A DNA stretch of 64,000 nucleotides, taken from contig JANQQI010000023.1 in the NCBI GenBank assembly GCA_028285085.1, positions 81,717 to 145,716 of the forward strand, written 5' to 3'. Both the position numbers and the translations under genes were made by a program. The notes under the pieces are model-generated. The model was not told where the DNA came from and made no database searches. It saw only the letters and a list, made by a program, of their open reading frames with translations. Source of the stretch: Saprospiraceae bacterium (GTDB taxonomy: Bacteria; Bacteroidota; Bacteroidia; Chitinophagales; Saprospiraceae). Each line of letters begins with the position of its first letter. Within the stretch, counting starts at the first letter, position 1. Positions 1 to 64,000 of this stretch are shown here, in pieces.

Positions 1-233
1 TGAATGCTCTCCATTTTGATCAAAGCCTCCGGATATAAAGTGGCTTCCAAAATTAGGCTGCGTATTTCTGTTGGATATAAAACCAGTGCATTGATTGCCT
101 CTTGTTCTTCGTCGACTAATTGACCAAGCAACTCCTTATCGGTTTGAGCGGTCGCTATCGTTGCCGAACTTACCAGAATAACAAAACTTAGCATTGTGCT
201 GATGAAAAAGAACCGATGCATACTTCTGAACAT
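1..233 (-). CDS. Partial CDS (3' end outside window): secreted protein, possibly DUF3300-like
   Basis: Not in the ORF track. Minus-strand translation from ATG at 233: MFRSMHRFFFISTMLSFVILVSSATIATAQTDKELLGQLVDEEQEAINALVLYPTEIRSLILEATLYPEALIKMESI..., with a clear signal peptide and no stop before the window edge. Confidence 0.75.
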   Translation of the reverse strand, partial: MFRSMHRFFFISTMLSFVILVSSATIATAQTDKELLGQLVDEEQEAINALVLYPTEIRSLILEATLYPEALIKMESI

Positions 234-344
234 TAATTCAGTAGTCAAGATGCGGTGATTGGCTCTTGAAAAAGATGATGATAGACAGTCTTTACGGTGA
301 TTTCTATCAACTTTGCTTACAAGCTGAGGCAAATAGCTGAGTGA

Positions 345-1400
345 CTAACTCGGGACTAAAGCCAGATGCTCTTCGTCGAGGACCGTAATCCGGCCATTGG
401 AATCCACGTCAATTAAGTTTTCGGATTTGAAATCTGTGAGCATTCGCGAAATGGACTCTTTGGTGGTGCCTACGATGCTGGCGAGATCTTCGCGTAGGAT
501 ATCAATCTTACAATCACCGGCGGCTTGGTATTGCCGGTTTAATTTGATTAACGCATCGGCGACTCGCTTGCGGATGGAATTGTAAGCCAGGCTAATCAAC
601 TGCTCTTCTTTTTCGGCAATATCACTCGTCAGCATTTTGATGAAGCGCGCCATGAAATCTCGGTTATTATTTAACAGCTCGAGGAATTCTTCCTTGGGAA
701 TGAAGCTAATCTCTGAGTCTTCGATGGCGGCGGCGGATTCTTCGTAGGGCCGATCCTTAAGCACTGCCTGAATACCCACAAAGTCGCGTGCTTGGTGAAT
801 ACCCGTGATAAAGGACTTGCCGTAGGTATTGGTGCGGAATGTTTTGACCTTACCATTATTGATGTAATAAAGGCGCTTAGGTTTTTCACCTTCACTGAAA
901 ACTAAATCCTTTTTTCGATAATAGTGATGTGATTTGGATCTGGCCAATTTTTCCAACTCCTCTTGTCCTTTTCGCTCGTCGGTGAGCGTCTTGGCGTACA
1001 TGAGATCAGCATCCCCGGTTTTGTCGAGCCGTTCGGCCTTCTTCAGCCGGGTTTCTACTACCTCTAGCAATTCATTGTGATCAAAAGGTTTGACCAGATA
1101 ATCATCTGCGCCGAGATTCATGCCGGTGCGAAAATCACTTTTTTCAGCTTTGGCGGTCAGGAAAATGAAAGGAATATTATTCGTTTGTGGCTTTTGGCTG
1201 AGAATCCGTAAGGTGCCGAATCCATCTAAACGGGGCATCATAATATCGCAAATAATGAGATCGGGAAGCTCGGCCATTGCTTTTTCGATGCCCTCGATAC
1301 CGTCTTGAGCGAAAATCACCTCATAGCCGGTCAGCTGGAGCAACTCCACGATATTATCACGAACATCGGAATTATCTTCAATGACTAATATTTTCTTCAT
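345..1400 (-). CDS. Response regulator: receiver domain fused to CRP/FNR-type cNMP-binding and HTH domains
   Basis: MKKILVIEDNSDVRDNIVELL...DLIICDIMMPRLDGFG...KPFDHNELLE, then FSEGEKPKRLYYINNGKVKTFR and Crp-HTH LREDLASIVGTTKESISRMLTDFK. ORF trimmed to the MKKIL start. Confidence 0.92.
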   Translation of the reverse strand: MKKILVIEDNSDVRDNIVELLQLTGYEVIFAQDGIEGIEKAMAELPDLIICDIMMPRLDGFGTLRILSQKPQTNNIPFIFLTAKAEKSDFRTGMNLGADDYLVKPFDHNELLEVVETRLKKAERLDKTGDADLMYAKTLTDERKGQEELEKLARSKSHHYYRKKDLVFSEGEKPKRLYYINNGKVKTFRTNTYGKSFITGIHQARDFVGIQAVLKDRPYEESAAAIEDSEISFIPKEEFLELLNNNRDFMARFIKMLTSDIAEKEEQLISLAYNSIRKRVADALIKLNRQYQAAGDCKIDILREDLASIVGTTKESISRMLTDFKSENLIDVDSNGRITVLDEEHLALVPS

Positions 1401-2682
1401 GATATTGGTTTTTTGGAATTTGGACCGTAAATAATGTGCCTTTGGCAATTTCACTGTGAAAAGTGATTTCACCCCTGAGTAATTCAACGTATCGCTTGGC
1501 AAGATTTAATCCTAACCCCGTGCCTTTGATATTGGTGACATTGCTGCCTCGGAAAAAGCGCGTGAATAAATGTGATTGTTCGGCGGTAGGAATGCCTATG
1601 CCTTCATCTTTTATTTTGATAATAAGGTGTTGGCCAGATAGCTCGCTTCGACAGTAAACGGTTGAGTTTTCCGGTGAATATTTAATGGCATTTGATAACA
1701 GATTGACCAGAATTAACTCTAGTAAATTCTGGTCCGAGTAGATCTTCTCAGGCATCTCGGGAGCAGCTTGAAATTCGATCTGCTGTCCGGGCTTTAACTG
1801 ATCACTGATTTGCTCGATGACTTTGCGGCAACAATCGCGCAAGTAGAATAAAGAAAAATTGGGTTGAATTTCATCGTGCTCCAAACTGCCGAGGGCGTTG
1901 AAATCATTCAGAATGCTCGTCAGATCGTTAACGGAGTGTCGGATGCGATGGAGGTGTTTGACTGCCTTTTCCGCTAGATTTTTATTTTGGTACATCTCAA
2001 CCAAGGCTGCCGAAGACAATATAGTACTCAAAGGCGTGCGGAATTCGTGCGAGGTCATCGTGATGAACTGCGATTTGAGTTCGTTGAGTTCTTTTTCTTT
2101 CTCCAGAGCGACCCGGATTTCTCTTTCCGTCGCGCGCAGCAAATCCTCCACTTTTTTGCGCTCTTTGACCTCGGATTCCAGCTTTTTGTTAGTCTGCATG
2201 AGCTTTTCCAATGCTGCGTTGATCTCGTTGGTCCGCTGTTCTACGCGTTCTTCCAACTCAGCGTTGAGCTGTTTGATCTGTGCTTCGGCTTTTTTCTGCT
2301 CGCTCAAATCGTGAATAATACCGGTGAAAACACGCTGCCCATTCAGCTGAATTTCACTGACACTCAGACGCAGGGCGAAGGTCGTTCCGTCTTTTCTTCG
2401 CCCCTCGGTTTCGCGGCCAATGCCAATGATCTTTTTTTCACCAGTTTCGTAGTAATTTTTCATATAGCCATCGTGCCGCGACCGATGGGGTGTGGCCATT
2501 AATATGCTAATGTTTTGACCAATGAGTTCTTCTGAAGTGTACTGAAACAATGCCGTAATTGCCGGATTCACAAGCCGGATAACACCGCCTTCGTCAATGG
2601 CAATAATGCCATCAATAGCTGTTTGGAATATGGCTTGTAGTAACACCAATGGATTGACACGTTCAGATTTTAAGAAATCCAT
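1378..2682 (-). CDS. PAS-domain sensor histidine kinase
   Basis: PAS (IFQTAIDGIIAIDEGGVIRLVNPA), H-box SHEFRTPLSTILSS, N-box NLLSNAIKYSPE, G-box GTGLGLNLAKRYVELLRG. Its 3' end overlaps the regulator start by 23 nt. Confidence 0.95.
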   Translation of the reverse strand: MDFLKSERVNPLVLLQAIFQTAIDGIIAIDEGGVIRLVNPAITALFQYTSEELIGQNISILMATPHRSRHDGYMKNYYETGEKKIIGIGRETEGRRKDGTTFALRLSVSEIQLNGQRVFTGIIHDLSEQKKAEAQIKQLNAELEERVEQRTNEINAALEKLMQTNKKLESEVKERKKVEDLLRATEREIRVALEKEKELNELKSQFITMTSHEFRTPLSTILSSAALVEMYQNKNLAEKAVKHLHRIRHSVNDLTSILNDFNALGSLEHDEIQPNFSLFYLRDCCRKVIEQISDQLKPGQQIEFQAAPEMPEKIYSDQNLLELILVNLLSNAIKYSPENSTVYCRSELSGQHLIIKIKDEGIGIPTAEQSHLFTRFFRGSNVTNIKGTGLGLNLAKRYVELLRGEITFHSEIAKGTLFTVQIPKNQYHEENISH

Positions 2683-2908
2683 TTAAACCGGGTTGAAAGG
2701 TGTATTTCCTGAAATAAGGATATTAAATAATTAAAGGCGGTCTATTACAATCACTATAACTTTCAAATCACCTCTTTTAGACCGTTATACAAAAAATGGA
2801 AGTGGCTTAGAATAAATTGAGCTCCGATTTATTAAAAACCAAAGCGTGCTTCTAAGCCAGTAGAACCATAATGAGGTTAAAGAAAGTGGATTGTGGAATG
2901 AGAAAGAA

Positions 2909-2942
2909 TGATAAATGTCATCTTTTGGGATGATAAATGCTC
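2909..2942. promoter_or_regulatory. Candidate paired CRP/FNR-like operator upstream of CBS gene
   Basis: TGATAAATGTCA (2909-2920) and TGATAAATGCTC (2931-2942), 22 bp apart; centres about -86 and -64 from the CBS ATG. Confidence 0.5.
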
Positions 2943-3000
2943 GTCCAGTAAGATTTTAGTTGGATTATCTTGGTGCTATTCATTCGCAAAACATAATAAA

Positions 3001-3432
3001 ATGGATTTACAGCAACCTATTTCATCCTTGATGACCACCGAATTGAAAGTCTTGGAACCTTCTGATAAGCTATTGGCTGCTAAGGAGTTATTTGATACTT
3101 ACTCCATTCATCATATTCCAGTCATACAAGGAACCACTCTAGTCGGTATCCTAAGTAAAGTCGATTATTTATACTATCTCAAGCCCATCTCCCCGGAGAG
3201 CAAAGAACAATATATAAATGATATAAAATTGAAAAATTATTCTATCGGCGAAGTCATGTCGAAACGTATTATTTCGGCTGCACCTACGGATACCCTCAAA
3301 ACGGCGTTAGAAATATTTAGCGAAAACCTCTTCCATGCCATTCCTGTCGTGGACAATGGTCGCTTAGTAGGGATCATTACCACCCACGATATCATATTTC
3401 GTTTATTGCACCCGGCCAGGACAATGTCTTGA
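3001..3432 (+). CDS. CBS domain-containing protein (two CBS motifs)
   Basis: MDLQQPISSLMTTELKVLEPSDKLLAAKELFDTYSIHHIPVIQGTTLVGILSK...VMSKRIISAAPTDTLKTALEIFSENLFHAIPVVDNGRLVGIITTHDI. Start trimmed from 2908. Confidence 0.92.
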   Translation: MDLQQPISSLMTTELKVLEPSDKLLAAKELFDTYSIHHIPVIQGTTLVGILSKVDYLYYLKPISPESKEQYINDIKLKNYSIGEVMSKRIISAAPTDTLKTALEIFSENLFHAIPVVDNGRLVGIITTHDIIFRLLHPARTMS

Positions 3433-3461
3433 TAACTTACCGGTTATTTCTCAACGCTAAG

Positions 3462-3490
3462 ATGCCCAATGTCACTCCGACATTGGGCAT
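3462..3490. terminator. Bidirectional hairpin between convergent genes
   Basis: Perfect 12-bp stem ATGCCCAATGTC-ACTCC-GACATTGGGCAT. Confidence 0.8.
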
Positions 3491-3568
3491 TGTTAATTAT
3501 CTAACCCTGTAAGTATAAAAAACCAAATAAAAGGTTGTAAAGGCAAAATCGATGGCCATTGATTTCAA

Positions 3569-3940
3569 TCACGCACACTTGTCCCCCATAATGCGCCCAC
3601 GATTATTCTGTTCTTCCAGCGTCCAGATATCGGTAGCCCAGGTTTGGAGCCATTTGCCGTAGGATTTACGATATACCTGTACGTGTAAACCAAATGCCCT
3701 AGCGAAGTAGAGCTCAAGGTCGCCTACCTTCTGATCGCTATTTAGAGGGATGTAACTAATACCGGTTATCGGCTGGATTTGGCCGATCGTCAACTCTGGG
3801 TCTAGCCGAGTAGCGTCCGCCGAAATTTGTCCGAATGGCTGTTCGGATTGAAAAAATGCCAGCTGAAGGAATGGATACCTTTGATTGAATTCAGTTTGGA
3901 GATCTTTTAATTTGCGGTCGTTTGAAATTTTCATAAGCAT
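3569..3940 (-). CDS. Uncharacterised ~123-aa protein, paralog of 54032..54403
   Basis: ORF with shared C-terminal pattern GLHVQVYRKSYGKWLQTWATDIWTLEEQNNRGR versus GLNVQVFRRSGSIWLQTTSTDSWTLTEQNEHGK. Confidence 0.85.
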   Translation of the reverse strand: MLMKISNDRKLKDLQTEFNQRYPFLQLAFFQSEQPFGQISADATRLDPELTIGQIQPITGISYIPLNSDQKVGDLELYFARAFGLHVQVYRKSYGKWLQTWATDIWTLEEQNNRGRIMGDKCA

Positions 3941-4102
3941 GGCTTTTGAAAAATGTATTAGTTAATACAAGTTGCGCTTAGCTAAAAGAGAGGTTATTTG
4001 TCGTATTATTTCCTTAACTGCAACTTGGGTTAATTGGTAGTCACTAACCGCTGAAATGGTTATTATATGTGGCAAGGTACGCTCTCTTGTCGTATCGTTT
4101 TT

Positions 4103-4136
4103 TGATTCCTGTCAATGAACTGTTTGATCTTTATCA
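4103..4136. promoter_or_regulatory. Candidate paired CRP/FNR-like operator
   Basis: TGATTCCTGTCA (4103-4114) and TGATCTTTATCA (4125-4136), 22 bp apart, upstream of the 3569..3940 gene. Confidence 0.45.
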
Positions 4137-4973
4137 TGTCTTCATGACGAGCATTGGTATCTCTGTTTTTCTCGCCATTTTTTGCGTATAGCTGGGGCGG
4201 AAAAGTCGATCGATGAAGGAGCGCTCGGGACGAAACATCACCAGCAGATCAATCTCAAAGTTTGTCATGAATTCGTTTAGCTTATTTTCAAGCTTGTTAC
4301 TGGTCAGGTGATGAAATTGCGTCTGCAGCCCCAAGGGATGGGATTCAAAATAGGCTCTGAGTTCTTTAAATAGAATGCCTTCATCTGCCTCCTCCTCCTT
4401 TTTACTGATATGTACGATATGAAAAACGGCGCTCAAAGGCGCCAGTAATTGAGAGGCCTTCCAAATTTCAAACGGGTCTGAGGCTTGGATGTCCGTCGCA
4501 TAAGCGATGGTGTGCAAGGGCTGGATATCGGCCTGTTCGGGAATGATGAGCACCGGACAATCCACTCTGGCAATGACACCGCTGCTGACGGTGCCCAGGA
4601 TTTTTTCAATCGTACTGTGCGTACCTTGCGTACCCATAATCACCAAATCAGGCGAATGCGCTTCCACCCATTTCTGGATTATGGCCACCGGACCACCCAC
4701 TTCGACCGAATGTGTGATTTTGGGCGGCGACTTTAGCTGATTACTGACTTGACTCAGGCCATAAGCCACATAATTATCCATGACTTCCCGGGCGGCTTCG
4801 GCCTTCGAACTGATCACATCAGCGGCTAAGGCTGGAATATCGAGGGTATCGGCAATGGGATAAACAACGTGTAGAACGTGCAGCTCCGCTTGTGTTTTAT
4901 CCGCAAAAATCAAGGCGTGTCGAAAGGCATTCTGGGCCGTTTCTGAAAAATCGGTAGGGACTAATATTTTCAT
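4134..4973 (-). CDS. Universal stress protein, tandem UspA domains
   Basis: MKILVPTDFSETAQNAFRHALIFADKTQAELHVLHVV...DLVIMGTQGTHSTIEKILGTVSSGVIARVDCPVLIIPE, plus a second degenerate UspA half. Confidence 0.93.
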   Translation of the reverse strand: MKILVPTDFSETAQNAFRHALIFADKTQAELHVLHVVYPIADTLDIPALAADVISSKAEAAREVMDNYVAYGLSQVSNQLKSPPKITHSVEVGGPVAIIQKWVEAHSPDLVIMGTQGTHSTIEKILGTVSSGVIARVDCPVLIIPEQADIQPLHTIAYATDIQASDPFEIWKASQLLAPLSAVFHIVHISKKEEEADEGILFKELRAYFESHPLGLQTQFHHLTSNKLENKLNEFMTNFEIDLLVMFRPERSFIDRLFRPSYTQKMARKTEIPMLVMKT

Positions 4974-5058
4974 GTTGGATCAATTGAAATTCGTCAAAAA
5001 GACGTTGAAAATTGCTGTTCTGATTCCACAAGGTAAAGGAAGCCGGTTCATCCTCCGG

Positions 5059-5092
5059 TGACCTAAATCATTTTGCTCGGTGATTAAATTCA
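5059..5092. promoter_or_regulatory. Candidate paired CRP/FNR-like operator
   Basis: TGACCTAAATCA (5059-5070) and TGATTAAATTCA (5081-5092), 22 bp apart, in the UspA/lipoprotein divergent spacer. Confidence 0.4.
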
Positions 5093-5158
5093 TCGAGACC
5101 GCTAGCGAAAATCAATGTAAAGCGACCAAACAAGCTGGAAATTGACCTAAAAAGCCAT

Positions 5159-5836
5159 ATGAGATATTTCCTTTATGCAATGTTATTGCTGCTTGGCCTC
5201 ACATTTTTCTATTCTTGTGTACCGGCAGTCGTTTTTGAGGAACCTCAGCCTCAAGGGGCCGAGACACACTCATCTTTTCCCATGATGTACCGCGGTACTT
5301 TCTTATGTAGCTCCGATAGCGCCATTGTATGGATCACGGATAAGTTGGTTTATAAAGAGAAAACCTACTCAGTGACGATGACACAGGTGGAAGTGAATGA
5401 AACGGAAGGCGTTGAATTAATTGGCGACCAACTCTACATCGAATCGATTAACGATCCGGTGAAGGTGGTGACTCAAGGCGACTCCGTTTTTGCCAATGTG
5501 ACCTTACGAGACACCTTGTTTCATCTTGGTAAGGATCAAGTGTTGACCCAATTTCGTGGCCATCAATTACTCAATCGGCAGCTGAAGAGTGGCGATTGGG
5601 AAGTGATGATCCTAAGCATTAATTACGACTTTGATCTCATTCTATCTAAGGCCGTTGAACCCGAAGATCTCGAACAACTTGAATCCATTACGCCCGTCGA
5701 GGATTTGTCACGTGGGGATACGGTCCAATATCGTATTTCACCTTCGGTTTATGAATTCAACCAGATTCTCGAAGAGCAGCTAATTTTTGAGCCTTGCGAC
5801 TATTATGAGCGCGTGCGTTTATCCATCGAAATCTAA
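5159..5836 (+). CDS. Hypothetical lipoprotein
   Basis: Lipobox-like MRYFLYAMLLLLGLTFFYSCVPAVV; no recognised domain. Confidence 0.75.
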   Translation: MRYFLYAMLLLLGLTFFYSCVPAVVFEEPQPQGAETHSSFPMMYRGTFLCSSDSAIVWITDKLVYKEKTYSVTMTQVEVNETEGVELIGDQLYIESINDPVKVVTQGDSVFANVTLRDTLFHLGKDQVLTQFRGHQLLNRQLKSGDWEVMILSINYDFDLILSKAVEPEDLEQLESITPVEDLSRGDTVQYRISPSVYEFNQILEEQLIFEPCDYYERVRLSIEI

Positions 5837-5841
5837 ATCCC

Positions 5842-6360
5842 ATGTCGAAGCCCAAATTGATCCTCGTTGTCGGCTTGCCAGGAACCGGGAAAACCACCTT
5901 CGCAAGCGTACTGTCAGAGTCCCTGTCGATGGTGCATTTAAATAGCGATAAAATTCGAGCTGCCATGGGGCAGCGGGGGCAATATAATGCTGAAGCCAAA
6001 GCGCAGATTTACCATGAGCTAGTTAACCAATGTGAGGTTCATTTGCAAGAAGGTGAAAGTGTCATTGTTGATGCTACCTTTTATAAGGACACCTTAAGGC
6101 AGCCCTATCAAAAGATGGCGGAACAATACAGTTTACCAATTTATTGGATAGAATTACGGGCGGAAGAAACGATTATTCGAGCCAGGGTAGAGCAGAAAAG
6201 AAAATATAGTGAGGCTGATTTTTTAGTGTATAAAAAGATAAAGAAAGAATTTGAGCCATTGAATTATCTTCGCTTAAGCTTGCGCTCGGATTTATTGAGC
6301 TTAGAAGAAATGGTAGAAAAAGCTAAGGAGTATACTTCGATTTTGTTAAATGCCCAATGA
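5842..6360 (+). CDS. P-loop ATP-binding kinase-like protein (COG0645-like)
   Basis: Walker A GLPGTGKTTFA; VIVDATFYKDTLRQPYQKMAEQYSLPIYWIELRA. Confidence 0.82.
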   Translation: MSKPKLILVVGLPGTGKTTFASVLSESLSMVHLNSDKIRAAMGQRGQYNAEAKAQIYHELVNQCEVHLQEGESVIVDATFYKDTLRQPYQKMAEQYSLPIYWIELRAEETIIRARVEQKRKYSEADFLVYKKIKKEFEPLNYLRLSLRSDLLSLEEMVEKAKEYTSILLNAQ

Positions 6361-6369
6361 ATTTAATTC

Positions 6370-7419
6370 ATGACCGAAGTACAAATAAAACAATTACTGA
6401 CCAGTGGAGCCTTTGCTGATTATTCTGAATCACTTGAGCTCGTTGAGACGCATATTTCGTGGGTGATTCTGACGGCTGAATTTGCGTATAAGATTAAAAA
6501 GCCACTCGACTTTTCTTTCCTGGATTTTTCAACGCTCGAAAAACGCTATCATTATTGTCTTCGAGAATTGAAACTCAATCAACGGTTAGCGCCGAGTATC
6601 TATTTGGCAGTTGTCCCCATCCGCGTAAATGCCGGAGGTATTCCTGAATTGGATGGTCCTGAGGGGCAGGTTATTGACTACGCCGTGAAAATGAAACGCC
6701 TGGATCGGCGCTACCAAATGGACGTACTACTTACCAAAGAGCAAGTGACGAAGTCGCAGATGCAACAATTGGCTGATCAATTGGCTCATTTTCATGCTCA
6801 CGCTGATCGAGTGGATACGCCATTTGATATGGATCAAATGCAGTCTGACTTTGCGGACATTCGACAGCTTAACCCGCTGATAGCAGCATCTTTTGGACAA
6901 AAAGCGGTTGAGGTAATTAACGAAGCGATCAATTTCTCAGCGCATTTCTTGCAACAGCATATGTCTCGTTTTCAAGAACGCCAGCAAAAAGGTTTTATAG
7001 TGGACGGGCATGGTGATCTACACACCGAAAATATATTCTTACTCGATGAGCCCGTTATTTTTGATTGTATAGAATTTAGCGATGAATTACGTCAAGTTGA
7101 TGTTTTAAATGAATTGGCTTTTTTGTGTATGGATTTGGAAGCCAACAATCGTATAGATTTAGCGAATTATTTTTTAATGGCTTATCTAAAAAGGTATCCC
7201 GCTATTTTTGATGAAGTGGATCAACTTATTTTTCAGTACTACAAATTGTACCGCACAAATGTGCGACTAAAAGTTAATTTATATAAAGGGATGCAAAGTG
7301 CAAATTCGAAACAGTCGCAAGAGCATATGGATCTAGCGATTCAATATTTTATGCTGCTAAAAAAGTATTTGTCTTCATTTACCAAGATCAATCAACGATC
7401 AAGTTCTGCATCCTTTTGA
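6370..7419 (+). CDS. Aminoglycoside-phosphotransferase-like protein (COG2187-like)
   Basis: VETHISWVILTAEFAYKIKKPLDFSFLDFSTLEKR, IVDGHGDLHTENIFLLDEPVIFDCIEFSDELRQVDVLNELAFLCMDLE. Confidence 0.85.
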   Translation: MTEVQIKQLLTSGAFADYSESLELVETHISWVILTAEFAYKIKKPLDFSFLDFSTLEKRYHYCLRELKLNQRLAPSIYLAVVPIRVNAGGIPELDGPEGQVIDYAVKMKRLDRRYQMDVLLTKEQVTKSQMQQLADQLAHFHAHADRVDTPFDMDQMQSDFADIRQLNPLIAASFGQKAVEVINEAINFSAHFLQQHMSRFQERQQKGFIVDGHGDLHTENIFLLDEPVIFDCIEFSDELRQVDVLNELAFLCMDLEANNRIDLANYFLMAYLKRYPAIFDEVDQLIFQYYKLYRTNVRLKVNLYKGMQSANSKQSQEHMDLAIQYFMLLKKYLSSFTKINQRSSSASF

Positions 7420-7582
7420 TAGTCCTTTCTGTTTTTGTGCAAGTATCATTTATTAGTAATGCTTGAGTTTATCTTAAATTAAAAAAATATTTTAACGCCT
7501 GTCGTTACCTTTTCTCATCTTTCGGGACATTAGTCTGAAGTCGCGCGTGATTTCACATTTTTTAATAAAAAAATATAATAAT

Positions 7583-8638
7583 ATGAAAATGTTGAAATCA
7601 TCGGCTCTAATGAGCCTGATGCTCCTACTGGGTTTGTTGTTTATGTATTCTTGCGGTAAAAAAGAATTAGCACCCGTTGATATACCCGCCGTTGCCGCCG
7701 AAGTTGATATTTTTTCCAAAATTAAAGTTAAGGACGGGATTCTGGCCTTCGAAGATCAAAATCATTACCAGGCCGTTCTGAATACCATGGTGCAAAACCC
7801 AGAGCAAGTGAGAACAGAATTGGCTAAAAAAACTGATTTTGTGTCTTTACAGAATTTACTGAACGAAGATTTAGTGCGCTTTTCTCAAGGCGAGTCTACT
7901 GTTTTAAATGCGGATAAATATTTTACGACCTTGCCAGATGATGATTTAAAAATCATTGACTTTGCATTTTACAGTATTAGCAACCTAATGAATAAAGATG
8001 CTGCCCTGTACATTAATGATCGGTTAATTCAATATACTTCAGACTTTGTGTATACCCTGCATTCGGGCGATCCCGCTGATTTAGGAAAAACCTCACGCAT
8101 TTTGGAAGCCGGTCGTTACGGAGAAATTTATGCGACGAAGGTAGAGACAACTGTATCTGGGGATCAACGTAATGTGATTCGCCATACATGTAAAACAACC
8201 AATGCGGCGGGTACTTTCCAGGTGCGGAATGCCTTGAATGTGCATGCTTTTGCTACACAGGAAAGTGATGGAACTTTTATAAATCAGTTAACTGCTGAGC
8301 TCCGTGTTAGAAAACTTAGAGCAGCAACCGCACCCGATGGGAAATCAGAGTGGAACCCTTATCCTTGTGGTGGGGCCAATATTGATGCAGGAAATATTAA
8401 ACTGCTTTGGGAATCCATATTTATTGATGAGCCATATACGGATCAAACCCAGACAAATCATGCATCAATCCACACATTTTTGATATTATCCCGCACGGAA
8501 AATCCAAACATAAATGTCTTTGATGATATAACCCTGTTCCCTAATAGTCATGGCCTGACTGGTGAATTTGCTCCCGGTAATTGCGCCGTAGATCTTGAGC
8601 AGGTAACAGAATACATTGGTTGTAGTGTTACCTATTAG
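7583..8638 (+). CDS. Hypothetical lipoprotein
   Basis: Lipoprotein signal MKMLKSSALMSLMLLLGLLFMYSCGKKE; start trimmed from 7547. Confidence 0.75.
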   Translation: MKMLKSSALMSLMLLLGLLFMYSCGKKELAPVDIPAVAAEVDIFSKIKVKDGILAFEDQNHYQAVLNTMVQNPEQVRTELAKKTDFVSLQNLLNEDLVRFSQGESTVLNADKYFTTLPDDDLKIIDFAFYSISNLMNKDAALYINDRLIQYTSDFVYTLHSGDPADLGKTSRILEAGRYGEIYATKVETTVSGDQRNVIRHTCKTTNAAGTFQVRNALNVHAFATQESDGTFINQLTAELRVRKLRAATAPDGKSEWNPYPCGGANIDAGNIKLLWESIFIDEPYTDQTQTNHASIHTFLILSRTENPNINVFDDITLFPNSHGLTGEFAPGNCAVDLEQVTEYIGCSVTY

Positions 8639-8703
8639 CACTCCACAGAAACTAATAGAGAAAGAAAATATTTAAGTGTTTGGATATATTTTTTGTAGGA
8701 AAT

Positions 8704-8731
8704 AGTGCCAGTACCCTAAAGTACTGGCACT
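8704..8731. terminator. Bidirectional hairpin
   Basis: AGTGCCAGTAC-CCTAAA-GTACTGGCACT, 11-bp perfect stem between convergent genes. Confidence 0.8.
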
Positions 8732-8734
8732 TCG

Positions 8735-9898
8735 TTATTTGTTTGGTTTAGAGTAACCGTAGGCATCACGAAAATGCTTGCTGATATAGTGATGAGGGAG
8801 CTCAGTAGCCCAGACCTCCTTCGTTTTTCCGCTTACTTTGTAGAATAAGGAAGGATTTGAAAAATGATAATTACGCGTGTGGCTTTGTTTATCTTTTTTA
8901 TCGAAAAGTTGATGAGATAATTCTTTTAAAGGAGATAGTGATTCCTCGGATCGATAAGTTGTGACCAGACATGTTTTATCCTTACCGTTTGTAATGGGAA
9001 TGATTTCGTACTGATCACCACCTACAATCTTTTTTAAATCGCTTTCCGCTTTTATTTTTAAGATTTTTCCCAGAGGGGCAGCTACAAAAATGAAATTGGA
9101 TATTTCTAATAGTACTTTTTTAAACTCTGGATGCCCTCGACCTTTTGCACATAAGGCAAGTTCATCAAAATTATTACCACCCAAGATCCAATTAGAAGTA
9201 AGGATCGTGATATTAAAATGACCTGCTTGGTTGGTTATTTCTTGAAAGCGTTTTCTCGTTTCATTAGGGTCTTCATCGGTGTTCGCCATATATTCACCGA
9301 GCGGATTACCACCAATGAGAATAAAATCATTTTCTTTAAATTTATGTCTACCATATCTGCTTTTGTGTAGTTCCGTGATACCTGCAATATTATTTGTGTA
9401 AAATTTTATTTTATCTCTGATTTCTTTATTAACCTTCATGTGTGGCAAAAAAGAAAAAAGTGGAGAAAGTGTAGAGCCAGAGTCAATGATGATATTAATT
9501 TGTGTGCAATTGTGGTTTGAATTAATTTCTTCTAATTTTTTAGGCAGGATTTTTTTTACGAGCCCTCTGGCTAGTCGAAATTTTTCTTGTGTAAAATGCC
9601 CGCGTCGACGATAATATTGGGAGTTGCGCCAAGTGCTGCCGTAAATTTCATAAAGTAAATTTTCGGTATTGAAAAGTTGATTAAAATAAATAATGACGAT
9701 GCCAACGAGGACTAAAAGCGTAGCGAGAATAAAGGTGAGTAGTAGGAGGTCAAATTGTTGTTCGCTATGGTCTTCACTAAAAAAGAAGTTTGCAAAATAA
9801 GTCCAGATGCTCGTTGCAGCTAAACTAGAAACTAAACCAATCACGAAAGACACTTTATTTTCTCTCGTGATGCGAAATACTTCGTTTAAAAAGTTCAT
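8735..9898 (-). CDS. Two-TM membrane protein with C-terminal DeoR-sensor/ISOCOT-like domain (tentative)
   Basis: Two hydrophobic helices, then INIIIDSGSTLSPLFSFLP, IKFYTNNIAGITEL, FILIGGNPLGEYM, NFDELALCAKGRGHPEFKKVLLEISNFIFVAAPLGKILK. Start trimmed to MNFLNEV. Confidence 0.6.
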   Translation of the reverse strand: MNFLNEVFRITRENKVSFVIGLVSSLAATSIWTYFANFFFSEDHSEQQFDLLLLTFILATLLVLVGIVIIYFNQLFNTENLLYEIYGSTWRNSQYYRRRGHFTQEKFRLARGLVKKILPKKLEEINSNHNCTQINIIIDSGSTLSPLFSFLPHMKVNKEIRDKIKFYTNNIAGITELHKSRYGRHKFKENDFILIGGNPLGEYMANTDEDPNETRKRFQEITNQAGHFNITILTSNWILGGNNFDELALCAKGRGHPEFKKVLLEISNFIFVAAPLGKILKIKAESDLKKIVGGDQYEIIPITNGKDKTCLVTTYRSEESLSPLKELSHQLFDKKDKQSHTRNYHFSNPSLFYKVSGKTKEVWATELPHHYISKHFRDAYGYSKPNK

Positions 9899-10063
9899 AT
9901 AAAATGCTTTTGTAATGAGTAGGCTGTCCAATAGCTGAAATCGTGCTATTGGTTTAAGCAATTTTATACAAACACTTCTCTCTGATTGGCGCTTGGGCCG
10001 AACGAAAATTTATGAAAGATACTGTTTTCTAGTTCAAATTGGTGATAATTACCAGCAAAATGC

Positions 10064-10747
10064 CTACTCGTCGAGCCACCACTCTGCATTTTCGATCCAC
10101 GCGGCGGGATAAGTACGATCCTTGCCTTGGCCATTAAAGATCTCCTTGAGAACGGCTTTTTTGTTGGCGCCCGGCACTAGGAAGTGAATGGAGCGGGCGG
10201 CATTGATGATGCGTCCGGTTAGGGTAATCCGCTGCTGTCCCGTTTCTGGGTGCGAAGCCACGGCGCAGGGACGCGGATGATGTAAAAGATCAATTTGGTG
10301 AGGAAAGATCGAGGCCGTATGACCGTCAGCGCCCATCCCCAGGATAATCATATCGAATATTGGCAGCCCTCCTTTGAGTGGCAGATGATCAATGAGTAGT
10401 TGGCCGTAACGCTGCGCTTCAATCATGGGAGGATCTTCTCCTCGCATGCGGTGGACATTTTCGGTGGGGATGTCGATGAATTGCAATAAGCGATCGTCCG
10501 TCATGCCGTAATTACTTTCTCCATCTGTGGGAGGCACACAACGTTCATCTCCCCAATACAAATGTACTTTTGACCAATCGATTGATTGAGCATATTGCTG
10601 GGCCAAGGCGTCAAAAAGCAATTTGGGTGTACTGCCACCGGATAAAGCGAGGTGAAATACTTCTACTGATGCAATCGCTTCGACCAGATATGCCGCAAAA
10701 GCTTCTGCTACGGCCGGAGGATTTGGAAAGGTGTGTTGTGTTCTCAT
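10064..10747 (-). CDS. pgl: 6-phosphogluconolactonase
   Basis: LALSGGSTPKLLFDALA, VHLYWGDERCVPPTDGESNYGM, ILGMGADGHTASIFP; directly downstream of zwf. Confidence 0.95.
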   Translation of the reverse strand: MRTQHTFPNPPAVAEAFAAYLVEAIASVEVFHLALSGGSTPKLLFDALAQQYAQSIDWSKVHLYWGDERCVPPTDGESNYGMTDDRLLQFIDIPTENVHRMRGEDPPMIEAQRYGQLLIDHLPLKGGLPIFDMIILGMGADGHTASIFPHQIDLLHHPRPCAVASHPETGQQRITLTGRIINAARSIHFLVPGANKKAVLKEIFNGQGKDRTYPAAWIENAEWWLDE

Positions 10748-12264
10748 TACAATTCAATAAAACTGCCATTAGTGGTTAATTCACTGCAGGGGTTACGCCA
10801 GGTCATCCGTTCTGAGCTGCTTAGCTTGGATACGACCATGGGCCCCCAACTACCGACCGGGTAGCCGTATACTTTGATGTCGGGCTTATTCTGCCAGGCA
10901 TCGAGAATCGGAGCGACAAAGCGCCAGGCTTCTTCTACTGAGTCACCTCTCGCGTAGAGGGTTGCATCACCTTTGATGACATCCAATAGGAGGCGCTCGT
11001 AGGCCGTTGGGACCTCAGTGTCTGTCAAGTCTGTGTAGTGGAAATCCATGCCGACATCTTTGACTTTAAATCCAGAGCCTGGAATTTTCATCCCAAATTT
11101 TAGTAGCAAGCCTTCATCCGGTTGGATACGAATGATCAGCTGATTATTATCGTTTTGCATCGTTTTTTCCTGTCGGAATAAGGTATGCGGTGGGTCTTTG
11201 AATGTGATGACAACCTCGGTTACCTTAGTCGGCAAGGCTTTCCCGGAACGTACATAAAATGGTACACCGGCCCATCGCCAGTTGTCAATGAAAAACTTGA
11301 GCGCAACGTAAGTTTCCGTCCGTGAATCGTGAGGTACGCCCTCTTCTTCCCGATACCCATTTATTTGGTGCTCCCCGATGATTGAACCAGTATATTGACC
11401 GCGAATCACAAATTGTGGGACATCCTCTTCTTTAATCGGGCGAATTGATTGTAAGACTTTTAGCTTTTCGTTGCGGATGGCCGAAGCATTGGCCGCAATC
11501 GGCGGCTCCATTGTCAAGTGAGCGATAATCTGCATCAGATGATTCTGGAACATATCTCGTAAGGCCCCGGATTTATCGTAATATCCACCACGACTCCCCA
11601 CTGTGAGGTTTTCGGCATTTGTGATCTGCACATGCTGGATATAATTCCGATTCCAAAGCGGTTCAAAAATACCGTTGGCGAAGCGCGTCACTAATAAGTT
11701 TTGCACAGTCTCTTTACCCAGATAATGATCAATGCGATAGATCTGATCTTCCGAAAAATACTGACGAAGGGAATGATTCAAAGCTACTGCTGTTTGCAGG
11801 TCATAGCCAAAGGGTTTTTCGATGACCAAACGCCGCCAGCCTTGATTGGATTGATTCAAGCCGTGAGCTGCAAGGCAAGATGGAATGATGGGGTAGAGAA
11901 ATGGGGGAGTAGACAGGTAAAAAATGTAGTTACTCTCCGTTTTGTACACCTCGTCCATTTCCGCCAACTTACTTTTCACTTTCGCGTAATCTTCCGATAC
12001 TGCGGTTTGTATAGCCAGATAGGACAGGCGTTGCGCAAACGCTTTTTGTCGCTCTGCATCACCATCTTTTAAATCAATAAATTCACTATCGTAGAACACC
12101 TTCTTCTGGAAGGCCTCATCCGAATAGTCGGAACGACTGACCCCAAGAACGGCAAAATTTTCCGGTAAGTATTTACCCAGATACAATTCGTAAAGGGCGG
12201 GAATGAGCTTTCGAACGGCTAAATCACCCGAAGCACCAAAAATTACAAAGATTACACCATCCAT
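10747..12264 (-). CDS. zwf: Glucose-6-phosphate 1-dehydrogenase
   Basis: VIFVIFGASGDLAVRKLIPALYELY, RLVIEKPFGYDLQTA, YRIDHYLGKETVQNLLVTRFAN; ORF extends to 12333 but MDGVIF is the likelier start. Confidence 0.96.
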   Translation of the reverse strand: MDGVIFVIFGASGDLAVRKLIPALYELYLGKYLPENFAVLGVSRSDYSDEAFQKKVFYDSEFIDLKDGDAERQKAFAQRLSYLAIQTAVSEDYAKVKSKLAEMDEVYKTESNYIFYLSTPPFLYPIIPSCLAAHGLNQSNQGWRRLVIEKPFGYDLQTAVALNHSLRQYFSEDQIYRIDHYLGKETVQNLLVTRFANGIFEPLWNRNYIQHVQITNAENLTVGSRGGYYDKSGALRDMFQNHLMQIIAHLTMEPPIAANASAIRNEKLKVLQSIRPIKEEDVPQFVIRGQYTGSIIGEHQINGYREEEGVPHDSRTETYVALKFFIDNWRWAGVPFYVRSGKALPTKVTEVVITFKDPPHTLFRQEKTMQNDNNQLIIRIQPDEGLLLKFGMKIPGSGFKVKDVGMDFHYTDLTDTEVPTAYERLLLDVIKGDATLYARGDSVEEAWRFVAPILDAWQNKPDIKVYGYPVGSWGPMVVSKLSSSERMTWRNPCSELTTNGSFIEL

Positions 12265-12435
12265 TGGCTGAGCTTTCGTCGAAGTTTTAGGATTGAAACC
12301 TATTAGCGGATGTCGAAAGGCCGACAAAGCCAAAGGCCCCCAAATCTAAAAATTTGTCACCAGAAAATAGGCGAAGTCCTTCGCATTTAAATTACATTTA
12401 TGCAATATTCTTTCAAAATACAACCAACTTAAATA

Positions 12436-13845
12436 ATGAGCGAACAATTGTACGATTTTGGTATGGTCGGGCTCGGGGTAATGGGCCGCAATTTTTTATT
12501 AAACGTCGCCGATAATGGCTATTCGATTATTGGCTTGGATACAGACAAAGGGCGGGCCGCAGCGATTGAGGCGGAGGCCGAAGGCAAACCAGCGAAAGGA
12601 ACAACGGATATGAAAACCTTTGTGGCAGCTTTGAAGACGCCACGTAAAATTATGCTATTGGTACCCGCCGGCAAGATTGTCGATGCGGTGATCAATAGTT
12701 TACTCGAATTTGTGGAGCCGGGAGATTTAATTATCGACGGGGGGAATTCCTTTTTTGTGGATACCGATCGCCGATTGGCACATTTAAAAGATAAGAAAAT
12801 TGATTTTCTGGGAGTGGGGGTATCCGGTGGTGCAAAAGGAGCGCGTTTCGGACCCAGCATCATGCCCGGTGGTACGAAAAGAGCCTATAATAAGGTGAGA
12901 AAAATCTTGGAGGCGGTCTCTGCAAAAGTGGGTGGAGAACCTTGCGTCGCCTACATGGGTAAAGGCTCGGCTGGTAACTACGTTAAGATGGTGCACAATG
13001 GCATTGAATACGCTATGATGCAACTCCTGGCTGAGAGCTACGATATTTTGAAGCATATTGGGCGTCTCAGCAATGCTGAGTTACACGCTGCTTTTGCGAA
13101 ATACAATCGCGGTCGTCTGAGATCATTTTTGGTTGAAATTACGGCGGCGATCTTCCAACAAGAGGATGAACTTGGCAAAGGGATGCTCATTGATAAGATC
13201 CTCGACAAAGCCAAGCAAAAAGGGACGGGTAAGTGGACTTCTCAAAATGCAATGGATTTTGGTATTCCTGTGCCAACTATCGATGCGGCGGTGACTATGC
13301 GTGGTATTTCGGCTTTGAAGTCCGAGCGCGAAGCAGCAGCAGAAGTTTTGAAAGTACGGACATCCAAAGCAAAGGTGGATAAAAACCAATTGGTTAAAAC
13401 CGTGGGGGATGCCTTATACTTTGCCTTTATCACAGCCTATGCACAGGGGCTTGCTTTGCTAGCTGATGCTTCCCGTGAGAAAAAATATGGCTTGGATATG
13501 GAGGCCATCGCCCGAATTTGGCGGGGCGGCTGCATTATTCGCGCAGCTTTGCTGGAAGATATCCGCCAAGCCTACTCCGCGCAGCCGGAACTACCAAACC
13601 TGATGGTTGACCCAGCCTTTGCCAAAAAGTTACGCAGTACCCAAGCTGCTACACGTGGGATGATTAAGCAAGCTATTGATGCAGGGATTCCAACTTTAGC
13701 CTTTTCAACTTCGTTGGCTTATTTTGATGCTTATCGTGATGGCCGCTTGCCGTTGAATTTGGTACAAGCGCAGCGCGATCATTTCGGTTCGCACACTTAC
13801 GAGCGAACGGATCGCGAAGGGATTTTCCATACGGAATGGAAGTAA
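12436..13845 (+). CDS. gnd: 6-phosphogluconate dehydrogenase, decarboxylating
   Basis: FGMVGLGVMGRNFLLNVADNGYS, LIIDGGNSFFVDTDRR, GVGVSGGAKGARFGPSIMPGG, YVKMVHNGIEYAMMQLLAESYD. Confidence 0.97.
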   Translation: MSEQLYDFGMVGLGVMGRNFLLNVADNGYSIIGLDTDKGRAAAIEAEAEGKPAKGTTDMKTFVAALKTPRKIMLLVPAGKIVDAVINSLLEFVEPGDLIIDGGNSFFVDTDRRLAHLKDKKIDFLGVGVSGGAKGARFGPSIMPGGTKRAYNKVRKILEAVSAKVGGEPCVAYMGKGSAGNYVKMVHNGIEYAMMQLLAESYDILKHIGRLSNAELHAAFAKYNRGRLRSFLVEITAAIFQQEDELGKGMLIDKILDKAKQKGTGKWTSQNAMDFGIPVPTIDAAVTMRGISALKSEREAAAEVLKVRTSKAKVDKNQLVKTVGDALYFAFITAYAQGLALLADASREKKYGLDMEAIARIWRGGCIIRAALLEDIRQAYSAQPELPNLMVDPAFAKKLRSTQAATRGMIKQAIDAGIPTLAFSTSLAYFDAYRDGRLPLNLVQAQRDHFGSHTYERTDREGIFHTEWK

Positions 13846-13869
13846 GGCTAGTTGTGATGCATTAATAGT

Positions 13870-14352
13870 ATGAAAAGCTATATTCAAAAAATCAGATCAA
13901 AGCTCGGCCGGGAGAAGTTTATTCATCCGGCCGCGCGCATTATTATTGAGAATGAACGGCAAGAGATATTAGTCCTCGAACGTACGGATAACGGCCAAAT
14001 CGGCCTCCCAGCCGGCGCCCTCGAAGAAGGAGAAACTATAGCAGCTTGTATCAAGCGTGAAGTGTGGGAAGAAACAGGCCTGGAGATTTCTGAATTGACG
14101 TTAATCGGTATTAGTTCTGATCCGAAGATCGAGTCCGTCACCTATCCTAATGGGGATCAAATCCAGTACTTCACCATCGAATTCTATACGAACCAATGGC
14201 AAGGCGAGCTCCAGGTTATTGATACTGAAGAGGTAAAACGAGCGGCATTTATGCCAAAGATTGAGGTGCTCACTCAACTACCACCGAATGAATTATCGGC
14301 TTTTGATAGTTTGCAGCATTATCGAGACCTAGGGCAGGTGCGCTTAGCGTGA
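13870..14352 (+). CDS. NUDIX hydrolase
   Basis: Nudix box GALEEGETIAACIKREVWEETGLEISEL. Confidence 0.92.
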   Translation: MKSYIQKIRSKLGREKFIHPAARIIIENERQEILVLERTDNGQIGLPAGALEEGETIAACIKREVWEETGLEISELTLIGISSDPKIESVTYPNGDQIQYFTIEFYTNQWQGELQVIDTEEVKRAAFMPKIEVLTQLPPNELSAFDSLQHYRDLGQVRLA

Positions 14353-14433
14353 AAGTTTAGCCCTAATCCTGTTGATTAAAGTTTGCAACTTTCACCAAAG
14401 ATGCCAAAGCAATCCTCTTAATTCCACCACATT

Positions 14434-16602
14434 TTACCCCAACTCCAACGGTATCTCTCGCAATCGTTTATTCGTCAAACGGAATACTGCATTCGCAATT
14501 GCAGCGCCGATAGGACCAAGTGGGGGTTCACCCACCGCGCCCGGTTTCTCATCATTTTCTAAGATAACCACATCAATTTCTTTTGGCGCATGCTTCATCA
14601 TGGCCATTCGATAAGGGCCATAAATAGTGGGTGTCAGTTGACCATCCTTAACGTCCATTTTCTCAAACAGTGTGGCGCTCAGTCCCATGATAATCGAGCC
14701 TTCGCACTGCGCGCGCACCTGATCGGGATTCACCGCGATACCGGGATCGATCACACAGGTGACCTTGTGGACTTTGATAGCACCATCTTCAATGGACACT
14801 TCCACCACGTGAGCACAGGGCGTATTGGCATCCGTAGAAGCGGCGAAGCCCATCGCACGGCCATCGACTACGCCATCTCGCCAGCCCGCCTTGTCGGCAG
14901 CGGCCTTAATGACCTCTCGGAGTCGGAATCCGCGCTTGTCATCCTGAATTTGGTCGAGGCGGAATTGTACGGGGTCTTTGCCCGCTTTGATGGCCAGTTC
15001 ATCCATGAAGCACTCAATAGCAAAGGTATTGGCTAGCAAGCCGAGGCTGCGCCAGAAACTGGTCGCAAAAGGGAGTTTTACTCGCCAAGATATCGCCCGG
15101 AAATTCGGAATCTTGCCGTATTGAATCATACCACCACGCCAAGCTCCAACGTCTGCACCAAGTAGCGTACTGGCAAATCCGGGGGTGATGGCCGAACCGA
15201 ACATGACATCACCACTAGATACATTGTGCTCGATCGCTTTGATCAGCCCGTCTTCGTTCAACTTAGCGCGCAATACATGATGTGTGGGCGGGCGGAAGGT
15301 ATCATTTTGAAATTCTTCCTTGCGATCAAAAAAGCATTTGACCGGTTTACCAACGGCTTTCGATAAGAGGGCTGCTTGAACAGCATTTGGCGTATGAAGG
15401 CGTCGACCGAAGCCACCTCCCAAATAAGTAGGTTGGATATTGACTTGCTCCGCGTCAAAACCTAAGCGTTTCGCTACTTCTTTGCGGGTAACATCCGGTA
15501 CCTGCGTTGAAAGAATCAGAGTCGCTTTGTCATTTTCTACGAATGCTACCGCGCCATTTGGTTCTATTTGCGCGTGGGCGCCAATGGGACTTTTGAATTC
15601 CGAGGTGATAATCTCAGATTCGTTATCAAGAATACGCTTTGCCTTCCCCGTTTTTTGAATCACGAAAGGTTTACCTTCGCCGACTTTGATCAAGGCTTCG
15701 ATATCTGCCGTTTGCCAATCTCGCTCTACAGCCCATTCTACCTTAAGTGCTCTTTTAGCATTTTCGGCGGCCATGCGGGAAGTCGCAACGACGCCTACAA
15801 AGTCTTTTTCTTTAACCACCTTGACCACATCGGGCATGCCTTCTGCTGCACTGATGTCCGCATCGACGTATTTCGCACCAATTTGGGTGGGACGCGCCAC
15901 GGCACCGTATAGCATGTCTGGCATATCTGCATCCATTCCGAAAATGGGGGCACCCAATACCTTATCTTCCAAATCTACTCGCGGGATAGGTTTCCCAACA
16001 AATTTATAGGACTTGATATCTTTCAATGGTGGCGTGTCGGGAATATCCCATTCTTTGACTTCCTTGACGACATCACCGTAGGTGAGTGATTTTCCATTGC
16101 CCGTAATAACGCCTTCGCTTACGCTCAAGCTCGCGACGTCAGTACCGATGATTTTTGCAGCTTCATTTTTAAGCATCTCCCGCATTGTGGCGGATAGCTC
16201 GCGCAGCGGTTGCCAAAGCCCGGAAACCGAGGTACTCCCTCCGGTTGCAAAAGGATCAACATTGCCCGAAGAAGTAGGAGCGTGAAGCACCTTCATTTGA
16301 TCGATTCGCAATTCCAGCTCATCCGCCGCGATTTGTGCCAAGCTCGTAAAGGTGCCTTGACCCATTTCTACTTTCGGACTATAGAGAATCACCTCGTTAT
16401 TAGCCGTGATCTCAAACCACATCGGCGGACTTGAAGTACTGCCCATATAGGGGGCATCGACGGTATTGGCATAATCCGCAAGCGTACGGCGCCAGATGGA
16501 GCGGGTGAAATAACCAGTTCCAACCAGTACACCAACACCAATGGCCGAGCGGACAAGAAATTTTCGTCGGGAGAAGCCTTTTTTCTTTATGTTTTTGCTC
16601 AT
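14434..16602 (-). CDS. Xanthine dehydrogenase-family molybdopterin-binding subunit (isoquinoline 1-oxidoreductase beta-like), Tat-exported
   Basis: Tat motif SRRKFLVRSAIG; KVEMGQGTFTSLAQIAADEL, PTYLGGGFGRRLHTPNAVQAALLSKAVGKPVK, GEPPLGPIGAAIANAVF. Confidence 0.94.
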   Translation of the reverse strand: MSKNIKKKGFSRRKFLVRSAIGVGVLVGTGYFTRSIWRRTLADYANTVDAPYMGSTSSPPMWFEITANNEVILYSPKVEMGQGTFTSLAQIAADELELRIDQMKVLHAPTSSGNVDPFATGGSTSVSGLWQPLRELSATMREMLKNEAAKIIGTDVASLSVSEGVITGNGKSLTYGDVVKEVKEWDIPDTPPLKDIKSYKFVGKPIPRVDLEDKVLGAPIFGMDADMPDMLYGAVARPTQIGAKYVDADISAAEGMPDVVKVVKEKDFVGVVATSRMAAENAKRALKVEWAVERDWQTADIEALIKVGEGKPFVIQKTGKAKRILDNESEIITSEFKSPIGAHAQIEPNGAVAFVENDKATLILSTQVPDVTRKEVAKRLGFDAEQVNIQPTYLGGGFGRRLHTPNAVQAALLSKAVGKPVKCFFDRKEEFQNDTFRPPTHHVLRAKLNEDGLIKAIEHNVSSGDVMFGSAITPGFASTLLGADVGAWRGGMIQYGKIPNFRAISWRVKLPFATSFWRSLGLLANTFAIECFMDELAIKAGKDPVQFRLDQIQDDKRGFRLREVIKAAADKAGWRDGVVDGRAMGFAASTDANTPCAHVVEVSIEDGAIKVHKVTCVIDPGIAVNPDQVRAQCEGSIIMGLSATLFEKMDVKDGQLTPTIYGPYRMAMMKHAPKEIDVVILENDEKPGAVGEPPLGPIGAAIANAVFRLTNKRLREIPLELG

Positions 16603-16613
16603 GATTCTTGCTT

Positions 16614-17081
16614 TTAGATGTTGGTATTTTTAATGGCGGCAGCTCGGTGGATAGCTTTTCGCATCCGATAATAAGTCGCACATCGGCAGATATTGACAAT
16701 GTTATCGTCAATATCTTGATCGGTAGGATTAGGAATTTTTTCCAGAAGTGCGGCAGTAGCCATCATAAATCCCGGTTGACAATAACCGCATTGCGGGACC
16801 ACTTCTTCGATCCAGGCTTGTTGCACCGGATGTAAATTATCGGCATCACCTAAGCCTTCGATGGTGGTAATGCTTTTACCTTCGGCATATTTTAAGGCAA
16901 AGGAACAGGAACGAACCGATTCGCCGTCGACGTGGATGGTACAGGCACCACAAGCCGCTTTACCGCAGCCAAACTTGGTTCCTTTAAGGTTGAGAACATC
17001 TCTGATTACCCAAAGCAGAGGTGTGTTTTCGTCGACGTCGACACTTTGGGGCTGTCCATTTAGAAGGAAGGAAATTGCCAT
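16614..17081 (-). CDS. (2Fe-2S)-binding protein (isoquinoline 1-oxidoreductase alpha-like)
   Basis: [64 protein letters not shown]. Confidence 0.95.
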
Positions 17082-17119
17082 ATTTAGAAAGTTGGATGTT
17101 TTAAATAATTAAAATTGAT

Positions 17120-17743
17120 CTACTGCTCGGGGATCGGTGCACCGGCTGCGGCCCAAGCCTTGACCGCTTCGATATATTCATCAACGGGTACCGGTGGTTT
17201 TTCGCGAGGTGTCCCGCTCGCATCAATGCCAGGTTCCCAGGCCCAAAGGACGAGCTCATGCTCGGTCAAGTGCTTGACCGTTTCTTCGAGCGATCGGCCA
17301 CCGTTAATTTCGGGATCGAGGATAGATCGCGCAATTTCAACGCGAGACTTGCCTTCCCAAGCCATTTTGCTTGGTGCCAGGCTCCACTCCGGGGCGCCGG
17401 GCACACCGGAGTAGTTGTTGTTCTCGTGTTGGTGACAGCTCTCACAGCGCAAAGCTGGCAGGCCATGGTTATCGGCACCGCGTTGCACGCCGAAATTATG
17501 TAAGTGGCTATCTTCTCCCTGCCGTGGTCGATCCCCGGAGGGATGACAATTGACGCAGCGCTTATGCGTAAGTACAGCCATCATTTTATCAAAAGGGGAA
17601 TCTGCTATTGCTTCATTTTGAGAAACATTTTCAGTTGTGGTTTCGGCTGGCTCATTTTCATTGCTTGCAGTAGAAGCTAGACCAATGACGGCCACTACGA
17701 TGGCTAGAGAAAGGGCTGGAATTAGAAATCGGGTCTTTTTCAT
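17120..17743 (-). CDS. Periplasmic c-type cytochrome with two CxxCH motifs
   Basis: Signal/anchor helix plus CVNCH and CESCH; adjacent to the iorAB-like genes. Confidence 0.88.
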   Translation of the reverse strand: MKKTRFLIPALSLAIVVAVIGLASTASNENEPAETTTENVSQNEAIADSPFDKMMAVLTHKRCVNCHPSGDRPRQGEDSHLHNFGVQRGADNHGLPALRCESCHQHENNNYSGVPGAPEWSLAPSKMAWEGKSRVEIARSILDPEINGGRSLEETVKHLTEHELVLWAWEPGIDASGTPREKPPVPVDEYIEAVKAWAAAGAPIPEQ

Positions 17744-17749
17744 TGGTAT

Positions 17750-18271
17750 TTACAATTCGTATTTTTTTAATAATAGTGCTTGGAAGGGGATTTGGCTTTC
17801 TTTCCCTTTTTGGAGGGCTCCAATCCCTAGACTATCCAGGGTTTGTTCGAGCAGTTTTGCTTCGACTTCTGGTTGTTCATAGCCCAATTGCTGAAAGGCT
17901 TCGATCAGCTTATCAACCAGCGGTTTGGTCTTGTCGGGATTGAAATATTCTTTTTCCCACTTCAGCTTATACTGTAATCGCCAGAAGTCATACTCGCTTT
18001 CGGGCACGTTAAAAGGCATATTAATCGTTTTGCGGATCACCTCTCGTGGATCTGTTTCTTGGATAATGGTTTCAAAAAGCACCGCCAAACGCGTTTCGGC
18101 TTCTTGCATAATGGCATTTAGTAAGCCTTTTTTATTTTCAAAGTGTCGGAAAATCAATCCTTCGGAAACGCCCGCTTGCTTAGCAATTCTACTCGTAGAA
18201 ACGGCGTTGTAGCCATCGTTTGCAAAGAGCATTAATGCCGTTGCAATTAATCTTTCTTTTTTGTCTGTCAT
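17750..18271 (-). CDS. TetR-family transcriptional regulator
   Basis: KERLIATALMLFANDGYNAVSTSRIAKQAGVSEGLIFRHFENKKGLLNAIM. Confidence 0.93.
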   Translation of the reverse strand: MTDKKERLIATALMLFANDGYNAVSTSRIAKQAGVSEGLIFRHFENKKGLLNAIMQEAETRLAVLFETIIQETDPREVIRKTINMPFNVPESEYDFWRLQYKLKWEKEYFNPDKTKPLVDKLIEAFQQLGYEQPEVEAKLLEQTLDSLGIGALQKGKESQIPFQALLLKKYEL

Positions 18272-18532
18272 GGGGAAGTTGTTCCAGTCTTCGAGAATAA
18301 ATAGTGAGTAATCACTTCTAAATGTAGCAAAAGTTTTTACAATTTGAAAAGGGGAGGAGATAAAAAATTAAAAAAATACCTTTTGAGAAGTATTGTTTCA
18401 CTTCAAAACGTAATAATTAATGACCTCATTTTAGAATAATGGGATGGAATCGAAATCATATACTGACTTCATTTCAAATGAACTATTTTTATCAGATAAG
18501 AATTGAAAGTACCGACTAATGCATATGATAAA

Positions 18533-19906
18533 ATGAAAATTACCGGAAAAACTTTGATTGAGCTTGGCTATCAACCAGGAAAGTGGTTTAGAGAGGCACT
18601 GACTTATGCGAATGCCCACCAATTATCGGGTGATGCTTTGATCGCTTTTTTGGATAGCAAGCAGCCTAAGATTGTTGAACCCCACCTTGAAGGGCGACCT
18701 TATCACAAAAATATTCGGGCGGAGAGTGAGCAAGAGGAGGCCAACGTCAATGCTGTTTTCAAAACGATGGACGAATTGATGAAAACACCGACGATTATTG
18801 ATGGTGCCGTAATGCCCGATGCCTGTCCGACTGGTGGGATAGGGCGAATTCCGGTAGGAGGAGTAGTGGCGGCACGCGATGCCATCCATCCGGCGATGCA
18901 TAGTGCAGATATTTGCTGCTCGGTGATGATGACCTCATTTGGCTACGTTGAACCAAAGCGTGTTCTGGACGCTGCCCATCGGGTAACGCATTTCGGCGGC
19001 GGCGGTCGCAAGGATACCTTTGATTTACCGGAGCAGCTGGAAAAGGAAATTCGTGGCAACTACTTTTTGCGTAATGAAAGAAGTTTACATCTGGCTAAAA
19101 CACATCTGGGTACCCAAGGGGATGGTAATCACTTTTTATACGTAGGGCAATCAGAAAACACCGGTGAAACCATCATGGTTACCCACCATGGAAGTCGCGG
19201 TTTTGGTGCGCACTTGTACAAACAAGGGATGCAAGTCGCCGAGAAATTCCGACAGGAAGTGTCACCTAAGGCTCTAAAAGCAAATGCCTGGATTCCGTAT
19301 TCTCACGAATTAGGTGCACGCTACTGGGACGCTTTGCAGATTGTACGAGCTTGGACCAAGCTCAACCACACGGTTTTGCACGATGCGACTTGTGCCGGAT
19401 TGAACGTTGATCCTCGCCAGCGATTTTGGAACGAGCACAATTTTGTCTTCAAGTCCGAAGAGGATGTATTCTACCACGCCAAGGGCGCTACGCCGCTTGA
19501 TGATCGTTTCGTGCCAGACTCGCTGGACGGCTTGCGCTTGATTCCATTGAATATGAGTGAGCCTGTCTTGATTGTTCGAGGCAAAACGACCGCGACAAAC
19601 CTTGGCTTTGCGCCTCACGGCGCGGGTCGCAATGTAAGCCGTTCACAGCATATTCGCAGAAAAGCGGATCGTTCGGTGGATGCTGTGTTTGCAGAAGAAA
19701 CTCAGGGCTTAGACGTCCGTTTCTTTTCAAAAAATGTCGACTTATCCGAATTGCCATCAGCTTATAAAAATGCGCGGAATGTGCAAGCACAAATGGAAGA
19801 GTTTGGATTGGGCGAAGTAGTTGACCGTGTGATTCCCTATGGTTGTATCATGGCGGGTGACTGGAAAATCGATGCCCCCTGGCGCCGCAAACGAAAGCGG
19901 CGCTAG
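18533..19906 (+). CDS. rtcB: RtcB-family RNA ligase
   Basis: AVMPDACPTGGIGRIPVGGVVAARDAIHPAMHSADICCSVM, LGTQGDGNHFLYVG, VTHHGSRGFGAHLYKQGM, PHGAGRNVSRSQHIR. Start trimmed from 18503. Confidence 0.9.
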   Translation: MKITGKTLIELGYQPGKWFREALTYANAHQLSGDALIAFLDSKQPKIVEPHLEGRPYHKNIRAESEQEEANVNAVFKTMDELMKTPTIIDGAVMPDACPTGGIGRIPVGGVVAARDAIHPAMHSADICCSVMMTSFGYVEPKRVLDAAHRVTHFGGGGRKDTFDLPEQLEKEIRGNYFLRNERSLHLAKTHLGTQGDGNHFLYVGQSENTGETIMVTHHGSRGFGAHLYKQGMQVAEKFRQEVSPKALKANAWIPYSHELGARYWDALQIVRAWTKLNHTVLHDATCAGLNVDPRQRFWNEHNFVFKSEEDVFYHAKGATPLDDRFVPDSLDGLRLIPLNMSEPVLIVRGKTTATNLGFAPHGAGRNVSRSQHIRRKADRSVDAVFAEETQGLDVRFFSKNVDLSELPSAYKNARNVQAQMEEFGLGEVVDRVIPYGCIMAGDWKIDAPWRRKRKRR

Positions 19907-19967
19907 CTATTTTTGTCGGCTTTTTACGGCATAATGTCTACCTTTGGTATATAAAACACGATAGTCT

Positions 19968-20201
19968 ATGCTCGCCATTCTACTATTTTTCGGTCTTGGA
20001 GGTTATGAGTTACTCATCATTGGTCTGGTGTTGCTTTTACTCTTTGGCGGTAGCCGCATGACAGGACTGACCCGAGAGATCGGGAAAGGCATGAAGATGT
20101 TCAATGATACCAAGGCGACTCTGGAGAATGAACTCAAGGGCGGCTTACGCCCTGATCGCCCGGAGGATAGCAGTGAAAAGTCTTCTTCCGAAGAGAAGTA
20201 G
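19968..20201 (+). CDS. tatA: Twin-arginine translocase TatA/TatE subunit
   Basis: LGGYELLIIGLVLLLLFGGSRMTGLTREIGKGMKMFNDTK. Confidence 0.88.
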   Translation: MLAILLFFGLGGYELLIIGLVLLLLFGGSRMTGLTREIGKGMKMFNDTKATLENELKGGLRPDRPEDSSEKSSSEEK

Positions 20202-20209
20202 GATTACCA

Positions 20210-20827
20210 ATGGACTGGATTTATGCGCTCGACATCATCGGTACGCTGGTATTTGCCATTAGTGGTGTTTTAACAGCCCTAGATAATAAATTAGATTTGG
20301 TTGGAGCCGCCATCATCGGTTTAGTAACGGCAGTAGGTGGCGGCACTTTGCGCGATGTCCTGATTGGTGAAACACCTGTCGGTTGGATGAAAGATCCCAA
20401 TTATTTATGGACCATTTTACTGGCGCTCATCTTATCTTACTTTTTTAAAAAATACATCCTCAAACTTCGACGAAGTCTCTTCCTTTTTGACACCATTGGG
20501 ATTGGCTTATTTACTATTTTGGGACTACAAAAAACCTTATCGGTGGGGCTGTCGCCAGCCATCGCGGTCCTAATGGGGATGGTTTCGGCGGTGTTTGGTG
20601 GTGTCATTCGCGATGTATTAACCAATATTGTCCCGCTTATTTTTCGCCGTGAAATATATGCCTCGGCCTGCCTGGCGGGAGGCGTTGTCTTTCTCGGCCT
20701 CGAAGCCATCAACAACCAGCAAACTGTCAATATGCTGCTATCCATGAGTACGGTGGTGGTCATCCGTTATTTAGCGGTTAGATACCATTGGTCGTTGAAT
20801 TTTTCTCTGGAATCCAAAAAGGATTAG
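20210..20827 (+). CDS. Trimeric intracellular cation (TRIC)/UPF0126 family membrane protein
   Basis: Duplicated motifs GTLVFAISGVLTALDNKLDLVGAAIIGLVTAVGGGTLRDVLIG and GMVSAVFGGVIRDVLTNIVPLIFRREIYASACLAGG. Confidence 0.92.
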   Translation: MDWIYALDIIGTLVFAISGVLTALDNKLDLVGAAIIGLVTAVGGGTLRDVLIGETPVGWMKDPNYLWTILLALILSYFFKKYILKLRRSLFLFDTIGIGLFTILGLQKTLSVGLSPAIAVLMGMVSAVFGGVIRDVLTNIVPLIFRREIYASACLAGGVVFLGLEAINNQQTVNMLLSMSTVVVIRYLAVRYHWSLNFSLESKKD

Positions 20828-20924
20828 AACAAAGGCCCAGAAGTTTGGATCACTTCTTATTTTTACCTCGCCTTAATGATTAGCTCTATTCAACGAGCGC
20901 TAAACCTAACCAAAAAAACCACTA

Positions 20925-22328
20925 ATGGAAGCTATCAGTATCTTCGATATCTTCAAAATCGGCGTTGGCCCTTCCAGCTCGCATACCCTTGGTCCCTGGC
21001 AAGCCGCCCGGGATTTCATCCAACATATTGATGCTTCGAAAATAGATCGAGTCCGGGTGCATCTTTTCGGCTCCTTATCCAAAACGGGACGTGGCCACGC
21101 CACGGACGTTGCCGTAATGCTTGGCCTCGAAGGCTACGATCCAAAGACGATCGCTACTGATCAAATTGACCGCTACCTACAGCGTATTGAAGCTGAGCAA
21201 AATCTACAAGTTAAGGGTAATACTGTTGCTTTTGTGCGATCAAAGGATATTGTCTTTGAGCCCTCAACCCACGATTTACATCCCAATACTTTGATTTTTC
21301 ACGCTTGGTCGCAAGGCCAATTGATCACAGAAATCACTTATGCATCCGTTGGCGGCGGATTTATTGAAAGGGGAGGAGAGGAACACACGACCGTGGCTCC
21401 CGTTCGCTTGCCACATCCGATTCAGCGAGGACAAGAACTGCTAGCCTATACTGATGAATTAGGTGTGTCGATCTCGGACGTGGTACACCGCAATGAATTG
21501 CACTTTCGGACGGAGGCTGAGATTCAAGCCAGTCTTGATGCCTTATTAGACACCATTATTGATAGTGTATACCGGGGTTGCAGCACACCGGGCGTCTTAC
21601 CTGGTGGTTTGAATGTTAAGCGCCGCGCTTTATCCATGTGTCATCAGCTTACGGACGGCGCGGACTATGCTAATCGCAAGGAATGGCTGGATGTGGTCCA
21701 TAACTCGCCTAAGCATTTCAAAAACATTAACCAATGGATCAGTTGCTTCGCCCTGGCAGTTAACGAGGAGAATGCTGCCTTGGGCCGTATTGTGACCTCA
21801 CCGACCAATGGTGCTGCCGGGGTCATTCCGGCGGTGTTATTATACTATTACTTCTTTTGCGACTATGTGGGTAAAGATGCGATGCGTCAATTTTTATTTA
21901 CCGCCGGGGAGGTCGGTTGTTTATTCAAAAAAGGCGCTACCATTTCTGCGGCGGTGGGCGGCTGTCAGGCGGAAATTGGCGTTTCCTCAGCGATGGCCGC
22001 CGCGGGCTTGACGGAAGTGCTCGGTGGTAGTCCGCGGCAAGCTTTGATGGCCGCCGAAATAGCGATGGAGCACCACCTTGGCCTTACCTGTGATCCGATC
22101 GGCGGCCTGGTCCAAATTCCCTGCATCGAGCGCAACGCGATGGGCGCTATGAAGGCTATCACCGCTGCCCATCTAGCCCTGTCTAATGATCCAGAAGCCG
22201 CCATTGTGCACCTCGACACCGTCATCAAAACGATGTGGGACACTGCTCAAGATATGAACGGGAAGTATAAAGAGACCTCAGAGGGTGGGCTCGCGTTTAA
22301 TTTGCCGGTGGTGCTGGCGAATTGTTGA
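20925..22328 (+). CDS. sdaA: L-serine ammonia-lyase (iron-sulfur type)
   Basis: [97 protein letters not shown]. Confidence 0.95.
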
Positions 22329-22442
22329 TTGGAGTTGAGCTATCAGGAGATATTCATCGAGCAAACATTTGCTCTTGTGGAGTTTTCTGGTGAAGAAGGC
22401 TAAGCCGCTGTATATTATATTTTCAGCTCAAAACTAATTGCT

Positions 22443-22970
22443 ATGGAAAGTTATGAATTGATGAAGCCGGTTTTTACACGAATCGCCGTTGAAGAAGGCG
22501 GGCACTATCAATTTCGAGATGAGAAATATTGGGGCGGTGATATGTCTGTCATACCAATTACCTACCATAAATTAGTTGTTCCAATAAAAGATGCTCATGT
22601 TATAGTTGATTATGAACTGGGTAATCACAACATGGCTAGCTTCTTTTGTGAACTATCCGATTTTAACCCTATTCCTTCATTTACCATTTCCTACCGAAGT
22701 CCATATCGAAGACTTTTTAATAAAAAATTGAATGCCCTAAAAGTAAATTGTGAGGATACTCATTTTAAAAATTACTTGCAGCAGGAATTAATAGAGCTAG
22801 AGCTAGAACACATTGCTCGAGATAGTCAATTTGAACCAAATATTAAACTCATCCATTCTGATACATCTGCAGAATTAAAAACAAGATATTACCTAGGGTT
22901 TAAGTACAAGCACCGTGTTATACAACCTTTGCTCCGCTTTTATGAGGCGGTGATTGAGTGGGGGCGTTAG
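22443..22970 (+). CDS. Hypothetical protein
   Basis: 175-aa ORF with coding-like composition; no recognised domain. Confidence 0.6.
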   Translation: MESYELMKPVFTRIAVEEGGHYQFRDEKYWGGDMSVIPITYHKLVVPIKDAHVIVDYELGNHNMASFFCELSDFNPIPSFTISYRSPYRRLFNKKLNALKVNCEDTHFKNYLQQELIELELEHIARDSQFEPNIKLIHSDTSAELKTRYYLGFKYKHRVIQPLLRFYEAVIEWGR

Positions 22971-23054
22971 GTAATTGTTTTTGGTTTGTTGAATAAAAAA
23001 CAGAGTGGCTATAATTTCTGAATTTTGTAATTCTGACAACCTTAAGCATTCCAC

Positions 23055-24728
23055 TTAGCGCCCAATCACCAAGCGCTGTGGTGTACTCCCCGGAAAATCC
23101 AACACATACACCCCGTTCGGCAAGTTGGAGACGTCCAAAATACCATTTTCCGGGAGTTGTCCCTGCCGAACCAGCCGCCCGCCCCAGTCTACCAGCCGAT
23201 AGTAGCGGGCGTAGCGCGCCGGGAGCTCCACCTGAATGTGATCCGCGGCCGGGTTGGGGTAGAGGCGCCAATCGGATGGAGCAAGAAAATCAGTGCTGGT
23301 CAGCGTATTACAATCGGCGGAATTGGGCAGCGGATTGGGCTCGATCGGAGAGCCGGGACTGAGGTCCAGATTCTGGAGGCCGGGGTAATCGGGAGTGTAG
23401 CGGGTACTACGGAAAACGATATTGCCCGCGAGGCTGCCGTTCGGTGGAATGGGTTCACCCTGAGGCGTCGGACCTTGTACCGTGACCGGATTGACGTATT
23501 CCCAGACGATGTTATCCTCCGCGTTGATCTCGAAGAAACGGCCCTCTGCACCACTGCAGATCAAAATATTGCCATTGGGTTGCTGCTCCGCACCCGATAT
23601 GAAGCTCGAGTACCAATCGGTCGGATTGGGATACTGAAAGGTATAATCCGGTGCCGCCGGACCGTAGGCGGTATTCGGGGTGTAAGCATAGTTGCCTTCG
23701 GCATCCACCGGTGGACTGATGATATCGACCGACGAGGCGTTGCCACCCGGTCGATCCCGACCATTGTTGAACAGCATAATTTTACCGGCATCGGGCAGGC
23801 CGGCGTCGATCCAGCGCACATCGTGCTGTCCGAAGAGTTGGCGATCGGACAGCGTCCCCTGATCGTAGCCAATGGGATTGCCCCAGCGGTAGAGGATATC
23901 GCCGCCTTTGCCGCTATTACCGCCTGTATGTCCGGCGGCTTCCTCGGTGGTGGTGCTGTGATCGATGACATAGAGTTCGTTGAGGCCCGGCGAGCCGAAA
24001 ATGATTTGGTCGAGCTCGGGATTGTAGTCTAAGCAATTTGCGTGAATCCAGTCGGCGTCGCCCGGCGTCGGGAAATCGGGGTAAAAATTGATGTCCAACA
24101 GCTCGGGGTGCTCCGCCACTACGCCGTAATTGGGCTTGTTGGGATCTTGATCCTGAATGAGGTGATCCCAAAGATGCCATGCCCACACAATCTCACCGCT
24201 GGTTGGGCCGGTCTGTTGTACTTCTATGATATGCTCGGGCCAGAGGGCGTTGTCATCCAGAAAGTTGGGATCGCGCCCCTGCGCTACGGCCTCATCGACC
24301 GATTTGTATTCCCAGGCTAGCACCAAAACGTTGCCATTAGGAAGTGGCTCAATGTCGTGATGCATTCGCACATTGTTGTCCGAGTACACGAAATCCCAGA
24401 GCAAGTTGCCCTCCCAATCTAGTTTTTGGAAGCGTTCACCGGCGCCACCGGCGTTGATGACTGGATTAACCAAGCCCGTTCTGGCGGTGCGCAGCAGTGT
24501 ACCGTCTTCCAGCAAATAGACCATTTGAGCTGGATTGGCATCCGTCTCCCAGCGATGGACTTCCTTGCCGCAGTTGTCAATCAAATAGATGTTATTCGAC
24601 CGCAAGGGGGCGAAAAGAGTATAGCCCTCAAAGGCTTCATCTTCGTAAGTGAAGAGGCCTACCGTTTGGGCTTGAAGCCCGCTTGGCAAAAAAAGAATGG
24701 CGAAAAAGGCAAAGTAAAGTTGACGCAT
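23055..24728 (-). CDS. Aryl-sulfate sulfotransferase-like protein with T9SS C-terminal domain
   Basis: TYEDEAFEGYTLFAPLRSNNIYLIDNCGKEVHRWETDANPAQMVYLLEDGTLLR, HHDIEPLPNGNVLVLAWEY; C-term WRLYPNPAADHIQVELP...LPNGVYVLDFPGSTPQRLVIGR. Confidence 0.85.
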   Translation of the reverse strand: MRQLYFAFFAILFLPSGLQAQTVGLFTYEDEAFEGYTLFAPLRSNNIYLIDNCGKEVHRWETDANPAQMVYLLEDGTLLRTARTGLVNPVINAGGAGERFQKLDWEGNLLWDFVYSDNNVRMHHDIEPLPNGNVLVLAWEYKSVDEAVAQGRDPNFLDDNALWPEHIIEVQQTGPTSGEIVWAWHLWDHLIQDQDPNKPNYGVVAEHPELLDINFYPDFPTPGDADWIHANCLDYNPELDQIIFGSPGLNELYVIDHSTTTEEAAGHTGGNSGKGGDILYRWGNPIGYDQGTLSDRQLFGQHDVRWIDAGLPDAGKIMLFNNGRDRPGGNASSVDIISPPVDAEGNYAYTPNTAYGPAAPDYTFQYPNPTDWYSSFISGAEQQPNGNILICSGAEGRFFEINAEDNIVWEYVNPVTVQGPTPQGEPIPPNGSLAGNIVFRSTRYTPDYPGLQNLDLSPGSPIEPNPLPNSADCNTLTSTDFLAPSDWRLYPNPAADHIQVELPARYARYYRLVDWGGRLVRQGQLPENGILDVSNLPNGVYVLDFPGSTPQRLVIGR

Positions 24729-24820
24729 CTGGGAAGTAGAGTATTGTTAAATATGTTTATACGACTCCAAATCTAAACCAGCCCCATCAATTCTAGTTTA
24801 AAATGGACAGGGATAATTTG

Positions 24821-25483
24821 TCAGTTCTCTTTCAAAACGTAAGAGCCGATGATGAGCCCCCAACCGCCGGCCGGGTTGCGCATCCAACGCGTACCTAAAA
24901 CATTTTTGATACTCCTGGTCTTACCGAATAGGTCTTGCTTCCCAAAGGTGCAGTAAGAAGCGTGGGCATTAGTCCAGATGACTACCGATTTCTTGTTTTT
25001 AATATGCCGGCGCCGGATCGACTCTTTTTCAAATCCCAAAATATCGTACACGTTCTCTGTCTTATAACCTGAATTGAGATATTCCACCGCATTTGTGAAA
25101 TTCTTGATACACTCATGATGCTTGTATTCCGTCTTTTTCACCAGAATTCGTTTGCACATGATAGCGTATAAAATGATCGCATCGTCGAGGAATAGGCTGT
25201 CTTCTTTGTTCTTAAACTTAGCTTGATCTTCCGTAATAGCGATCTCATTTTCATCAATACTTAATTCCAAATCGTCGCGTAGTGTAACCGTAATCGTCCC
25301 GCCTTCTTTTTTGTACTGCTTAAATATGGCCTCCAGCGAACCGAATTGAATCAAGGCCGCCTTAATCAAAGCAATGCTGGCACAATTGCCGTGGGTATCA
25401 TCTTGCATACAGATGGCTGATTCTTTTGGCAGTTTCACTGTGCCTTGATAAAAGTCCGAAATGATGTCATTGTGTTTGGGCAT
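24821..25483 (-). CDS. Hypothetical protein; possible papain/calpain-like cysteine peptidase fold
   Basis: THGNCASIALIKAALIQFG (candidate Cys), VIWTNAHASYCTF (candidate His), TRWMRNPAGGWGLIIGSYVL (candidate Asn). Confidence 0.6.
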   Translation of the reverse strand: MPKHNDIISDFYQGTVKLPKESAICMQDDTHGNCASIALIKAALIQFGSLEAIFKQYKKEGGTITVTLRDDLELSIDENEIAITEDQAKFKNKEDSLFLDDAIILYAIMCKRILVKKTEYKHHECIKNFTNAVEYLNSGYKTENVYDILGFEKESIRRRHIKNKKSVVIWTNAHASYCTFGKQDLFGKTRSIKNVLGTRWMRNPAGGWGLIIGSYVLKEN

Positions 25484-25576
25484 AGTTGGTTTCGTTTTAT
25501 GTTTTCAATTAGTGAGATATAATACCTCATTAAATTCAATCAATATACTTCTACACTAAGCTGGATATTAGATTTT

Positions 25577-25710
25577 CAACCTTTGGAGATTTTGGCGTTA
25601 AAGCAATTAAATGCGGGAAAGCCTTTTCATTAAAACCTTTCCAGAGGTAAAATAGCGCAGCTATTTTGCTGACCTTGGAAAGGCTGCGGGAGGCTAATTT
25701 AATTGTAGCC
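25577..25710. repeat. Dispersed intergenic repeat, copy A, with nested inverted repeats
   Basis: CAACCTTTGGAGATTTTGGCGTTAAAGCAATTAAATGCGGG... matches 52264ff; contains AAAATAGC-GCA-GCTATTTT inside CCTTTCC...GGAAAGG and flanking CAATTAAAT/ATTTAATTG. Confidence 0.7.
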
Positions 25711-25785
25711 AAAAGATCTACAGTTACGGCTTTTGGGTTACTTTTCGGCTGAAGGAAAAGTAACATATTAAGCTTTCTTAATAAC

Positions 25786-28377
25786 CTATTGTAAAACCAC
25801 CTTCCCCCGCTGCACCACCTTCTCTCCATTCCACAACTCATAAACATACACGCCATTTGACCAACGTTGCTGCCGCTCAATGGTAAAACTAGCCGGATCA
25901 GCAATCACCTCTTCCACCAGTAAACGTCCCTGCAAATCCCGCAAACGAAACTGTAGCTGGTGCGATAAATCCACCCCGTCGGCCGCCGTAAAATGCAAGT
26001 GTTCCGCCACTGGGTTGGGAAACAAACGGTACGGCTGCTGCATCGGAATCACAATCTCTTGAAAGCCTACTGGGCTATCTTCTACAAAGAGTGTCACCTC
26101 GTCGGTTGCCGGGTGAGCCACGGCGGCCTTAAGTCCATCCGGGGTGATATCAAAATGATGGATCGGCAAAGCCGGTAGATCGAAGGCACTCAGGAATGTA
26201 GAATCGGTGACCAGCAAATGATGCATTTGGACGTCCAAATCTGGCGACCGCTGCAAGGTGAAGCCCCGGCCGGTCGCCGCGTATTGAATGGCAATCGGCG
26301 CAGTATCTTCGTAGTTGATCTCCTCTATAAACTCCAAGGTTTGAAGCGAAAAGCGTTGGGTGCTTTGTACTTCCGAGGAAGCTATCCAAAAAGATAACTC
26401 ACGGGGATCATAGGTCACGCGAACCGGGTTTTCAATACAAGGATAAGTACCAATGAGACTCCAGGTTTCATCCTGCCCGAACAGCAAGGCCAGCTCATCA
26501 TTATCTTTTAAAGTCACTGCGGCAAAAACACCATTGCCGAGCAGCTCATTTTCTTCGCTGATCGCTATTTGCAAGGGGAAGCCCTCCAGCGCAATTTCGG
26601 TGAGCACACTGTGGCTGCTGAGTTCCAGAATTTGAACTTGGCTATCGAAGGGATTAGCTACCAGTGCATACTGGCCATCCGGCGTGAATTTCAGATCACT
26701 ACGAATACCGTAGTTGGTCCAGCTGATGCCGGTATTGCCGATGTCGATCGTTGTTTCGAGGCCGGAATTAGCGCCGTCGAGCTTAATGACACCAATATTA
26801 TCATTGGAGCCCGCATTGATGGCGTAGGCGTACTGATCGCCGGGCAGGACAAATACCTGATCAGGCTTGCTACCTCCACTGGGGACGTCCGCTACAATTT
26901 GGCTGGTTTGTAGATCGATGATGGCCACCCGGTTGTCAAGGCGTTTAGCCACCAATGCGTATTGACCATCCGAAGTGACATCGACTTGGAAAGTCTCGTT
27001 ACTACCGAGATCAATGATGCCTTCTAAACTGGCACTGGCTACATCGATCACGGAGAGCGTCCCTGAAAGTGAGTTGATGGCCAAGAGCCGACTACCGTCG
27101 GCGGTAAACTTAACGGCGTAGGTGGCATCGGCTTCTAGGTCAGAGCCAGTAGAACTATTTCCATCTTGGGTTAGGTTAACCGGATTAATGAAGTCATAAA
27201 AGACTAAAGATTCGTAGCGCAGGGGATCGCTGGCCACAATCCGATTGCCTTGGCCGACGGCGCCATTTTGGATCGAAATACCACTTAGGCTGCTTTGGAT
27301 TGTACCGGTCTCAGCATTAACTACAGCGATGTAAAAATCGCCAGCAATGAAGTGCGTACCACTGGCGCTGGTTCCGACCCAATCGGGGGTGTTGCCCGTT
27401 TCGACGGTTTGCCAGCTTTCGGCGTTAAAATTGATCAGAGCGGTATTTCCTGGATTAGCGGGGACATAAGCCCGACTTCCGTCCGTGTTTACGGCGGGTG
27501 GGCTGTAGGAGGAAAAGATGTTGGTGTTATCTAAGGTGACTTGCTTGGTAAAGCTTTGGGTAGCGACGTCGATTTGGATCAGTTGGCCGGGATTACCGGT
27601 TCGCATGGCGACTAACTTTGTGCCGTCACCGCTAAGTTCAATTTGGCCACATCCTGCAGCTTCAGGAATATTGGCCGTGACCATTCCCGTACTTAAATCC
27701 CAAAATTGTAAGGCCGTAACACCATAGCCATTTACCAGGTAGCTCTCATCCGGGGTGATTCGGAAATTAGAGTAGTAGACTGAATTTCGAGGATTGGAAG
27801 TAATAAAGGAAAATTTATAAAGTCCAACTGGAAAAGCATTGATGGTCAAAGTGTTCGCTAAAGTGTTTAGATTGAATACTTCAGCGGTAGAACTTTCGTC
27901 ACAACCCACAACGGCGATATTACCGGGACCACTGACGTGTACTTTGGCCGGGCGAGCGGAAACGGTCGCTACGTCCGCAATGCTATAATCACTTAATTGA
28001 ATGAAATACACCTCATTACTTCCGAGGCAGGCTACTACGGCCAGTTCATCCGAGAAATCGAGATCGATCGGTTGGATACCCACCGGAATATTCTGGACGA
28101 TGGCTTTAGTGGCCCAGTCGATCACGGTGATATTATTGGTAGTACGATTTAGTACCCATACTTGGTCGCCATCGCGGGTAAATTTCATTTCACCGATATA
28201 ATCCCCTTCAATTTCGTCACCGGCAGGAATTGTGGTCAGATCAACCGTTGCTTTGGCAGGGGTGAACTGACGGGTTGTATTTTGAAAAATGGGCAAGGGG
28301 TCGCCATCTGAATTGACTTGTGCCAGTAGAACATTACAAAGGAAGAGGAATAGAACGGGGAGTAAAAAGCGCGTCAT
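25786..28377 (-). CDS. YVTN/YncE-like beta-propeller secreted protein with T9SS C-terminal domain
   Basis: VWVLNRTTNNITVIDWATKAIVQNIPVGIQPIDLDFSDELAVVAC; RLLAINSLSGTLSVIDVASASLEGII; C-term YRLFPNPVAEHLHFTAADG...NGVYVYELWNGEKVVQRGKVVLQ. Confidence 0.9.
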   Translation of the reverse strand: MTRFLLPVLFLFLCNVLLAQVNSDGDPLPIFQNTTRQFTPAKATVDLTTIPAGDEIEGDYIGEMKFTRDGDQVWVLNRTTNNITVIDWATKAIVQNIPVGIQPIDLDFSDELAVVACLGSNEVYFIQLSDYSIADVATVSARPAKVHVSGPGNIAVVGCDESSTAEVFNLNTLANTLTINAFPVGLYKFSFITSNPRNSVYYSNFRITPDESYLVNGYGVTALQFWDLSTGMVTANIPEAAGCGQIELSGDGTKLVAMRTGNPGQLIQIDVATQSFTKQVTLDNTNIFSSYSPPAVNTDGSRAYVPANPGNTALINFNAESWQTVETGNTPDWVGTSASGTHFIAGDFYIAVVNAETGTIQSSLSGISIQNGAVGQGNRIVASDPLRYESLVFYDFINPVNLTQDGNSSTGSDLEADATYAVKFTADGSRLLAINSLSGTLSVIDVASASLEGIIDLGSNETFQVDVTSDGQYALVAKRLDNRVAIIDLQTSQIVADVPSGGSKPDQVFVLPGDQYAYAINAGSNDNIGVIKLDGANSGLETTIDIGNTGISWTNYGIRSDLKFTPDGQYALVANPFDSQVQILELSSHSVLTEIALEGFPLQIAISEENELLGNGVFAAVTLKDNDELALLFGQDETWSLIGTYPCIENPVRVTYDPRELSFWIASSEVQSTQRFSLQTLEFIEEINYEDTAPIAIQYAATGRGFTLQRSPDLDVQMHHLLVTDSTFLSAFDLPALPIHHFDITPDGLKAAVAHPATDEVTLFVEDSPVGFQEIVIPMQQPYRLFPNPVAEHLHFTAADGVDLSHQLQFRLRDLQGRLLVEEVIADPASFTIERQQRWSNGVYVYELWNGEKVVQRGKVVLQ

Positions 28378-28527
28378 AAAGGGGAAATATTGAGTGTGAA
28401 AATTGAGGGTAATCCTACTGAAACCCTCTTGCTTAAAGTTACCGAATTGTTTTCACACCCAAAAAGTCGACATATAGAATTTAAACAAAATCCTTCTTCT
28501 TTTTTACTACGCCATTCTAATCATTCC

Positions 28528-29478
28528 TTAATCTAAATGCTCAGAAATAAAGTGCCGGATGGAGGCATCGCAATCATCACAACCTAGCACGAAAGCACCG
28601 TGACCACCATTCTCAATCGCTTTCAACTCATTTTCAATGCCCAGAGCATCCGCTATGGGGTGAATAAGCCCTGAGCCTTGCGTGACGATGCCTGTACCGT
28701 TGGATTCCCCTTCCAGATAAGGGACAATGTCATCGCTCGTGCCGTGGATGCTAAACAAGATAGGATCACCAATGCTGAGGAAGTCTGCCTTACCCAGCGC
28801 GCCAGCAATATTGATCACGCCTTTCACTTGGGATGAATAACCGGCATTTCCACTATTACCTTCAAAGCCACCATTGGCGTTGAGGTGATTGACCAATGTC
28901 GCGCCTCCCATCGTAGAAACCTCCGTCAGTTCGTCGAGGTAAGCATAATGTAAAGCCGTGATGGCACCTGCGGAATAGCCACCGATAAAGATATTGGTGG
29001 TGTCAATGCCGTAAGTGCTAGCCTCTTTGCGGAAGAAGCGAACGGCCGCTTTCATATCGGCTAAAGCATCTGCTACGCCTTTGAGAATGTTTTCAGAACT
29101 CTGCTCAATGTCAACTAAGCGATACCCGATCGAAGCGAAGACATAGCCAGAACGCGAGAAATAAGACCCCAGGGCTTCTAGTTCGCTTTTATTGCCGGCG
29201 ACAAAGCCGCCACCGTGTGCCATGATTACTAAAGGACGTTGCCGCAGGGAATCACCGACCGGTTGGAAAATATTCATGTCGAGATCTTGGGTGGCGCCAC
29301 TTAAAGTCGTATTCGAACCGTAGACGACATCTGCGTCCTTGGTGAAGTTGGGAAAGACCAGACTATTAAATCGTTCGGTGCCAAGTGGTTCTTCTACGAT
29401 GGGATCAGAATCATCTTTATTACAATGGAGTAAAAACAGGCAAAAACTCAGGCCAAGGAGGAGTATCCGATAATGCAT
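28528..29478 (-). CDS. Alpha/beta hydrolase (BD-FAE/carboxylesterase-like) lipoprotein
   Basis: PLVIMAHGGGFVAGNKSELEAL, FIGGYSAGAITALHYAY, HGTSDDIVPYLEG; lipobox SFCLFLLHCNKDDS. Confidence 0.9.
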   Translation of the reverse strand: MHYRILLLGLSFCLFLLHCNKDDSDPIVEEPLGTERFNSLVFPNFTKDADVVYGSNTTLSGATQDLDMNIFQPVGDSLRQRPLVIMAHGGGFVAGNKSELEALGSYFSRSGYVFASIGYRLVDIEQSSENILKGVADALADMKAAVRFFRKEASTYGIDTTNIFIGGYSAGAITALHYAYLDELTEVSTMGGATLVNHLNANGGFEGNSGNAGYSSQVKGVINIAGALGKADFLSIGDPILFSIHGTSDDIVPYLEGESNGTGIVTQGSGLIHPIADALGIENELKAIENGGHGAFVLGCDDCDASIRHFISEHLD

Positions 29479-29864
29479 GATTTGGGTTTGTAAGATGACA
29501 GTAGGAAAACTTTATATTGAAACGCAAAATTGATCCTCTCGGTATAACCACTAACAAATGAAGTTTGCATAAGGGCTTTGTTTAGAATGAATCATTACTA
29601 ATAATGGAGTCGTTGCATTTTTGGAGGCAAAGTTTTGATGTAATTGATGGTCGCTTGATTAATCGCAGTTAGAGAATACTTGGACATTGGCAAAATGCTG
29701 TAATTCCTTTATCTTTGCTGCACTTACCTGGTTTTTTTCATAATTTTTCACAAACTAATCCAAGTTGTGCCTATTGGTGCTGCGCTTAAGTATTTGGACC
29801 ATCCAAAATACTTTGACTAGTTGCCATGGCTGACGGCAATTTGGTAAAATTAACCACTACGATA

Positions 29865-32675
29865 ATGAAAACTAGTGTAACCCTCTGGTACTGTTGCCTG
29901 ATGACGCTTTCCCTAAACGCTCAAGTGATTCTGGAGCGCGACATTAATCAGGAACCGGCCCCTTCCGAACCTCTTTATTTTGCAGAATTAGATAATGTAC
30001 TTTATTTCCGAGCGGATGATGGTATCCACGGTGATGAGCTATATCAATATGATCTGGCGACAGGTACGGCCGAATTGGTCGCTAATGTCCGTCCCTTTGA
30101 AGTAGGAGCAAGTATCAGTGAAGTAGTGGCACTCGCCGGGAAAATCTATTTCAACGCTCGAGATGGAATAGGAAGCTCGCATTATTTGTACGTGCACGAT
30201 CCAGCGGATGGGAGTGTACAACGCTTAGCGGATGCAGATAATGAAGAAGTACGTGACCCTTTTAATATGCGTGTATTTGATGGACGACTTTTCTTCTCCG
30301 CGGATTTTTCAGGCGTCGATATCGAGCCAGGGTACTATGATCCAGTGGCTAACCAGGTGGAAGTATTAGCGGATATTAACCCCACGGGAGGGAGCTCGCC
30401 GGGGTTCTTTACACCGGCCGAAGGTGATCTGTGGTTTAGAGCCACCGATGATCAAAGTGATAGTCGGCTTTGGCGCTACGATCCCGATACGGAAACCGTA
30501 GAAAATATATTGTACAATAGTCCTAATGACCTCTATCCAAGTATCAATTTTTTATATTATTTCAATAATCAATTTTTCTTTCGGGGCTTTATTCAAGGGC
30601 AGGGCGAAGAGCTTTGGGGTTACGATCCTGCCACCAATGATCTAGTTGAGTATCCGGAGATATCACCGGGACTGTCGAGTAGTTCACCCTGGAATTTCAA
30701 TGAACTGGAAGGCAAGCTTTACTTTGCGGCGCGCACCAACGCTGAAGGTCGTGAGATGCGCGTTTTTGATCCCGCTACCGGTGCGGTGAGTCTATTGGCC
30801 GATCTTTACCCGGGGGCCAATGCCAATCCCGGCGAATCTTTCATCTTGGATGGGCAGCTCTATTTCACGGCGAGCGTCGATGAAGCCGAGCGTCGCCTCT
30901 TCGCCTACGATCCAAATACCGCTATGGTCAGCGAGATCGCCAGCCTTGATAATAACGGCTTCCCCGACGGGCTGTCTACTGCAATTGTTGCGGACGGGAG
31001 CTTGTTTCTGACCGGAACGGATGTGAATGTTTCGCGTGAATTATTCCGCTATACGCCCGGAGATACTGAACTGGATTTGGTTGTCGATATTAATACTAAC
31101 ACCATTGGTTCTAATCCTTACGAATACACAGAGTATAATGGAAAATTGTATTTCGGTGCCGATGAAATCAACAGCGGTCGTGAAATCTGGGTCTATGACC
31201 CGACCACGGGGCAAGTCGACATCTTATCTGATACACCGGGGAATTTAGCACCCGGTCAGTTTGAGGTACTCGATGGAAAGTTGTACTTCACAGGAATATT
31301 TCCCAACGAGGGCTATGGCCTTTTGTATTATGATGATGCCACCGGTGAGATTAGTCCAACCTCTTATCTTACCCCCACTAATACGGGGCATATCGTTGAT
31401 CTGACGGCTTATAATGGACTATTGTACTTTAAAGCAAATGAAGAAGATACCGGAAGTGAGTTGTACGTTTATGATCCAACGCAAAATCAGGTCTCACTGG
31501 TTGAGGATATTTATCCCGGCGATGAGGATAGCAATGCGGAATCTTTTATGGTGTTCAACGATGAACTATACTTTTGTGCGGATGATGGTACTACCGGACG
31601 GGAGATTTGGAAATACAATGATATAACAGGTGAGGTAAGTCAGGTTGTTGACTTAAGTCCCGGAGAAGATGGTTCCAGCCCCGAAGAATTTATTATCTAC
31701 GATGGCGAATTGTATTTCACCGCAAATCTGCCAGGGCTTGCAGTCGATTTGTATAGCTATAATCCAATTACTGAGGAGGTCACTCAACGAACTGATGTTA
31801 ATGGAAACCTAGATCCCCGACATTTAGCGATTTACAATGATCGGCTGTTTTTTAGTGGTCGACTGACCTCTCAAAGCGGTGCCGAATTGCTCTTTTACGA
31901 TGCGGCTATGGACACTTTGAGGGCTACAGAAGATTTGAATCCGGGGTCGGGGTCCAGCAGTCCACGAGATTTGGTGGCATTTAATGAACGGATCTATTTT
32001 TCGGCATTTACGGAGGAATACGGTCGAGAACTTTGGACATATAATGATACCAGTCTCGCTATTGTGGCTGACATTTGGGCCGGGGTACCGGAATCCGAGC
32101 CAAATTATTTGACCTTGTTCAATGATAAGTTGTACTTCTCGGCCAATGATGGCACGCGTGGAGAAGAAATTTGGAGCATTGCAGAATGCCTGAATATTGT
32201 CGTGGATACAGAGCCACAGGTTGGCGAAGATGGGGCTGGGATGATCGATTTAACTGTTCAGGGCGGACAGCCACCTTACACTTTTAGTTGGAGCAACGGT
32301 GCTACTACTGAGGATCAGACGGATTTACCTTCGGGCATCTATACTGCGACGGTTACTGATGCCTCCGGATGTATCTCGGAAGTCGTTGCGGAGATTGATT
32401 TTATGATGACGAGTACGCGTGAGATCTTCCTCGATGAAGACTTGGTCAAGTTGTTCCCTAATCCTAATACTGGACAATTTACACTTGAGGTCGGGGACTT
32501 GGAAGTGGAGCATATCTCCATTTTTGATCTCAACGGTCGATTGTATTACCAACAAATCGTTCGGCAAGCTTCGCCTCAATTGACGGTACAACTTCGATAC
32601 GCACCCGCAGGCATGTATATCGTTAATTTGGCTACGTCGACAGGAGTCGTGAGTAAGCGATTGGTGGTGGATTAA
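29865..32675 (+). CDS. ELWxxDGT-type repeat secreted protein with T9SS C-terminal domain
   Basis: Repeats such as LYFRADDGIHGDELYQYDLATGT, LYFCADDGTTGREIWKYNDITGE, LYFSANDGTRGEEIWSI; C-term LFPNPNTGQFTLEVGDLEVEHISIFDLNGRL...RLVVD. Confidence 0.9.
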   Translation: MKTSVTLWYCCLMTLSLNAQVILERDINQEPAPSEPLYFAELDNVLYFRADDGIHGDELYQYDLATGTAELVANVRPFEVGASISEVVALAGKIYFNARDGIGSSHYLYVHDPADGSVQRLADADNEEVRDPFNMRVFDGRLFFSADFSGVDIEPGYYDPVANQVEVLADINPTGGSSPGFFTPAEGDLWFRATDDQSDSRLWRYDPDTETVENILYNSPNDLYPSINFLYYFNNQFFFRGFIQGQGEELWGYDPATNDLVEYPEISPGLSSSSPWNFNELEGKLYFAARTNAEGREMRVFDPATGAVSLLADLYPGANANPGESFILDGQLYFTASVDEAERRLFAYDPNTAMVSEIASLDNNGFPDGLSTAIVADGSLFLTGTDVNVSRELFRYTPGDTELDLVVDINTNTIGSNPYEYTEYNGKLYFGADEINSGREIWVYDPTTGQVDILSDTPGNLAPGQFEVLDGKLYFTGIFPNEGYGLLYYDDATGEISPTSYLTPTNTGHIVDLTAYNGLLYFKANEEDTGSELYVYDPTQNQVSLVEDIYPGDEDSNAESFMVFNDELYFCADDGTTGREIWKYNDITGEVSQVVDLSPGEDGSSPEEFIIYDGELYFTANLPGLAVDLYSYNPITEEVTQRTDVNGNLDPRHLAIYNDRLFFSGRLTSQSGAELLFYDAAMDTLRATEDLNPGSGSSSPRDLVAFNERIYFSAFTEEYGRELWTYNDTSLAIVADIWAGVPESEPNYLTLFNDKLYFSANDGTRGEEIWSIAECLNIVVDTEPQVGEDGAGMIDLTVQGGQPPYTFSWSNGATTEDQTDLPSGIYTATVTDASGCISEVVAEIDFMMTSTREIFLDEDLVKLFPNPNTGQFTLEVGDLEVEHISIFDLNGRLYYQQIVRQASPQLTVQLRYAPAGMYIVNLATSTGVVSKRLVVD

Positions 32676-32689
32676 AAGGATACAAGAAG

Positions 32690-33298
32690 TTACTGGATCG
32701 TTTGCTCAATCAGGTCGAGCGTTTTTTTGTATTCTTCGATAAGGCTATACTGTCCACCGAAGTAATCTTGCATGATACCCCACATCAGGTCAAGAACATC
32801 ATCGTATCGAGTGTAAGCATCGATGGCAAAGAATTCTCGCTCGAACGTTTTTCGGATTTCGTCGAGGCTGAATTGTTGATTGTAAGTTTTAGTGACTTGA
32901 GTTAGTAATTGCAGATTGTAATTAGGCATGGTATTACTAAATTTAGCCACGTCGTACATGGCATGATCTAGTTTTGGACGACCTAATCCCGGAAAATTGG
33001 GGATACGTTCTGAAAATGGCTGTTCTTTAAACGCTTGCTTTAAAATATCCGGTTGAGTATCCAGTGCTTTAGAAATGCTATCTAGCGTATTGAAAAAAGG
33101 CTTGATATCGAGACGCTTTCTTCTTTCGAGATAATCGAGATTATTTTTGATTTCGCTTTTTAAGCTAATCAGAATATCGAGCTTATTTTGCTCTAGGGCT
33201 TTATTGGCATTCCAATTCGAGGCTAGCATACCAAGGAATACCCCCACCACGACCATCACCAATTGTAAAAAATATTCGATTACCTTTTCTTTTTTCAT
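32690..33298 (-). CDS. Single-TM hypothetical protein (DUF6090-like)
   Basis: MKKEKVIEYFLQLVMVVVGVFLGMLASNWNANKALEQNKLDILISLKSEIKNNLDYL. Confidence 0.7.
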   Translation of the reverse strand: MKKEKVIEYFLQLVMVVVGVFLGMLASNWNANKALEQNKLDILISLKSEIKNNLDYLERRKRLDIKPFFNTLDSISKALDTQPDILKQAFKEQPFSERIPNFPGLGRPKLDHAMYDVAKFSNTMPNYNLQLLTQVTKTYNQQFSLDEIRKTFEREFFAIDAYTRYDDVLDLMWGIMQDYFGGQYSLIEEYKKTLDLIEQTIQ

Positions 33299-33304
33299 AT
33301 GTCG

Positions 33305-34555
33305 CTAGTTTAGAAATTTAGGGATGCTCGTTTGATCGATGAGTATTATTCCGTCGTATTGTTTTGCCAGAATGACCTGATCACCACGCACTAAATCGAT
33401 AAAAGAATTATTGACGACGATTTTTTTATTGAGCCAAGGGTTTTGTGAAATTTGTTTTTTAGAAATAGGTAAAAATCCAACACGCGCATTTTGATTTTTT
33501 ATGATGTGCTGAATGTCTAATCGCTTTGAATCTGGCTTTTCCATTTCTATGGGCCAATGACGATTATTGGTATGTTTTCCCGGGCCAGAAAAAATCCCAA
33601 TAGCATACATTTCATCAGCGTATTTTTCTTGTAGAAAAGCGCCCATGACAGATTCTTTTTCATTGTGTTTTGCAATATGATAATTATGCGCAACAATGAT
33701 GATTTTTTTATCGGGATAAATGGTATTAACCAGCCAATGAATATTACCAGCCATCATTGAATCTCGATCCGCCCAGCGTTTATGATAATCTTTATGTTTG
33801 AAAAAGGCACCCATATAATCTAAGAAATAAACCCGGTTATCAATCGTACGTTGGATTAATAAATAGGATTTATTATTTTTTGGAATATTGAGTTGTTTAA
33901 TTTCGGATTGAAATACTTGATAATCTGCAACCAGTTGTTGTTTGGATGGAGCTATGGAGTCATAATTTATTTTTCGATCGTATAGCTGGCGTTTTAATTG
34001 ATTAAAGCGTATTTCCAAATCATGAAATAACATGGTGTCCAGAGCGTGGGTCGTCGCTAGCTCTTCTAATAATTTATAGAAACCACCACCACCGGATTGC
34101 TGCACGTCAAAGCCACTGGTTGGAATTTGGTGTTGCTTGATGTAACCGGCTAGTTCTTGGAAAGCTTCGGTATGCCAAACCCCAAAAAGGCTACGAGTCA
34201 TCGTCTTGGGACTGAGTCGCTCCCGATGTAAATCAACGTAAGCCTGCTCTCCCAAACCACATTCAAATAAAATAACCTCAAACCCTAAGGCTTGGTGTAA
34301 ATGCTGGATGAGGTCATTCCGGGCCACGAATATTTCTCGTACCCCATGATTGACCTCACCCAGCAAAACCAGTTTTTTATCCCGTAAAATTGTATCCAAG
34401 GTGGCCCAATTTCCATTCCGATAGGTGCTATCCAATTGGACATCAATAATGGAGGAACGAAGATTTTGAATGGCATTTTCTGTTAATATTTGCCCGAAGG
34501 AAAAATTAATTATTCCATTGAAAATCAATAAAATAGAGATAAATGATTTAGGCAT
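33305..34555 (-). CDS. Erythromycin esterase-like family protein
   Basis: KKLVLLGEVNHGVREIFVARNDLIQHLHQALGFEVILFECGLGEQAYVD; MAGNIHWLVNTIYPDKKIIIVAHNYHIAKHN; signal peptide. Confidence 0.85.
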   Translation of the reverse strand: MPKSFISILLIFNGIINFSFGQILTENAIQNLRSSIIDVQLDSTYRNGNWATLDTILRDKKLVLLGEVNHGVREIFVARNDLIQHLHQALGFEVILFECGLGEQAYVDLHRERLSPKTMTRSLFGVWHTEAFQELAGYIKQHQIPTSGFDVQQSGGGGFYKLLEELATTHALDTMLFHDLEIRFNQLKRQLYDRKINYDSIAPSKQQLVADYQVFQSEIKQLNIPKNNKSYLLIQRTIDNRVYFLDYMGAFFKHKDYHKRWADRDSMMAGNIHWLVNTIYPDKKIIIVAHNYHIAKHNEKESVMGAFLQEKYADEMYAIGIFSGPGKHTNNRHWPIEMEKPDSKRLDIQHIIKNQNARVGFLPISKKQISQNPWLNKKIVVNNSFIDLVRGDQVILAKQYDGIILIDQTSIPKFLN

Positions 34556-34587
34556 CGCTTGAATGTTGTGGAACAGTGAGTTGTAAT

Positions 34588-35481
34588 TTAAGGCGAGAGC
34601 AAATCGCGAATTTGCTTCACCTTGTAGTCAGGGGCGGCGTCAAATAATTCATCCAGAATCCATTTATGCGCCCCACCGTAAATAATAAGAATCCGTTCTT
34701 TTTCAAGAGATGGACTCAAATTAGAGACGTTCGCAAATATGCGGGCGTTGCGTCGATACCAATGGCCAGTTAAATCCGCACCGATGTATTTGTCGTAAAC
34801 CCCAAGGTTGACCAGTCCGGTTACCCAAAGTTGCTTCGTACGCATCGTGTATCGTTCAGAATTCATCAATTTAAGATAGTCCAATACCAGTAATTCCCCC
34901 TGTTGCTCGTCCATGTAATTATTGAAAGCATCATTGGCATCATCGTAGCTATGCCAGAGATCGTGCTGGTTAATGCTAACTGCGTAGCTTTGAAAATCAT
35001 CGATTTCGTTTAACGTTTCCGGCATCGGTGGACGGTTATCTACGCAGTAGACTTTATCGAGACCTAATTTTTTAGCCAGGCGAAAACCGATTTGAAACAT
35101 CTCATTTCTACCCAATGGCCAACGATCAGCTTGATATTCTTGATAAAGCGAATCCAAGAATTCTTGATTTCTGGGTCGCCATTCCACGGCAATTTTGGTG
35201 GGATTAAATTTTTCAAGCGCGGCGATTAAAGTATCCAATTGCGCTTGGTTTTCTGGGGTTTTAACGTCGATATGTTTTTCTCCGACTACATCACTGCCAT
35301 CGTTAGATCGATTAAAATGAAAGGACCCAAGCGTCATCACTTGGTGTTGTGGTTCAATTTTAATAATGGGGAAATTCGCAATTTCGGGAGGTAGTAATTC
35401 GGAATCAGAATTAGATGATTTTTGAACTTTGGATTGACAGCTGATTAAAGTTAAAAAGAGCAAGAAAAATAAATTACGCAT
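34588..35481 (-). CDS. DUF5694-like lipoprotein
   Basis: QVMTLGSFHFNRSNDGSDVVGEKHIDVKTPENQAQLDTLIAALEKFNPTKIAVEWRP; GAHKWILDELFDAAPDYKV; lipobox LTLISCQSK. Confidence 0.82.
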   Translation of the reverse strand: MRNLFFLLFLTLISCQSKVQKSSNSDSELLPPEIANFPIIKIEPQHQVMTLGSFHFNRSNDGSDVVGEKHIDVKTPENQAQLDTLIAALEKFNPTKIAVEWRPRNQEFLDSLYQEYQADRWPLGRNEMFQIGFRLAKKLGLDKVYCVDNRPPMPETLNEIDDFQSYAVSINQHDLWHSYDDANDAFNNYMDEQQGELLVLDYLKLMNSERYTMRTKQLWVTGLVNLGVYDKYIGADLTGHWYRRNARIFANVSNLSPSLEKERILIIYGGAHKWILDELFDAAPDYKVKQIRDLLSP

Positions 35482-35964
35482 TGTTCATGATTTGAGCTGT
35501 AGTTTTAAAAAATAAAAAATTCAATTCATGCCACAATTTTGACGAGCTCGGCATTATTGAATCCTTTTTATTATCGCTACAGTTTAAGTGAGTTATTCGT
35601 TTTTATTAAGTCAGTTTTAAATACTAATCGCATTAAAAGATTTTTATCCATTCAAACCAAAAGAAACACACTGCTTGGTACTGCAAGCTAGTACTAAGTC
35701 ATATGGCTTTTTTAGAAAAAACGGAAAATAAACATAGCCCATGCAAATAATTGCACAGAACAAATTGCGTAGGAGTTATTCCAGCTGTCTCAGGCTGGTG
35801 CTAATCGATGGTATAACAAGTCGTTGGAGGCTTCATTGACAATTTGGCTTCCAATAACCGGCAGGAAAGATAGCATTTTTTGGCAAATGATATCACTAAA
35901 TCTAAAGCAGCAATGATTTTATGTCAAATGTATTGCAGCTGTGAAGGATGATGAATCTGTGGGC

Positions 35965-36537
35965 TTAGTTCTTTCGCCTGCGTGTCCAAAAGTCGATTTC
36001 TACCTCAACTTCTTTAGCAAGAAATTCGGGCATGTCCGTATGTGCAAAATCACTGCCAACGCCGTAGTCCATTCGGTTCAGCTTCGTACGTAGCTTAAAG
36101 CCGATCGTATTTCCATCAATGTTGACAATCTCGAAAGGTAATACGACTGATTTGGTAACGCCATGCATGCTCAGCTGGCCATAGGCCGCATAGTTGGCAT
36201 AATTGATCCGGCGGAGCGAATCACTGGTAAAGCGAATCAAAGGAAATTGTTCAACATCAAAAAAATCGGCAGATTGTAGATGCGTATCGCGATCCGGGAT
36301 ACCGGTATTAATGCTATTGACCTTAATTTCTGCCGTAATACTGGATGCCGCAAAATCGGTGTCGTTCCAATCCAGATAAATGTTGTAATCGCTGAACTTA
36401 CCAGTGATGGCTGAAAAGCCAGCGATGGACAATCGAAAACCCACTGTGGAATGATTGGGCTCTACTTCGAGCGAACGAATTTGGGCGTGAGTCAATAGAA
36501 AAACGAATAGACCGAGGGTGGTAAGGAGCAGGCGCAT
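35965..36537 (-). CDS. YceI family protein
   Basis: LEVEPNHSTVGFRLSIAGFSAITGKFSDYNIYLDWNDTDFAASSITAEIKVNSINTGIPDRDTHLQSADFFDVEQFPLIRFTSDS. Confidence 0.93.
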   Translation of the reverse strand: MRLLLTTLGLFVFLLTHAQIRSLEVEPNHSTVGFRLSIAGFSAITGKFSDYNIYLDWNDTDFAASSITAEIKVNSINTGIPDRDTHLQSADFFDVEQFPLIRFTSDSLRRINYANYAAYGQLSMHGVTKSVVLPFEIVNIDGNTIGFKLRTKLNRMDYGVGSDFAHTDMPEFLAKEVEVEIDFWTRRRKN

Positions 36538-36676
36538 AAGTTGTGATTTTAGGTAGCGGATGATCAAATTTAAAATATTAACCCCCAAAAAAGTCTACCC
36601 ATTTGCGTGGTTTAGAAGTAAACACTGTGCGCTGTGGCCGCCCACTTCAATAGTAACAATTCACTACCTTTACCTT

Positions 36677-37561
36677 ATGGAAAAACTATGGCTATTACTC
36701 GTCTTGCTAATCTGTGGGTGTGAAAATTATTATTCTGACTTCCCGCTCTCTGAGCACCCTGAAACTCAAGCCCCTTCAGAATCAATGGGCCGTTGGATTT
36801 ATCTTGATTCCAGTAAGGTGATCTATCGGCCATCAGTTGAATTGGAAATCATGGATTGGGGACGAGATGAATATCTGGTGCTTTTGAAGTTTATGGATCG
36901 ACAGGATCTTTTGCCCAGTTTCGATGGAGGCCAAAATTCGGAAATCACCTATCTCTACAAAGTTTGGCTATCCGATTTGGGAGATACCGCCTTTATCAAT
37001 GCTGTGAAATTGCCAGAAAAATCGCAGTTTCAATTTCTGAATTATCAACTTAATCGGGGACAACTTCATTTGCGTTATCTCACCCATAGTTTGACTTTTC
37101 GGGCTCAGGACCCTAAATCGCAGCGTCGTTTCTTTGAAGAACAGACCAAACAGATCGAGCAGCACATGAGTCCGGAAATCTTTGTATTTAACAAACCGGA
37201 TAGCTTATTGTGGAGGGATATCAATCACCAGAAAATCACTGCTGTTTTGGAGTTGAAATTGCCGAAAAAGCGACTGGAGATACAAGAAGATGGCCGCTAT
37301 GAAATAGAAGGCGGACAAGGGATAGGTGATGTCAATGATGAGAATTATCGGAATTTTGTGACTGACCGGGCAATGAATGTCGACTCTTTTATGCAGGAGG
37401 TGAATCGGCGCTATCATTTTGGTTTAGGGAATGATCTGATGAGCAAAAAGAAGCCAGAATATTTCGTCCTAGAAGTGGCGGATGGGGCCATCATCAAATT
37501 GAAATCTACGGACTTTGGGATTGTGGATTTAACCAACGGGCTGATTTTTGTCGGTCGTTAG
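36677..37561 (+). CDS. Hypothetical lipoprotein
   Basis: MEKLWLLLVLLICGCENYYSDF lipobox; start trimmed from 36560. Confidence 0.7.
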   Translation: MEKLWLLLVLLICGCENYYSDFPLSEHPETQAPSESMGRWIYLDSSKVIYRPSVELEIMDWGRDEYLVLLKFMDRQDLLPSFDGGQNSEITYLYKVWLSDLGDTAFINAVKLPEKSQFQFLNYQLNRGQLHLRYLTHSLTFRAQDPKSQRRFFEEQTKQIEQHMSPEIFVFNKPDSLLWRDINHQKITAVLELKLPKKRLEIQEDGRYEIEGGQGIGDVNDENYRNFVTDRAMNVDSFMQEVNRRYHFGLGNDLMSKKKPEYFVLEVADGAIIKLKSTDFGIVDLTNGLIFVGR

Positions 37562-37647
37562 CAATCGAAGCTGCGTTTGGTTGAAATATGAATGAGCAGC
37601 AATAAGTGGATAAAAACCGTTATTTTGTAAGTCAAATCGTACTCCTT

Positions 37648-38451
37648 ATGAAGCAGTTGTTTACCCTAGTTATTCTGATCTTTGGTTTTTCTGGCGCTAC
37701 GCTGGCCCAAAATCTCACCTCCTCGACGGCCAACCCTAAGAAAATGTGGCGTATGACTTCGCTCAATGTCGGCCTCGGGATCGATTGTAATAATTTTCGA
37801 TCCATGTCCCTCAATGAGCTGATGATCTTCGCCAAGCATCCCGAAGACATGCAGCGTGATCTGAGTTTGCTCACTGAAGATGCAAGTACTTTTACGGCTG
37901 GGGGCGTCTTGCAAGCCAGCCTCAGTTTTGCACCCTTGAATCGTGCCACGGGTACCTACCGCGATAATCAGGAATGGCGAATCAGTATCGCCTTGCATTC
38001 TCCCAAAGAGGCGATGGTGAGTTTTAAAAATGAAGACCTTGATACGTCGATCGTATACTGTAATCTGCACGGTGAATTTACATTGGAGACTTCTTACATC
38101 TTCAAAGGACGCTGGGGGAAAAACTTCCACTGGTACGCCGGTGGTGGCTTGAATGCTGGTTTGACTTTCGGGAACGAGATGGTGCTGATGTCGGGTAAAT
38201 ATTTCAAGCCCGGAGCGCATCCTTCTACTCAGGAAAGTGATGAAAGTAGCCGGGAGACCTTCGGTGCGAAGTCCGTTTACTATACCCGTTTATTTATTCC
38301 CTACGGGATTTATTATCAAGTGAAGGAGCGATTGCAGTTTGGCCTGGATTTTCGGACCGGACTGGGCTGGCAGATGATTGGCAATGAAAAAACCAATTTC
38401 ATCCACCGCAACGGTGGCTTTGCCTTGGGGGCTCGATTCTTATTTGATTAA
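37648..38451 (+). CDS. Hypothetical secreted/outer-membrane protein
   Basis: Signal peptide MKQLFTLVILIFGFSGATLAQ; C-terminal beta-strand pattern ending GARFLFD. Confidence 0.7.
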   Translation: MKQLFTLVILIFGFSGATLAQNLTSSTANPKKMWRMTSLNVGLGIDCNNFRSMSLNELMIFAKHPEDMQRDLSLLTEDASTFTAGGVLQASLSFAPLNRATGTYRDNQEWRISIALHSPKEAMVSFKNEDLDTSIVYCNLHGEFTLETSYIFKGRWGKNFHWYAGGGLNAGLTFGNEMVLMSGKYFKPGAHPSTQESDESSRETFGAKSVYYTRLFIPYGIYYQVKERLQFGLDFRTGLGWQMIGNEKTNFIHRNGGFALGARFLFD

Positions 38452-38454
38452 GCC

Positions 38455-39273
38455 CTAATCTTGCATAAATTTTAAGACTTGCTGCAGCACACTTTCGGTA
38501 CGTAAGATACGAAAGTGCCCCGTGCCTTCAATTTCAACGAATTGACTTACCGGCCATTGCTGGTGAACATTTCTGGACTGGGTGATGGGAATCACCCGAT
38601 CGTTTTTATCGTGGATAATCAAAGCTGATTTGACCTTTATTTTTTTTACAAACTCACTAACGTTGAGCTTAGTCACGTCGAGCTGAGTTTCCTGCTCCAA
38701 TCGCTGAATAAGCCGCTCTTGCACTTTGGGAGCGATACCTACCCGTCGACTGACATCATCGATACGCTCCGAAAATTTATCGGGGACTGTGAGTAGAGCA
38801 TATTTCTTAATTTCCAAATCAGGGTTTTGTGAAAGGGCAAAAGTAGTAGCTACTCCTCCAAAAGAATGACTAATTAAGTGGTCAGCCCCTGTGCTTCGAA
38901 CCATTTGACCAACCAATTCCGTGAATTCAAACAGACTGGTTTGGCCGCGACTGCTAAACCCATGTGAGGGGCCGTCGAAAGCATGGATGGTATAAATATC
39001 GTCTTGTAAGAGTTGCTCGACTAAATCGGAAAAATTACCCGCCTGACCTTCCCAGCCGTGAATGAGTAATAACTGCTTCGGTCCATTACCCCAGCGATAG
39101 GTTTTGATATCAAATCCTTTAAAAAGAATAGTTTCTTGCTGGGCTTTTTGGAGTGTTTCTAGCTCGTTTGTTCGAAGTTTTCGAACCTGCGGATTCGTCA
39201 GGTTGCGGTACGCTAAGTTGACAAACAAAGTCGGAAATATACCCGAGAATAGTTGAACCAGTTGCTTTTGCAT
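38455..39273 (-). CDS. Alpha/beta hydrolase
   Basis: QLLLIHGWEGQAGNFSDLVEQLL, HLISHSFGGVATTFAL, ALIIHDKNDRVIPI, IEGTGHFRIL. Confidence 0.92.
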   Translation of the reverse strand: MQKQLVQLFSGIFPTLFVNLAYRNLTNPQVRKLRTNELETLQKAQQETILFKGFDIKTYRWGNGPKQLLLIHGWEGQAGNFSDLVEQLLQDDIYTIHAFDGPSHGFSSRGQTSLFEFTELVGQMVRSTGADHLISHSFGGVATTFALSQNPDLEIKKYALLTVPDKFSERIDDVSRRVGIAPKVQERLIQRLEQETQLDVTKLNVSEFVKKIKVKSALIIHDKNDRVIPITQSRNVHQQWPVSQFVEIEGTGHFRILRTESVLQQVLKFMQD

Positions 39274-39288
39274 GTTCGTAAAGTCGTC

Positions 39289-40158
39289 TTATTCTTTAAA
39301 GAATCGATCAAATCCTTTAATTTTTTCCAGAATCAATAAAACAAAATAGGCAAATGCGGAAAGGCAAAATAGCAAGGCCATAATTTGTAAATAAAGGCCA
39401 ACTGTCCATTCCAAAGCTACCTTGACCCGTTGTAAAAAGCCAATCTTGCGTTCTTTTCCTTCTCTTAAAGAAAAATGAACGGTGCAAAACTCGTTTTCAT
39501 CATCAAAGTCTCCAAGGCTAACCCCCAGCGCCTGTAATTGTTGTTCAATATCGAGAATACGATTCTCTAACTGCATGTATTCCTCGATTTTACCACTTTT
39601 AGCTTTCAGGTCAATCAACGAGCTGCGTGTTTGTTCCAGCGATATTTTGCGGGCATTTAACTCTTTGTACTCGTTGGTTTTATCATTTTTCGTAATCTGT
39701 TTGGCTTTGACCTTGCCAATGCGGATCAATTGCTGATAAAGGGAATCGAAGTTTTCGGGCGGTACGCCGATGACCATATTGAGTTGCCGATTACCGGTAT
39801 TACCGCTTTTTTGCTCAAACTGAATGAGTGCTTTATGTTGCTCAACGCGCTGTCGCGCTTGCTTCTCATCTGGATCGAACTGACTGGATTTAGTTGTGAT
39901 TTGTGCGACCTTTTCGTACTTCTGATCCATGGTCATAGCGCCCTGTGAGGAGCTGTTGGACTTAGATTCATAGGCATATTCCTTGGAAGCATAATTGCGT
40001 CTGAGCCCATTGATATTGTCAAAAAAAGAACTGCTTCCCAAGTTGTCGCTGAACGTGAGGGTATAACCGTAGGCTAAGCGAAATAAAAACAAGGCCACAA
40101 AACCGAGGATAAGAAAAAGGATGAGTTTTTTGAGTCGTTGTCGAAATGTAGAAGCCAT
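39289..40158 (-). CDS. DUF4349-domain membrane protein
   Basis: N- and C-terminal TM helices; GNTGNRQLNMVIGVPPENFDSLYQQLIRIGKVKAKQITKNDKTNEYKELNARKISLEQTRSSL. Confidence 0.85.
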   Translation of the reverse strand: MASTFRQRLKKLILFLILGFVALFLFRLAYGYTLTFSDNLGSSSFFDNINGLRRNYASKEYAYESKSNSSSQGAMTMDQKYEKVAQITTKSSQFDPDEKQARQRVEQHKALIQFEQKSGNTGNRQLNMVIGVPPENFDSLYQQLIRIGKVKAKQITKNDKTNEYKELNARKISLEQTRSSLIDLKAKSGKIEEYMQLENRILDIEQQLQALGVSLGDFDDENEFCTVHFSLREGKERKIGFLQRVKVALEWTVGLYLQIMALLFCLSAFAYFVLLILEKIKGFDRFFKE

Positions 40159-40170
40159 AGTGTATAGTGT

Positions 40171-41109
40171 TTAAAAGGGGAGTTGACTAAGATCAACATT
40201 ACCACCGCTGAGAACAATACCAATTTTTTGACCCGCGAAGCGATCCTTTTCGCGAATCAGGGCCGCGAGTGGAACCGCGCAAGATGGTTCGATGATAATC
40301 TTCATGCGTTCCCAGATCAAACGCATAGCGGCTACAATTTCGTCTTCCTCAACCCGGATGATTGCTTTGACGTACTTCTGAATGATGGGAAAATTGATAT
40401 CGCCAAGAACTGTGCGTAAACCATCGGCAATCGTATTAGCAGTAGCGTTGGTTTCAATCTGCCCGCTTTGCAAAGAACGGTAGGCGTCGTCAACCTCAAA
40501 AGGCTCGCCCGCATAAACCACACAATTTTGACCAAAGTGGGTGGCCGCCATGGCCGTTCCCGCCAGCAACCCGCCGCCGCCTACGGGCACAAAGATCGCC
40601 TCTAAATCGGGATGATCCTCGAGTAATTCCATCGTTGCAGTACCTTGGCCGAGAATCACCTCAATTTGATTTGATGGATGGAGCGCTGTAGCGCCTTTCT
40701 GTTTTTGGATGGCAAGTGAGCCGGCTTCTCGTGCAGCGATTGTAGGGGCACATTCGGTAAGTAGGCCACCGTAACCCTGCACCGCATTTTTTTTGACTTG
40801 TGGTGCATTGGACGGCATCACGATATCGGCGGTAACGCCCAGATTTCGGGCCGCCAGAGCTACCGCCTGCGCAAAATTACCGGAGGAATGCGTTACCACG
40901 CCTCGTTGCTTTTCGGCTTCACTCAGACTTGATACCGCCGCTGAAGCCCCCCGGTATTTGAAAGAGCCGGTTTTCTGAAAATTTTCACACTTGAAATAAA
41001 TGTCGGCACCGACTATTGCATTGATTTGTCGTGAACTCATCACCGGGGTGCGGTGAATCACTGGGCGAATGCGTGCATGGGTGTCGAGTAATTGTTGTTT
41101 TTCTTGCAT
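40171..41109 (-). CDS. PLP-dependent threonine/serine dehydratase
   Basis: IYFKCENFQKTGSFKYRGA, VTHSSGNFAQAVALAA, VGGGGLLAGTAMAA, IVLSGGNVDLSQLPF. Confidence 0.95.
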   Translation of the reverse strand: MQEKQQLLDTHARIRPVIHRTPVMSSRQINAIVGADIYFKCENFQKTGSFKYRGASAAVSSLSEAEKQRGVVTHSSGNFAQAVALAARNLGVTADIVMPSNAPQVKKNAVQGYGGLLTECAPTIAAREAGSLAIQKQKGATALHPSNQIEVILGQGTATMELLEDHPDLEAIFVPVGGGGLLAGTAMAATHFGQNCVVYAGEPFEVDDAYRSLQSGQIETNATANTIADGLRTVLGDINFPIIQKYVKAIIRVEEDEIVAAMRLIWERMKIIIEPSCAVPLAALIREKDRFAGQKIGIVLSGGNVDLSQLPF

Positions 41110-41158
41110 GGGGAGTAAGTAATTTTATGAAGGTATGGTCCAATTGTCTGCAATGTAA

Positions 41159-41190
41159 AAGCCATCCGAATCGTCAAATTCGAATGGCTT
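41159..41190. terminator. Hairpin terminator downstream of the AHSA1 gene
   Basis: AAGCCATcCGAATcgtcaAATTCGaATGGCTT. Confidence 0.6.
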
Positions 41191-41271
41191 CAAAGTTAAA
41201 AAGTTTAGAGACTTCCCCGACTAATGCTGCGGGGATTTTGAATGTGCTACGTTTTATTTCTAGGAAAAATC

Positions 41272-41766
41272 TTAGGCCACCTTTGGTAGATATTCAGCCA
41301 ATTGGTCGAAGGTGCTACCAAAGCCTTGCTCCATATTGGATTTCATACCGTTAAAAAAGTCAATTTCCGCTTGAGTGGCATTCAATGGGTAGCCTTGCAT
41401 CTGGACGATCGTCTGGCCATCGACCTCGGTGAGCGTTAGTTCACTGCGGATTAGTAACGGAAACAACTCGCTGAACGGCGCACGGATGACTTCTCCGTCT
41501 GCATTAGCGAAGCCACTGAGATACACTATTTTTTCTGGCTCGATGAGTGATTCATAAGTGATTTTGCCCCACATGGGGTTGTTGGGCATATCCATGAAGT
41601 AATGAAAGGCGCCGCCTTCCCGGAATTCAAAATCAACGATTTGTAAGTGACAACCTTTGGGGCCCCACCAATGAGCCAGATGCTCGGCCTGACTGAACGA
41701 GGCCCAGACGAGTTGGCGCGGGGCATCGAAAGTTCGTGTGAGTTTGAGTACGTTTTGTGCATCCAT
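41272..41766 (-). CDS. SRPBCC/AHSA1 family protein
   Basis: LKLTRTFDAPRQLVWASFSQAEHLAHWWGPKGCHLQIVDFEFREGGAFHYFM. Confidence 0.94.
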   Translation of the reverse strand: MDAQNVLKLTRTFDAPRQLVWASFSQAEHLAHWWGPKGCHLQIVDFEFREGGAFHYFMDMPNNPMWGKITYESLIEPEKIVYLSGFANADGEVIRAPFSELFPLLIRSELTLTEVDGQTIVQMQGYPLNATQAEIDFFNGMKSNMEQGFGSTFDQLAEYLPKVA

Positions 41767-41871
41767 ATTAATCTATGTTGTGGTTAAAAAATAAACATTG
41801 TCTTGTGACTAGGCATGGCTTCGCCAGCTATCAAGCGCGGCTTGATAGCAATTTAAATAGGGGAGGTGTCC

Positions 41872-42189
41872 CTACTTTTTCTTTTGAATCTTTTTTAGAT
41901 AGTCATCCAGCGCATCAAATTTCTGTTCCCAGATTGCTCGGAATTGCTCCACCCAATCGGATACTTCGGTAAGCGGTTCCACTTTGGCTTTGCAATACCG
42001 CTCTCGTCCTTGCTGCTGAATATCGAGTAGCCCACATTCCCACAGGATTTTTATATGCTTCGAAATCGCCGGTCGACTGATCGAGAATTGATCGGCAATG
42101 GCATTTAAATGCAGGCGCTCGTGCGCTACCATCTGGATAATCTCCCGTCGGGTCGGGTCGGCAATAGCTTGGAATACATCTCGTCTCAT
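41872..42189 (-). CDS. ArsR-family HTH transcriptional regulator
   Basis: RRDVFQAIADPTRREIIQMVAHERLHLNAIADQFSISRPAISKHIKILWECGLLDIQQQGRERYCK; paired with AHSA1. Confidence 0.94.
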   Translation of the reverse strand: MRRDVFQAIADPTRREIIQMVAHERLHLNAIADQFSISRPAISKHIKILWECGLLDIQQQGRERYCKAKVEPLTEVSDWVEQFRAIWEQKFDALDDYLKKIQKKK

Positions 42190-42398
42190 ATCAATAAGTA
42201 ACTGTTCGGTTACAAATATACGTGTAACGATTTGGTTACGCAAGGATTGAGGTGTTTTTATTCTACAATATCAAATGTAGGACGAAATAGGAAAGGGGAT
42301 AGAGACTGCGATCCCAAAGAAATATTTTTCAAGGGAAAGCAACCATCTTAAAATTTTCGGGCTATGTAATAGTGAATGCACTTGAATGTCTCGGATTT

Positions 42399-42935
42399 AT
42401 GCAGATAGATGACTTGTCCCTTATTGTAAAAATTAAAAAAGGAGATAAGAAGGCGATCGCCCAACTTTATCAGCGACATAAGTCGTACTGGTTTAGAATC
42501 TGTTTGAGATATGCACGCGGACGAGACGAAGCACAAGATATTTTTCAGGATGGCGTAGCCAAGGTCTTTCAGGAAATAAAAAAGTTTAATGCGGAACGAG
42601 GAACCTTTAAAGGATGGGCAAATAAAGTCTTGGTACATGAGATCATAAAATCACTAAAAAAAAGTCAATGGCAAACCTCTTTTACAACCTTAGATACTAA
42701 TCTGAGCGGAATGGATTGGAACGGAGACATTATTGAGAAAATAACCGCTAAAGAGTTAACGGCATTAATTCAAACCCTTCCATTTGGTTTTCGAATCGTG
42801 TTTAATATGTATGAGATTGAAGGGTTTTCTCATCGGGAAATTGCAGAAGAATTGAAGATTTCAATTGGTACATCAAAATCTCAACTATCACGTGCGAAAA
42901 AAGCTTTGCAACAAAAAATACAGAAGTTGTTTTAA
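42399..42935 (+). CDS. ECF RNA polymerase sigma factor
   Basis: AIAQLYQRHKSYWFRICLRYARGRDEAQDIFQDGVAKVFQ; FNMYEIEGFSHREIAEELKISIGTSKSQLSRAKKALQQKI. Confidence 0.94.
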   Translation: MQIDDLSLIVKIKKGDKKAIAQLYQRHKSYWFRICLRYARGRDEAQDIFQDGVAKVFQEIKKFNAERGTFKGWANKVLVHEIIKSLKKSQWQTSFTTLDTNLSGMDWNGDIIEKITAKELTALIQTLPFGFRIVFNMYEIEGFSHREIAEELKISIGTSKSQLSRAKKALQQKIQKLF

Positions 42936-42947
42936 AAAATAATTCAC

Positions 42948-44399
42948 ATGAAAAACAACAGTATAGGTGATTTTTTTAGGAAAAAGCTGAACGAAGATTC
43001 AATCTCAGAGGATTGGAGTAACCTTGATACTGAAGTCGATGAGCAGGTGCTAAGACGCATTTTATATTCGGGCAATTCTAAAAGTAATAAGTGGAAAAAT
43101 AGTATTGTTCAAATAGGGGTTGGTGTTTTGTTTCTATTGATATGTGGATATGCTTGGCATTTGAATGAAGAATTGAAAATTGTGAAAAAAGAACTGGTGG
43201 ATGTGACTTCTCCTTCTGAAATAAAACAAAGTCAAATGCTGAATCAATTTGGGGAAAGCCATAACATTTTTGCTGATCAAAAAAATGAAAAGAAAGATCC
43301 TCTTTTTGAAACCAAGAACTTCCAACAATTTAAAAGGCAATTAATTCATGATAAAATCGAATTAGAGCAGCAATTAATGTCATTCCAATTAGCAGCTAAG
43401 CAAATCGAAGCTGAGGCCTCACATAGCAAGGATAGTCTCAACGAAATAATTGACCGATTAAAATATCGATTAGCAAGAGATCAGTATTTGGATGCAAAAA
43501 TGAGAGATGATGATTTATTAAGTAATCGGCCTTTAAAGCCTTTGGAATTACCGTTGTTAGACGATTTTCTAAAAATACGACATCTCGACAGAGCCACTTT
43601 GAATCAGATAGATCCAACATCTACAACAAAATATTCTATAGCTTACGAACACATTTTACAATCATGGAATGTGCCATTTACCAGGTCGTTCGATACACAT
43701 CGATTGGTCTCTGGTGGTAGCCAAAATGATTTTGTCTTGTCTCATAGTAACGGATTGATTTTTTCTTTTTCTCCCGAAAAGCATTGGTGGATAAAATCGG
43801 GGATTAGATTTTTGAACTTAGACATAAAAAATACACAGCATTTGGCTTTAGCTTATTCTTCTCGTAACGAAGCATTGGAACCCAATGGAGACATTAATTC
43901 TACTATTTCTACAAAACTTAATACTCCTTTTTTTACTGCAAAAAATTCGCTTGAAATCCAATTTCAACAAACTCGCTTACCTGAAGAAGAGAGTTTAATG
44001 GAATATCGATCAACAGATCATTTATCCATCTCAATGTGGCAAATGCCATTTGGCCTAGCTCGCTATATTCCCGTAAGTAAATCATTGATTTTTATTCATG
44101 GTGGGTTACAGTTAAACGCGATTCAGATAAATGATTACACCTTTCAAACCACCGTTTTGGATGACGAACAAAATACACTTCAAATTTTAAAAGCGAATAC
44201 GGATGTTCAACAACTAAATAATCGAATCTTTTTGGGTGCTTTTGGTGAGTTCGGGATTCAAAGGTCGTTTTATCAGTCGTGGTATTTAAAAACAGCAATA
44301 AGTTATAGTTACCATTTCTTAAAAAATAATGATCATCAAATAGCTGCCCAAGCAAAGACAAGTAGCGCTATAATGCTTGGTTTGGGGTATCAGTTTTAA
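42948..44399 (+). CDS. Single-TM membrane protein, possible anti-sigma factor with outer-membrane-like C-terminus
   Basis: TM NSIVQIGVGVLFLLICGYAWHL; 12 nt after the sigma gene; C-terminus ends in aromatic YQF. Confidence 0.7.
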   Translation: MKNNSIGDFFRKKLNEDSISEDWSNLDTEVDEQVLRRILYSGNSKSNKWKNSIVQIGVGVLFLLICGYAWHLNEELKIVKKELVDVTSPSEIKQSQMLNQFGESHNIFADQKNEKKDPLFETKNFQQFKRQLIHDKIELEQQLMSFQLAAKQIEAEASHSKDSLNEIIDRLKYRLARDQYLDAKMRDDDLLSNRPLKPLELPLLDDFLKIRHLDRATLNQIDPTSTTKYSIAYEHILQSWNVPFTRSFDTHRLVSGGSQNDFVLSHSNGLIFSFSPEKHWWIKSGIRFLNLDIKNTQHLALAYSSRNEALEPNGDINSTISTKLNTPFFTAKNSLEIQFQQTRLPEEESLMEYRSTDHLSISMWQMPFGLARYIPVSKSLIFIHGGLQLNAIQINDYTFQTTVLDDEQNTLQILKANTDVQQLNNRIFLGAFGEFGIQRSFYQSWYLKTAISYSYHFLKNNDHQIAAQAKTSSAIMLGLGYQF

Positions 44400-44418
44400 T
44401 AAATAAAAAATACTAGTC

Positions 44419-44949
44419 ATGAAAATTAATTATCAGATGCTCTTTTACCTCCTGGCTATCACTATTAGTTCTTGCAATTTGGAAGATGAGCAGTTTAATG
44501 CAAACTACTGTCCCGAACTGGAGTTAAATATCGGTGATTACTGTAGACCTCAAAATCTTCCCGCAGAACCCGTTCACGGCATTGTCAATGAGGACTGCCA
44601 CTGTGAGTATGTTGGCAATTTTGATTGCCTTGAATTGCAAGCTGACTTTAATGATTTTTGTCGTGATGCTGCAGGACGTCTTGGACAGATTAATAACGAT
44701 TGTGAATGTATCATAGGAAATGAAGATGGTAGTTACGACTGTCTCGAACTCGAAGCCAACTTTGGAGACCTTTGCCTGGATGCAGATGAACGTCAGGGCC
44801 GTCTTAATGAGGACTGCGAATGCATGGTTAATGAGCCTGATACAGATTATGATTGTTTTGGTTTACAATTAAATGTTGGAGACGCCTGTGACCGCGATGC
44901 TAATGGTAATGTCCTTTACGTCAACTACTCTTGTCAGTGTGGTGATTGA
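44419..44949 (+). CDS. Lipoprotein with four Cys-rich tandem repeats
   Basis: Lipobox AITISSCNLEDE; repeats CPELELNIGDYC...CHC, FDCLELQADFNDFC...CEC, YDCLELEANFGDLC...CEC, YDCFGLQLNVGDAC...CQC. Confidence 0.8.
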   Translation: MKINYQMLFYLLAITISSCNLEDEQFNANYCPELELNIGDYCRPQNLPAEPVHGIVNEDCHCEYVGNFDCLELQADFNDFCRDAAGRLGQINNDCECIIGNEDGSYDCLELEANFGDLCLDADERQGRLNEDCECMVNEPDTDYDCFGLQLNVGDACDRDANGNVLYVNYSCQCGD

Positions 44950-44986
44950 CGATTAATTCATTCGATAATAAAATGACAAGGTAAGG

Positions 44987-45021
44987 GACTAGAGCTATGA
45001 CGATCTAGTCTCTGTTTTTTT
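44987..45021 (+). terminator. Rho-independent terminator
   Basis: GACTAGA-gctatgacga-TCTAGTC followed by a T-run. Confidence 0.75.
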
Positions 45022-45498
45022 GCATTCATCCCAAGATCAAAAATCTAGAATACTTCTCTCTTTGAGTTATACCCTCATTTGCTCTTACGAGAACCTTCGG
45101 TTATTTGGCCAAAAACAATACGTTTTGATTTCACTCCATCAACATTATACCTTACCCTTTTAGCTTATTTCTACCAGACATCTAGTCGTATTTTAATACA
45201 GATGCTATTATTTTACTTTGAAAATAGCCACATCCATAAAAGGTAATTATTTAAAAGAACTTGAATTTAGTTTTACACGGTTGATTATTGGTGCAACCTG
45301 TAAGTGATTGATATGCAGTATTTTAAAAAATGAAATAACATCTAATGCAACATGACCTAAAACGGCTACTTCCCTCCGCAACATAACCTTTAATCATTGA
45401 TGGAATTACGCTAACATGACTAGGGAAAGGCCTCTATTTTTGACCCATCAAACGCGCTGTAACCTACAGCAATATTCGCAATTTAACTCCCCCTACTC

Positions 45499-48400
45499 AT
45501 GTACACCTCATTATTGTACCCTAAAACCAAATCTAACCATCTACTCTCTTGGAGTGCCGTGCTCTTTTTACTATGCTTGACTTTGACGGCTTACGCGCAG
45601 CCCGAACCAACCGTTTTCAAAACCATCACCCAAGACATTAATTTTGATATCCAACTAGAAGATGCGGTCTTGGATCCTAACCCGGATTTGTCGAATACTC
45701 GAGCCGAAATTCGACGGGATCTGGGAGATGATATCGAAAGCATGCAATCCGGTAACCTAGGCTTTACGATCATTATCAGCATCATGCAAAATATTTTGGG
45801 TGTCGATATTCCCGATTCGGTAGAAGATTTCTTATCCGAAATTGCGGGTTTTGCGACGACCATTTCCCCTCCGGCCGAAATAAGTATCGATATTCCCGTA
45901 GTGGCTGAAGGAAGTGCGGGGATCAGTCTGGACATCTCAATGGATTACGGCGGCTACATTGAAATCGGTAGCATCGGCACCGCACAAGTGGATATTCAGT
46001 ACCCTTTGACGGTGAGTGTCACCGCCCCTGAGGATGAACACTTTGGCTGCGGTGACAAGATTACCCTGGCAACTAGTTGTGAACTCGGAGATGATGCGGT
46101 AATGAATATTACGCCCGGTTTTTATAAAACAGAACTCGGTCCGATTCTCGGGGATTTGAGCATAGGGATGGATATTGGTGCGGAACTCTACCTCGGTGAC
46201 TGTGATCTGGAAATTGGTGACGAGGATTTTTGCACTAAGATATTTGATGAGTCAGAACCTTTGCTGAATGTACAAACGGTCGACGTGCCCACTATCCCGC
46301 CTTTTATTGTGATTTGTGATGATGTTTTCCGAGATGGTGCTAATTTGTTTGACCTGATAGAATGTGCAACCGGCGATTTTATCTACGGCGATGTCGTGGA
46401 TTTAATTCTGGCAACTTCAGGCTTGGATATCGACCCGGTTGATCTTGCTGAATTTTCCAGCGATGAAGTGAGTATTAATGCTCCTGACATACCTTCTACC
46501 GTTGATATTGACATCCCAGAATTTCAAGGCACTTTCAAAAAAGTACAACCAAGTGACCTTGATTTGACCACCATCGGTAAAACCCTGCGCGTGAGTGGTA
46601 CGGTAGAAGATTTGGCTAAACTCAGCCTGGATTTACTTTCTTTCCTGGACTATTTTGGCTTGCCCACCAGCTTCAGTGCAGGTGATGGTGCGTCGATCGA
46701 TCTGGGAGATATTAATTTGGAGCTATTCTCGGATCTCAGTTTGGCTTATGCCTTTACGCCCACTTTTACCGCGGATTTTGATTTAGGCACGCCCATGGAA
46801 TGGGAAGTCCGCAATCCTGCTTTGGGTAATATTTTGGTGAGTTCCAGTAATGGGGCCGAGCAGATTGTTCCAAATGTCACCATCGGTCATGATATCATCG
46901 TTTATTGGCCAGATGATTTAAATACTGAAGTCACCGTCAACGAAACCTTTAACGGTAGCGGAGGATTAACGACCAACACCAATTTGCAATATGGCAACGG
47001 TATTTCACTTAATATCCTGCAAATTGCTTTGCCACCCATTATTGATTTTACCTTATTTGAAGATGTTGAATTGATTGATACGGATTTAACCAATCCCGGT
47101 ACCATTGAAAATCATACGATTGATTTGAGTGATCAAATTCCTTCGGAGTCTAGCTCTTTTGTGCTGAACCCCGATGATATCGCGCCGGTATTAACACCTA
47201 AGACGACCACCGTGGAACTAGATATCAACGGAGATGGAAGTATCGAAGCTGCTGATGTCGTGGATTTTGCGAATAGCTTTGATTTGCCCTTAGAGGGAAC
47301 GGGAGAATTGGAAATCGTCTCAGTCGAACCTAATACTTTCGATTGTGATGATATCGGTCAAGTGCTTGTGGCGATTACCGCTATTGATGGCAATTGTAAT
47401 GAAACGACTGTAAGTGTAGATATTACGGTAGTGGATCTGTTACCTCCTTCTTTTACTGCGCCTGCGGATGTGACCATTGATTGTGTTTCTCAATTGGATG
47501 ACTTGAGCTTCACCGGTGAGGTCAGCAATGTGTACGATAACTGCGATCCTGAACCGGATGATGGTTATTGGGATACCGATGACTTTACGGTTTGTGGTGG
47601 TGGAACAGTGGTGCGTAGCTGGTCAATGAAAGATCGCTACGGAAATGTCAGCCCCGTACAAATTCAAAATATTACGATCACGACACCGTTTCCAATTAGC
47701 ATCAGTTGTCCGGCGGATCAGGTTGTTAACTGCGCCGAATACATCGAAGTTGATACTAATGATGTCGTCATTACGAATACTTGTAATTTGGGCTATACGC
47801 TGGTCGTTGAAGGTCCATTTATCAGTGGGACCGTAGGTTGTGATGGATCGGAATACCTTTATGTGTTCCGTGCTAAGGATCAGTGTGGCAATGTCGCAGA
47901 ATGTGAACAGCGCTTTTTTATCGAGAAAGAAGAACCTCTGGTGACTGTACCGCCAGGAGGAACGGTAGATTGCTTCTCTGAAATTTCGGTATCACCCGAT
48001 GATGCGACGGTAGTGATTGATTGCCCCTTTGATACCTATACGTTGAATGTCTCTCAAATACCGGAATTAAATGGTACAAAAGGCTGTCCGGGCACAACCT
48101 ACACTTACACTTACCGTGTGCGGGATAATTGCAATCGATTGGTCGAGGTGGAGCGGGTATTTACCAATGCAGATACACCGGCACCGACGATTACCGCTCC
48201 CGAAGATTTGACTGTAAGATGTTTAGCGGCTGTTTACGCCAAAGCAGAGAACGCGACGGTCAATGTATTTTGTGAAGATGCGGAGTATGAAGTGGATTTA
48301 AGCGGACCAGTGATCAGTGGTGCGGTCGATTGTCCTGCTACGACTTATACCTATACTTACACCTTGACGGATGCTTGTGGACGGACGGCGAGCGATGAAC

Positions 48401-49281
48401 AAGTCTTCACCGTGGCGAATGACGGTCCGGAGATTAACTGCCCAAGTGATCTACAGATTACCAGTTGCTACGGTGGCGATTACTTAGCCGTCATCGAAGC
48501 TTGGTTGACCAACGTGAGTGCGACTTCTTCTTGTGGTTTTCCTTTAACGGTGACTAACGATTTTAATCCTAATAATCTAGGGACCTGCTACTGGAACCTT
48601 TATAATCCCGTGAATTTCCGTGCTACCGATGCTTGTGGACGAACAAGTACTTGTACCGCACAGATCATCATTTTTGATAATGAACCACCCATTATTTTTG
48701 AACCGGCTCAAGATCAAGTCATGGCTTGTGGACCCAATACTCAGCAGGCATTCCAAGATTGGATCAATAACCATGGCTATGCGCTTGCGGTCGATGATTG
48801 TAGCGATGAGCAATTAAGCTGGACGACACAACCTGCTAACCCAACCCTCAACTGTAATGGTAATGCTAATGTCACGGTGACCTTCTGCGCAGTTGATCCA
48901 TGTGGGAATACCAGTTGTACCACGGCCACCTTCTTTGGTTCTGGTGCGGGTAATATGACAGTGCAAAACCAGAATCCCGTAGCCGAGAATCCACGTCAGA
49001 CAGTGACCACCACGAGCGACCAACTCGAAGTGTTTCAAAATAACCCTAATCCGTTCAAACAACAAACTAGTATTGGCTTCCGACTGCCAAAATCTGCATT
49101 GATTCATTTCAAAGTATTTGACGCCACCGGTAGGTTGATTTATCAACTGGATCAGCCATTCGCTGCCGGTTTACATGAACTGGGACTAGATCAAAGTGAT
49201 TTACCAGCCAGCGGCTTATTGTATTATACCCTCAGCGATGGGGAAACCTCCGTAACTCAAAAGATGATTTTATTGGATTAG
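45499..49281 (+). CDS. Large secreted protein with repeated HYR/Ig-like Cys domains and T9SS C-terminal domain
   Basis: Signal peptide; repeated DNCNRxVExxRVF / TITAPEDLTVRC-type modules; C-term VFQNNPNPFKQQTSIGFRLPKSALIHFKVFDATGRLIYQL...QKMILLD. Confidence 0.9.
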   Translation: MYTSLLYPKTKSNHLLSWSAVLFLLCLTLTAYAQPEPTVFKTITQDINFDIQLEDAVLDPNPDLSNTRAEIRRDLGDDIESMQSGNLGFTIIISIMQNILGVDIPDSVEDFLSEIAGFATTISPPAEISIDIPVVAEGSAGISLDISMDYGGYIEIGSIGTAQVDIQYPLTVSVTAPEDEHFGCGDKITLATSCELGDDAVMNITPGFYKTELGPILGDLSIGMDIGAELYLGDCDLEIGDEDFCTKIFDESEPLLNVQTVDVPTIPPFIVICDDVFRDGANLFDLIECATGDFIYGDVVDLILATSGLDIDPVDLAEFSSDEVSINAPDIPSTVDIDIPEFQGTFKKVQPSDLDLTTIGKTLRVSGTVEDLAKLSLDLLSFLDYFGLPTSFSAGDGASIDLGDINLELFSDLSLAYAFTPTFTADFDLGTPMEWEVRNPALGNILVSSSNGAEQIVPNVTIGHDIIVYWPDDLNTEVTVNETFNGSGGLTTNTNLQYGNGISLNILQIALPPIIDFTLFEDVELIDTDLTNPGTIENHTIDLSDQIPSESSSFVLNPDDIAPVLTPKTTTVELDINGDGSIEAADVVDFANSFDLPLEGTGELEIVSVEPNTFDCDDIGQVLVAITAIDGNCNETTVSVDITVVDLLPPSFTAPADVTIDCVSQLDDLSFTGEVSNVYDNCDPEPDDGYWDTDDFTVCGGGTVVRSWSMKDRYGNVSPVQIQNITITTPFPISISCPADQVVNCAEYIEVDTNDVVITNTCNLGYTLVVEGPFISGTVGCDGSEYLYVFRAKDQCGNVAECEQRFFIEKEEPLVTVPPGGTVDCFSEISVSPDDATVVIDCPFDTYTLNVSQIPELNGTKGCPGTTYTYTYRVRDNCNRLVEVERVFTNADTPAPTITAPEDLTVRCLAAVYAKAENATVNVFCEDAEYEVDLSGPVISGAVDCPATTYTYTYTLTDACGRTASDEQVFTVANDGPEINCPSDLQITSCYGGDYLAVIEAWLTNVSATSSCGFPLTVTNDFNPNNLGTCYWNLYNPVNFRATDACGRTSTCTAQIIIFDNEPPIIFEPAQDQVMACGPNTQQAFQDWINNHGYALAVDDCSDEQLSWTTQPANPTLNCNGNANVTVTFCAVDPCGNTSCTTATFFGSGAGNMTVQNQNPVAENPRQTVTTTSDQLEVFQNNPNPFKQQTSIGFRLPKSALIHFKVFDATGRLIYQLDQPFAAGLHELGLDQSDLPASGLLYYTLSDGETSVTQKMILLD

Positions 49282-49319
49282 ATCTCGAAAGGGATCGCCG
49301 TTTTTGGTATTAGAGTTTC

Positions 49320-49347
49320 GGCCCTGGAGAGATCTGGGGCCTTTTTT
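49320..49347 (+). terminator. Rho-independent terminator
   Basis: GGCCC-tggagagatctg-GGGCC plus TTTTTT. Confidence 0.8.
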
Positions 49348-49468
49348 GTTTTTTCAATAACAATGGTGAATGAAACCATCTACTTTTCTAAAAATCTCTT
49401 AACTTTCGTTTGCTGCTTCCAAATCGTCTGAAGCTTAATAAGTCCTGTCAAATCCTAAATTATATATT

Positions 49469-50344
49469 ATGTCAAACCTCGGATTAATTATCGAAGAACG
49501 TAGCCGCGATATTGGTGACTTTTTGGTTGGTCGCCTCATTCCTTTTCGCAAAAAGCGTATGGTTGGCCCCTTCATTTTTATTGACCATATGGGACCTTCT
49601 TCGATTCAACCGGGGCATTATATGGACATAGGACAACATCCGCATATCGGCTTATCGACCTTGACCTTTCTGTTTGAGGGGGAAATTATGCATCGGGATA
49701 CCTTGGGTACCGAGCAGCGTGTGACGCCCGGTGCTGTAGGCTGGATGACGGCCGGCCGAGGCATTGTACACACAGAACGAACACCGATCGACTTGCGTGA
49801 TGGTGGTACCTACCCGGTACATGGTTTTCAGATTTGGGTGGCCTTACCGAAACATTTGGAAGACATGAATCCCGAGTTTTCCTACACTCCGGCCGATCAA
49901 CTGCCACATTGGGAAGAACAAGGCTTGACGCTGAAGCTGGTTGCGGGGCAAGGATTTGGTCGTCAATCACCCGTGCCGGTCTTCTCAGAGTTATTTATGA
50001 TGGAAGCTCGCTCAACGGAGAAAACGGTCCTGGAAATCGCCGGCCAATTGAGTGGAGAAATTGGCATTTGCATCGTCGATGGCTACATCGAAGCCTGCGA
50101 CGAACGACTCGACAAAGGGCGGATGTTGGTTTCTAAAGCCATGGACACCTGCCGGATTACGGTCGGCGAAAACACCCATCTTTTACTCTTTGGTGGGCAG
50201 CCCTTCCCGGAGGAACGACACATCTACTGGAACTTCGTCGCGTCGGACAAGGAACGTATCGAGGCTGCCAAGACCCGCTGGGCCGATAAAGCATTTGAAA
50301 TGGTGCCCGGCGAAACAGGATATATTCCTCTGCCGGGCAAGTAG
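49469..50344 (+). CDS. Pirin family protein
   Basis: GPFIFIDHMGPSSIQPGHYMDIGQHPHIGLSTLTFLFEGEIMHRDTLGTEQRVTPGAVGWMTAGRGIVHTER. Confidence 0.96.
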   Translation: MSNLGLIIEERSRDIGDFLVGRLIPFRKKRMVGPFIFIDHMGPSSIQPGHYMDIGQHPHIGLSTLTFLFEGEIMHRDTLGTEQRVTPGAVGWMTAGRGIVHTERTPIDLRDGGTYPVHGFQIWVALPKHLEDMNPEFSYTPADQLPHWEEQGLTLKLVAGQGFGRQSPVPVFSELFMMEARSTEKTVLEIAGQLSGEIGICIVDGYIEACDERLDKGRMLVSKAMDTCRITVGENTHLLLFGGQPFPEERHIYWNFVASDKERIEAAKTRWADKAFEMVPGETGYIPLPGK

Positions 50345-50392
50345 GTGTTTTTTAGACTTTCTTCTTTGAATTGTTCATCATCTCATTTACTA

Positions 50393-51256
50393 TCAATGCC
50401 GCTTCAATACTAACAGCGGCACCTCGGTATGCAAAGCCATCGACTTGGTGGTGCTCTTGTGGAATAAGCGATTCCAAAACGTATGTTGCGGCTGGTACAT
50501 AATCAGCATGGCCGTTGGATTGGACTCGATAAATCCGTTTACTTCCAGAGCAATGTCCTTGCCTGGAATGTGATGTAGCTCGATATTCGAAAACTGTTGG
50601 TGTCCGAGGAGGAAAGCAGCAATTTGCTCAAGTAAATCCCAGGCTTCTGGATCACCTTCTACTTTGATATTAACGTGTAGCAGATCAACTTTTGGCTTAG
50701 CAGGATTTAAAACATCCAGGGCCTGCCACAATTTGAATGGATCAGCTGCATCGACATTAGTGGCGTAGGTGACACGCTCAATGGCTTGAAATTGTGCCCC
50801 ATCGGGGATGACAAGTACACTGGCAATCGCTCTTTCCACTACGTGGCTTGTCACTGCGCCCATTAATTTTTCGATACGTGACCGACTTTCTCCCCGGCTG
50901 CCCATGACGATGAGGTCGCAGTCGTCGCGCTCCGCGATATAGACGATGGTGCGCGACGCCGAGTTACCGAACTCCATATTGGAAGTGATCTGCGGAATGT
51001 GTTTCAACTGATTTCCCAAAGCAGAGAGATTCTCATCGACGAATTGCTGCAATTTTTTGCGAGTCTCCATCAATTGCTCTTGTGTTGTCTGAATGGCCAT
51101 CAATGGCGCTTCCAGAGACTCCGCTTCGGCGTGGAGAACGTGTAGCACTTGAATCGAAGAGGCATCCATATCGGCTAGCTGTACGGCGTAGCGAAATGCG
51201 TTGGCCGCTGAGGCCGAAAAATCTACCGGGACGAGTATTTTCATTTGTTTTTGCAT
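50393..51256 (-). CDS. Universal stress protein, tandem UspA domains
   Basis: MKILVPVDFSASAANAFRYAVQLADMDASSIQVLHV; DLIVMGSRGESRSRIEKLMGAVTSHVVERAIASVLVIPD. Confidence 0.93.
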   Translation of the reverse strand: MQKQMKILVPVDFSASAANAFRYAVQLADMDASSIQVLHVLHAEAESLEAPLMAIQTTQEQLMETRKKLQQFVDENLSALGNQLKHIPQITSNMEFGNSASRTIVYIAERDDCDLIVMGSRGESRSRIEKLMGAVTSHVVERAIASVLVIPDGAQFQAIERVTYATNVDAADPFKLWQALDVLNPAKPKVDLLHVNIKVEGDPEAWDLLEQIAAFLLGHQQFSNIELHHIPGKDIALEVNGFIESNPTAMLIMYQPQHTFWNRLFHKSTTKSMALHTEVPLLVLKRH

Positions 51257-51259
51257 GGC

Positions 51260-52141
51260 TTAGCGGATAATCAAGATCGGTTTGTTAGGCAATAAATTGA
51301 TTAAGGACTCGGTGACGCTACCGAACAGAAATTTTTCAAAAGCCGTGTGACCCTGCGCACCAAGTACAATAAGATCCACCGGGCGTTCTTTCTGAAAATC
51401 TTGGATGCACGCAGCTATATTATTGTGATAATTATCCACGACATCTTTCTGCATACGATCGTCGTAAAGACCATATTTGACCTGGAAATCATCGAAGCTA
51501 CGCCAAGCGGCTTCTTTCAATACGTCCCAGTAGGCAGGTTGCAAAGACATGCCATAATAAGTATCCGAGCGTGGGATTTGGATGACATTCAATGCATTAA
51601 TCGTGGCATCTTCGGTTGCCAGTTCAATAGCCATGTGCATGGCTTTGGCAGAATCCTTAGAAAAATCGACGGGGACTAGCACGTTATCGAGTTGGTCGGG
51701 AAGTTCCTCCGGCACAAACAAAACGTGGCAGTCTACCTTGCGGGCAATGCGTTTAGCAGTGATTCCGCTACCACTGCTTTCATTTTTTTGGCCTACGACC
51801 AAGAGATCAATATCCAGTTGTTCGATTAATTCTACGAGTTTGGGGTAGGTACGTCCTTCCCGAACGAGTACATCAACCTCTACACTAGAATTAGCAAATA
51901 AGGGATCGGCTTGCCCCATAAGCACATCTTCGATTTTTTCATCCAGAGGATAAGCATCAACGAATAATTTCTGGATATTTTCATCCGTATTGGCGGGGAT
52001 CAATATACTGGGAATAATATGTGCAAGATGCAGTCTTTTGACAATAACCTGATTGGAAAGTTGCCGGACAAAAGTCAAGAGTTTTTCATCCATTGGACTA
52101 AAATCGGTTGCCACTAAGACATTATTAAAATGAGGTTTCAT
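51260..52141 (-). CDS. Universal stress protein, tandem UspA domains
   Basis: NVLVATDFSPMDEKLLTFVRQLS; VPVDFSKDSAKAMHMAIELA; DLIVLGAQGHTAFEKFLFGSVTESLINLLPNKPILIIR. Confidence 0.93.
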   Translation of the reverse strand: MKPHFNNVLVATDFSPMDEKLLTFVRQLSNQVIVKRLHLAHIIPSILIPANTDENIQKLFVDAYPLDEKIEDVLMGQADPLFANSSVEVDVLVREGRTYPKLVELIEQLDIDLLVVGQKNESSGSGITAKRIARKVDCHVLFVPEELPDQLDNVLVPVDFSKDSAKAMHMAIELATEDATINALNVIQIPRSDTYYGMSLQPAYWDVLKEAAWRSFDDFQVKYGLYDDRMQKDVVDNYHNNIAACIQDFQKERPVDLIVLGAQGHTAFEKFLFGSVTESLINLLPNKPILIIR

Positions 52142-52263
52142 ATTGGTTAGAATTAAGATTTGAAAAGGTAGATGTTAAGCGTATATCTATTTTGTAAAAG
52201 ATGTTTTTTGATTTCATGATCCTTAGACAATTTCATTTGCTATGAATCTGTGCACCATTGAAT

Positions 52264-52335
52264 CAACCTTTGGAAATTTTGGCGTGAAAGCAATTAAATT
52301 GCGGGTTAGCCATTTTATCAAGAGCTTTCCAGAAG
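52264..52335. repeat. Dispersed intergenic repeat, copy B (partial)
   Basis: CAACCTTTGGAAATTTTGGCGTGAAAGCAATTAAATTGCGGGTTAGCCATTTTATCAAGAGCTTTCCAGAAG aligns to 25577ff. Confidence 0.7.
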
Positions 52336-52381
52336 AATGAAAGCAATAATTTGAAATCGTTAATAGTATCAAATACTTTTA

Positions 52382-52792
52382 TCATACACCGAAAAAGGAC
52401 TTGGTTTTAGCAATCTTCTGCGGATCAGTCATCTTATCCGCTGCTTCGACTTGAATTGGAATGGTTCTACCCCAAGGTTGCTCAGCAATTACATTTTGTA
52501 ACTTATCTTTCATCTCCGCCGGCCCAAAAATATACAAGCGGTTTACCGGCTTAACCAACTCAATAATGCTGTCAAAATAAGCCTGCTGCTGGTGCTTGCG
52601 TCGCTCGGCATACTTTTTTTCCGAGACGGTATCCATTGGACCCCAAGGCGTTTTAGCCCGGGCGCCACCCACCGCGCGATAATCTTCAATATCGGAATCG
52701 ACAGAGTGGGTTTGGATTGTATTATTTTCCAGGAGGATGACAAAGGCTGATTTCGTATCTAGCCAAATACCACAAAACTTTAGGGAACTCAT
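52382..52792 (-). CDS. Uncharacterised protein, possible eRF1/host-attachment-like fold
   Basis: MSSLKFCGIWLDTKSAFVILLENN...YFDSIIELVKPVNRLYIFGPAEMKDKLQNVIAEQPWG; start trimmed from 52957. Confidence 0.72.
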   Translation of the reverse strand: MSSLKFCGIWLDTKSAFVILLENNTIQTHSVDSDIEDYRAVGGARAKTPWGPMDTVSEKKYAERRKHQQQAYFDSIIELVKPVNRLYIFGPAEMKDKLQNVIAEQPWGRTIPIQVEAADKMTDPQKIAKTKSFFGV

Positions 52793-52841
52793 AATTGCTC
52801 TTTTTTTCTTCAAAACTATCCGTTCCGGGACGGATCGTGGG

Positions 52842-52923
52842 TGATAAGGATCATTTTTCCAACTGATAATTATCATCATCCCCGGCTTTGGATTGAAACA
52901 TCTTTGAAGTGTGATCAAAATCA
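52842..52923. promoter_or_regulatory. Three CRP/FNR-like boxes in divergent spacer
   Basis: TGATAAGGATCA (52842-52853), TGATAATTATCA (52864-52875), TGATCAAAATCA (52912-52923); all match TGAT-N4-ATCA exactly. Confidence 0.6.
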
Positions 52924-52949
52924 TTCTACACCAAAAAAGCCAAATTATT

Positions 52950-53876
52950 ATGTCCACTGATAAGCTCGAATCAACTACCCTTCAGCAAACTGAACCAATG
53001 ACTATTAATCAAGCACTCGTGGGCTTGGCCCTCGACAGGACAGATCGTGGATTAGTACGCTATTGGAATTTTTTTACGCAACAAGTCCCCACGAGTGCCA
53101 GTTATTTTATGCATGTTTTGCCGGCTGTCGATGATATACGGCAAATGGTGAAAGAAGAGTTTGGTGCGTTGATTCTCAATGAAACTTTGACTAAACGGAT
53201 GGAAGAAGAAGTGGAGGAGGGGTTTATGCAACGTGATCAAATGTACGTTGAATACGATGTGCGGGAGGGGAATGCCCTACAAGAAATGCTCAATAGCGCG
53301 GAGTCTCTAAATATTGATTTATTAGTGGTTGGCCAGAGTAAAGGACGTATTAAGCCGAATATTTTGGCGCGTAATTTAGTACGTCAGACCAATGCTAATG
53401 CTTTAGTCATTCCTACCGATGCCAAAGCTGATATTTCTAATATTTTGGTGCCCATTGATTTTTCACCGAATGCAATGCGCTCTTTGCGATCCGCAATTAG
53501 CTTGCAAGCCCAATTGGAAGCACCAGCTAAGATTACCTGTCTTTATGTTTATACCGTCCCGGATTTAAATCATTTTAAATGGGATGGCCCTTGGATTCAA
53601 TTAAAAAGTACAGTAACTAATAATATCCAAGATGGCTTTAATGCTTTTGTTAGTACACATTTTCCTGAGCAAAAAGATCAGTTAGAAATAGCCATGGTCG
53701 AAAGAACAGACGGAAGTGTTGCAAAAAGTATTATTAACTATGCCGCTGAAAATAATTGTGACTTTATGTGCCTCGGTGCAAAAGGACATTCAAAAGTGCA
53801 TTTACTTTTACTCGGAAGTGTCACTGAAGGTGTTTTAAGTATGAATAATGACCTTCCGGTTTTAATTGTGAAGTAA
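52950..53876 (+). CDS. Universal stress protein, tandem UspA domains
   Basis: LDLLVVGQSKGRIKPNILARNLVRQTNANALVIP-type and ISNILVPIDFSPNAMRSLRSAISL; GAKGHSKVHLLLLGSVTEGVLSMNNDLPVLIVK. Start trimmed from 52911. Confidence 0.9.
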   Translation: MSTDKLESTTLQQTEPMTINQALVGLALDRTDRGLVRYWNFFTQQVPTSASYFMHVLPAVDDIRQMVKEEFGALILNETLTKRMEEEVEEGFMQRDQMYVEYDVREGNALQEMLNSAESLNIDLLVVGQSKGRIKPNILARNLVRQTNANALVIPTDAKADISNILVPIDFSPNAMRSLRSAISLQAQLEAPAKITCLYVYTVPDLNHFKWDGPWIQLKSTVTNNIQDGFNAFVSTHFPEQKDQLEIAMVERTDGSVAKSIINYAAENNCDFMCLGAKGHSKVHLLLLGSVTEGVLSMNNDLPVLIVK

Positions 53877-54031
53877 GAAGAGAATAGTTAGACTTTAGCG
53901 CCATTTTACCTTTAGAAGATAATTGGAAATAATAAAATAGTTGTTTTGAAATAAGCTTTTAAGAATAATTTTGTCCAACGTCTAACGTCTCTCTACTAGA
54001 AAATAATTCTGAACGAAAATAATATTAAACA

Positions 54032-54403
54032 ATGAATATCTTAGATAGCAAAAAAATCACTGAAATTCAACAGGAATTCAATACCAAATTTAATAACCTG
54101 AAAATCGAATTTTATACCTCCGGTCACGAAGAGGGAGAAGGTTCAAAGGACAGTGAGAGAATTAATCCCAATGAAACTATAGGCAATGTTCGCCAAATTC
54201 AAAAAACGGGCGATCTGAGTATTAATGGACATTTAAAAGTCAGCACTTTGGAACAGCGATTTTTAGAAGACTATGGTTTGAATGTGCAAGTCTTTCGACG
54301 TTCTGGGAGCATTTGGCTACAAACAACTTCGACGGATAGCTGGACCCTGACGGAACAAAATGAGCATGGCAAAACGCCATTTTACACAACCGATTCTGAG
54401 TAG
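54032..54403 (+). CDS. Uncharacterised ~123-aa protein, paralog of 3569..3940
   Basis: Shared pattern KITEIQQEFNTKF...INPNETIGNVRQI...STLEQRFLEDYGLNVQVFRRSGSIWLQTTSTDSWTLTEQNEHGK. Confidence 0.85.
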   Translation: MNILDSKKITEIQQEFNTKFNNLKIEFYTSGHEEGEGSKDSERINPNETIGNVRQIQKTGDLSINGHLKVSTLEQRFLEDYGLNVQVFRRSGSIWLQTTSTDSWTLTEQNEHGKTPFYTTDSE

Positions 54404-54427
54404 AATTGCTATTGTGAATTTCTAATT

Positions 54428-55165
54428 ATGTCATTGCTCGCCAGCGAAAGTATCCACGACCAACAACAAACTGGACCGGATTATATACAGGATTATCTGA
54501 GTGAATTCGTCTACGGTGGAATCGACGGTGCCATCACGACCTTTGCGGTGGTAGCGGGTGCCGTCGGTGCTGGTTTGGATGCAAGTATTATTCTCATCTT
54601 AGGCTTCGCCAATTTGCTGGCCGATGGTTTTTCCATGTCGGTTGGCGCTTACCTCTCAGCGAAATCTGCCCGAGATAATTATAGCAAACATCAACGCATC
54701 GAATACCGTGAAGTAGAAGAGGTGCCCGAATCTGAGCGTGAAGAAGTTCGTGAGATCTATCGGGCCAAAGGCTTTTCAGGACGGCTGCTCGAAGAAGTGG
54801 TTTCAGTCATTACAGCGGATAAAGATCGATGGGTAAAAGAAATGATGAAAGACGAATTGGAGATGATGCCGGATAGCCGCTCGCCCTTCAAAATCGGAGC
54901 GGTGACCTACGTATCCTTTGTTTTGGTAGGCTTGATTCCCTTGTTGATCTACGTCTACGATTTCCTTTTTACGTTTTCTGGTGATCGTTTCTGGGCCACC
55001 TGTGCCTTCACAGGGCTGGGATTCATTTTCATCGGTTGGCTTAAAAGCTATATCAATCAAACACCTATTTGGCGCGGCGTAATAGAGACTGTCCTGCTGG
55101 GTGCCTTGGCCGCAGCAGTCGCTTATTTCGTTGGCGACTGGTTGGAAGGATTAATTATGGGCTAA
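54428..55165 (+). CDS. VIT1/CCC1 transporter family protein
   Basis: DYLSEFVYGGIDGAITTFAVVAGAVGAGLDASIILILGFANLLADGFSMSVGAYLSAKS; C-terminal TMs VIETVLLGALAAAVAYFVGDWLEGLI. Confidence 0.95.
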   Translation: MSLLASESIHDQQQTGPDYIQDYLSEFVYGGIDGAITTFAVVAGAVGAGLDASIILILGFANLLADGFSMSVGAYLSAKSARDNYSKHQRIEYREVEEVPESEREEVREIYRAKGFSGRLLEEVVSVITADKDRWVKEMMKDELEMMPDSRSPFKIGAVTYVSFVLVGLIPLLIYVYDFLFTFSGDRFWATCAFTGLGFIFIGWLKSYINQTPIWRGVIETVLLGALAAAVAYFVGDWLEGLIMG

Positions 55166-55170
55166 GTGAT

Positions 55171-55204
55171 TGATAAATATCATTTTTCGATTTGATCTAA
55201 CTCA
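55171..55204. promoter_or_regulatory. Candidate paired CRP/FNR-like operator upstream of the YtfI/YtfJ-like genes
   Basis: TGATAAATATCA (55171-55182) and TGATCTAACTCA (55193-55204), 22 bp apart; centres about -86 and -64 from the 55262 ATG. Confidence 0.5.
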
Positions 55205-55261
55205 TTCAAGCTAGTCATTCTTTTTTTGATCTTACAGGTGTAATTAAAAAGCCAAATAAAA

Positions 55262-55759
55262 ATGATTTTAGTAATTGTACTTAGTCTATTTGTTGGCTTT
55301 TTAATTTGGCTCTTTTTGACCCCTTTAGTGCTAGTTGTAGATACGACTAAGAATCAATATTTGATAACTTGGAAAGGGGTTGCTTCTGCTCGATTAATGG
55401 GTTTTGATGGGAGATGGAAAGTAAGTGTTAAAGTGTTTTTCTGGAAAAGGAATTTTTATTTCCCATTTAAAAAATCGGATAAATTAGAAAAGAAGAATAA
55501 AAAAAGGAAGAAGCAAAAAAAAGTGAATTTTAAAAGGTGGAGGCATAAAGGATGGCAAATTTTAAAGTCATTTGAAGTAAAGCGGTTTTATTTAAATCTG
55601 GATACAGATGATTTTGTAAAAAATAGCCAATTGTTCCCTCTGTTTTATTTTTTGAGTGCAAACAATCGACAATTAAAAATAAATTATGAAGGCCGTGCGG
55701 AGTTAGTGCTGATTATTGAAAATCGACTCTGGCGAATGCTCAAAGCCTTCCTTTTTTAA
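55262..55759 (+). CDS. DUF2953/YtfI-like membrane protein (tentative)
   Basis: N-terminal TM ILVIVLSLFVGFLIWLFLTPLVLVVDT; basic middle; directly upstream of a GerW/YtfJ-family gene. Confidence 0.6.
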   Translation: MILVIVLSLFVGFLIWLFLTPLVLVVDTTKNQYLITWKGVASARLMGFDGRWKVSVKVFFWKRNFYFPFKKSDKLEKKNKKRKKQKKVNFKRWRHKGWQILKSFEVKRFYLNLDTDDFVKNSQLFPLFYFLSANNRQLKINYEGRAELVLIIENRLWRMLKAFLF

Positions 55760-55792
55760 AATGAATTTCCCTAATCTAAAAATAAAAATACA

Positions 55793-56164
55793 ATGGAAAT
55801 GCAATTTGAAAAAATGCTGGCAAATGTTACCGACTTTATGCGCTCTGAAGCTAAAACGGAAACAGTCATCGGTCAGCCATTTATGCTTGGTGAATATTCT
55901 TGTATCCCGGTAATTCGCGTTGGTATGGGCTTTGGGTCCGGTGGTGGTGAAGGAAAAGCACCGCAAAGCGGTCACGGTGAAGGTGCTGCAGCAGGTGGCG
56001 GTATGGGTATTGAGCCCATCGGTTTTTTAGTATCCCACGGCGATAAGATTTCTTTTATCAGTACCAAAGTTAATCGTGGCCTATCTGCTGCCTTTGAAAA
56101 AGTACCAGAATTGTTGGAAAAATATTTAGATAGCCGTACCAAAGAAAAAGCAGAAGCGGTTTAA
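55793..56164 (+). CDS. GerW/YtfJ family protein
   Basis: VGQPF-type motif TVIGQPFMLGEYSCIPVIRVGMGFGSGGGEG...GAAAGGGMGIEPIGFLVSHGDKISFIS. Confidence 0.88.
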   Translation: MEMQFEKMLANVTDFMRSEAKTETVIGQPFMLGEYSCIPVIRVGMGFGSGGGEGKAPQSGHGEGAAAGGGMGIEPIGFLVSHGDKISFISTKVNRGLSAAFEKVPELLEKYLDSRTKEKAEAV

Positions 56165-56263
56165 TCCCTCAGCCAATTTTAACCAATGAACCGATTTAAG
56201 CCTTTAGACAGTTAGAATAAGTCTAAATCAGTTCAATATTATTAAAACCAAAAATCAAAAATT

Positions 56264-56704
56264 ATGTCTTTGATCAAATGGCGGAACTACCCCACATCAC
56301 TGACAGAATGGGTAGATGATTTCTTCAAAAATGACAACGAATTTTCAAATCGACATTGGTGGCCAAAAGAGCGTGCGCTTCCCGCAGTCAACGTTAAAGA
56401 AATGGACACCACCTTTGAGCTGGAGCTCGCCGCTCCGGGAATGAAAAAGGAGGATTTTAAAATTTCGGTCGAAAATGGTGTGCTTCGCATTAGCGCCGAA
56501 ACGCAATCTGAAAAAGAGGACATCGGAAATGGTTACACTCGCAAAGAGTTCGATTACCAATCCTTTAGTCGTTCATTTAGGCTACCAGAACAAACTGAAA
56601 TCGATGCTATTGCGGCGAATTATACCGAAGGCATCCTTCGCTTGAGCGTTCCTAAGACCGAAGTTAAAACAGCCCCACCTGAGAAATTAATCGAAGTGAC
56701 TTAA
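56264..56704 (+). CDS. Hsp20/alpha-crystallin family small heat shock protein
   Basis: VNVKEMDTTFELELAAPGMKKEDFKISVENGVLRISAETQSEKE...YQSFSRSFRLPEQTEIDAIAANYTEGILRLSVPK. Confidence 0.96.
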   Translation: MSLIKWRNYPTSLTEWVDDFFKNDNEFSNRHWWPKERALPAVNVKEMDTTFELELAAPGMKKEDFKISVENGVLRISAETQSEKEDIGNGYTRKEFDYQSFSRSFRLPEQTEIDAIAANYTEGILRLSVPKTEVKTAPPEKLIEVT

Positions 56705-56765
56705 GCCGGTAGCGGTTTAGTATTACCCGCTTAAGTTTTCGTTCGAGCTAGTTTTATCGATTGTT

Positions 56766-56794
56766 GCCCTTTCAGTCCCGACTACTGGAAGGGC
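56766..56794 (+). terminator. Hairpin terminator after hsp20
   Basis: GCCCTTtCAGTcccgactACTGgAAGGGC followed by gcttttg. Confidence 0.75.
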
Positions 56795-56908
56795 GCTTTT
56801 GTTTGGTGTGATCTAAAATCGGCAGCCACAAGACAAAATCAAGATTAAGCGCTAAACAATCTTCTGGATTTTGTTCTTTTATGGTTCTAAGCCAAATTTA
56901 ACGCGATA

Positions 56909-57253
56909 GTGAAAAGTCAATTACTCTGCTTTGCTTTGCTCTTGTCCTTTATGGCTTGTCAGCAAAGCCGAAAAGCAACTTCTAGGCCGGATACTTCCTC
57001 CGACGGCATCATCAAAAATGAAATTATCGTCCAATTAAAAGGCCGGGTTAAGCCCCAACAGCTCACCGGCGCTTATCAACGATATGACCTAAAGCTGCTA
57101 CGCGCCGTCAGCGAGGCCACAAATCTATGGTTGTTTACCTACAATACCGATAAAATTGCCCCGGAGGAGATGCTCAATATTTTGCGTAACTCCCAATTTG
57201 CCACCAACGCCGAATTCAATAAAGAAGTGGAAATGCGCGGTCGTGGCGGCTGA
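56909..57253 (+). CDS. Small lipoprotein resembling a subtilase (S8) propeptide/I9 domain (tentative)
   Basis: GTG start; lipobox LLLSFMACQQS; NEIIVQLKGRVKPQQLTGAYQRYDLKLLRAVSEATNLWLFTYNTDKIAPEEMLNILRNSQFATNAEFNKEV. Confidence 0.65.
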   Translation: MKSQLLCFALLLSFMACQQSRKATSRPDTSSDGIIKNEIIVQLKGRVKPQQLTGAYQRYDLKLLRAVSEATNLWLFTYNTDKIAPEEMLNILRNSQFATNAEFNKEVEMRGRGG

Positions 57254-57321
57254 TTTTAGACTGTAACCCCAACAAAACTTCTATACCATTATAATTCAAA
57301 ACTTCTTTTCAACAATTACAC

Positions 57322-59757
57322 ATGAGATTTTGTCTGATCCTTTTGTCCTTAATGATGATTTTGCAGCTGAGTGCCCAGGTGCCTCTGCAATATTCCCGCG
57401 TAAAGATTAATCTACAAGCAGCTGATTTAACAGATATTGCCTCACTTGGCCTTGAGACGGATCACGGTCATTTAGTCAAAGAACGTTTTTTAATCAATGA
57501 TTACTCCGAGCGTGAAATTGAGTTACTTGATACTTACGGCATCGAATATGAAATCCTGATTGAGGATGTCAAAGCCTGGTACGTCGCGCGCAACGCCATG
57601 GCACACGATCATGATCACGACCACGATCATGAGCATCACGCTAGCCAACGAGATGATGATTGTGGTAGCTCCGGTGGTGGGATTTTTTACGATTACGTCA
57701 CGCCGGAGAATTATACCTACGGATCCATGGGGGGCTATCTTACTTATGAACAATTAATGGCCGTGCTCGACGATATGGCGGCCCAATATCCGAATCTCAT
57801 TACTGCTAAGACTCCCATTAGCAATATTCTGACTCACGAAGGTCGGCCCATTCACTGGCTACGTATTTCTGACAACCCCAATCAAGAAGAGGGCGAACCC
57901 GAAGCACTCTACACGGCTTTGCACCACGCTCGCGAACCCAATAGCATGGCGCAGATGGTCTTTTTTATGTGGTATTTGCTCGAGAATTATGAAACAGACC
58001 CGGAGGTAAAGTATTTAGTGGATAATACAGCGCTCTATTTCATTCCTTGTGTCAACCCGGACGGTTACGTTTACAATGAGTCGATCGATCCAAACGGTGG
58101 AGGGCTGTGGCGTAAAAATCGCCGAGCGGAGAACGGCAATGTCTTTGGCGTAGACCTCAACCGCAATTATGACTTTAATTGGGGCTTCGACGATATTGGA
58201 TCCTCCACTGACCCCATGAATGATACCTACCGTGGCCCTTCTCCGGCATCCGAGCCAGAAACGCAGGCGGTTCGCTTTCTGTGCAACAGCCATCAGTTTC
58301 AAATTGCCATGAATTACCACACCTTTGGTAATCTGTTGATCCATCCTTGGGGATACAGCGATCAACCCACGAGTGAGGATGCGACCTTCAAAGGCTTCGG
58401 TAAGATGATGACCGAGGAGAATAACTTCTTAGTAGGTACCGGAACAGAGACCGTCGGCTATACAGTGAATGGAGATAGCGACGATTGGATGTACGGCGAA
58501 ACCGATAGTAAACCTAAGATTTTCTCTATGACGCCCGAAGTAGGCGGCAATAATGTTGGCTTTTGGCCGGCACAGAGTGATATCGATCAGCTTAATAAAT
58601 CTTGTTTGAGACAGAATCTCGTTACGGCGCACCTGCTTTTGAATTTTGGTGAGGCCGAAGAGCTGAACGCAGAGCAGTTTATCACTGATTTCAACGGGAC
58701 GCTTAATCTACGTGTGAAAAAATACGGCTTGGCCGACGGTGATCTGACCTTTACCGCCGGAGCGGGCAGTAGCAATGTCAACGTTATTTCAAGTCCTCAG
58801 GTTCTTTCCCTTTCGCATCTCGATGAGGCCGATCTTAATGTTGATTTTACGGTAAATCCAGGGACGGAAGACGGCGATGAGATTCTTTTTATGATCCAGT
58901 TGGATAATGGTGACTTTGTGACCACAGATACCATTCGTAAGGTTTTTCTCGACGGAGAGTTTGCGGAACTCTTTACAGATAGTGGTGATGCGCTGGCTAA
59001 TTGGACTGTTAGTGGGCAGTGGGGCATCACGGCGGAAGACTTTGTGAGTCCACCGACGAGCATCACTGACAGCCCCGGCGATGAATATAATAATAACTCT
59101 GCCACGGCCATTTCTCTGACCACTCCTGTAGATTTGACCTTCGCTACTACTGCGATCTTGGAATTTAATGCACGCTGGGAAATCGAAACGGATTATGACT
59201 ACGTTCAGGTGCTGGCCTCTTCGGATAATGCGGCCTTCACACCACTTTGTGGTAAGTACACCAATACGGGAGTCGGTGATCAGGGAGCTGCTGATGGGCA
59301 GCCACTCTACGATGGTTTCCAAAACGATTGGGTACTCGAGGAGATGAATCTCGAAGACTATCTTGGTGGGCCACTTTGGTTGCGTTTCGTGCTGATCTCT
59401 GATCAGTTTGTAAACGAAGATGGCTTTTACTTCGATGATCTTGTGGTAAAAGCGACCTTGGACCTTCCTGTTTCGGTTGGTAGCCCTGAGGCCATCACGG
59501 ATTTACGTATCCAACCTAATCCATTTAGTGATCAGCTCCAAGTTGATTTCAGTTTGCCACAAGCCGTTGAGACGCTCGATCTGTACTTGGTTAATGCGCT
59601 CGGGCAGGAGATCTTGGTGCAAACGGTCGACGCGCGCACCGCAGGGGCGCAGCAGGTCTTAATACCAACTAGAACTTTAAATGCGGGTGTTTATTGGCTA
59701 CAACTGCAGGCAGACGGGAAAACCCTTGCTAGTGAAAAGGTGGTAAAAGTAGAGTAG
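57322..59757 (+). CDS. M14 family zinc carboxypeptidase with T9SS C-terminal domain
   Basis: ALYTALHHAREPNSMAQMVFFMWYLLENY, FIPCVNPDGYVYNE, LWRKNRR, GVDLNRNYDFNWG, NYHTFGNLLIHPWG; C-term LRIQPNPFSDQLQVDFSLPQ...SEKVVKVE. Confidence 0.95.
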   Translation: MRFCLILLSLMMILQLSAQVPLQYSRVKINLQAADLTDIASLGLETDHGHLVKERFLINDYSEREIELLDTYGIEYEILIEDVKAWYVARNAMAHDHDHDHDHEHHASQRDDDCGSSGGGIFYDYVTPENYTYGSMGGYLTYEQLMAVLDDMAAQYPNLITAKTPISNILTHEGRPIHWLRISDNPNQEEGEPEALYTALHHAREPNSMAQMVFFMWYLLENYETDPEVKYLVDNTALYFIPCVNPDGYVYNESIDPNGGGLWRKNRRAENGNVFGVDLNRNYDFNWGFDDIGSSTDPMNDTYRGPSPASEPETQAVRFLCNSHQFQIAMNYHTFGNLLIHPWGYSDQPTSEDATFKGFGKMMTEENNFLVGTGTETVGYTVNGDSDDWMYGETDSKPKIFSMTPEVGGNNVGFWPAQSDIDQLNKSCLRQNLVTAHLLLNFGEAEELNAEQFITDFNGTLNLRVKKYGLADGDLTFTAGAGSSNVNVISSPQVLSLSHLDEADLNVDFTVNPGTEDGDEILFMIQLDNGDFVTTDTIRKVFLDGEFAELFTDSGDALANWTVSGQWGITAEDFVSPPTSITDSPGDEYNNNSATAISLTTPVDLTFATTAILEFNARWEIETDYDYVQVLASSDNAAFTPLCGKYTNTGVGDQGAADGQPLYDGFQNDWVLEEMNLEDYLGGPLWLRFVLISDQFVNEDGFYFDDLVVKATLDLPVSVGSPEAITDLRIQPNPFSDQLQVDFSLPQAVETLDLYLVNALGQEILVQTVDARTAGAQQVLIPTRTLNAGVYWLQLQADGKTLASEKVVKVE

Positions 59758-59778
59758 GGGGTGTTAGAAAAGATATTT

Positions 59779-59808
59779 AAAGGCCTTGGCATGATGTCAG
59801 GGCCTTTT
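59779..59808. terminator. Bidirectional hairpin terminator
   Basis: AAAGGCCtTGgcatgatgtCAgGGCCTTTT. Confidence 0.75.
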
Positions 59809-59812
59809 CTGA

Positions 59813-60532
59813 TTAGGCACCATCCATTTTCTGTCGATATTGATAGGGATTCCTACCGCGTGACTCCTTTTTTAATTCGGGTAAGCGTTCGAAAACGCCT
59901 AAGGATAGCATCTTTTTTTGAAACCTACTGCGATCCAATTTTTTCTCGAGGATGGATTGATAGAGTTGGTGTAACTCCGGCATGGTGAAAGCCTTGGATA
60001 GTAAGTTGTGAACGACTACTTCGTGCTTCGCATCTTCCTTGAGCCGATTTCTCGCTTTAAGGACGATCGACTTGTGGTCCATCCACATATCGGGCAAGTC
60101 ATCGAAACTAAACCAAGCATAATCACTAAAAAAGTCATCGACTTGCGGGTGCGTATGTTCAATATTGACCAAGGAATAATAAGCTAGCGTTACAAATCGG
60201 TTGTTAAACCAATAATCCTTATTCCACGTCATCCCAGACTTTTTAAAGAAAGCCTTAAACTCCTCGCTAAATTCGCGATCGTGATTACCAAAGACGGATA
60301 AGAATTTTAGGTGTGGATCTTCTAAGCTCGTCCGTTCTTCTAGGATTCGCTTTACTGACTCGTCTACAGATTCTTCGATTTTGACATAGCCACCGGGTAC
60401 CAACCACTTATCGCCAAATTTTAATAATAGGCATTTGAGATCATCTTCCTCGTACCCAATAATTACCAAGTCAATGGATAAGTTGGGTAAAAAATAGTCG
60501 TTTCCATGCGCTAATAGTTTCTGATAATCCAT
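59813..60532 (-). CDS. NUDIX-domain transcriptional regulator with C-terminal winged HTH (NrtR-family-like)
   Basis: LSIDLVIIGYEEDDLKCLLLKFGDKWLVPGGYVKIEESVDESVKRILEERTSL; C-term VHNLLSKAFTMPELHQLYQSILEKKLDRSRFQKKMLSLGVFERL. Start trimmed from 60595. Confidence 0.88.
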   Translation of the reverse strand: MDYQKLLAHGNDYFLPNLSIDLVIIGYEEDDLKCLLLKFGDKWLVPGGYVKIEESVDESVKRILEERTSLEDPHLKFLSVFGNHDREFSEEFKAFFKKSGMTWNKDYWFNNRFVTLAYYSLVNIEHTHPQVDDFFSDYAWFSFDDLPDMWMDHKSIVLKARNRLKEDAKHEVVVHNLLSKAFTMPELHQLYQSILEKKLDRSRFQKKMLSLGVFERLPELKKESRGRNPYQYRQKMDGA

Positions 60533-60580
60533 GTCCCAAAGATATAATTTGCGTTTTTCAGGCACAAATACTTTATTTAT

Positions 60581-60628
60581 GTGTCGTTTTGCCACAAAAT
60601 ACTTATTATATTCGTGTCATATTGTCAC
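60581..60628. promoter_or_regulatory. Two tandem imperfect palindromes, candidate operators of the NUDIX-HTH regulator
   Basis: GTGTCGTTTTGCCACAAAATA (from 60581) and GTGTCATATTGTCACAAAATA (from 60614), 33 bp apart in the divergent spacer. Confidence 0.6.
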
Positions 60629-60643
60629 AAAATAGTTAAATGT

Positions 60644-63067
60644 ATGAAAAAGTTAATCAAACGCATCTTGATTGTCCTGGCATCATTACTTGTCATTGGT
60701 CTTATTGGTGGATTTATAGGATGGAAATACTTGAAATCGACCTTTTTTGATTTTGAGGGGGAGTATACCGAAAAGTTAACGATAAGCGAGATGACTGTTG
60801 GTGGCTATACGTTTTGGGATAGAAATGGCAATGGGGAGTTGGATATTTATGAAGATGATCGAAAATCACTGGAAGATAGGGTAGAGGACCTTTTGTCAAA
60901 AATGACGATGGACGAAAAGATCCATCTGCTCAAAGGGTCGGGGATCGCCTCCGCAGCCGGGATGGGAGAGCCCGGTGAAGGGATACCCGGAGCAGTCGGG
61001 ACCATTGTACCAACCCCAAGATTAGGTATACCTACCGTTTATTTATCCGATGGCCCGGCCGGACTCCGCATCCAACCGACTCGAGAAGGCGAGGAGCGCA
61101 CCTATTATTGTACGGCTTTTCCCATCGCTACAATGTTGGCTTCAACTTGGAATGAAGACTTGGTCGAAGAGGTAGGCCAAGCCATGGGAAATGAAGCTTT
61201 AGAATACGGATTAGACGTGATTTTGGGCCCGGGTGTCAATATTCATCGACACCCCCTGTGTGGTAGAAACTTTGAGTACTACTCGGAGGATCCGGTTCTG
61301 ACTGGCAATATTGGGGCGGCAATGGTCAATGGGATTGAGTCTAACGGTATCGGAACGGCGGTGAAGCACTTTGTAGCCAATAATCAGGAAACGGAACGCT
61401 TTCTAAACGACGTCATTATCTCGGAAAGAGCGATGCGAGAAATTTATCTGAAAGGATTTGAGATTATTGTAAAAAAAGCCCAGCCTTGGACCATCATGTC
61501 TTCGTACAACAAGGTGAACGGCACCTATACCTCCCAGAGTGAATATCTTTTGACGGATGTCTTGCGCGATGACTGGCAATTTGAAGGCCTGGTGATGACG
61601 GACTGGTTTGGGGGCAACGATGCTGCCGCTCAGATCAGTGCAGGAAACGATCTGCTTGAGCCTGGGACCAAGAAACAATGGAAAGCATTGACCGCGGCCC
61701 AGAAAAATGGGGATTTGTCTGAAGCTGTAATTGATAGAGCGGTGAAACGTATTCTAAAGCTGATATTTCAGTCTAAGAAAATGCAGAACTATCAGTTTGG
61801 CAATAATCCAGATTTAAAAGCCCATGCGGCGATCACCCGGCAATCGGCTGCCGAAGGCGTCGTATTGCTGAAAAATGAGAATACACTGCCGTTGCAAAGC
61901 AATAAAAACGTCGCGTTGATCGGGGTTACTTCTTATGATTTTATTGCCGGCGGAACGGGCTCGGGGGATGTCAATGAAGCTTATACCATTTCGTTGGAAG
62001 CGGGCTTGACGAATGCAGGCTTCGAAATCAATGCACCCGCCAAGGAGGCTTTCTCAGCTCACAAGGCAGCAAACAAAGAAGCCTTTGTCAAGCCCGAAGG
62101 GTTCCAGGCGATGTTCACCCCTTATCAGCCGCCCGAAATGATGTTGACTGCAGAACAGCTTAGTCCCATTGCAGAAAGTGCAGATGTTGGAATCATCACC
62201 ATTGGTAGAAATGCCGGAGAAGGTGGCGACCGAGTAGAGAACAATGATTTTCTGTTGTCAGAAATAGAGCAAACTTTGATTAGCAATACCTGTGAGGTCT
62301 TTCACCAAAAAGGCAAGCAAGTGATCGTCGTTTTGAATATCGGCGGCGTCATCGAAACCGCTTCCTGGAAAGCCCAGCCCGATGCCATTTTGTTAGCTTG
62401 GCAGGGTGGACAAGAAGGCGGTAACTCCGTGGCAGATGTCTTAGGCGGGGTAGTAAATCCCAGTGGAAAGCTACCGATGACCTTTCCTATCCACCTAAGT
62501 GACCACGCTGCGAATGCCAATTTCCCGCTGAGTGGCGAACATCTGAGTATCTCTAAAATGCTATCAACGATGATCTTTGGCCTGGAGGAAAAGCCCGATA
62601 AGGAGAAGGTTGAAAATGTGGATTTTACGAACTACGAAGAAGGCATCTACGTCGGCTATCGCCACTTCGATAAAGCCAAGCAAGATGTGTCATTTCCTTT
62701 TGGATACGGCCTGTCTTACACGGATTTTACTTTCAGCGACATGGAAGCAGTCCTGGAAAATGATACTATTAAGATTAGCCTCAACGTACAAAACACCGGA
62801 ATTCAAAGGGGGAAAGAGGTCGTCCAGGTCTACACTTCCAAACCCAACACTAGCGTCGATCGCCCCACCCAAGAGCTAAAAGCGTTCGCCAAAACGCAAA
62901 CGCTAACTCCCGGTACTACTGAAGGAGTGCATATCCATCTTCCAATAACAGAGCTAGCCTATTGGGATGAGGCCCAGGCGCGTTGGGTTTTAGAAAGAGG
63001 TAGCTATGAGATCAGGTGTGCCGCTTCTTCCAGAGATGTTCGGCTGGTGAAGGAATTAGAGCTATAG
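60644..63067 (+). CDS. Glycoside hydrolase family 3 (beta-glucosidase-like)
   Basis: LSDGPAGLRIQPTREGEERTYYCTAFPIATMLASTWNEDLVEEVGQAMGNEALEYGLDVILGPGVNIHRHPLCGRNFEYYSEDP; GLVMTDWFGG; fibronectin-III-like C-term. Start trimmed from 60581. Confidence 0.96.
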   Translation: MKKLIKRILIVLASLLVIGLIGGFIGWKYLKSTFFDFEGEYTEKLTISEMTVGGYTFWDRNGNGELDIYEDDRKSLEDRVEDLLSKMTMDEKIHLLKGSGIASAAGMGEPGEGIPGAVGTIVPTPRLGIPTVYLSDGPAGLRIQPTREGEERTYYCTAFPIATMLASTWNEDLVEEVGQAMGNEALEYGLDVILGPGVNIHRHPLCGRNFEYYSEDPVLTGNIGAAMVNGIESNGIGTAVKHFVANNQETERFLNDVIISERAMREIYLKGFEIIVKKAQPWTIMSSYNKVNGTYTSQSEYLLTDVLRDDWQFEGLVMTDWFGGNDAAAQISAGNDLLEPGTKKQWKALTAAQKNGDLSEAVIDRAVKRILKLIFQSKKMQNYQFGNNPDLKAHAAITRQSAAEGVVLLKNENTLPLQSNKNVALIGVTSYDFIAGGTGSGDVNEAYTISLEAGLTNAGFEINAPAKEAFSAHKAANKEAFVKPEGFQAMFTPYQPPEMMLTAEQLSPIAESADVGIITIGRNAGEGGDRVENNDFLLSEIEQTLISNTCEVFHQKGKQVIVVLNIGGVIETASWKAQPDAILLAWQGGQEGGNSVADVLGGVVNPSGKLPMTFPIHLSDHAANANFPLSGEHLSISKMLSTMIFGLEEKPDKEKVENVDFTNYEEGIYVGYRHFDKAKQDVSFPFGYGLSYTDFTFSDMEAVLENDTIKISLNVQNTGIQRGKEVVQVYTSKPNTSVDRPTQELKAFAKTQTLTPGTTEGVHIHLPITELAYWDEAQARWVLERGSYEIRCAASSRDVRLVKELEL

Positions 63068-63079
63068 GATAAATCCTTT

Positions 63080-63114
63080 GCAGTAGGCTCAGGATACAAT
63101 GATTCTGAGCCTGC
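63080..63114. terminator. Hairpin between convergent GH3 and WD40 genes
   Basis: GCAGTAGGCTCAG...CTGAGCCTGC followed by TTTT. Confidence 0.65.
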
Positions 63115-63122
63115 TTTTACGC

Positions 63123-64000
63123 CTATTCCTCCAGTATCGCTTCGTCAAAGTGATAATACTGCAGTTCCCCCTCAGCATCCCGCTTGACCCAGTTGATATA
63201 TGGCCAGGCCTCCTTACTATAGTCCAATAGGCGCCCATCCTCATGGACGGCATAATTTTCCTCCGGGAGATGCTGAAAAATACGGCTCTGTCCGGTAGAC
63301 AAATCCCACCAGCGCATGGTGTCATCGTTTGAGCAAGAGAGTGCTTTATCCGCACCGATGGGGACACAGAGGAGGACCCAGTTAGTATGTCCTTTTAGGG
63401 TATGAATGACTTGTCCGTTGTTGAGATTCCATAGGATGAGGTTGTTGTCGTAAGAGCAAGAGAGTGCTTTATCCGCCCCGATGGGGACGCAGTGTCGGAC
63501 AGCATTCTTATGTCCTTTTAGGGTATGAATGACTTGTCCGTTGTTGAGATTCCATAGGATGAGGTTATTGTCGTCCGAGCAAGAGAGTGCTTTATCCGCG
63601 CCGATGGGGACGCAGTGGAGTACAGCATTCGTATGTCCTTTTAGGGTATGAATGGCTTGCCCGTTGTTGAGATTCCACAGGATGAGGTTTTTGTCGTCCG
63701 AGCAAGAGAGTACTTTATCCGCGCCGATGGGGACGCAGTGGAGTACAGCATTCGTATGTCCTTTTAGGGTATGAATGGCTTGTCCGTTGTTGAGATTCCA
63801 TAGGATGAGGTTGTTGTCGTAAGAGCAAGAGAGTGCTTTATCCGCCCCGATGGGGATGCAGTGGAGGACATAATTCGTATGTCCTTTTAGGGTATGAATG
63901 GCTTGTCCGTTGTTGAGATTCCATAGGATGAGGTTTTTGTCGTCCGAGCAAGAGAGTGCTTTATCCACTCCGATGGGGACGCAGTGTCGGACCCAGTCCG
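63123..64000 (-). CDS. WD40-repeat protein, 5' part outside the window
   Basis: 41-aa/123-bp repeats HTLKGHTNAVLHCVPIGADKALSCSDDNNLILWNLNNGQ. The frame stays open to 64000 (DWVRHCVPIGVDKALSC...), so the track start at 63968 is not the gene start. Confidence 0.92.
   Translation of the reverse strand, partial: DWVRHCVPIGVDKALSCSDDKNLILWNLNNGQAIHTLKGHTNYVLHCIPIGADKALSCSYDNNLILWNLNNGQAIHTLKGHTNAVLHCVPIGADKVLSCSDDKNLILWNLNNGQAIHTLKGHTNAVLHCVPIGADKALSCSDDNNLILWNLNNGQVIHTLKGHKNAVRHCVPIGADKALSCSYDNNLILWNLNNGQVIHTLKGHTNWVLLCVPIGADKALSCSNDDTMRWWDLSTGQSRIFQHLPEENYAVHEDGRLLDYSKEAWPYINWVKRDAEGELQYYHFDEAILEE

Follow-up and report, generated by a model that had tools for sequence, protein, structure and literature searches.

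The window analysed here, a stretch of 64,000 nucleotides from a Saprospiraceae genome of 7.47 Mb (contig 118:81717-145716), contains a divergent spacer of 157 bp between the ATG of a minus-strand gene (52792) and the start of a UspA gene (52950). The spacer and the genes that flank it comprise the following features:

52382..52792, minus strand: 136-aa gene without Pfam match, predicted target
52811..52818, minus strand: predicted −10 element of the minus-strand gene, TAGTTTTG, 23 bp off box 1
52842..52853, no strand assigned: box 1, TGATAAGGATCA, predicted class II site for the minus-strand promoter and upstream site for the plus-strand promoter; kept in orthologues
52864..52875, no strand assigned: box 2, TGATAATTATCA, predicted class II site for UspA (plus) and upstream site for the minus-strand promoter; kept in orthologues
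52899..52906, plus strand: predicted −10 element of UspA, CATCTTTG, 23 bp off box 2
52912..52923, no strand assigned: box 3, TGATCAAAATCA, overlying the predicted UspA start site; not conserved
52950..53876, plus strand: UspA gene, 308 aa, Pfam Usp, predicted target

All three exact TGAT-N4-ATCA boxes that a sequence-only reading of the window had placed in this spacer are indeed present, while its label "eRF1-like" for the minus-strand gene has no Pfam support. The step from box 1 to box 2 is 22 bp, and the register fits both directions, each −10 element lying 23 bp from its own box; the UspA element has a single mismatch against TAnnTTTG.

The window holds 10 exact TGATN4ATCA boxes against 1.84 ± 1.28 in dinucleotide shuffles, none of which (0 of 100) reaches 10. 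Whole-genome counts, made by pattern searches together with 1.18 Mb of contigs, give 407 such boxes and 86 with the reversed pattern; the chance rate of one exact match per 65 kb used in the sequence-only reading was thus too low, the genome having about one per 18 kb. Single boxes are common, and it is the pairing that carries the signal. Genome-wide there are 12 exact TGAYN4RTCA pairs with a gap of 0–30 bp, compared with 1 in the reversed control, and eight of the 12 have steps of 22 (five times), 23 (twice) or 21 (once). In the 1.18 Mb of contigs, at steps of 12–60, the exact pairs are eight at 21–23 plus one at 48. We also used the receiver-CRP protein described below as a query to collect 80 loci (1.35 Mb, 48–53% identity), nearly all from Bacteroidota and spanning Pontibacter, Rufibacter, Runella, Chitinophagales and others; these contain 43 exact pairs at step 22, five at 23 and two at 21, with at most two at any other step, and a mirrored box yields one pair. 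The proposed 22-bp pairs are therefore enriched over controls both genome-wide and class-wide.

The UspA protein was searched in 40 relatives; in the seven closest genomes (L178-L184) the best matches have 33–50% identity. Upstream of these best matches the pair is present in all seven (six exact, one with one mismatch), with a step of 22 or, once, 23, and TAnnTTTG follows 23 bp on, perfect in five. Pair and −10 element are missing at a second UspA copy that one of the seven genomes carries (L203) and at the majority of distant homologues. Conservation upstream of orthologous UspA genes, on which the sequence-only reading had staked its proposal, thus holds for boxes 1 and 2, which are genuine control sites; box 3 occurs in none of the seven closest UspA promoters. 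Having no 22-bp partner either, box 3 was dropped as a third operator and is probably a chance occurrence.

Four other spacers had been said to share the 22-bp pairing, and they do so to different degrees: 4103/4125 matches exactly, one mismatch is found at 5059/5081 and at 55171/55193, and 2909/2931 is weak, with three mismatches in its second box. The pair 276/298 had been missed. These pairs are as follows:

276..309, minus strand: pair at step 22 with one mismatch and, on the same strand, a −10-like CATCTTG; before a 573-aa gene beyond the window
2909..2942, plus strand: weak pair at step 22, TATCTTG 23 bp on; before a CBS-domain gene (start 3001)
4103..4136, minus strand: exact box pair, step 22; TACCTTG at gap 23; before the 123-aa gene 3569-3940 (minus)
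5059..5092, minus strand: box pair, step 22, one mismatch; TACCTTG near gap 23; before the Usp gene 4134-4973 (minus)
55171..55204, plus strand: box pair, step 22, one mismatch; before gene 55262-55759 (plus)

At 55171..55204 a clear −10 element at gap 23 was not found. The predicted targets 52382-52792 (minus), 3569-3940 (minus) and 55262-55759 (plus) are small genes with no significant Pfam match, and are possible new members of the stress set.

The element TAnnTTTG recurs exactly 23 bp past the outer box, often on both sides of a pair. When gaps of 9–39 bp were searched across the genome, 8 of 29 matches had gap 23; around the 41 distinct exact pairs of the relatives, the element (at most one mismatch) stands at offset 23 in 38 of 82 flanks, other offsets usually having 0–2 elements. 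In Flavobacterium psychrophilum TAnnTTTG is a sigma-A element at −12 to −5 (PMC9723704), so a gap of 23 centres the near box at −41.5 and the far box at −63.5. With the F. psychrophilum −10 spacing the pair has the site near −41.5 by which class II CRP/FNR-dependent promoters are recognized, and by this predicted register it would have a class II activation layout.

Two adjacent genes at the left end of the window are candidates for the regulator and its input:

345..1400, minus strand: receiver-CRP fusion (Rec-CRP), 351 aa, candidate activator; HTH GTTKESISR
1378..2682, minus strand: PAS histidine kinase with a FixL-like heme-PAS signature (RSRHDGY, IIGIGR)

Rec-CRP belongs to the CRP/FNR superfamily (PF00027, 3.5e-20; PF13545, 1.1e-15). 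Across 81 sequences its receiver is intact, with D52 and K104 in 81/81 and T82 in 75 (S in 6), and the recognition-helix residues E315 and R319, equivalent to FNR E209 and R213, are likewise present in 81/81. The N-terminal 4Fe-4S Cys cluster is absent from these sequences, in which only C51, within the receiver, is conserved. Judged by the residues of the effector region, cAMP control is unlikely. In the relatives the TGAY-N4-RTCA core holds, and the outer T of TTGAT is found in 16% of distal boxes; the position of Ser212 of E. coli FNR is Ile in most Rec-CRPs and Ser in the window protein, and an outer T or A is, by eye, somewhat commoner at the window's own boxes. Should this pattern hold, specificity would have changed in step with a single recognition residue.

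The kinase gene overlaps that of Rec-CRP, which comes after it, and a kinase-size gene lies directly upstream of Rec-CRP in 76 of the 80 loci. The best solved relatives of its PAS domain are FixL structures (3.6e-31), and in alignment with these the window kinase has both the proximal His (RSRHDGY) and the distal Arg (IIGIGR). The signature is present in six kinases, namely that of the window, its paralogue and four others among the Rec-CRP loci; being so rare among linked kinases, heme sensing was rejected as a general feature, with the proviso that in some of them a receiver-like stretch replaces the PAS site and the FixL alignment is meaningless there. In L104, L105, L107 and L108 (Pontibacter, Adhaeribacter, Rufibacter) such a stretch lies in the gene just upstream of Rec-CRP, suggesting a different input.

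We scanned 117 proteins downstream of a pair plus −10 element in the 80 loci and found PAS histidine kinases (20), Usp (18), P-type ATPases (9), DoxX (9), cbb3 CcoN/CcoO (6), FixS (6), glutamyl-tRNA reductase (HemA, 5) and CcoG/FixG (3), as well as HSP20, a list biased by neighbourhood because the loci were chosen around Rec-CRP genes. Example targets, cbb3 subunits I/II and CcoG, score above the NCBIfam cut-offs. Outside the window, the same genome has a pair with a −10 element before a metal P-type ATPase and CcoNO on contig 5. Others lie ahead of divergent Usp genes and an enoyl-CoA hydratase-like protein (both contig 103), of two more CBS genes (contigs 25 and 133) and of a metallo-beta-lactamase/rhodanese protein (contig 96). 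Contig 73:4003-6965 (L045) repeats the layout at 345-3432 of the window, with a second FixL-like kinase/Rec-CRP operon on one side of a paired operator and a CBS gene on the other. Under O2 limitation, F. psychrophilum is reported to induce cbb3 oxidase and heme genes (PMC9723704). Two single boxes on contig 15, at 42958-43001 and 6301-6343 (both minus) with TAnnTTTG at gaps 24 and 23, adjoin two other CRP-family genes, L035 and L036, hinting at cross-regulation among CRP-family genes.

The composite promoter, counted with at most two mismatches in 297 Bacteroidia genomes, occurs 1567 times compared with 46 in the reversed control. Its mean number per genome is 8.8 in the 145 genomes with a full-length Rec-CRP, 3.7 in the 61 with only a stand-alone FNR-like protein (E < 1e-54), 0.44, with no exact pair, in the 32 with only weaker relatives, and 0.92 in the 59 with neither regulator, these counts having been transcribed by hand from tables and the genomes not being independent. 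Six genomes without either regulator have at least three sites, and two or more of these are incomplete assemblies. Within families, exact pairs go with Rec-CRP at a permutation p of 0.00045 (26 mixed families). Sole ownership of the operator by Rec-CRP was rejected, since FNR-only genomes keep the sites; there the operator appears to be used by a stand-alone FNR of the Fe-S type. In ten genomes inspected, the stand-alone FNRs mostly have C-x2-C-x8-C-type cysteines and a GTATE[ST]xIR helix, and the Rec-CRP helix has the pattern of these Fe-S-type proteins. In a tree, the Rec-CRP modules form one group (98/97), nested together with the Fe-S-type FNRs in a wider group (96/84). Of the seven other CRP proteins of the window's genome, six fall outside this wider group and one, L035, joins at its base on a long branch.

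A CRP/FNR-family regulon with 22-bp paired operators, as the sequence-only reading had proposed, is thus supported by enrichment and by conservation at the UspA promoters. Its further suggestion that the 345..1400 protein is the regulator also gains support, although the operator is not exclusive to the fusion: we infer that Rec-CRP binds because its genes and the sites co-occur, the sites cluster near its gene and, in relatives, precede its own kinase operon, and its helix is shared with the FNRs.

We consider it rather likely (probability roughly 0.7) that the window belongs to an FNR-type activator regulon with phosphorelay input and a tandem operator. This reading builds on the boxes, their spacing, the −10 register, orthologue conservation, target kinds, regulator co-occurrence and intact residues, all of which were computed. 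Each 12-bp TGAY-N4-RTCA palindrome would bind one dimer of an FNR-type activator, and two dimers, 22 bp or about two turns apart, would share one face of the DNA, the box nearer the gene at −41.5 beside the TAnnTTTG −10 element and the farther box at −63.5. The operator in the UspA spacer would work both ways, so that each box is the class II site for one gene and the helper for the other. The likely activator here is the receiver-CRP protein 345-1400, with its paralogue on contig 73, and the FixL-like kinase 1378-2682 would phosphorylate it when oxygen or another heme ligand changes; the FixL-like PAS domain and the cbb3 and heme-synthesis targets point to O2 as the signal. In the window's genome the regulon would take in Usp and CBS proteins as well as a high-affinity cbb3 oxidase with a metal P-type ATPase; HSP20, CcoG, CcoS, HemA and the kinase-regulator operon itself would be further targets in relatives.

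It is possible but improbable that another CRP/FNR protein, most plausibly L035 of contig 15 (helix LRVETVIR), binds the operator and that Rec-CRP has other targets. The E and R of the recognition helix are also present in L035, which lies at the base of the tree group with Rec-CRP and the FNRs, and stand-alone FNRs of other genomes appear to read this operator; against this, the L035 branch is very long (2.62) and the protein has no Fe-S cysteines, the Rec-CRP helices closely match those of the GTATE-type FNRs, site co-occurrence follows Rec-CRP, and the exact pairs gather around Rec-CRP genes and, in relatives, stand before the kinase-Rec-CRP operon. CRP/FNR proteins are able to repress, and the sites might do so here, the pair serving for example to form a loop or to block RNA polymerase. 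Start sites are indeed overlapped by box 3 and a few others, but the fixed −41.5/−63.5 register in many genomes is the canonical activator layout, and some of the target functions are reportedly induced when O2 is limiting (PMC9723704), which makes repression quite unlikely. Chance, by which AT-rich spacers yield TGAT/ATCA boxes and the striking ones are selected, could account for the many single boxes and for the unsupported box 3 but is hardly credible for boxes 1 and 2, given how sharply the steps peak at 22 and the gaps at 23, with almost nothing in the adjacent bins, and given the shuffles, the reversed controls and the conserved orthologous promoters.

Beyond the phosphorelay-fed activator regulon favoured above, we see about even odds that there is one Bacteroidia oxygen regulon with a fixed −63.5/−41.5 operator, in which the sensor is swapped between an Fe-S FNR and a receiver-FNR with a PAS kinase. 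The receiver would then have taken the place of an FNR's cluster module, Fe-S FNRs and receiver-FNRs would recognize one operator with helices of a common type, and the PAS kinase driving the receiver-FNR would be a heme-PAS protein in some lineages.

The predicted system resembles FNR class II promoters in its TGA-N6-TCA palindrome, its E and R recognition residues and its site at −41.5. It differs in that the input to Rec-CRP, which is set apart from FNR proper by having no Fe-S cysteines, is a receiver domain rather than a 4Fe-4S cluster, and in that the outer T of TTGAT is not conserved in relatives, the second site is fixed at −63.5 and the −10 element is that of Bacteroidota. The window's FixL-like heme-PAS kinase and the targets, which include the cbb3 oxidase and its assembly genes (fixNO, fixG, fixI, fixS) and heme synthesis, recall the rhizobial FixL-FixJ-FixK cascade. 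FixJ has a LuxR-type output, whereas here receiver and CRP/FNR-type output are in one protein, so that the cascade would be compressed into a kinase plus a receiver-FNR fusion; unlike in FixL systems, the kinase heme signature is missing in most relatives. The DosR (DevR) regulon of Mycobacterium tuberculosis contains Usp, HSP20 and CBS proteins, and our system would share these targets with it, as well as two-component control of numerous Usp genes. The output domain of DosR is of the NarL/LuxR type and that of Rec-CRP of the CRP/FNR type, and the predicted targets of Rec-CRP also include cbb3 oxidase genes. A clustering of Usp and related genes with a link to low oxygen is described for the lxa (low-oxygen-activated) locus of Burkholderia cenocepacia (PMC9733578, PMC6127331); lxa is proteobacterial, and the likeness is at the level of gene content.

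CRP/FNR proteins of Flavobacteriales and Saprospiraceae bins have been treated as MalR-like (PMC8510549), and the literature we searched holds no description of the paired-operator system or of the control of Bacteroidota cbb3 oxidase and Usp/CBS clusters. The present results offer a probable regulator with its likely kinase, and an exact operator and promoter register for which any Bacteroidota genome can be scanned, in a system that parallels FixL-FixK and DosR with a different protein architecture. With them, a change of input at one operator, between Fe-S cluster and phosphorelay, can be put to a direct test.

Two single genomes deserve mention. In G068 (contig 25:6547-8326) a stand-alone FNR-like gene lies directly after Rec-CRP, 29 bp away on the same strand, and G223 stands out for its 86 composite promoters and its 18 exact pairs, with many on one contig.

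What the first reader, a model, noticed from the sequence alone, without database searches (positions are those of the whole stretch)
63123..64000. Near-identical 123-bp WD40 repeats with variation confined to recognition positions
At least six units repeat at exactly 123 bp (anchor CCTTTTAGGG at 63391, 63514, 63637, 63760, 63883). Differences cluster in a few residues: GH-[T/K]N-[Y/A/W]-V-[L/R]-[H/L]-C and SC-S-[Y/D/N]-D-[N/K/D]. These are the same kinds of site that hypervary in fungal HET-E/HET-D and bacterial NWD-type high-identity WD40 repeats. Recent duplication with selection for recognition is likely. The N-terminus outside the window may hold an effector (NACHT, TIR, caspase).
Basis: partly seen in the sequence, partly recalled or inferred. 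Interest (0 to 1): 0.7.

Follow-up and report, generated by a model that had tools for sequence, protein, structure and literature searches.

The report
Split-TIR bacterial NLR with hypervariable WD40s
The repeats are the cut-off tail of a bacterial immune-receptor-like protein that varies at the same few surface positions as fungal self/non-self receptors, and its probable killing enzyme sits in a separate neighbouring gene while the receptor keeps only a dead copy.

Summary
The reading frame is cut because the contig ends at the window's last base. The only other copies of the 123-bp unit in the genome lie at the right end of contig C81. There they continue an ORF with NNH6, TIR-like, NACHT, pentapeptide and WD40 parts. 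A 168-aa TIR gene overlaps its start codon. A Chitinophagales relative has a C81-type NACHT and a window-type C-terminus in one ORF, so C81 plus the window almost certainly form one NLR gene (join inferred, not sequenced). Variation concentrates at unit positions 3, 4, 5, 7, 22 and 24. Four of these are the positions reported under positive selection in fungal HET-D/E, and the same columns rank highest across 27 relatives' arrays. pN/pS there is 1.1 against 0.14 elsewhere: rapid change, not proof of positive selection. Closed relatives most often have 14 units, which would be two 7-blade propellers. Unexpected: the receptor's own TIR has lost its catalytic glutamate. Among 81 homologous loci, an active-looking fused TIR and a stand-alone TIR never occur together. 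Best model: a WD40-sensing, NACHT-switched, TIR-executed defence or self-recognition system with a split effector. The split-TIR arrangement looks like a new variant.

The parts
63123..64000 (-). 3' part of an NLR-type receptor gene, cut at the contig end; the 5' part is G000:C81:58138-61203 (L010:4139-7204)
63885..63998 (-). partial WD40 unit (unit positions 4-41) at the contig break
63762..63884 (-). complete 123-bp WD40 unit, variable residues T N Y . L / Y . N
63639..63761 (-). complete 123-bp WD40 unit, variable residues T N A . L / D . K
63516..63638 (-). complete 123-bp WD40 unit, variable residues T N A . L / D . N
63393..63515 (-). complete 123-bp WD40 unit, variable residues K N A . 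R / Y . N
63270..63392 (-). terminal WD40 unit; first half like the others, second half diverged (NDDTMRWWDLSTGQSRIF)
63123..63272 (-). conserved C-terminal cap (HLPEENYAVHEDGRLLDYSKEAWPYINW...), 45% identical over 44 aa to the cap of the L092 NACHT-WD40 receptor

Best explanation
The array is the sensor of a bacterial NLR (STAND/NACHT receptor) of architecture NNH6 - pseudo-TIR - NACHT - pentapeptide - WD40, encoded with an overlapping upstream stand-alone TIR. Proposed working: (1) the WD40 propellers offer a top surface whose residues differ from blade to blade and bind an intruder-derived or altered self ligand; (2) binding releases NACHT for nucleotide-dependent oligomerisation; (3) the oligomer, through its catalytically dead TIR, clusters the stand-alone TIR enzymes; (4) these consume NAD+ or make a signal nucleotide, stopping the cell or an invading phage. 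New specificities arise by unequal exchange and conversion among near-identical units plus selection at the exposed positions. Shown by sequence: architecture of each contig part, variable positions, within-array homogenisation in relatives, loss of the internal TIR glutamate and its mutual exclusion with a stand-alone TIR. Inferred: the C81-C118 join, the propeller number, and all of steps 1-4.
For: Join: the unit occurs in the genome only at the C118 and C81 right ends, with strands in matching orientation. L092 is one ORF with 42% identity to the C81 NACHT region and 45% to the window's cap. Domains. Variable sites: only 104 of 101,270 column quartets are as variable as the four HET sites; pN/pS 1.12 vs 0.14 in the 34 columns outside the hotspot set; 27 relatives' arrays, top columns 23, 5, 7, 4, 25, 3; pN/pS 1.14 vs 0.29. 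Concerted evolution: nearest unit in the same array for 331 of 372 units, chance about 3%; mean identity within arrays 0.68, between 0.43. Fold: AlphaFold2 pLDDT 74, pTM 0.70; Foldseek hits to WD40 propellers including the highly repetitive 2ymu. Split effector.
Against: No read or contig spans C81-C118, and the contig ends share no exact overlap. No population data, so selection is not formally shown. The internal TIR of this receptor is only weakly detected (E=4e-4 with a custom profile; not seen by Pfam). No curated defence model matches the receptor's NACHT part. No experiment links this architecture to phage resistance or to a ligand.
Confidence: 0.75

Rival explanations
1. Two genes: C81 and the window belong to different receptors that share repeats, each missing its partner in the assembly.
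For: The contig ends have no exact overlap, and C81 units differ from C118 units more than C118 units differ among themselves.
Against: The unit lies at exactly two contig ends in a 99.4% complete assembly, with compatible orientation. Only one such NACHT gene is found in the genome. The relative L092 has both halves in one ORF.
Confidence: 0.07
2. Neutral homogenisation: the array is young, and variable positions are simply the surface sites free to vary; there is no selection for recognition.
For: pN/pS at hotspots is only about 1.1, compatible with relaxed constraint; Hu et al. 2017 (PMC5587647) regard highly repetitive WD40s as recent duplications.
Against: The same six columns lead in 27 arrays from several phyla and overlap those of fungal HET genes, where specificity is known. 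All six units with complete data have different hotspot combinations.
Confidence: 0.2
3. A diversity-generating retroelement writes the variation into the units.
For: DGRs diversify NACHT-linked sensors in other bacteria (PMC10907252).
Against: The genome has one RVT_1 match, a 206-aa frame without a DGR-type SQ motif, on another contig. Hotspot codons also vary at third positions and are not limited to one adenine-rich template.
Confidence: 0.03
4. The receptor mediates self/non-self (kin) recognition, as fungal HET-D/E do, rather than phage defence.
For: Closest functional analogue by architecture and variable sites.
Against: TIR and NACHT proteins with known bacterial roles act against phage (general knowledge; cited in PMC10907252); no kin-recognition data exist for this family.
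Confidence: 0.15

Closest known systems
Bacterial NLR-related proteins (bNACHT) and Avs antiviral STAND proteins
   Same: N-terminal effector region, central NACHT/STAND NTPase, C-terminal repeat sensor (general knowledge; PMC10907252)
   Different: WD40 sensor of near-identical units; receptor TIR decayed and apparently replaced in trans; no NACHT-part match in PADLOC 2.0
Fungal HNWD receptors HET-D/HET-E/HET-R
   Same: NACHT plus near-identical WD40 units; the same four top-surface positions vary; homogenisation within arrays; short-read assemblies fail in the array (PMC1805685, PMC12222747)
   Different: HET effector domain instead of TIR; 42-aa units; similar arrangement, orthology not tested
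Highly-Repetitive prokaryotic WD40 proteins (Hu et al. 2017)
   Same: High internal identity with diversity at predicted interaction hotspots (PMC5587647)
   Different: That survey does not mention NACHT in its main text and does not treat the effector arrangement
APAF-1 and DUF4062-NACHT-WD40 proteins (NWD1, TEP1)
   Same: STAND NTPase followed by WD40 propellers; APAF-1 has two (PMC13174449)
   Different: Different N-terminal effectors; near-identity of WD40 units is not reported there
Thoeris TIR proteins (ThsB)
   Same: The stand-alone TIR matches the ThsB model at E=9e-10
   Different: No ThsA-like partner among the neighbouring frames listed; linked to a NACHT receptor instead

Membership tests
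Bacterial NLR (NACHT/STAND receptor) | NACHT NTPase with Walker A and Walker B motifs | tested here: met
   Pfam NACHT 28.8 bits vs cut-off 26.7; LLGQYGMGKT and LIIFDGLDE conserved in alignment
Bacterial NLR (NACHT/STAND receptor) | C-terminal superstructure-forming repeat sensor | tested here: met
   WD40 units on both contig ends; one-ORF relatives
Bacterial NLR (NACHT/STAND receptor) | N-terminal effector or adaptor | tested here: met
   NNH6 26-107 (27.0 bits, at the cut-off; 28.9 bits) and a degenerate TIR; effector TIR in trans
Bacterial NLR (NACHT/STAND receptor) | protection against phage | not testable with these tools
   no experiment possible
HET-type hypervariable WD40 NLR | variation at HET codons 7, 9, 25, 27 (unit 5, 7, 22, 24) | tested here: met
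HET-type hypervariable WD40 NLR | concerted evolution of units | tested here: met
   on relatives' arrays
HET-type hypervariable WD40 NLR | repeat-number and allele polymorphism between strains | not testable with these tools
   one genome per species; no relative in the genus carries the gene
HET-type hypervariable WD40 NLR | HET effector domain | tested here: not met
   NNH6/TIR instead: works like, not a member
Catalytic TIR NADase (stand-alone TIR) | conserved catalytic glutamate | tested here: met
   KDHEL context; glutamate present in 20/20 stand-alone TIRs
Catalytic TIR NADase (internal TIR of the receptor) | conserved catalytic glutamate | tested here: not met
   absent in C81 receptor, L092 adaptor and L093 receptor
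DGR target | DGR reverse transcriptase and template repeat | tested here: not met
   single non-DGR RT frame; template repeat not searched separately

The most novel reading that the evidence does not exclude
A bacterial immune-receptor family, spread over several phyla, generates recognition diversity by shuffling near-identical WD40 blades as fungal allorecognition genes do. It has repeatedly moved its killing enzyme to a separate gene while keeping a dead TIR in the receptor, probably as a docking module.
Probability: 0.45. Interest if true: 0.8.

Novelty: new variant of a known kind. Interest (0 to 1): 0.62.

Why it matters
It makes an open question testable in a bacterium: whether WD40 arrays of prokaryotic NLRs diversify for recognition as HET-D/E do. 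The mutual exclusion of active fused TIR and stand-alone TIR gives a concrete prediction of how NLR effectors can be supplied in trans through a catalytically dead homologue. It also warns that such receptors are often cut by assembly: 39 of 80 homologous frames run off their contig, so their number is probably underestimated.

Tried and rejected
Synteny of the flanking GH3 and AraC genes to test the join: no informative neighbourhood in genus or family relatives. Exact overlap of contig ends: none. Single-protein scans of genome contigs and viral contigs: no relatives; the alignment scan worked. Plasmid search of window 1-20000: no match. DGR: rejected. Solved-structure sequence search with the receptor: only weak matches to the pentapeptide part, none for the TIR-NACHT profile. 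L138 was scored 'split' but may be a frameshifted single gene; it does not change the pattern.

Full report
Observation. The five anchors lie exactly where stated and 123 bp apart. TRF scores the array far above anything else in the window. On the minus strand it encodes 41-aa WD40 units (Pfam WD40 3e-28): one partial, four complete and a diverged last unit, followed by a cap ending at the stop at 63123.

Finding the other half. In the whole assembly (99.4% complete) the unit is found only at the right ends of C118 and C81. On C81 a 1022-aa frame, open at the contig end, carries NNH6 (26-107), NACHT (368-559), a pentapeptide stretch and then two complete units and part of a third. A 168-aa TIR_2 gene overlaps its start by four bases. 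Orientation fits a right-end to right-end join. The third C81 unit and the first C118 unit differ at positions 4, 5 and 14, so they are different units and the gene, if one, has at least nine. The contig ends do not overlap exactly, so the join remains an inference. It is strongly backed by L092, a Chitinophagales MAG: one 1767-aa frame is 42% identical over 633 aa to the C81 receptor and ends in a cap 45% identical to the window's.

Relatives. No genus or family relative searched has the gene beyond one weak partial hit; it looks sporadic. The alignment scan also gave Verrucomicrobia, Myxococcota, Acidobacteria, Proteobacteria, Actinomycetes and others. Of 80 frames, 39 run off their contig. 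Short-read failure in such arrays is documented for Podospora (PMC12222747). In closed frames the commonest count is 14 units (10 frames; counts of 13 and 15 follow, and the profile count can be off by one). L092, the nearest relative, has 21 by the profile. Fourteen units would make two seven-blade propellers, as in the highly repetitive 2ymu structure that Foldseek returns (the blade number of 2ymu is from its length and my own knowledge).

Where the units vary. Paoletti et al. 2007 (PMC1805685) report HET codons 7, 9, 25 and 27 under positive selection, flanking conserved 8 and 26, on the propeller's top. These correspond to unit positions 5, 7, 22 and 24 here, flanking V6 and D23. Using these four as an a-priori set, only 104 of 101,270 column quartets are as variable. 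pN/pS is 1.12 there and 0.14 in the columns outside the seven-position hotspot set. In 27 relatives' arrays the six columns of highest within-array entropy are 23, 5, 7, 4, 25 and 3 in 42-column numbering, the same six as here; pN/pS 1.14 versus 0.29. The pairs of units are not independent, so these ratios describe and do not test selection. Units resemble their own array's units more than others': 331 of 372 nearest neighbours.

Split effector. In many relatives the receptor carries a TIR with an SYA-type motif and glutamate. In the present gene the corresponding region reads WYAS and lacks the glutamate, while the overlapping upstream TIR keeps both. L093 has the same order (TIR, then NNH6-like region - degenerate TIR - NACHT). 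In L092 the TIR and an NNH6 - degenerate TIR protein are separate genes beside the NACHT-WD40 receptor, so parts fused here are separate there, which argues that they work together. Over 81 loci, 39 have an active-looking fused TIR and no stand-alone TIR, 20 have a stand-alone TIR and no active-looking fused TIR, 22 have neither, none has both. Fisher p is 1e-7 without correction for kinship. The NACHT tree needs about eight changes between the two states; on starred branches all informative independent pairs (4-5 of 6) go the same way, sign test p 0.06-0.125, so the pattern is suggestive, not proven, once kinship is counted. All 20 stand-alone TIRs keep the glutamate. Truncated contigs could hide some stand-alone TIRs, and L138 may be a frameshifted single gene.

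Mechanism. The anatomy supports a sensor - switch - effector chain in which the dead TIR recruits the live one, presumably by TIR-TIR contact. Ligand, oligomerisation, NAD+ consumption and phage defence are inferred from families (NACHT, TIR), not shown. Adaptor-based recruitment of effectors is an established theme in bacterial conflict systems (PMC8195603).

Known or new. Highly repetitive bacterial WD40 proteins with variable hotspot sites were described in 2017 (PMC5587647), and bacterial NLRs are known. In the papers searched I found no description of the stand-alone TIR plus dead-TIR receptor pattern; that search covers only open-licence papers.

Noticed in passing
window 60566-60638: A 33-bp tandem repeat (2.3 copies, AAATACTTATTATATTCGTGTCATATTGCCACA) lies between a divergent NUDIX-type regulator gene (59813-60595) and a GH3 glycosidase gene; it may be the regulator's operator.
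   Followed up: no
G000:C63 (L172): The only reverse transcriptase match of the genome: a 206-aa frame with RT motifs next to a 352-aa frame, perhaps a disrupted or defence-type RT; not DGR-like.
   Followed up: partly
L074, L076, L083 and other Chlorobiaceae loci: Receptors with an extra N-terminal ATPase-like module (PRRYGKTSLIKRVQ) before the TIR, a third effector arrangement in the same family.
   Followed up: no
L107, L130, L133, L155, L160, L163, L166 receptors: Degenerate TIRs share a recurrent (Y/F/H)AE motif in place of SYAH, hinting that the dead TIR is a conserved module and not mere decay.
   Followed up: no
L104, L116, L121, L127, L142, L171 and others (22 loci): Same NACHT-WD40 family with neither a fused active-looking TIR nor a stand-alone TIR found nearby; their effectors were not identified.
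   Followed up: no
L092 10339-12039: TIR and NNH6-degenerate-TIR genes lie downstream of the receptor, the reverse of the order here.
   Followed up: partly
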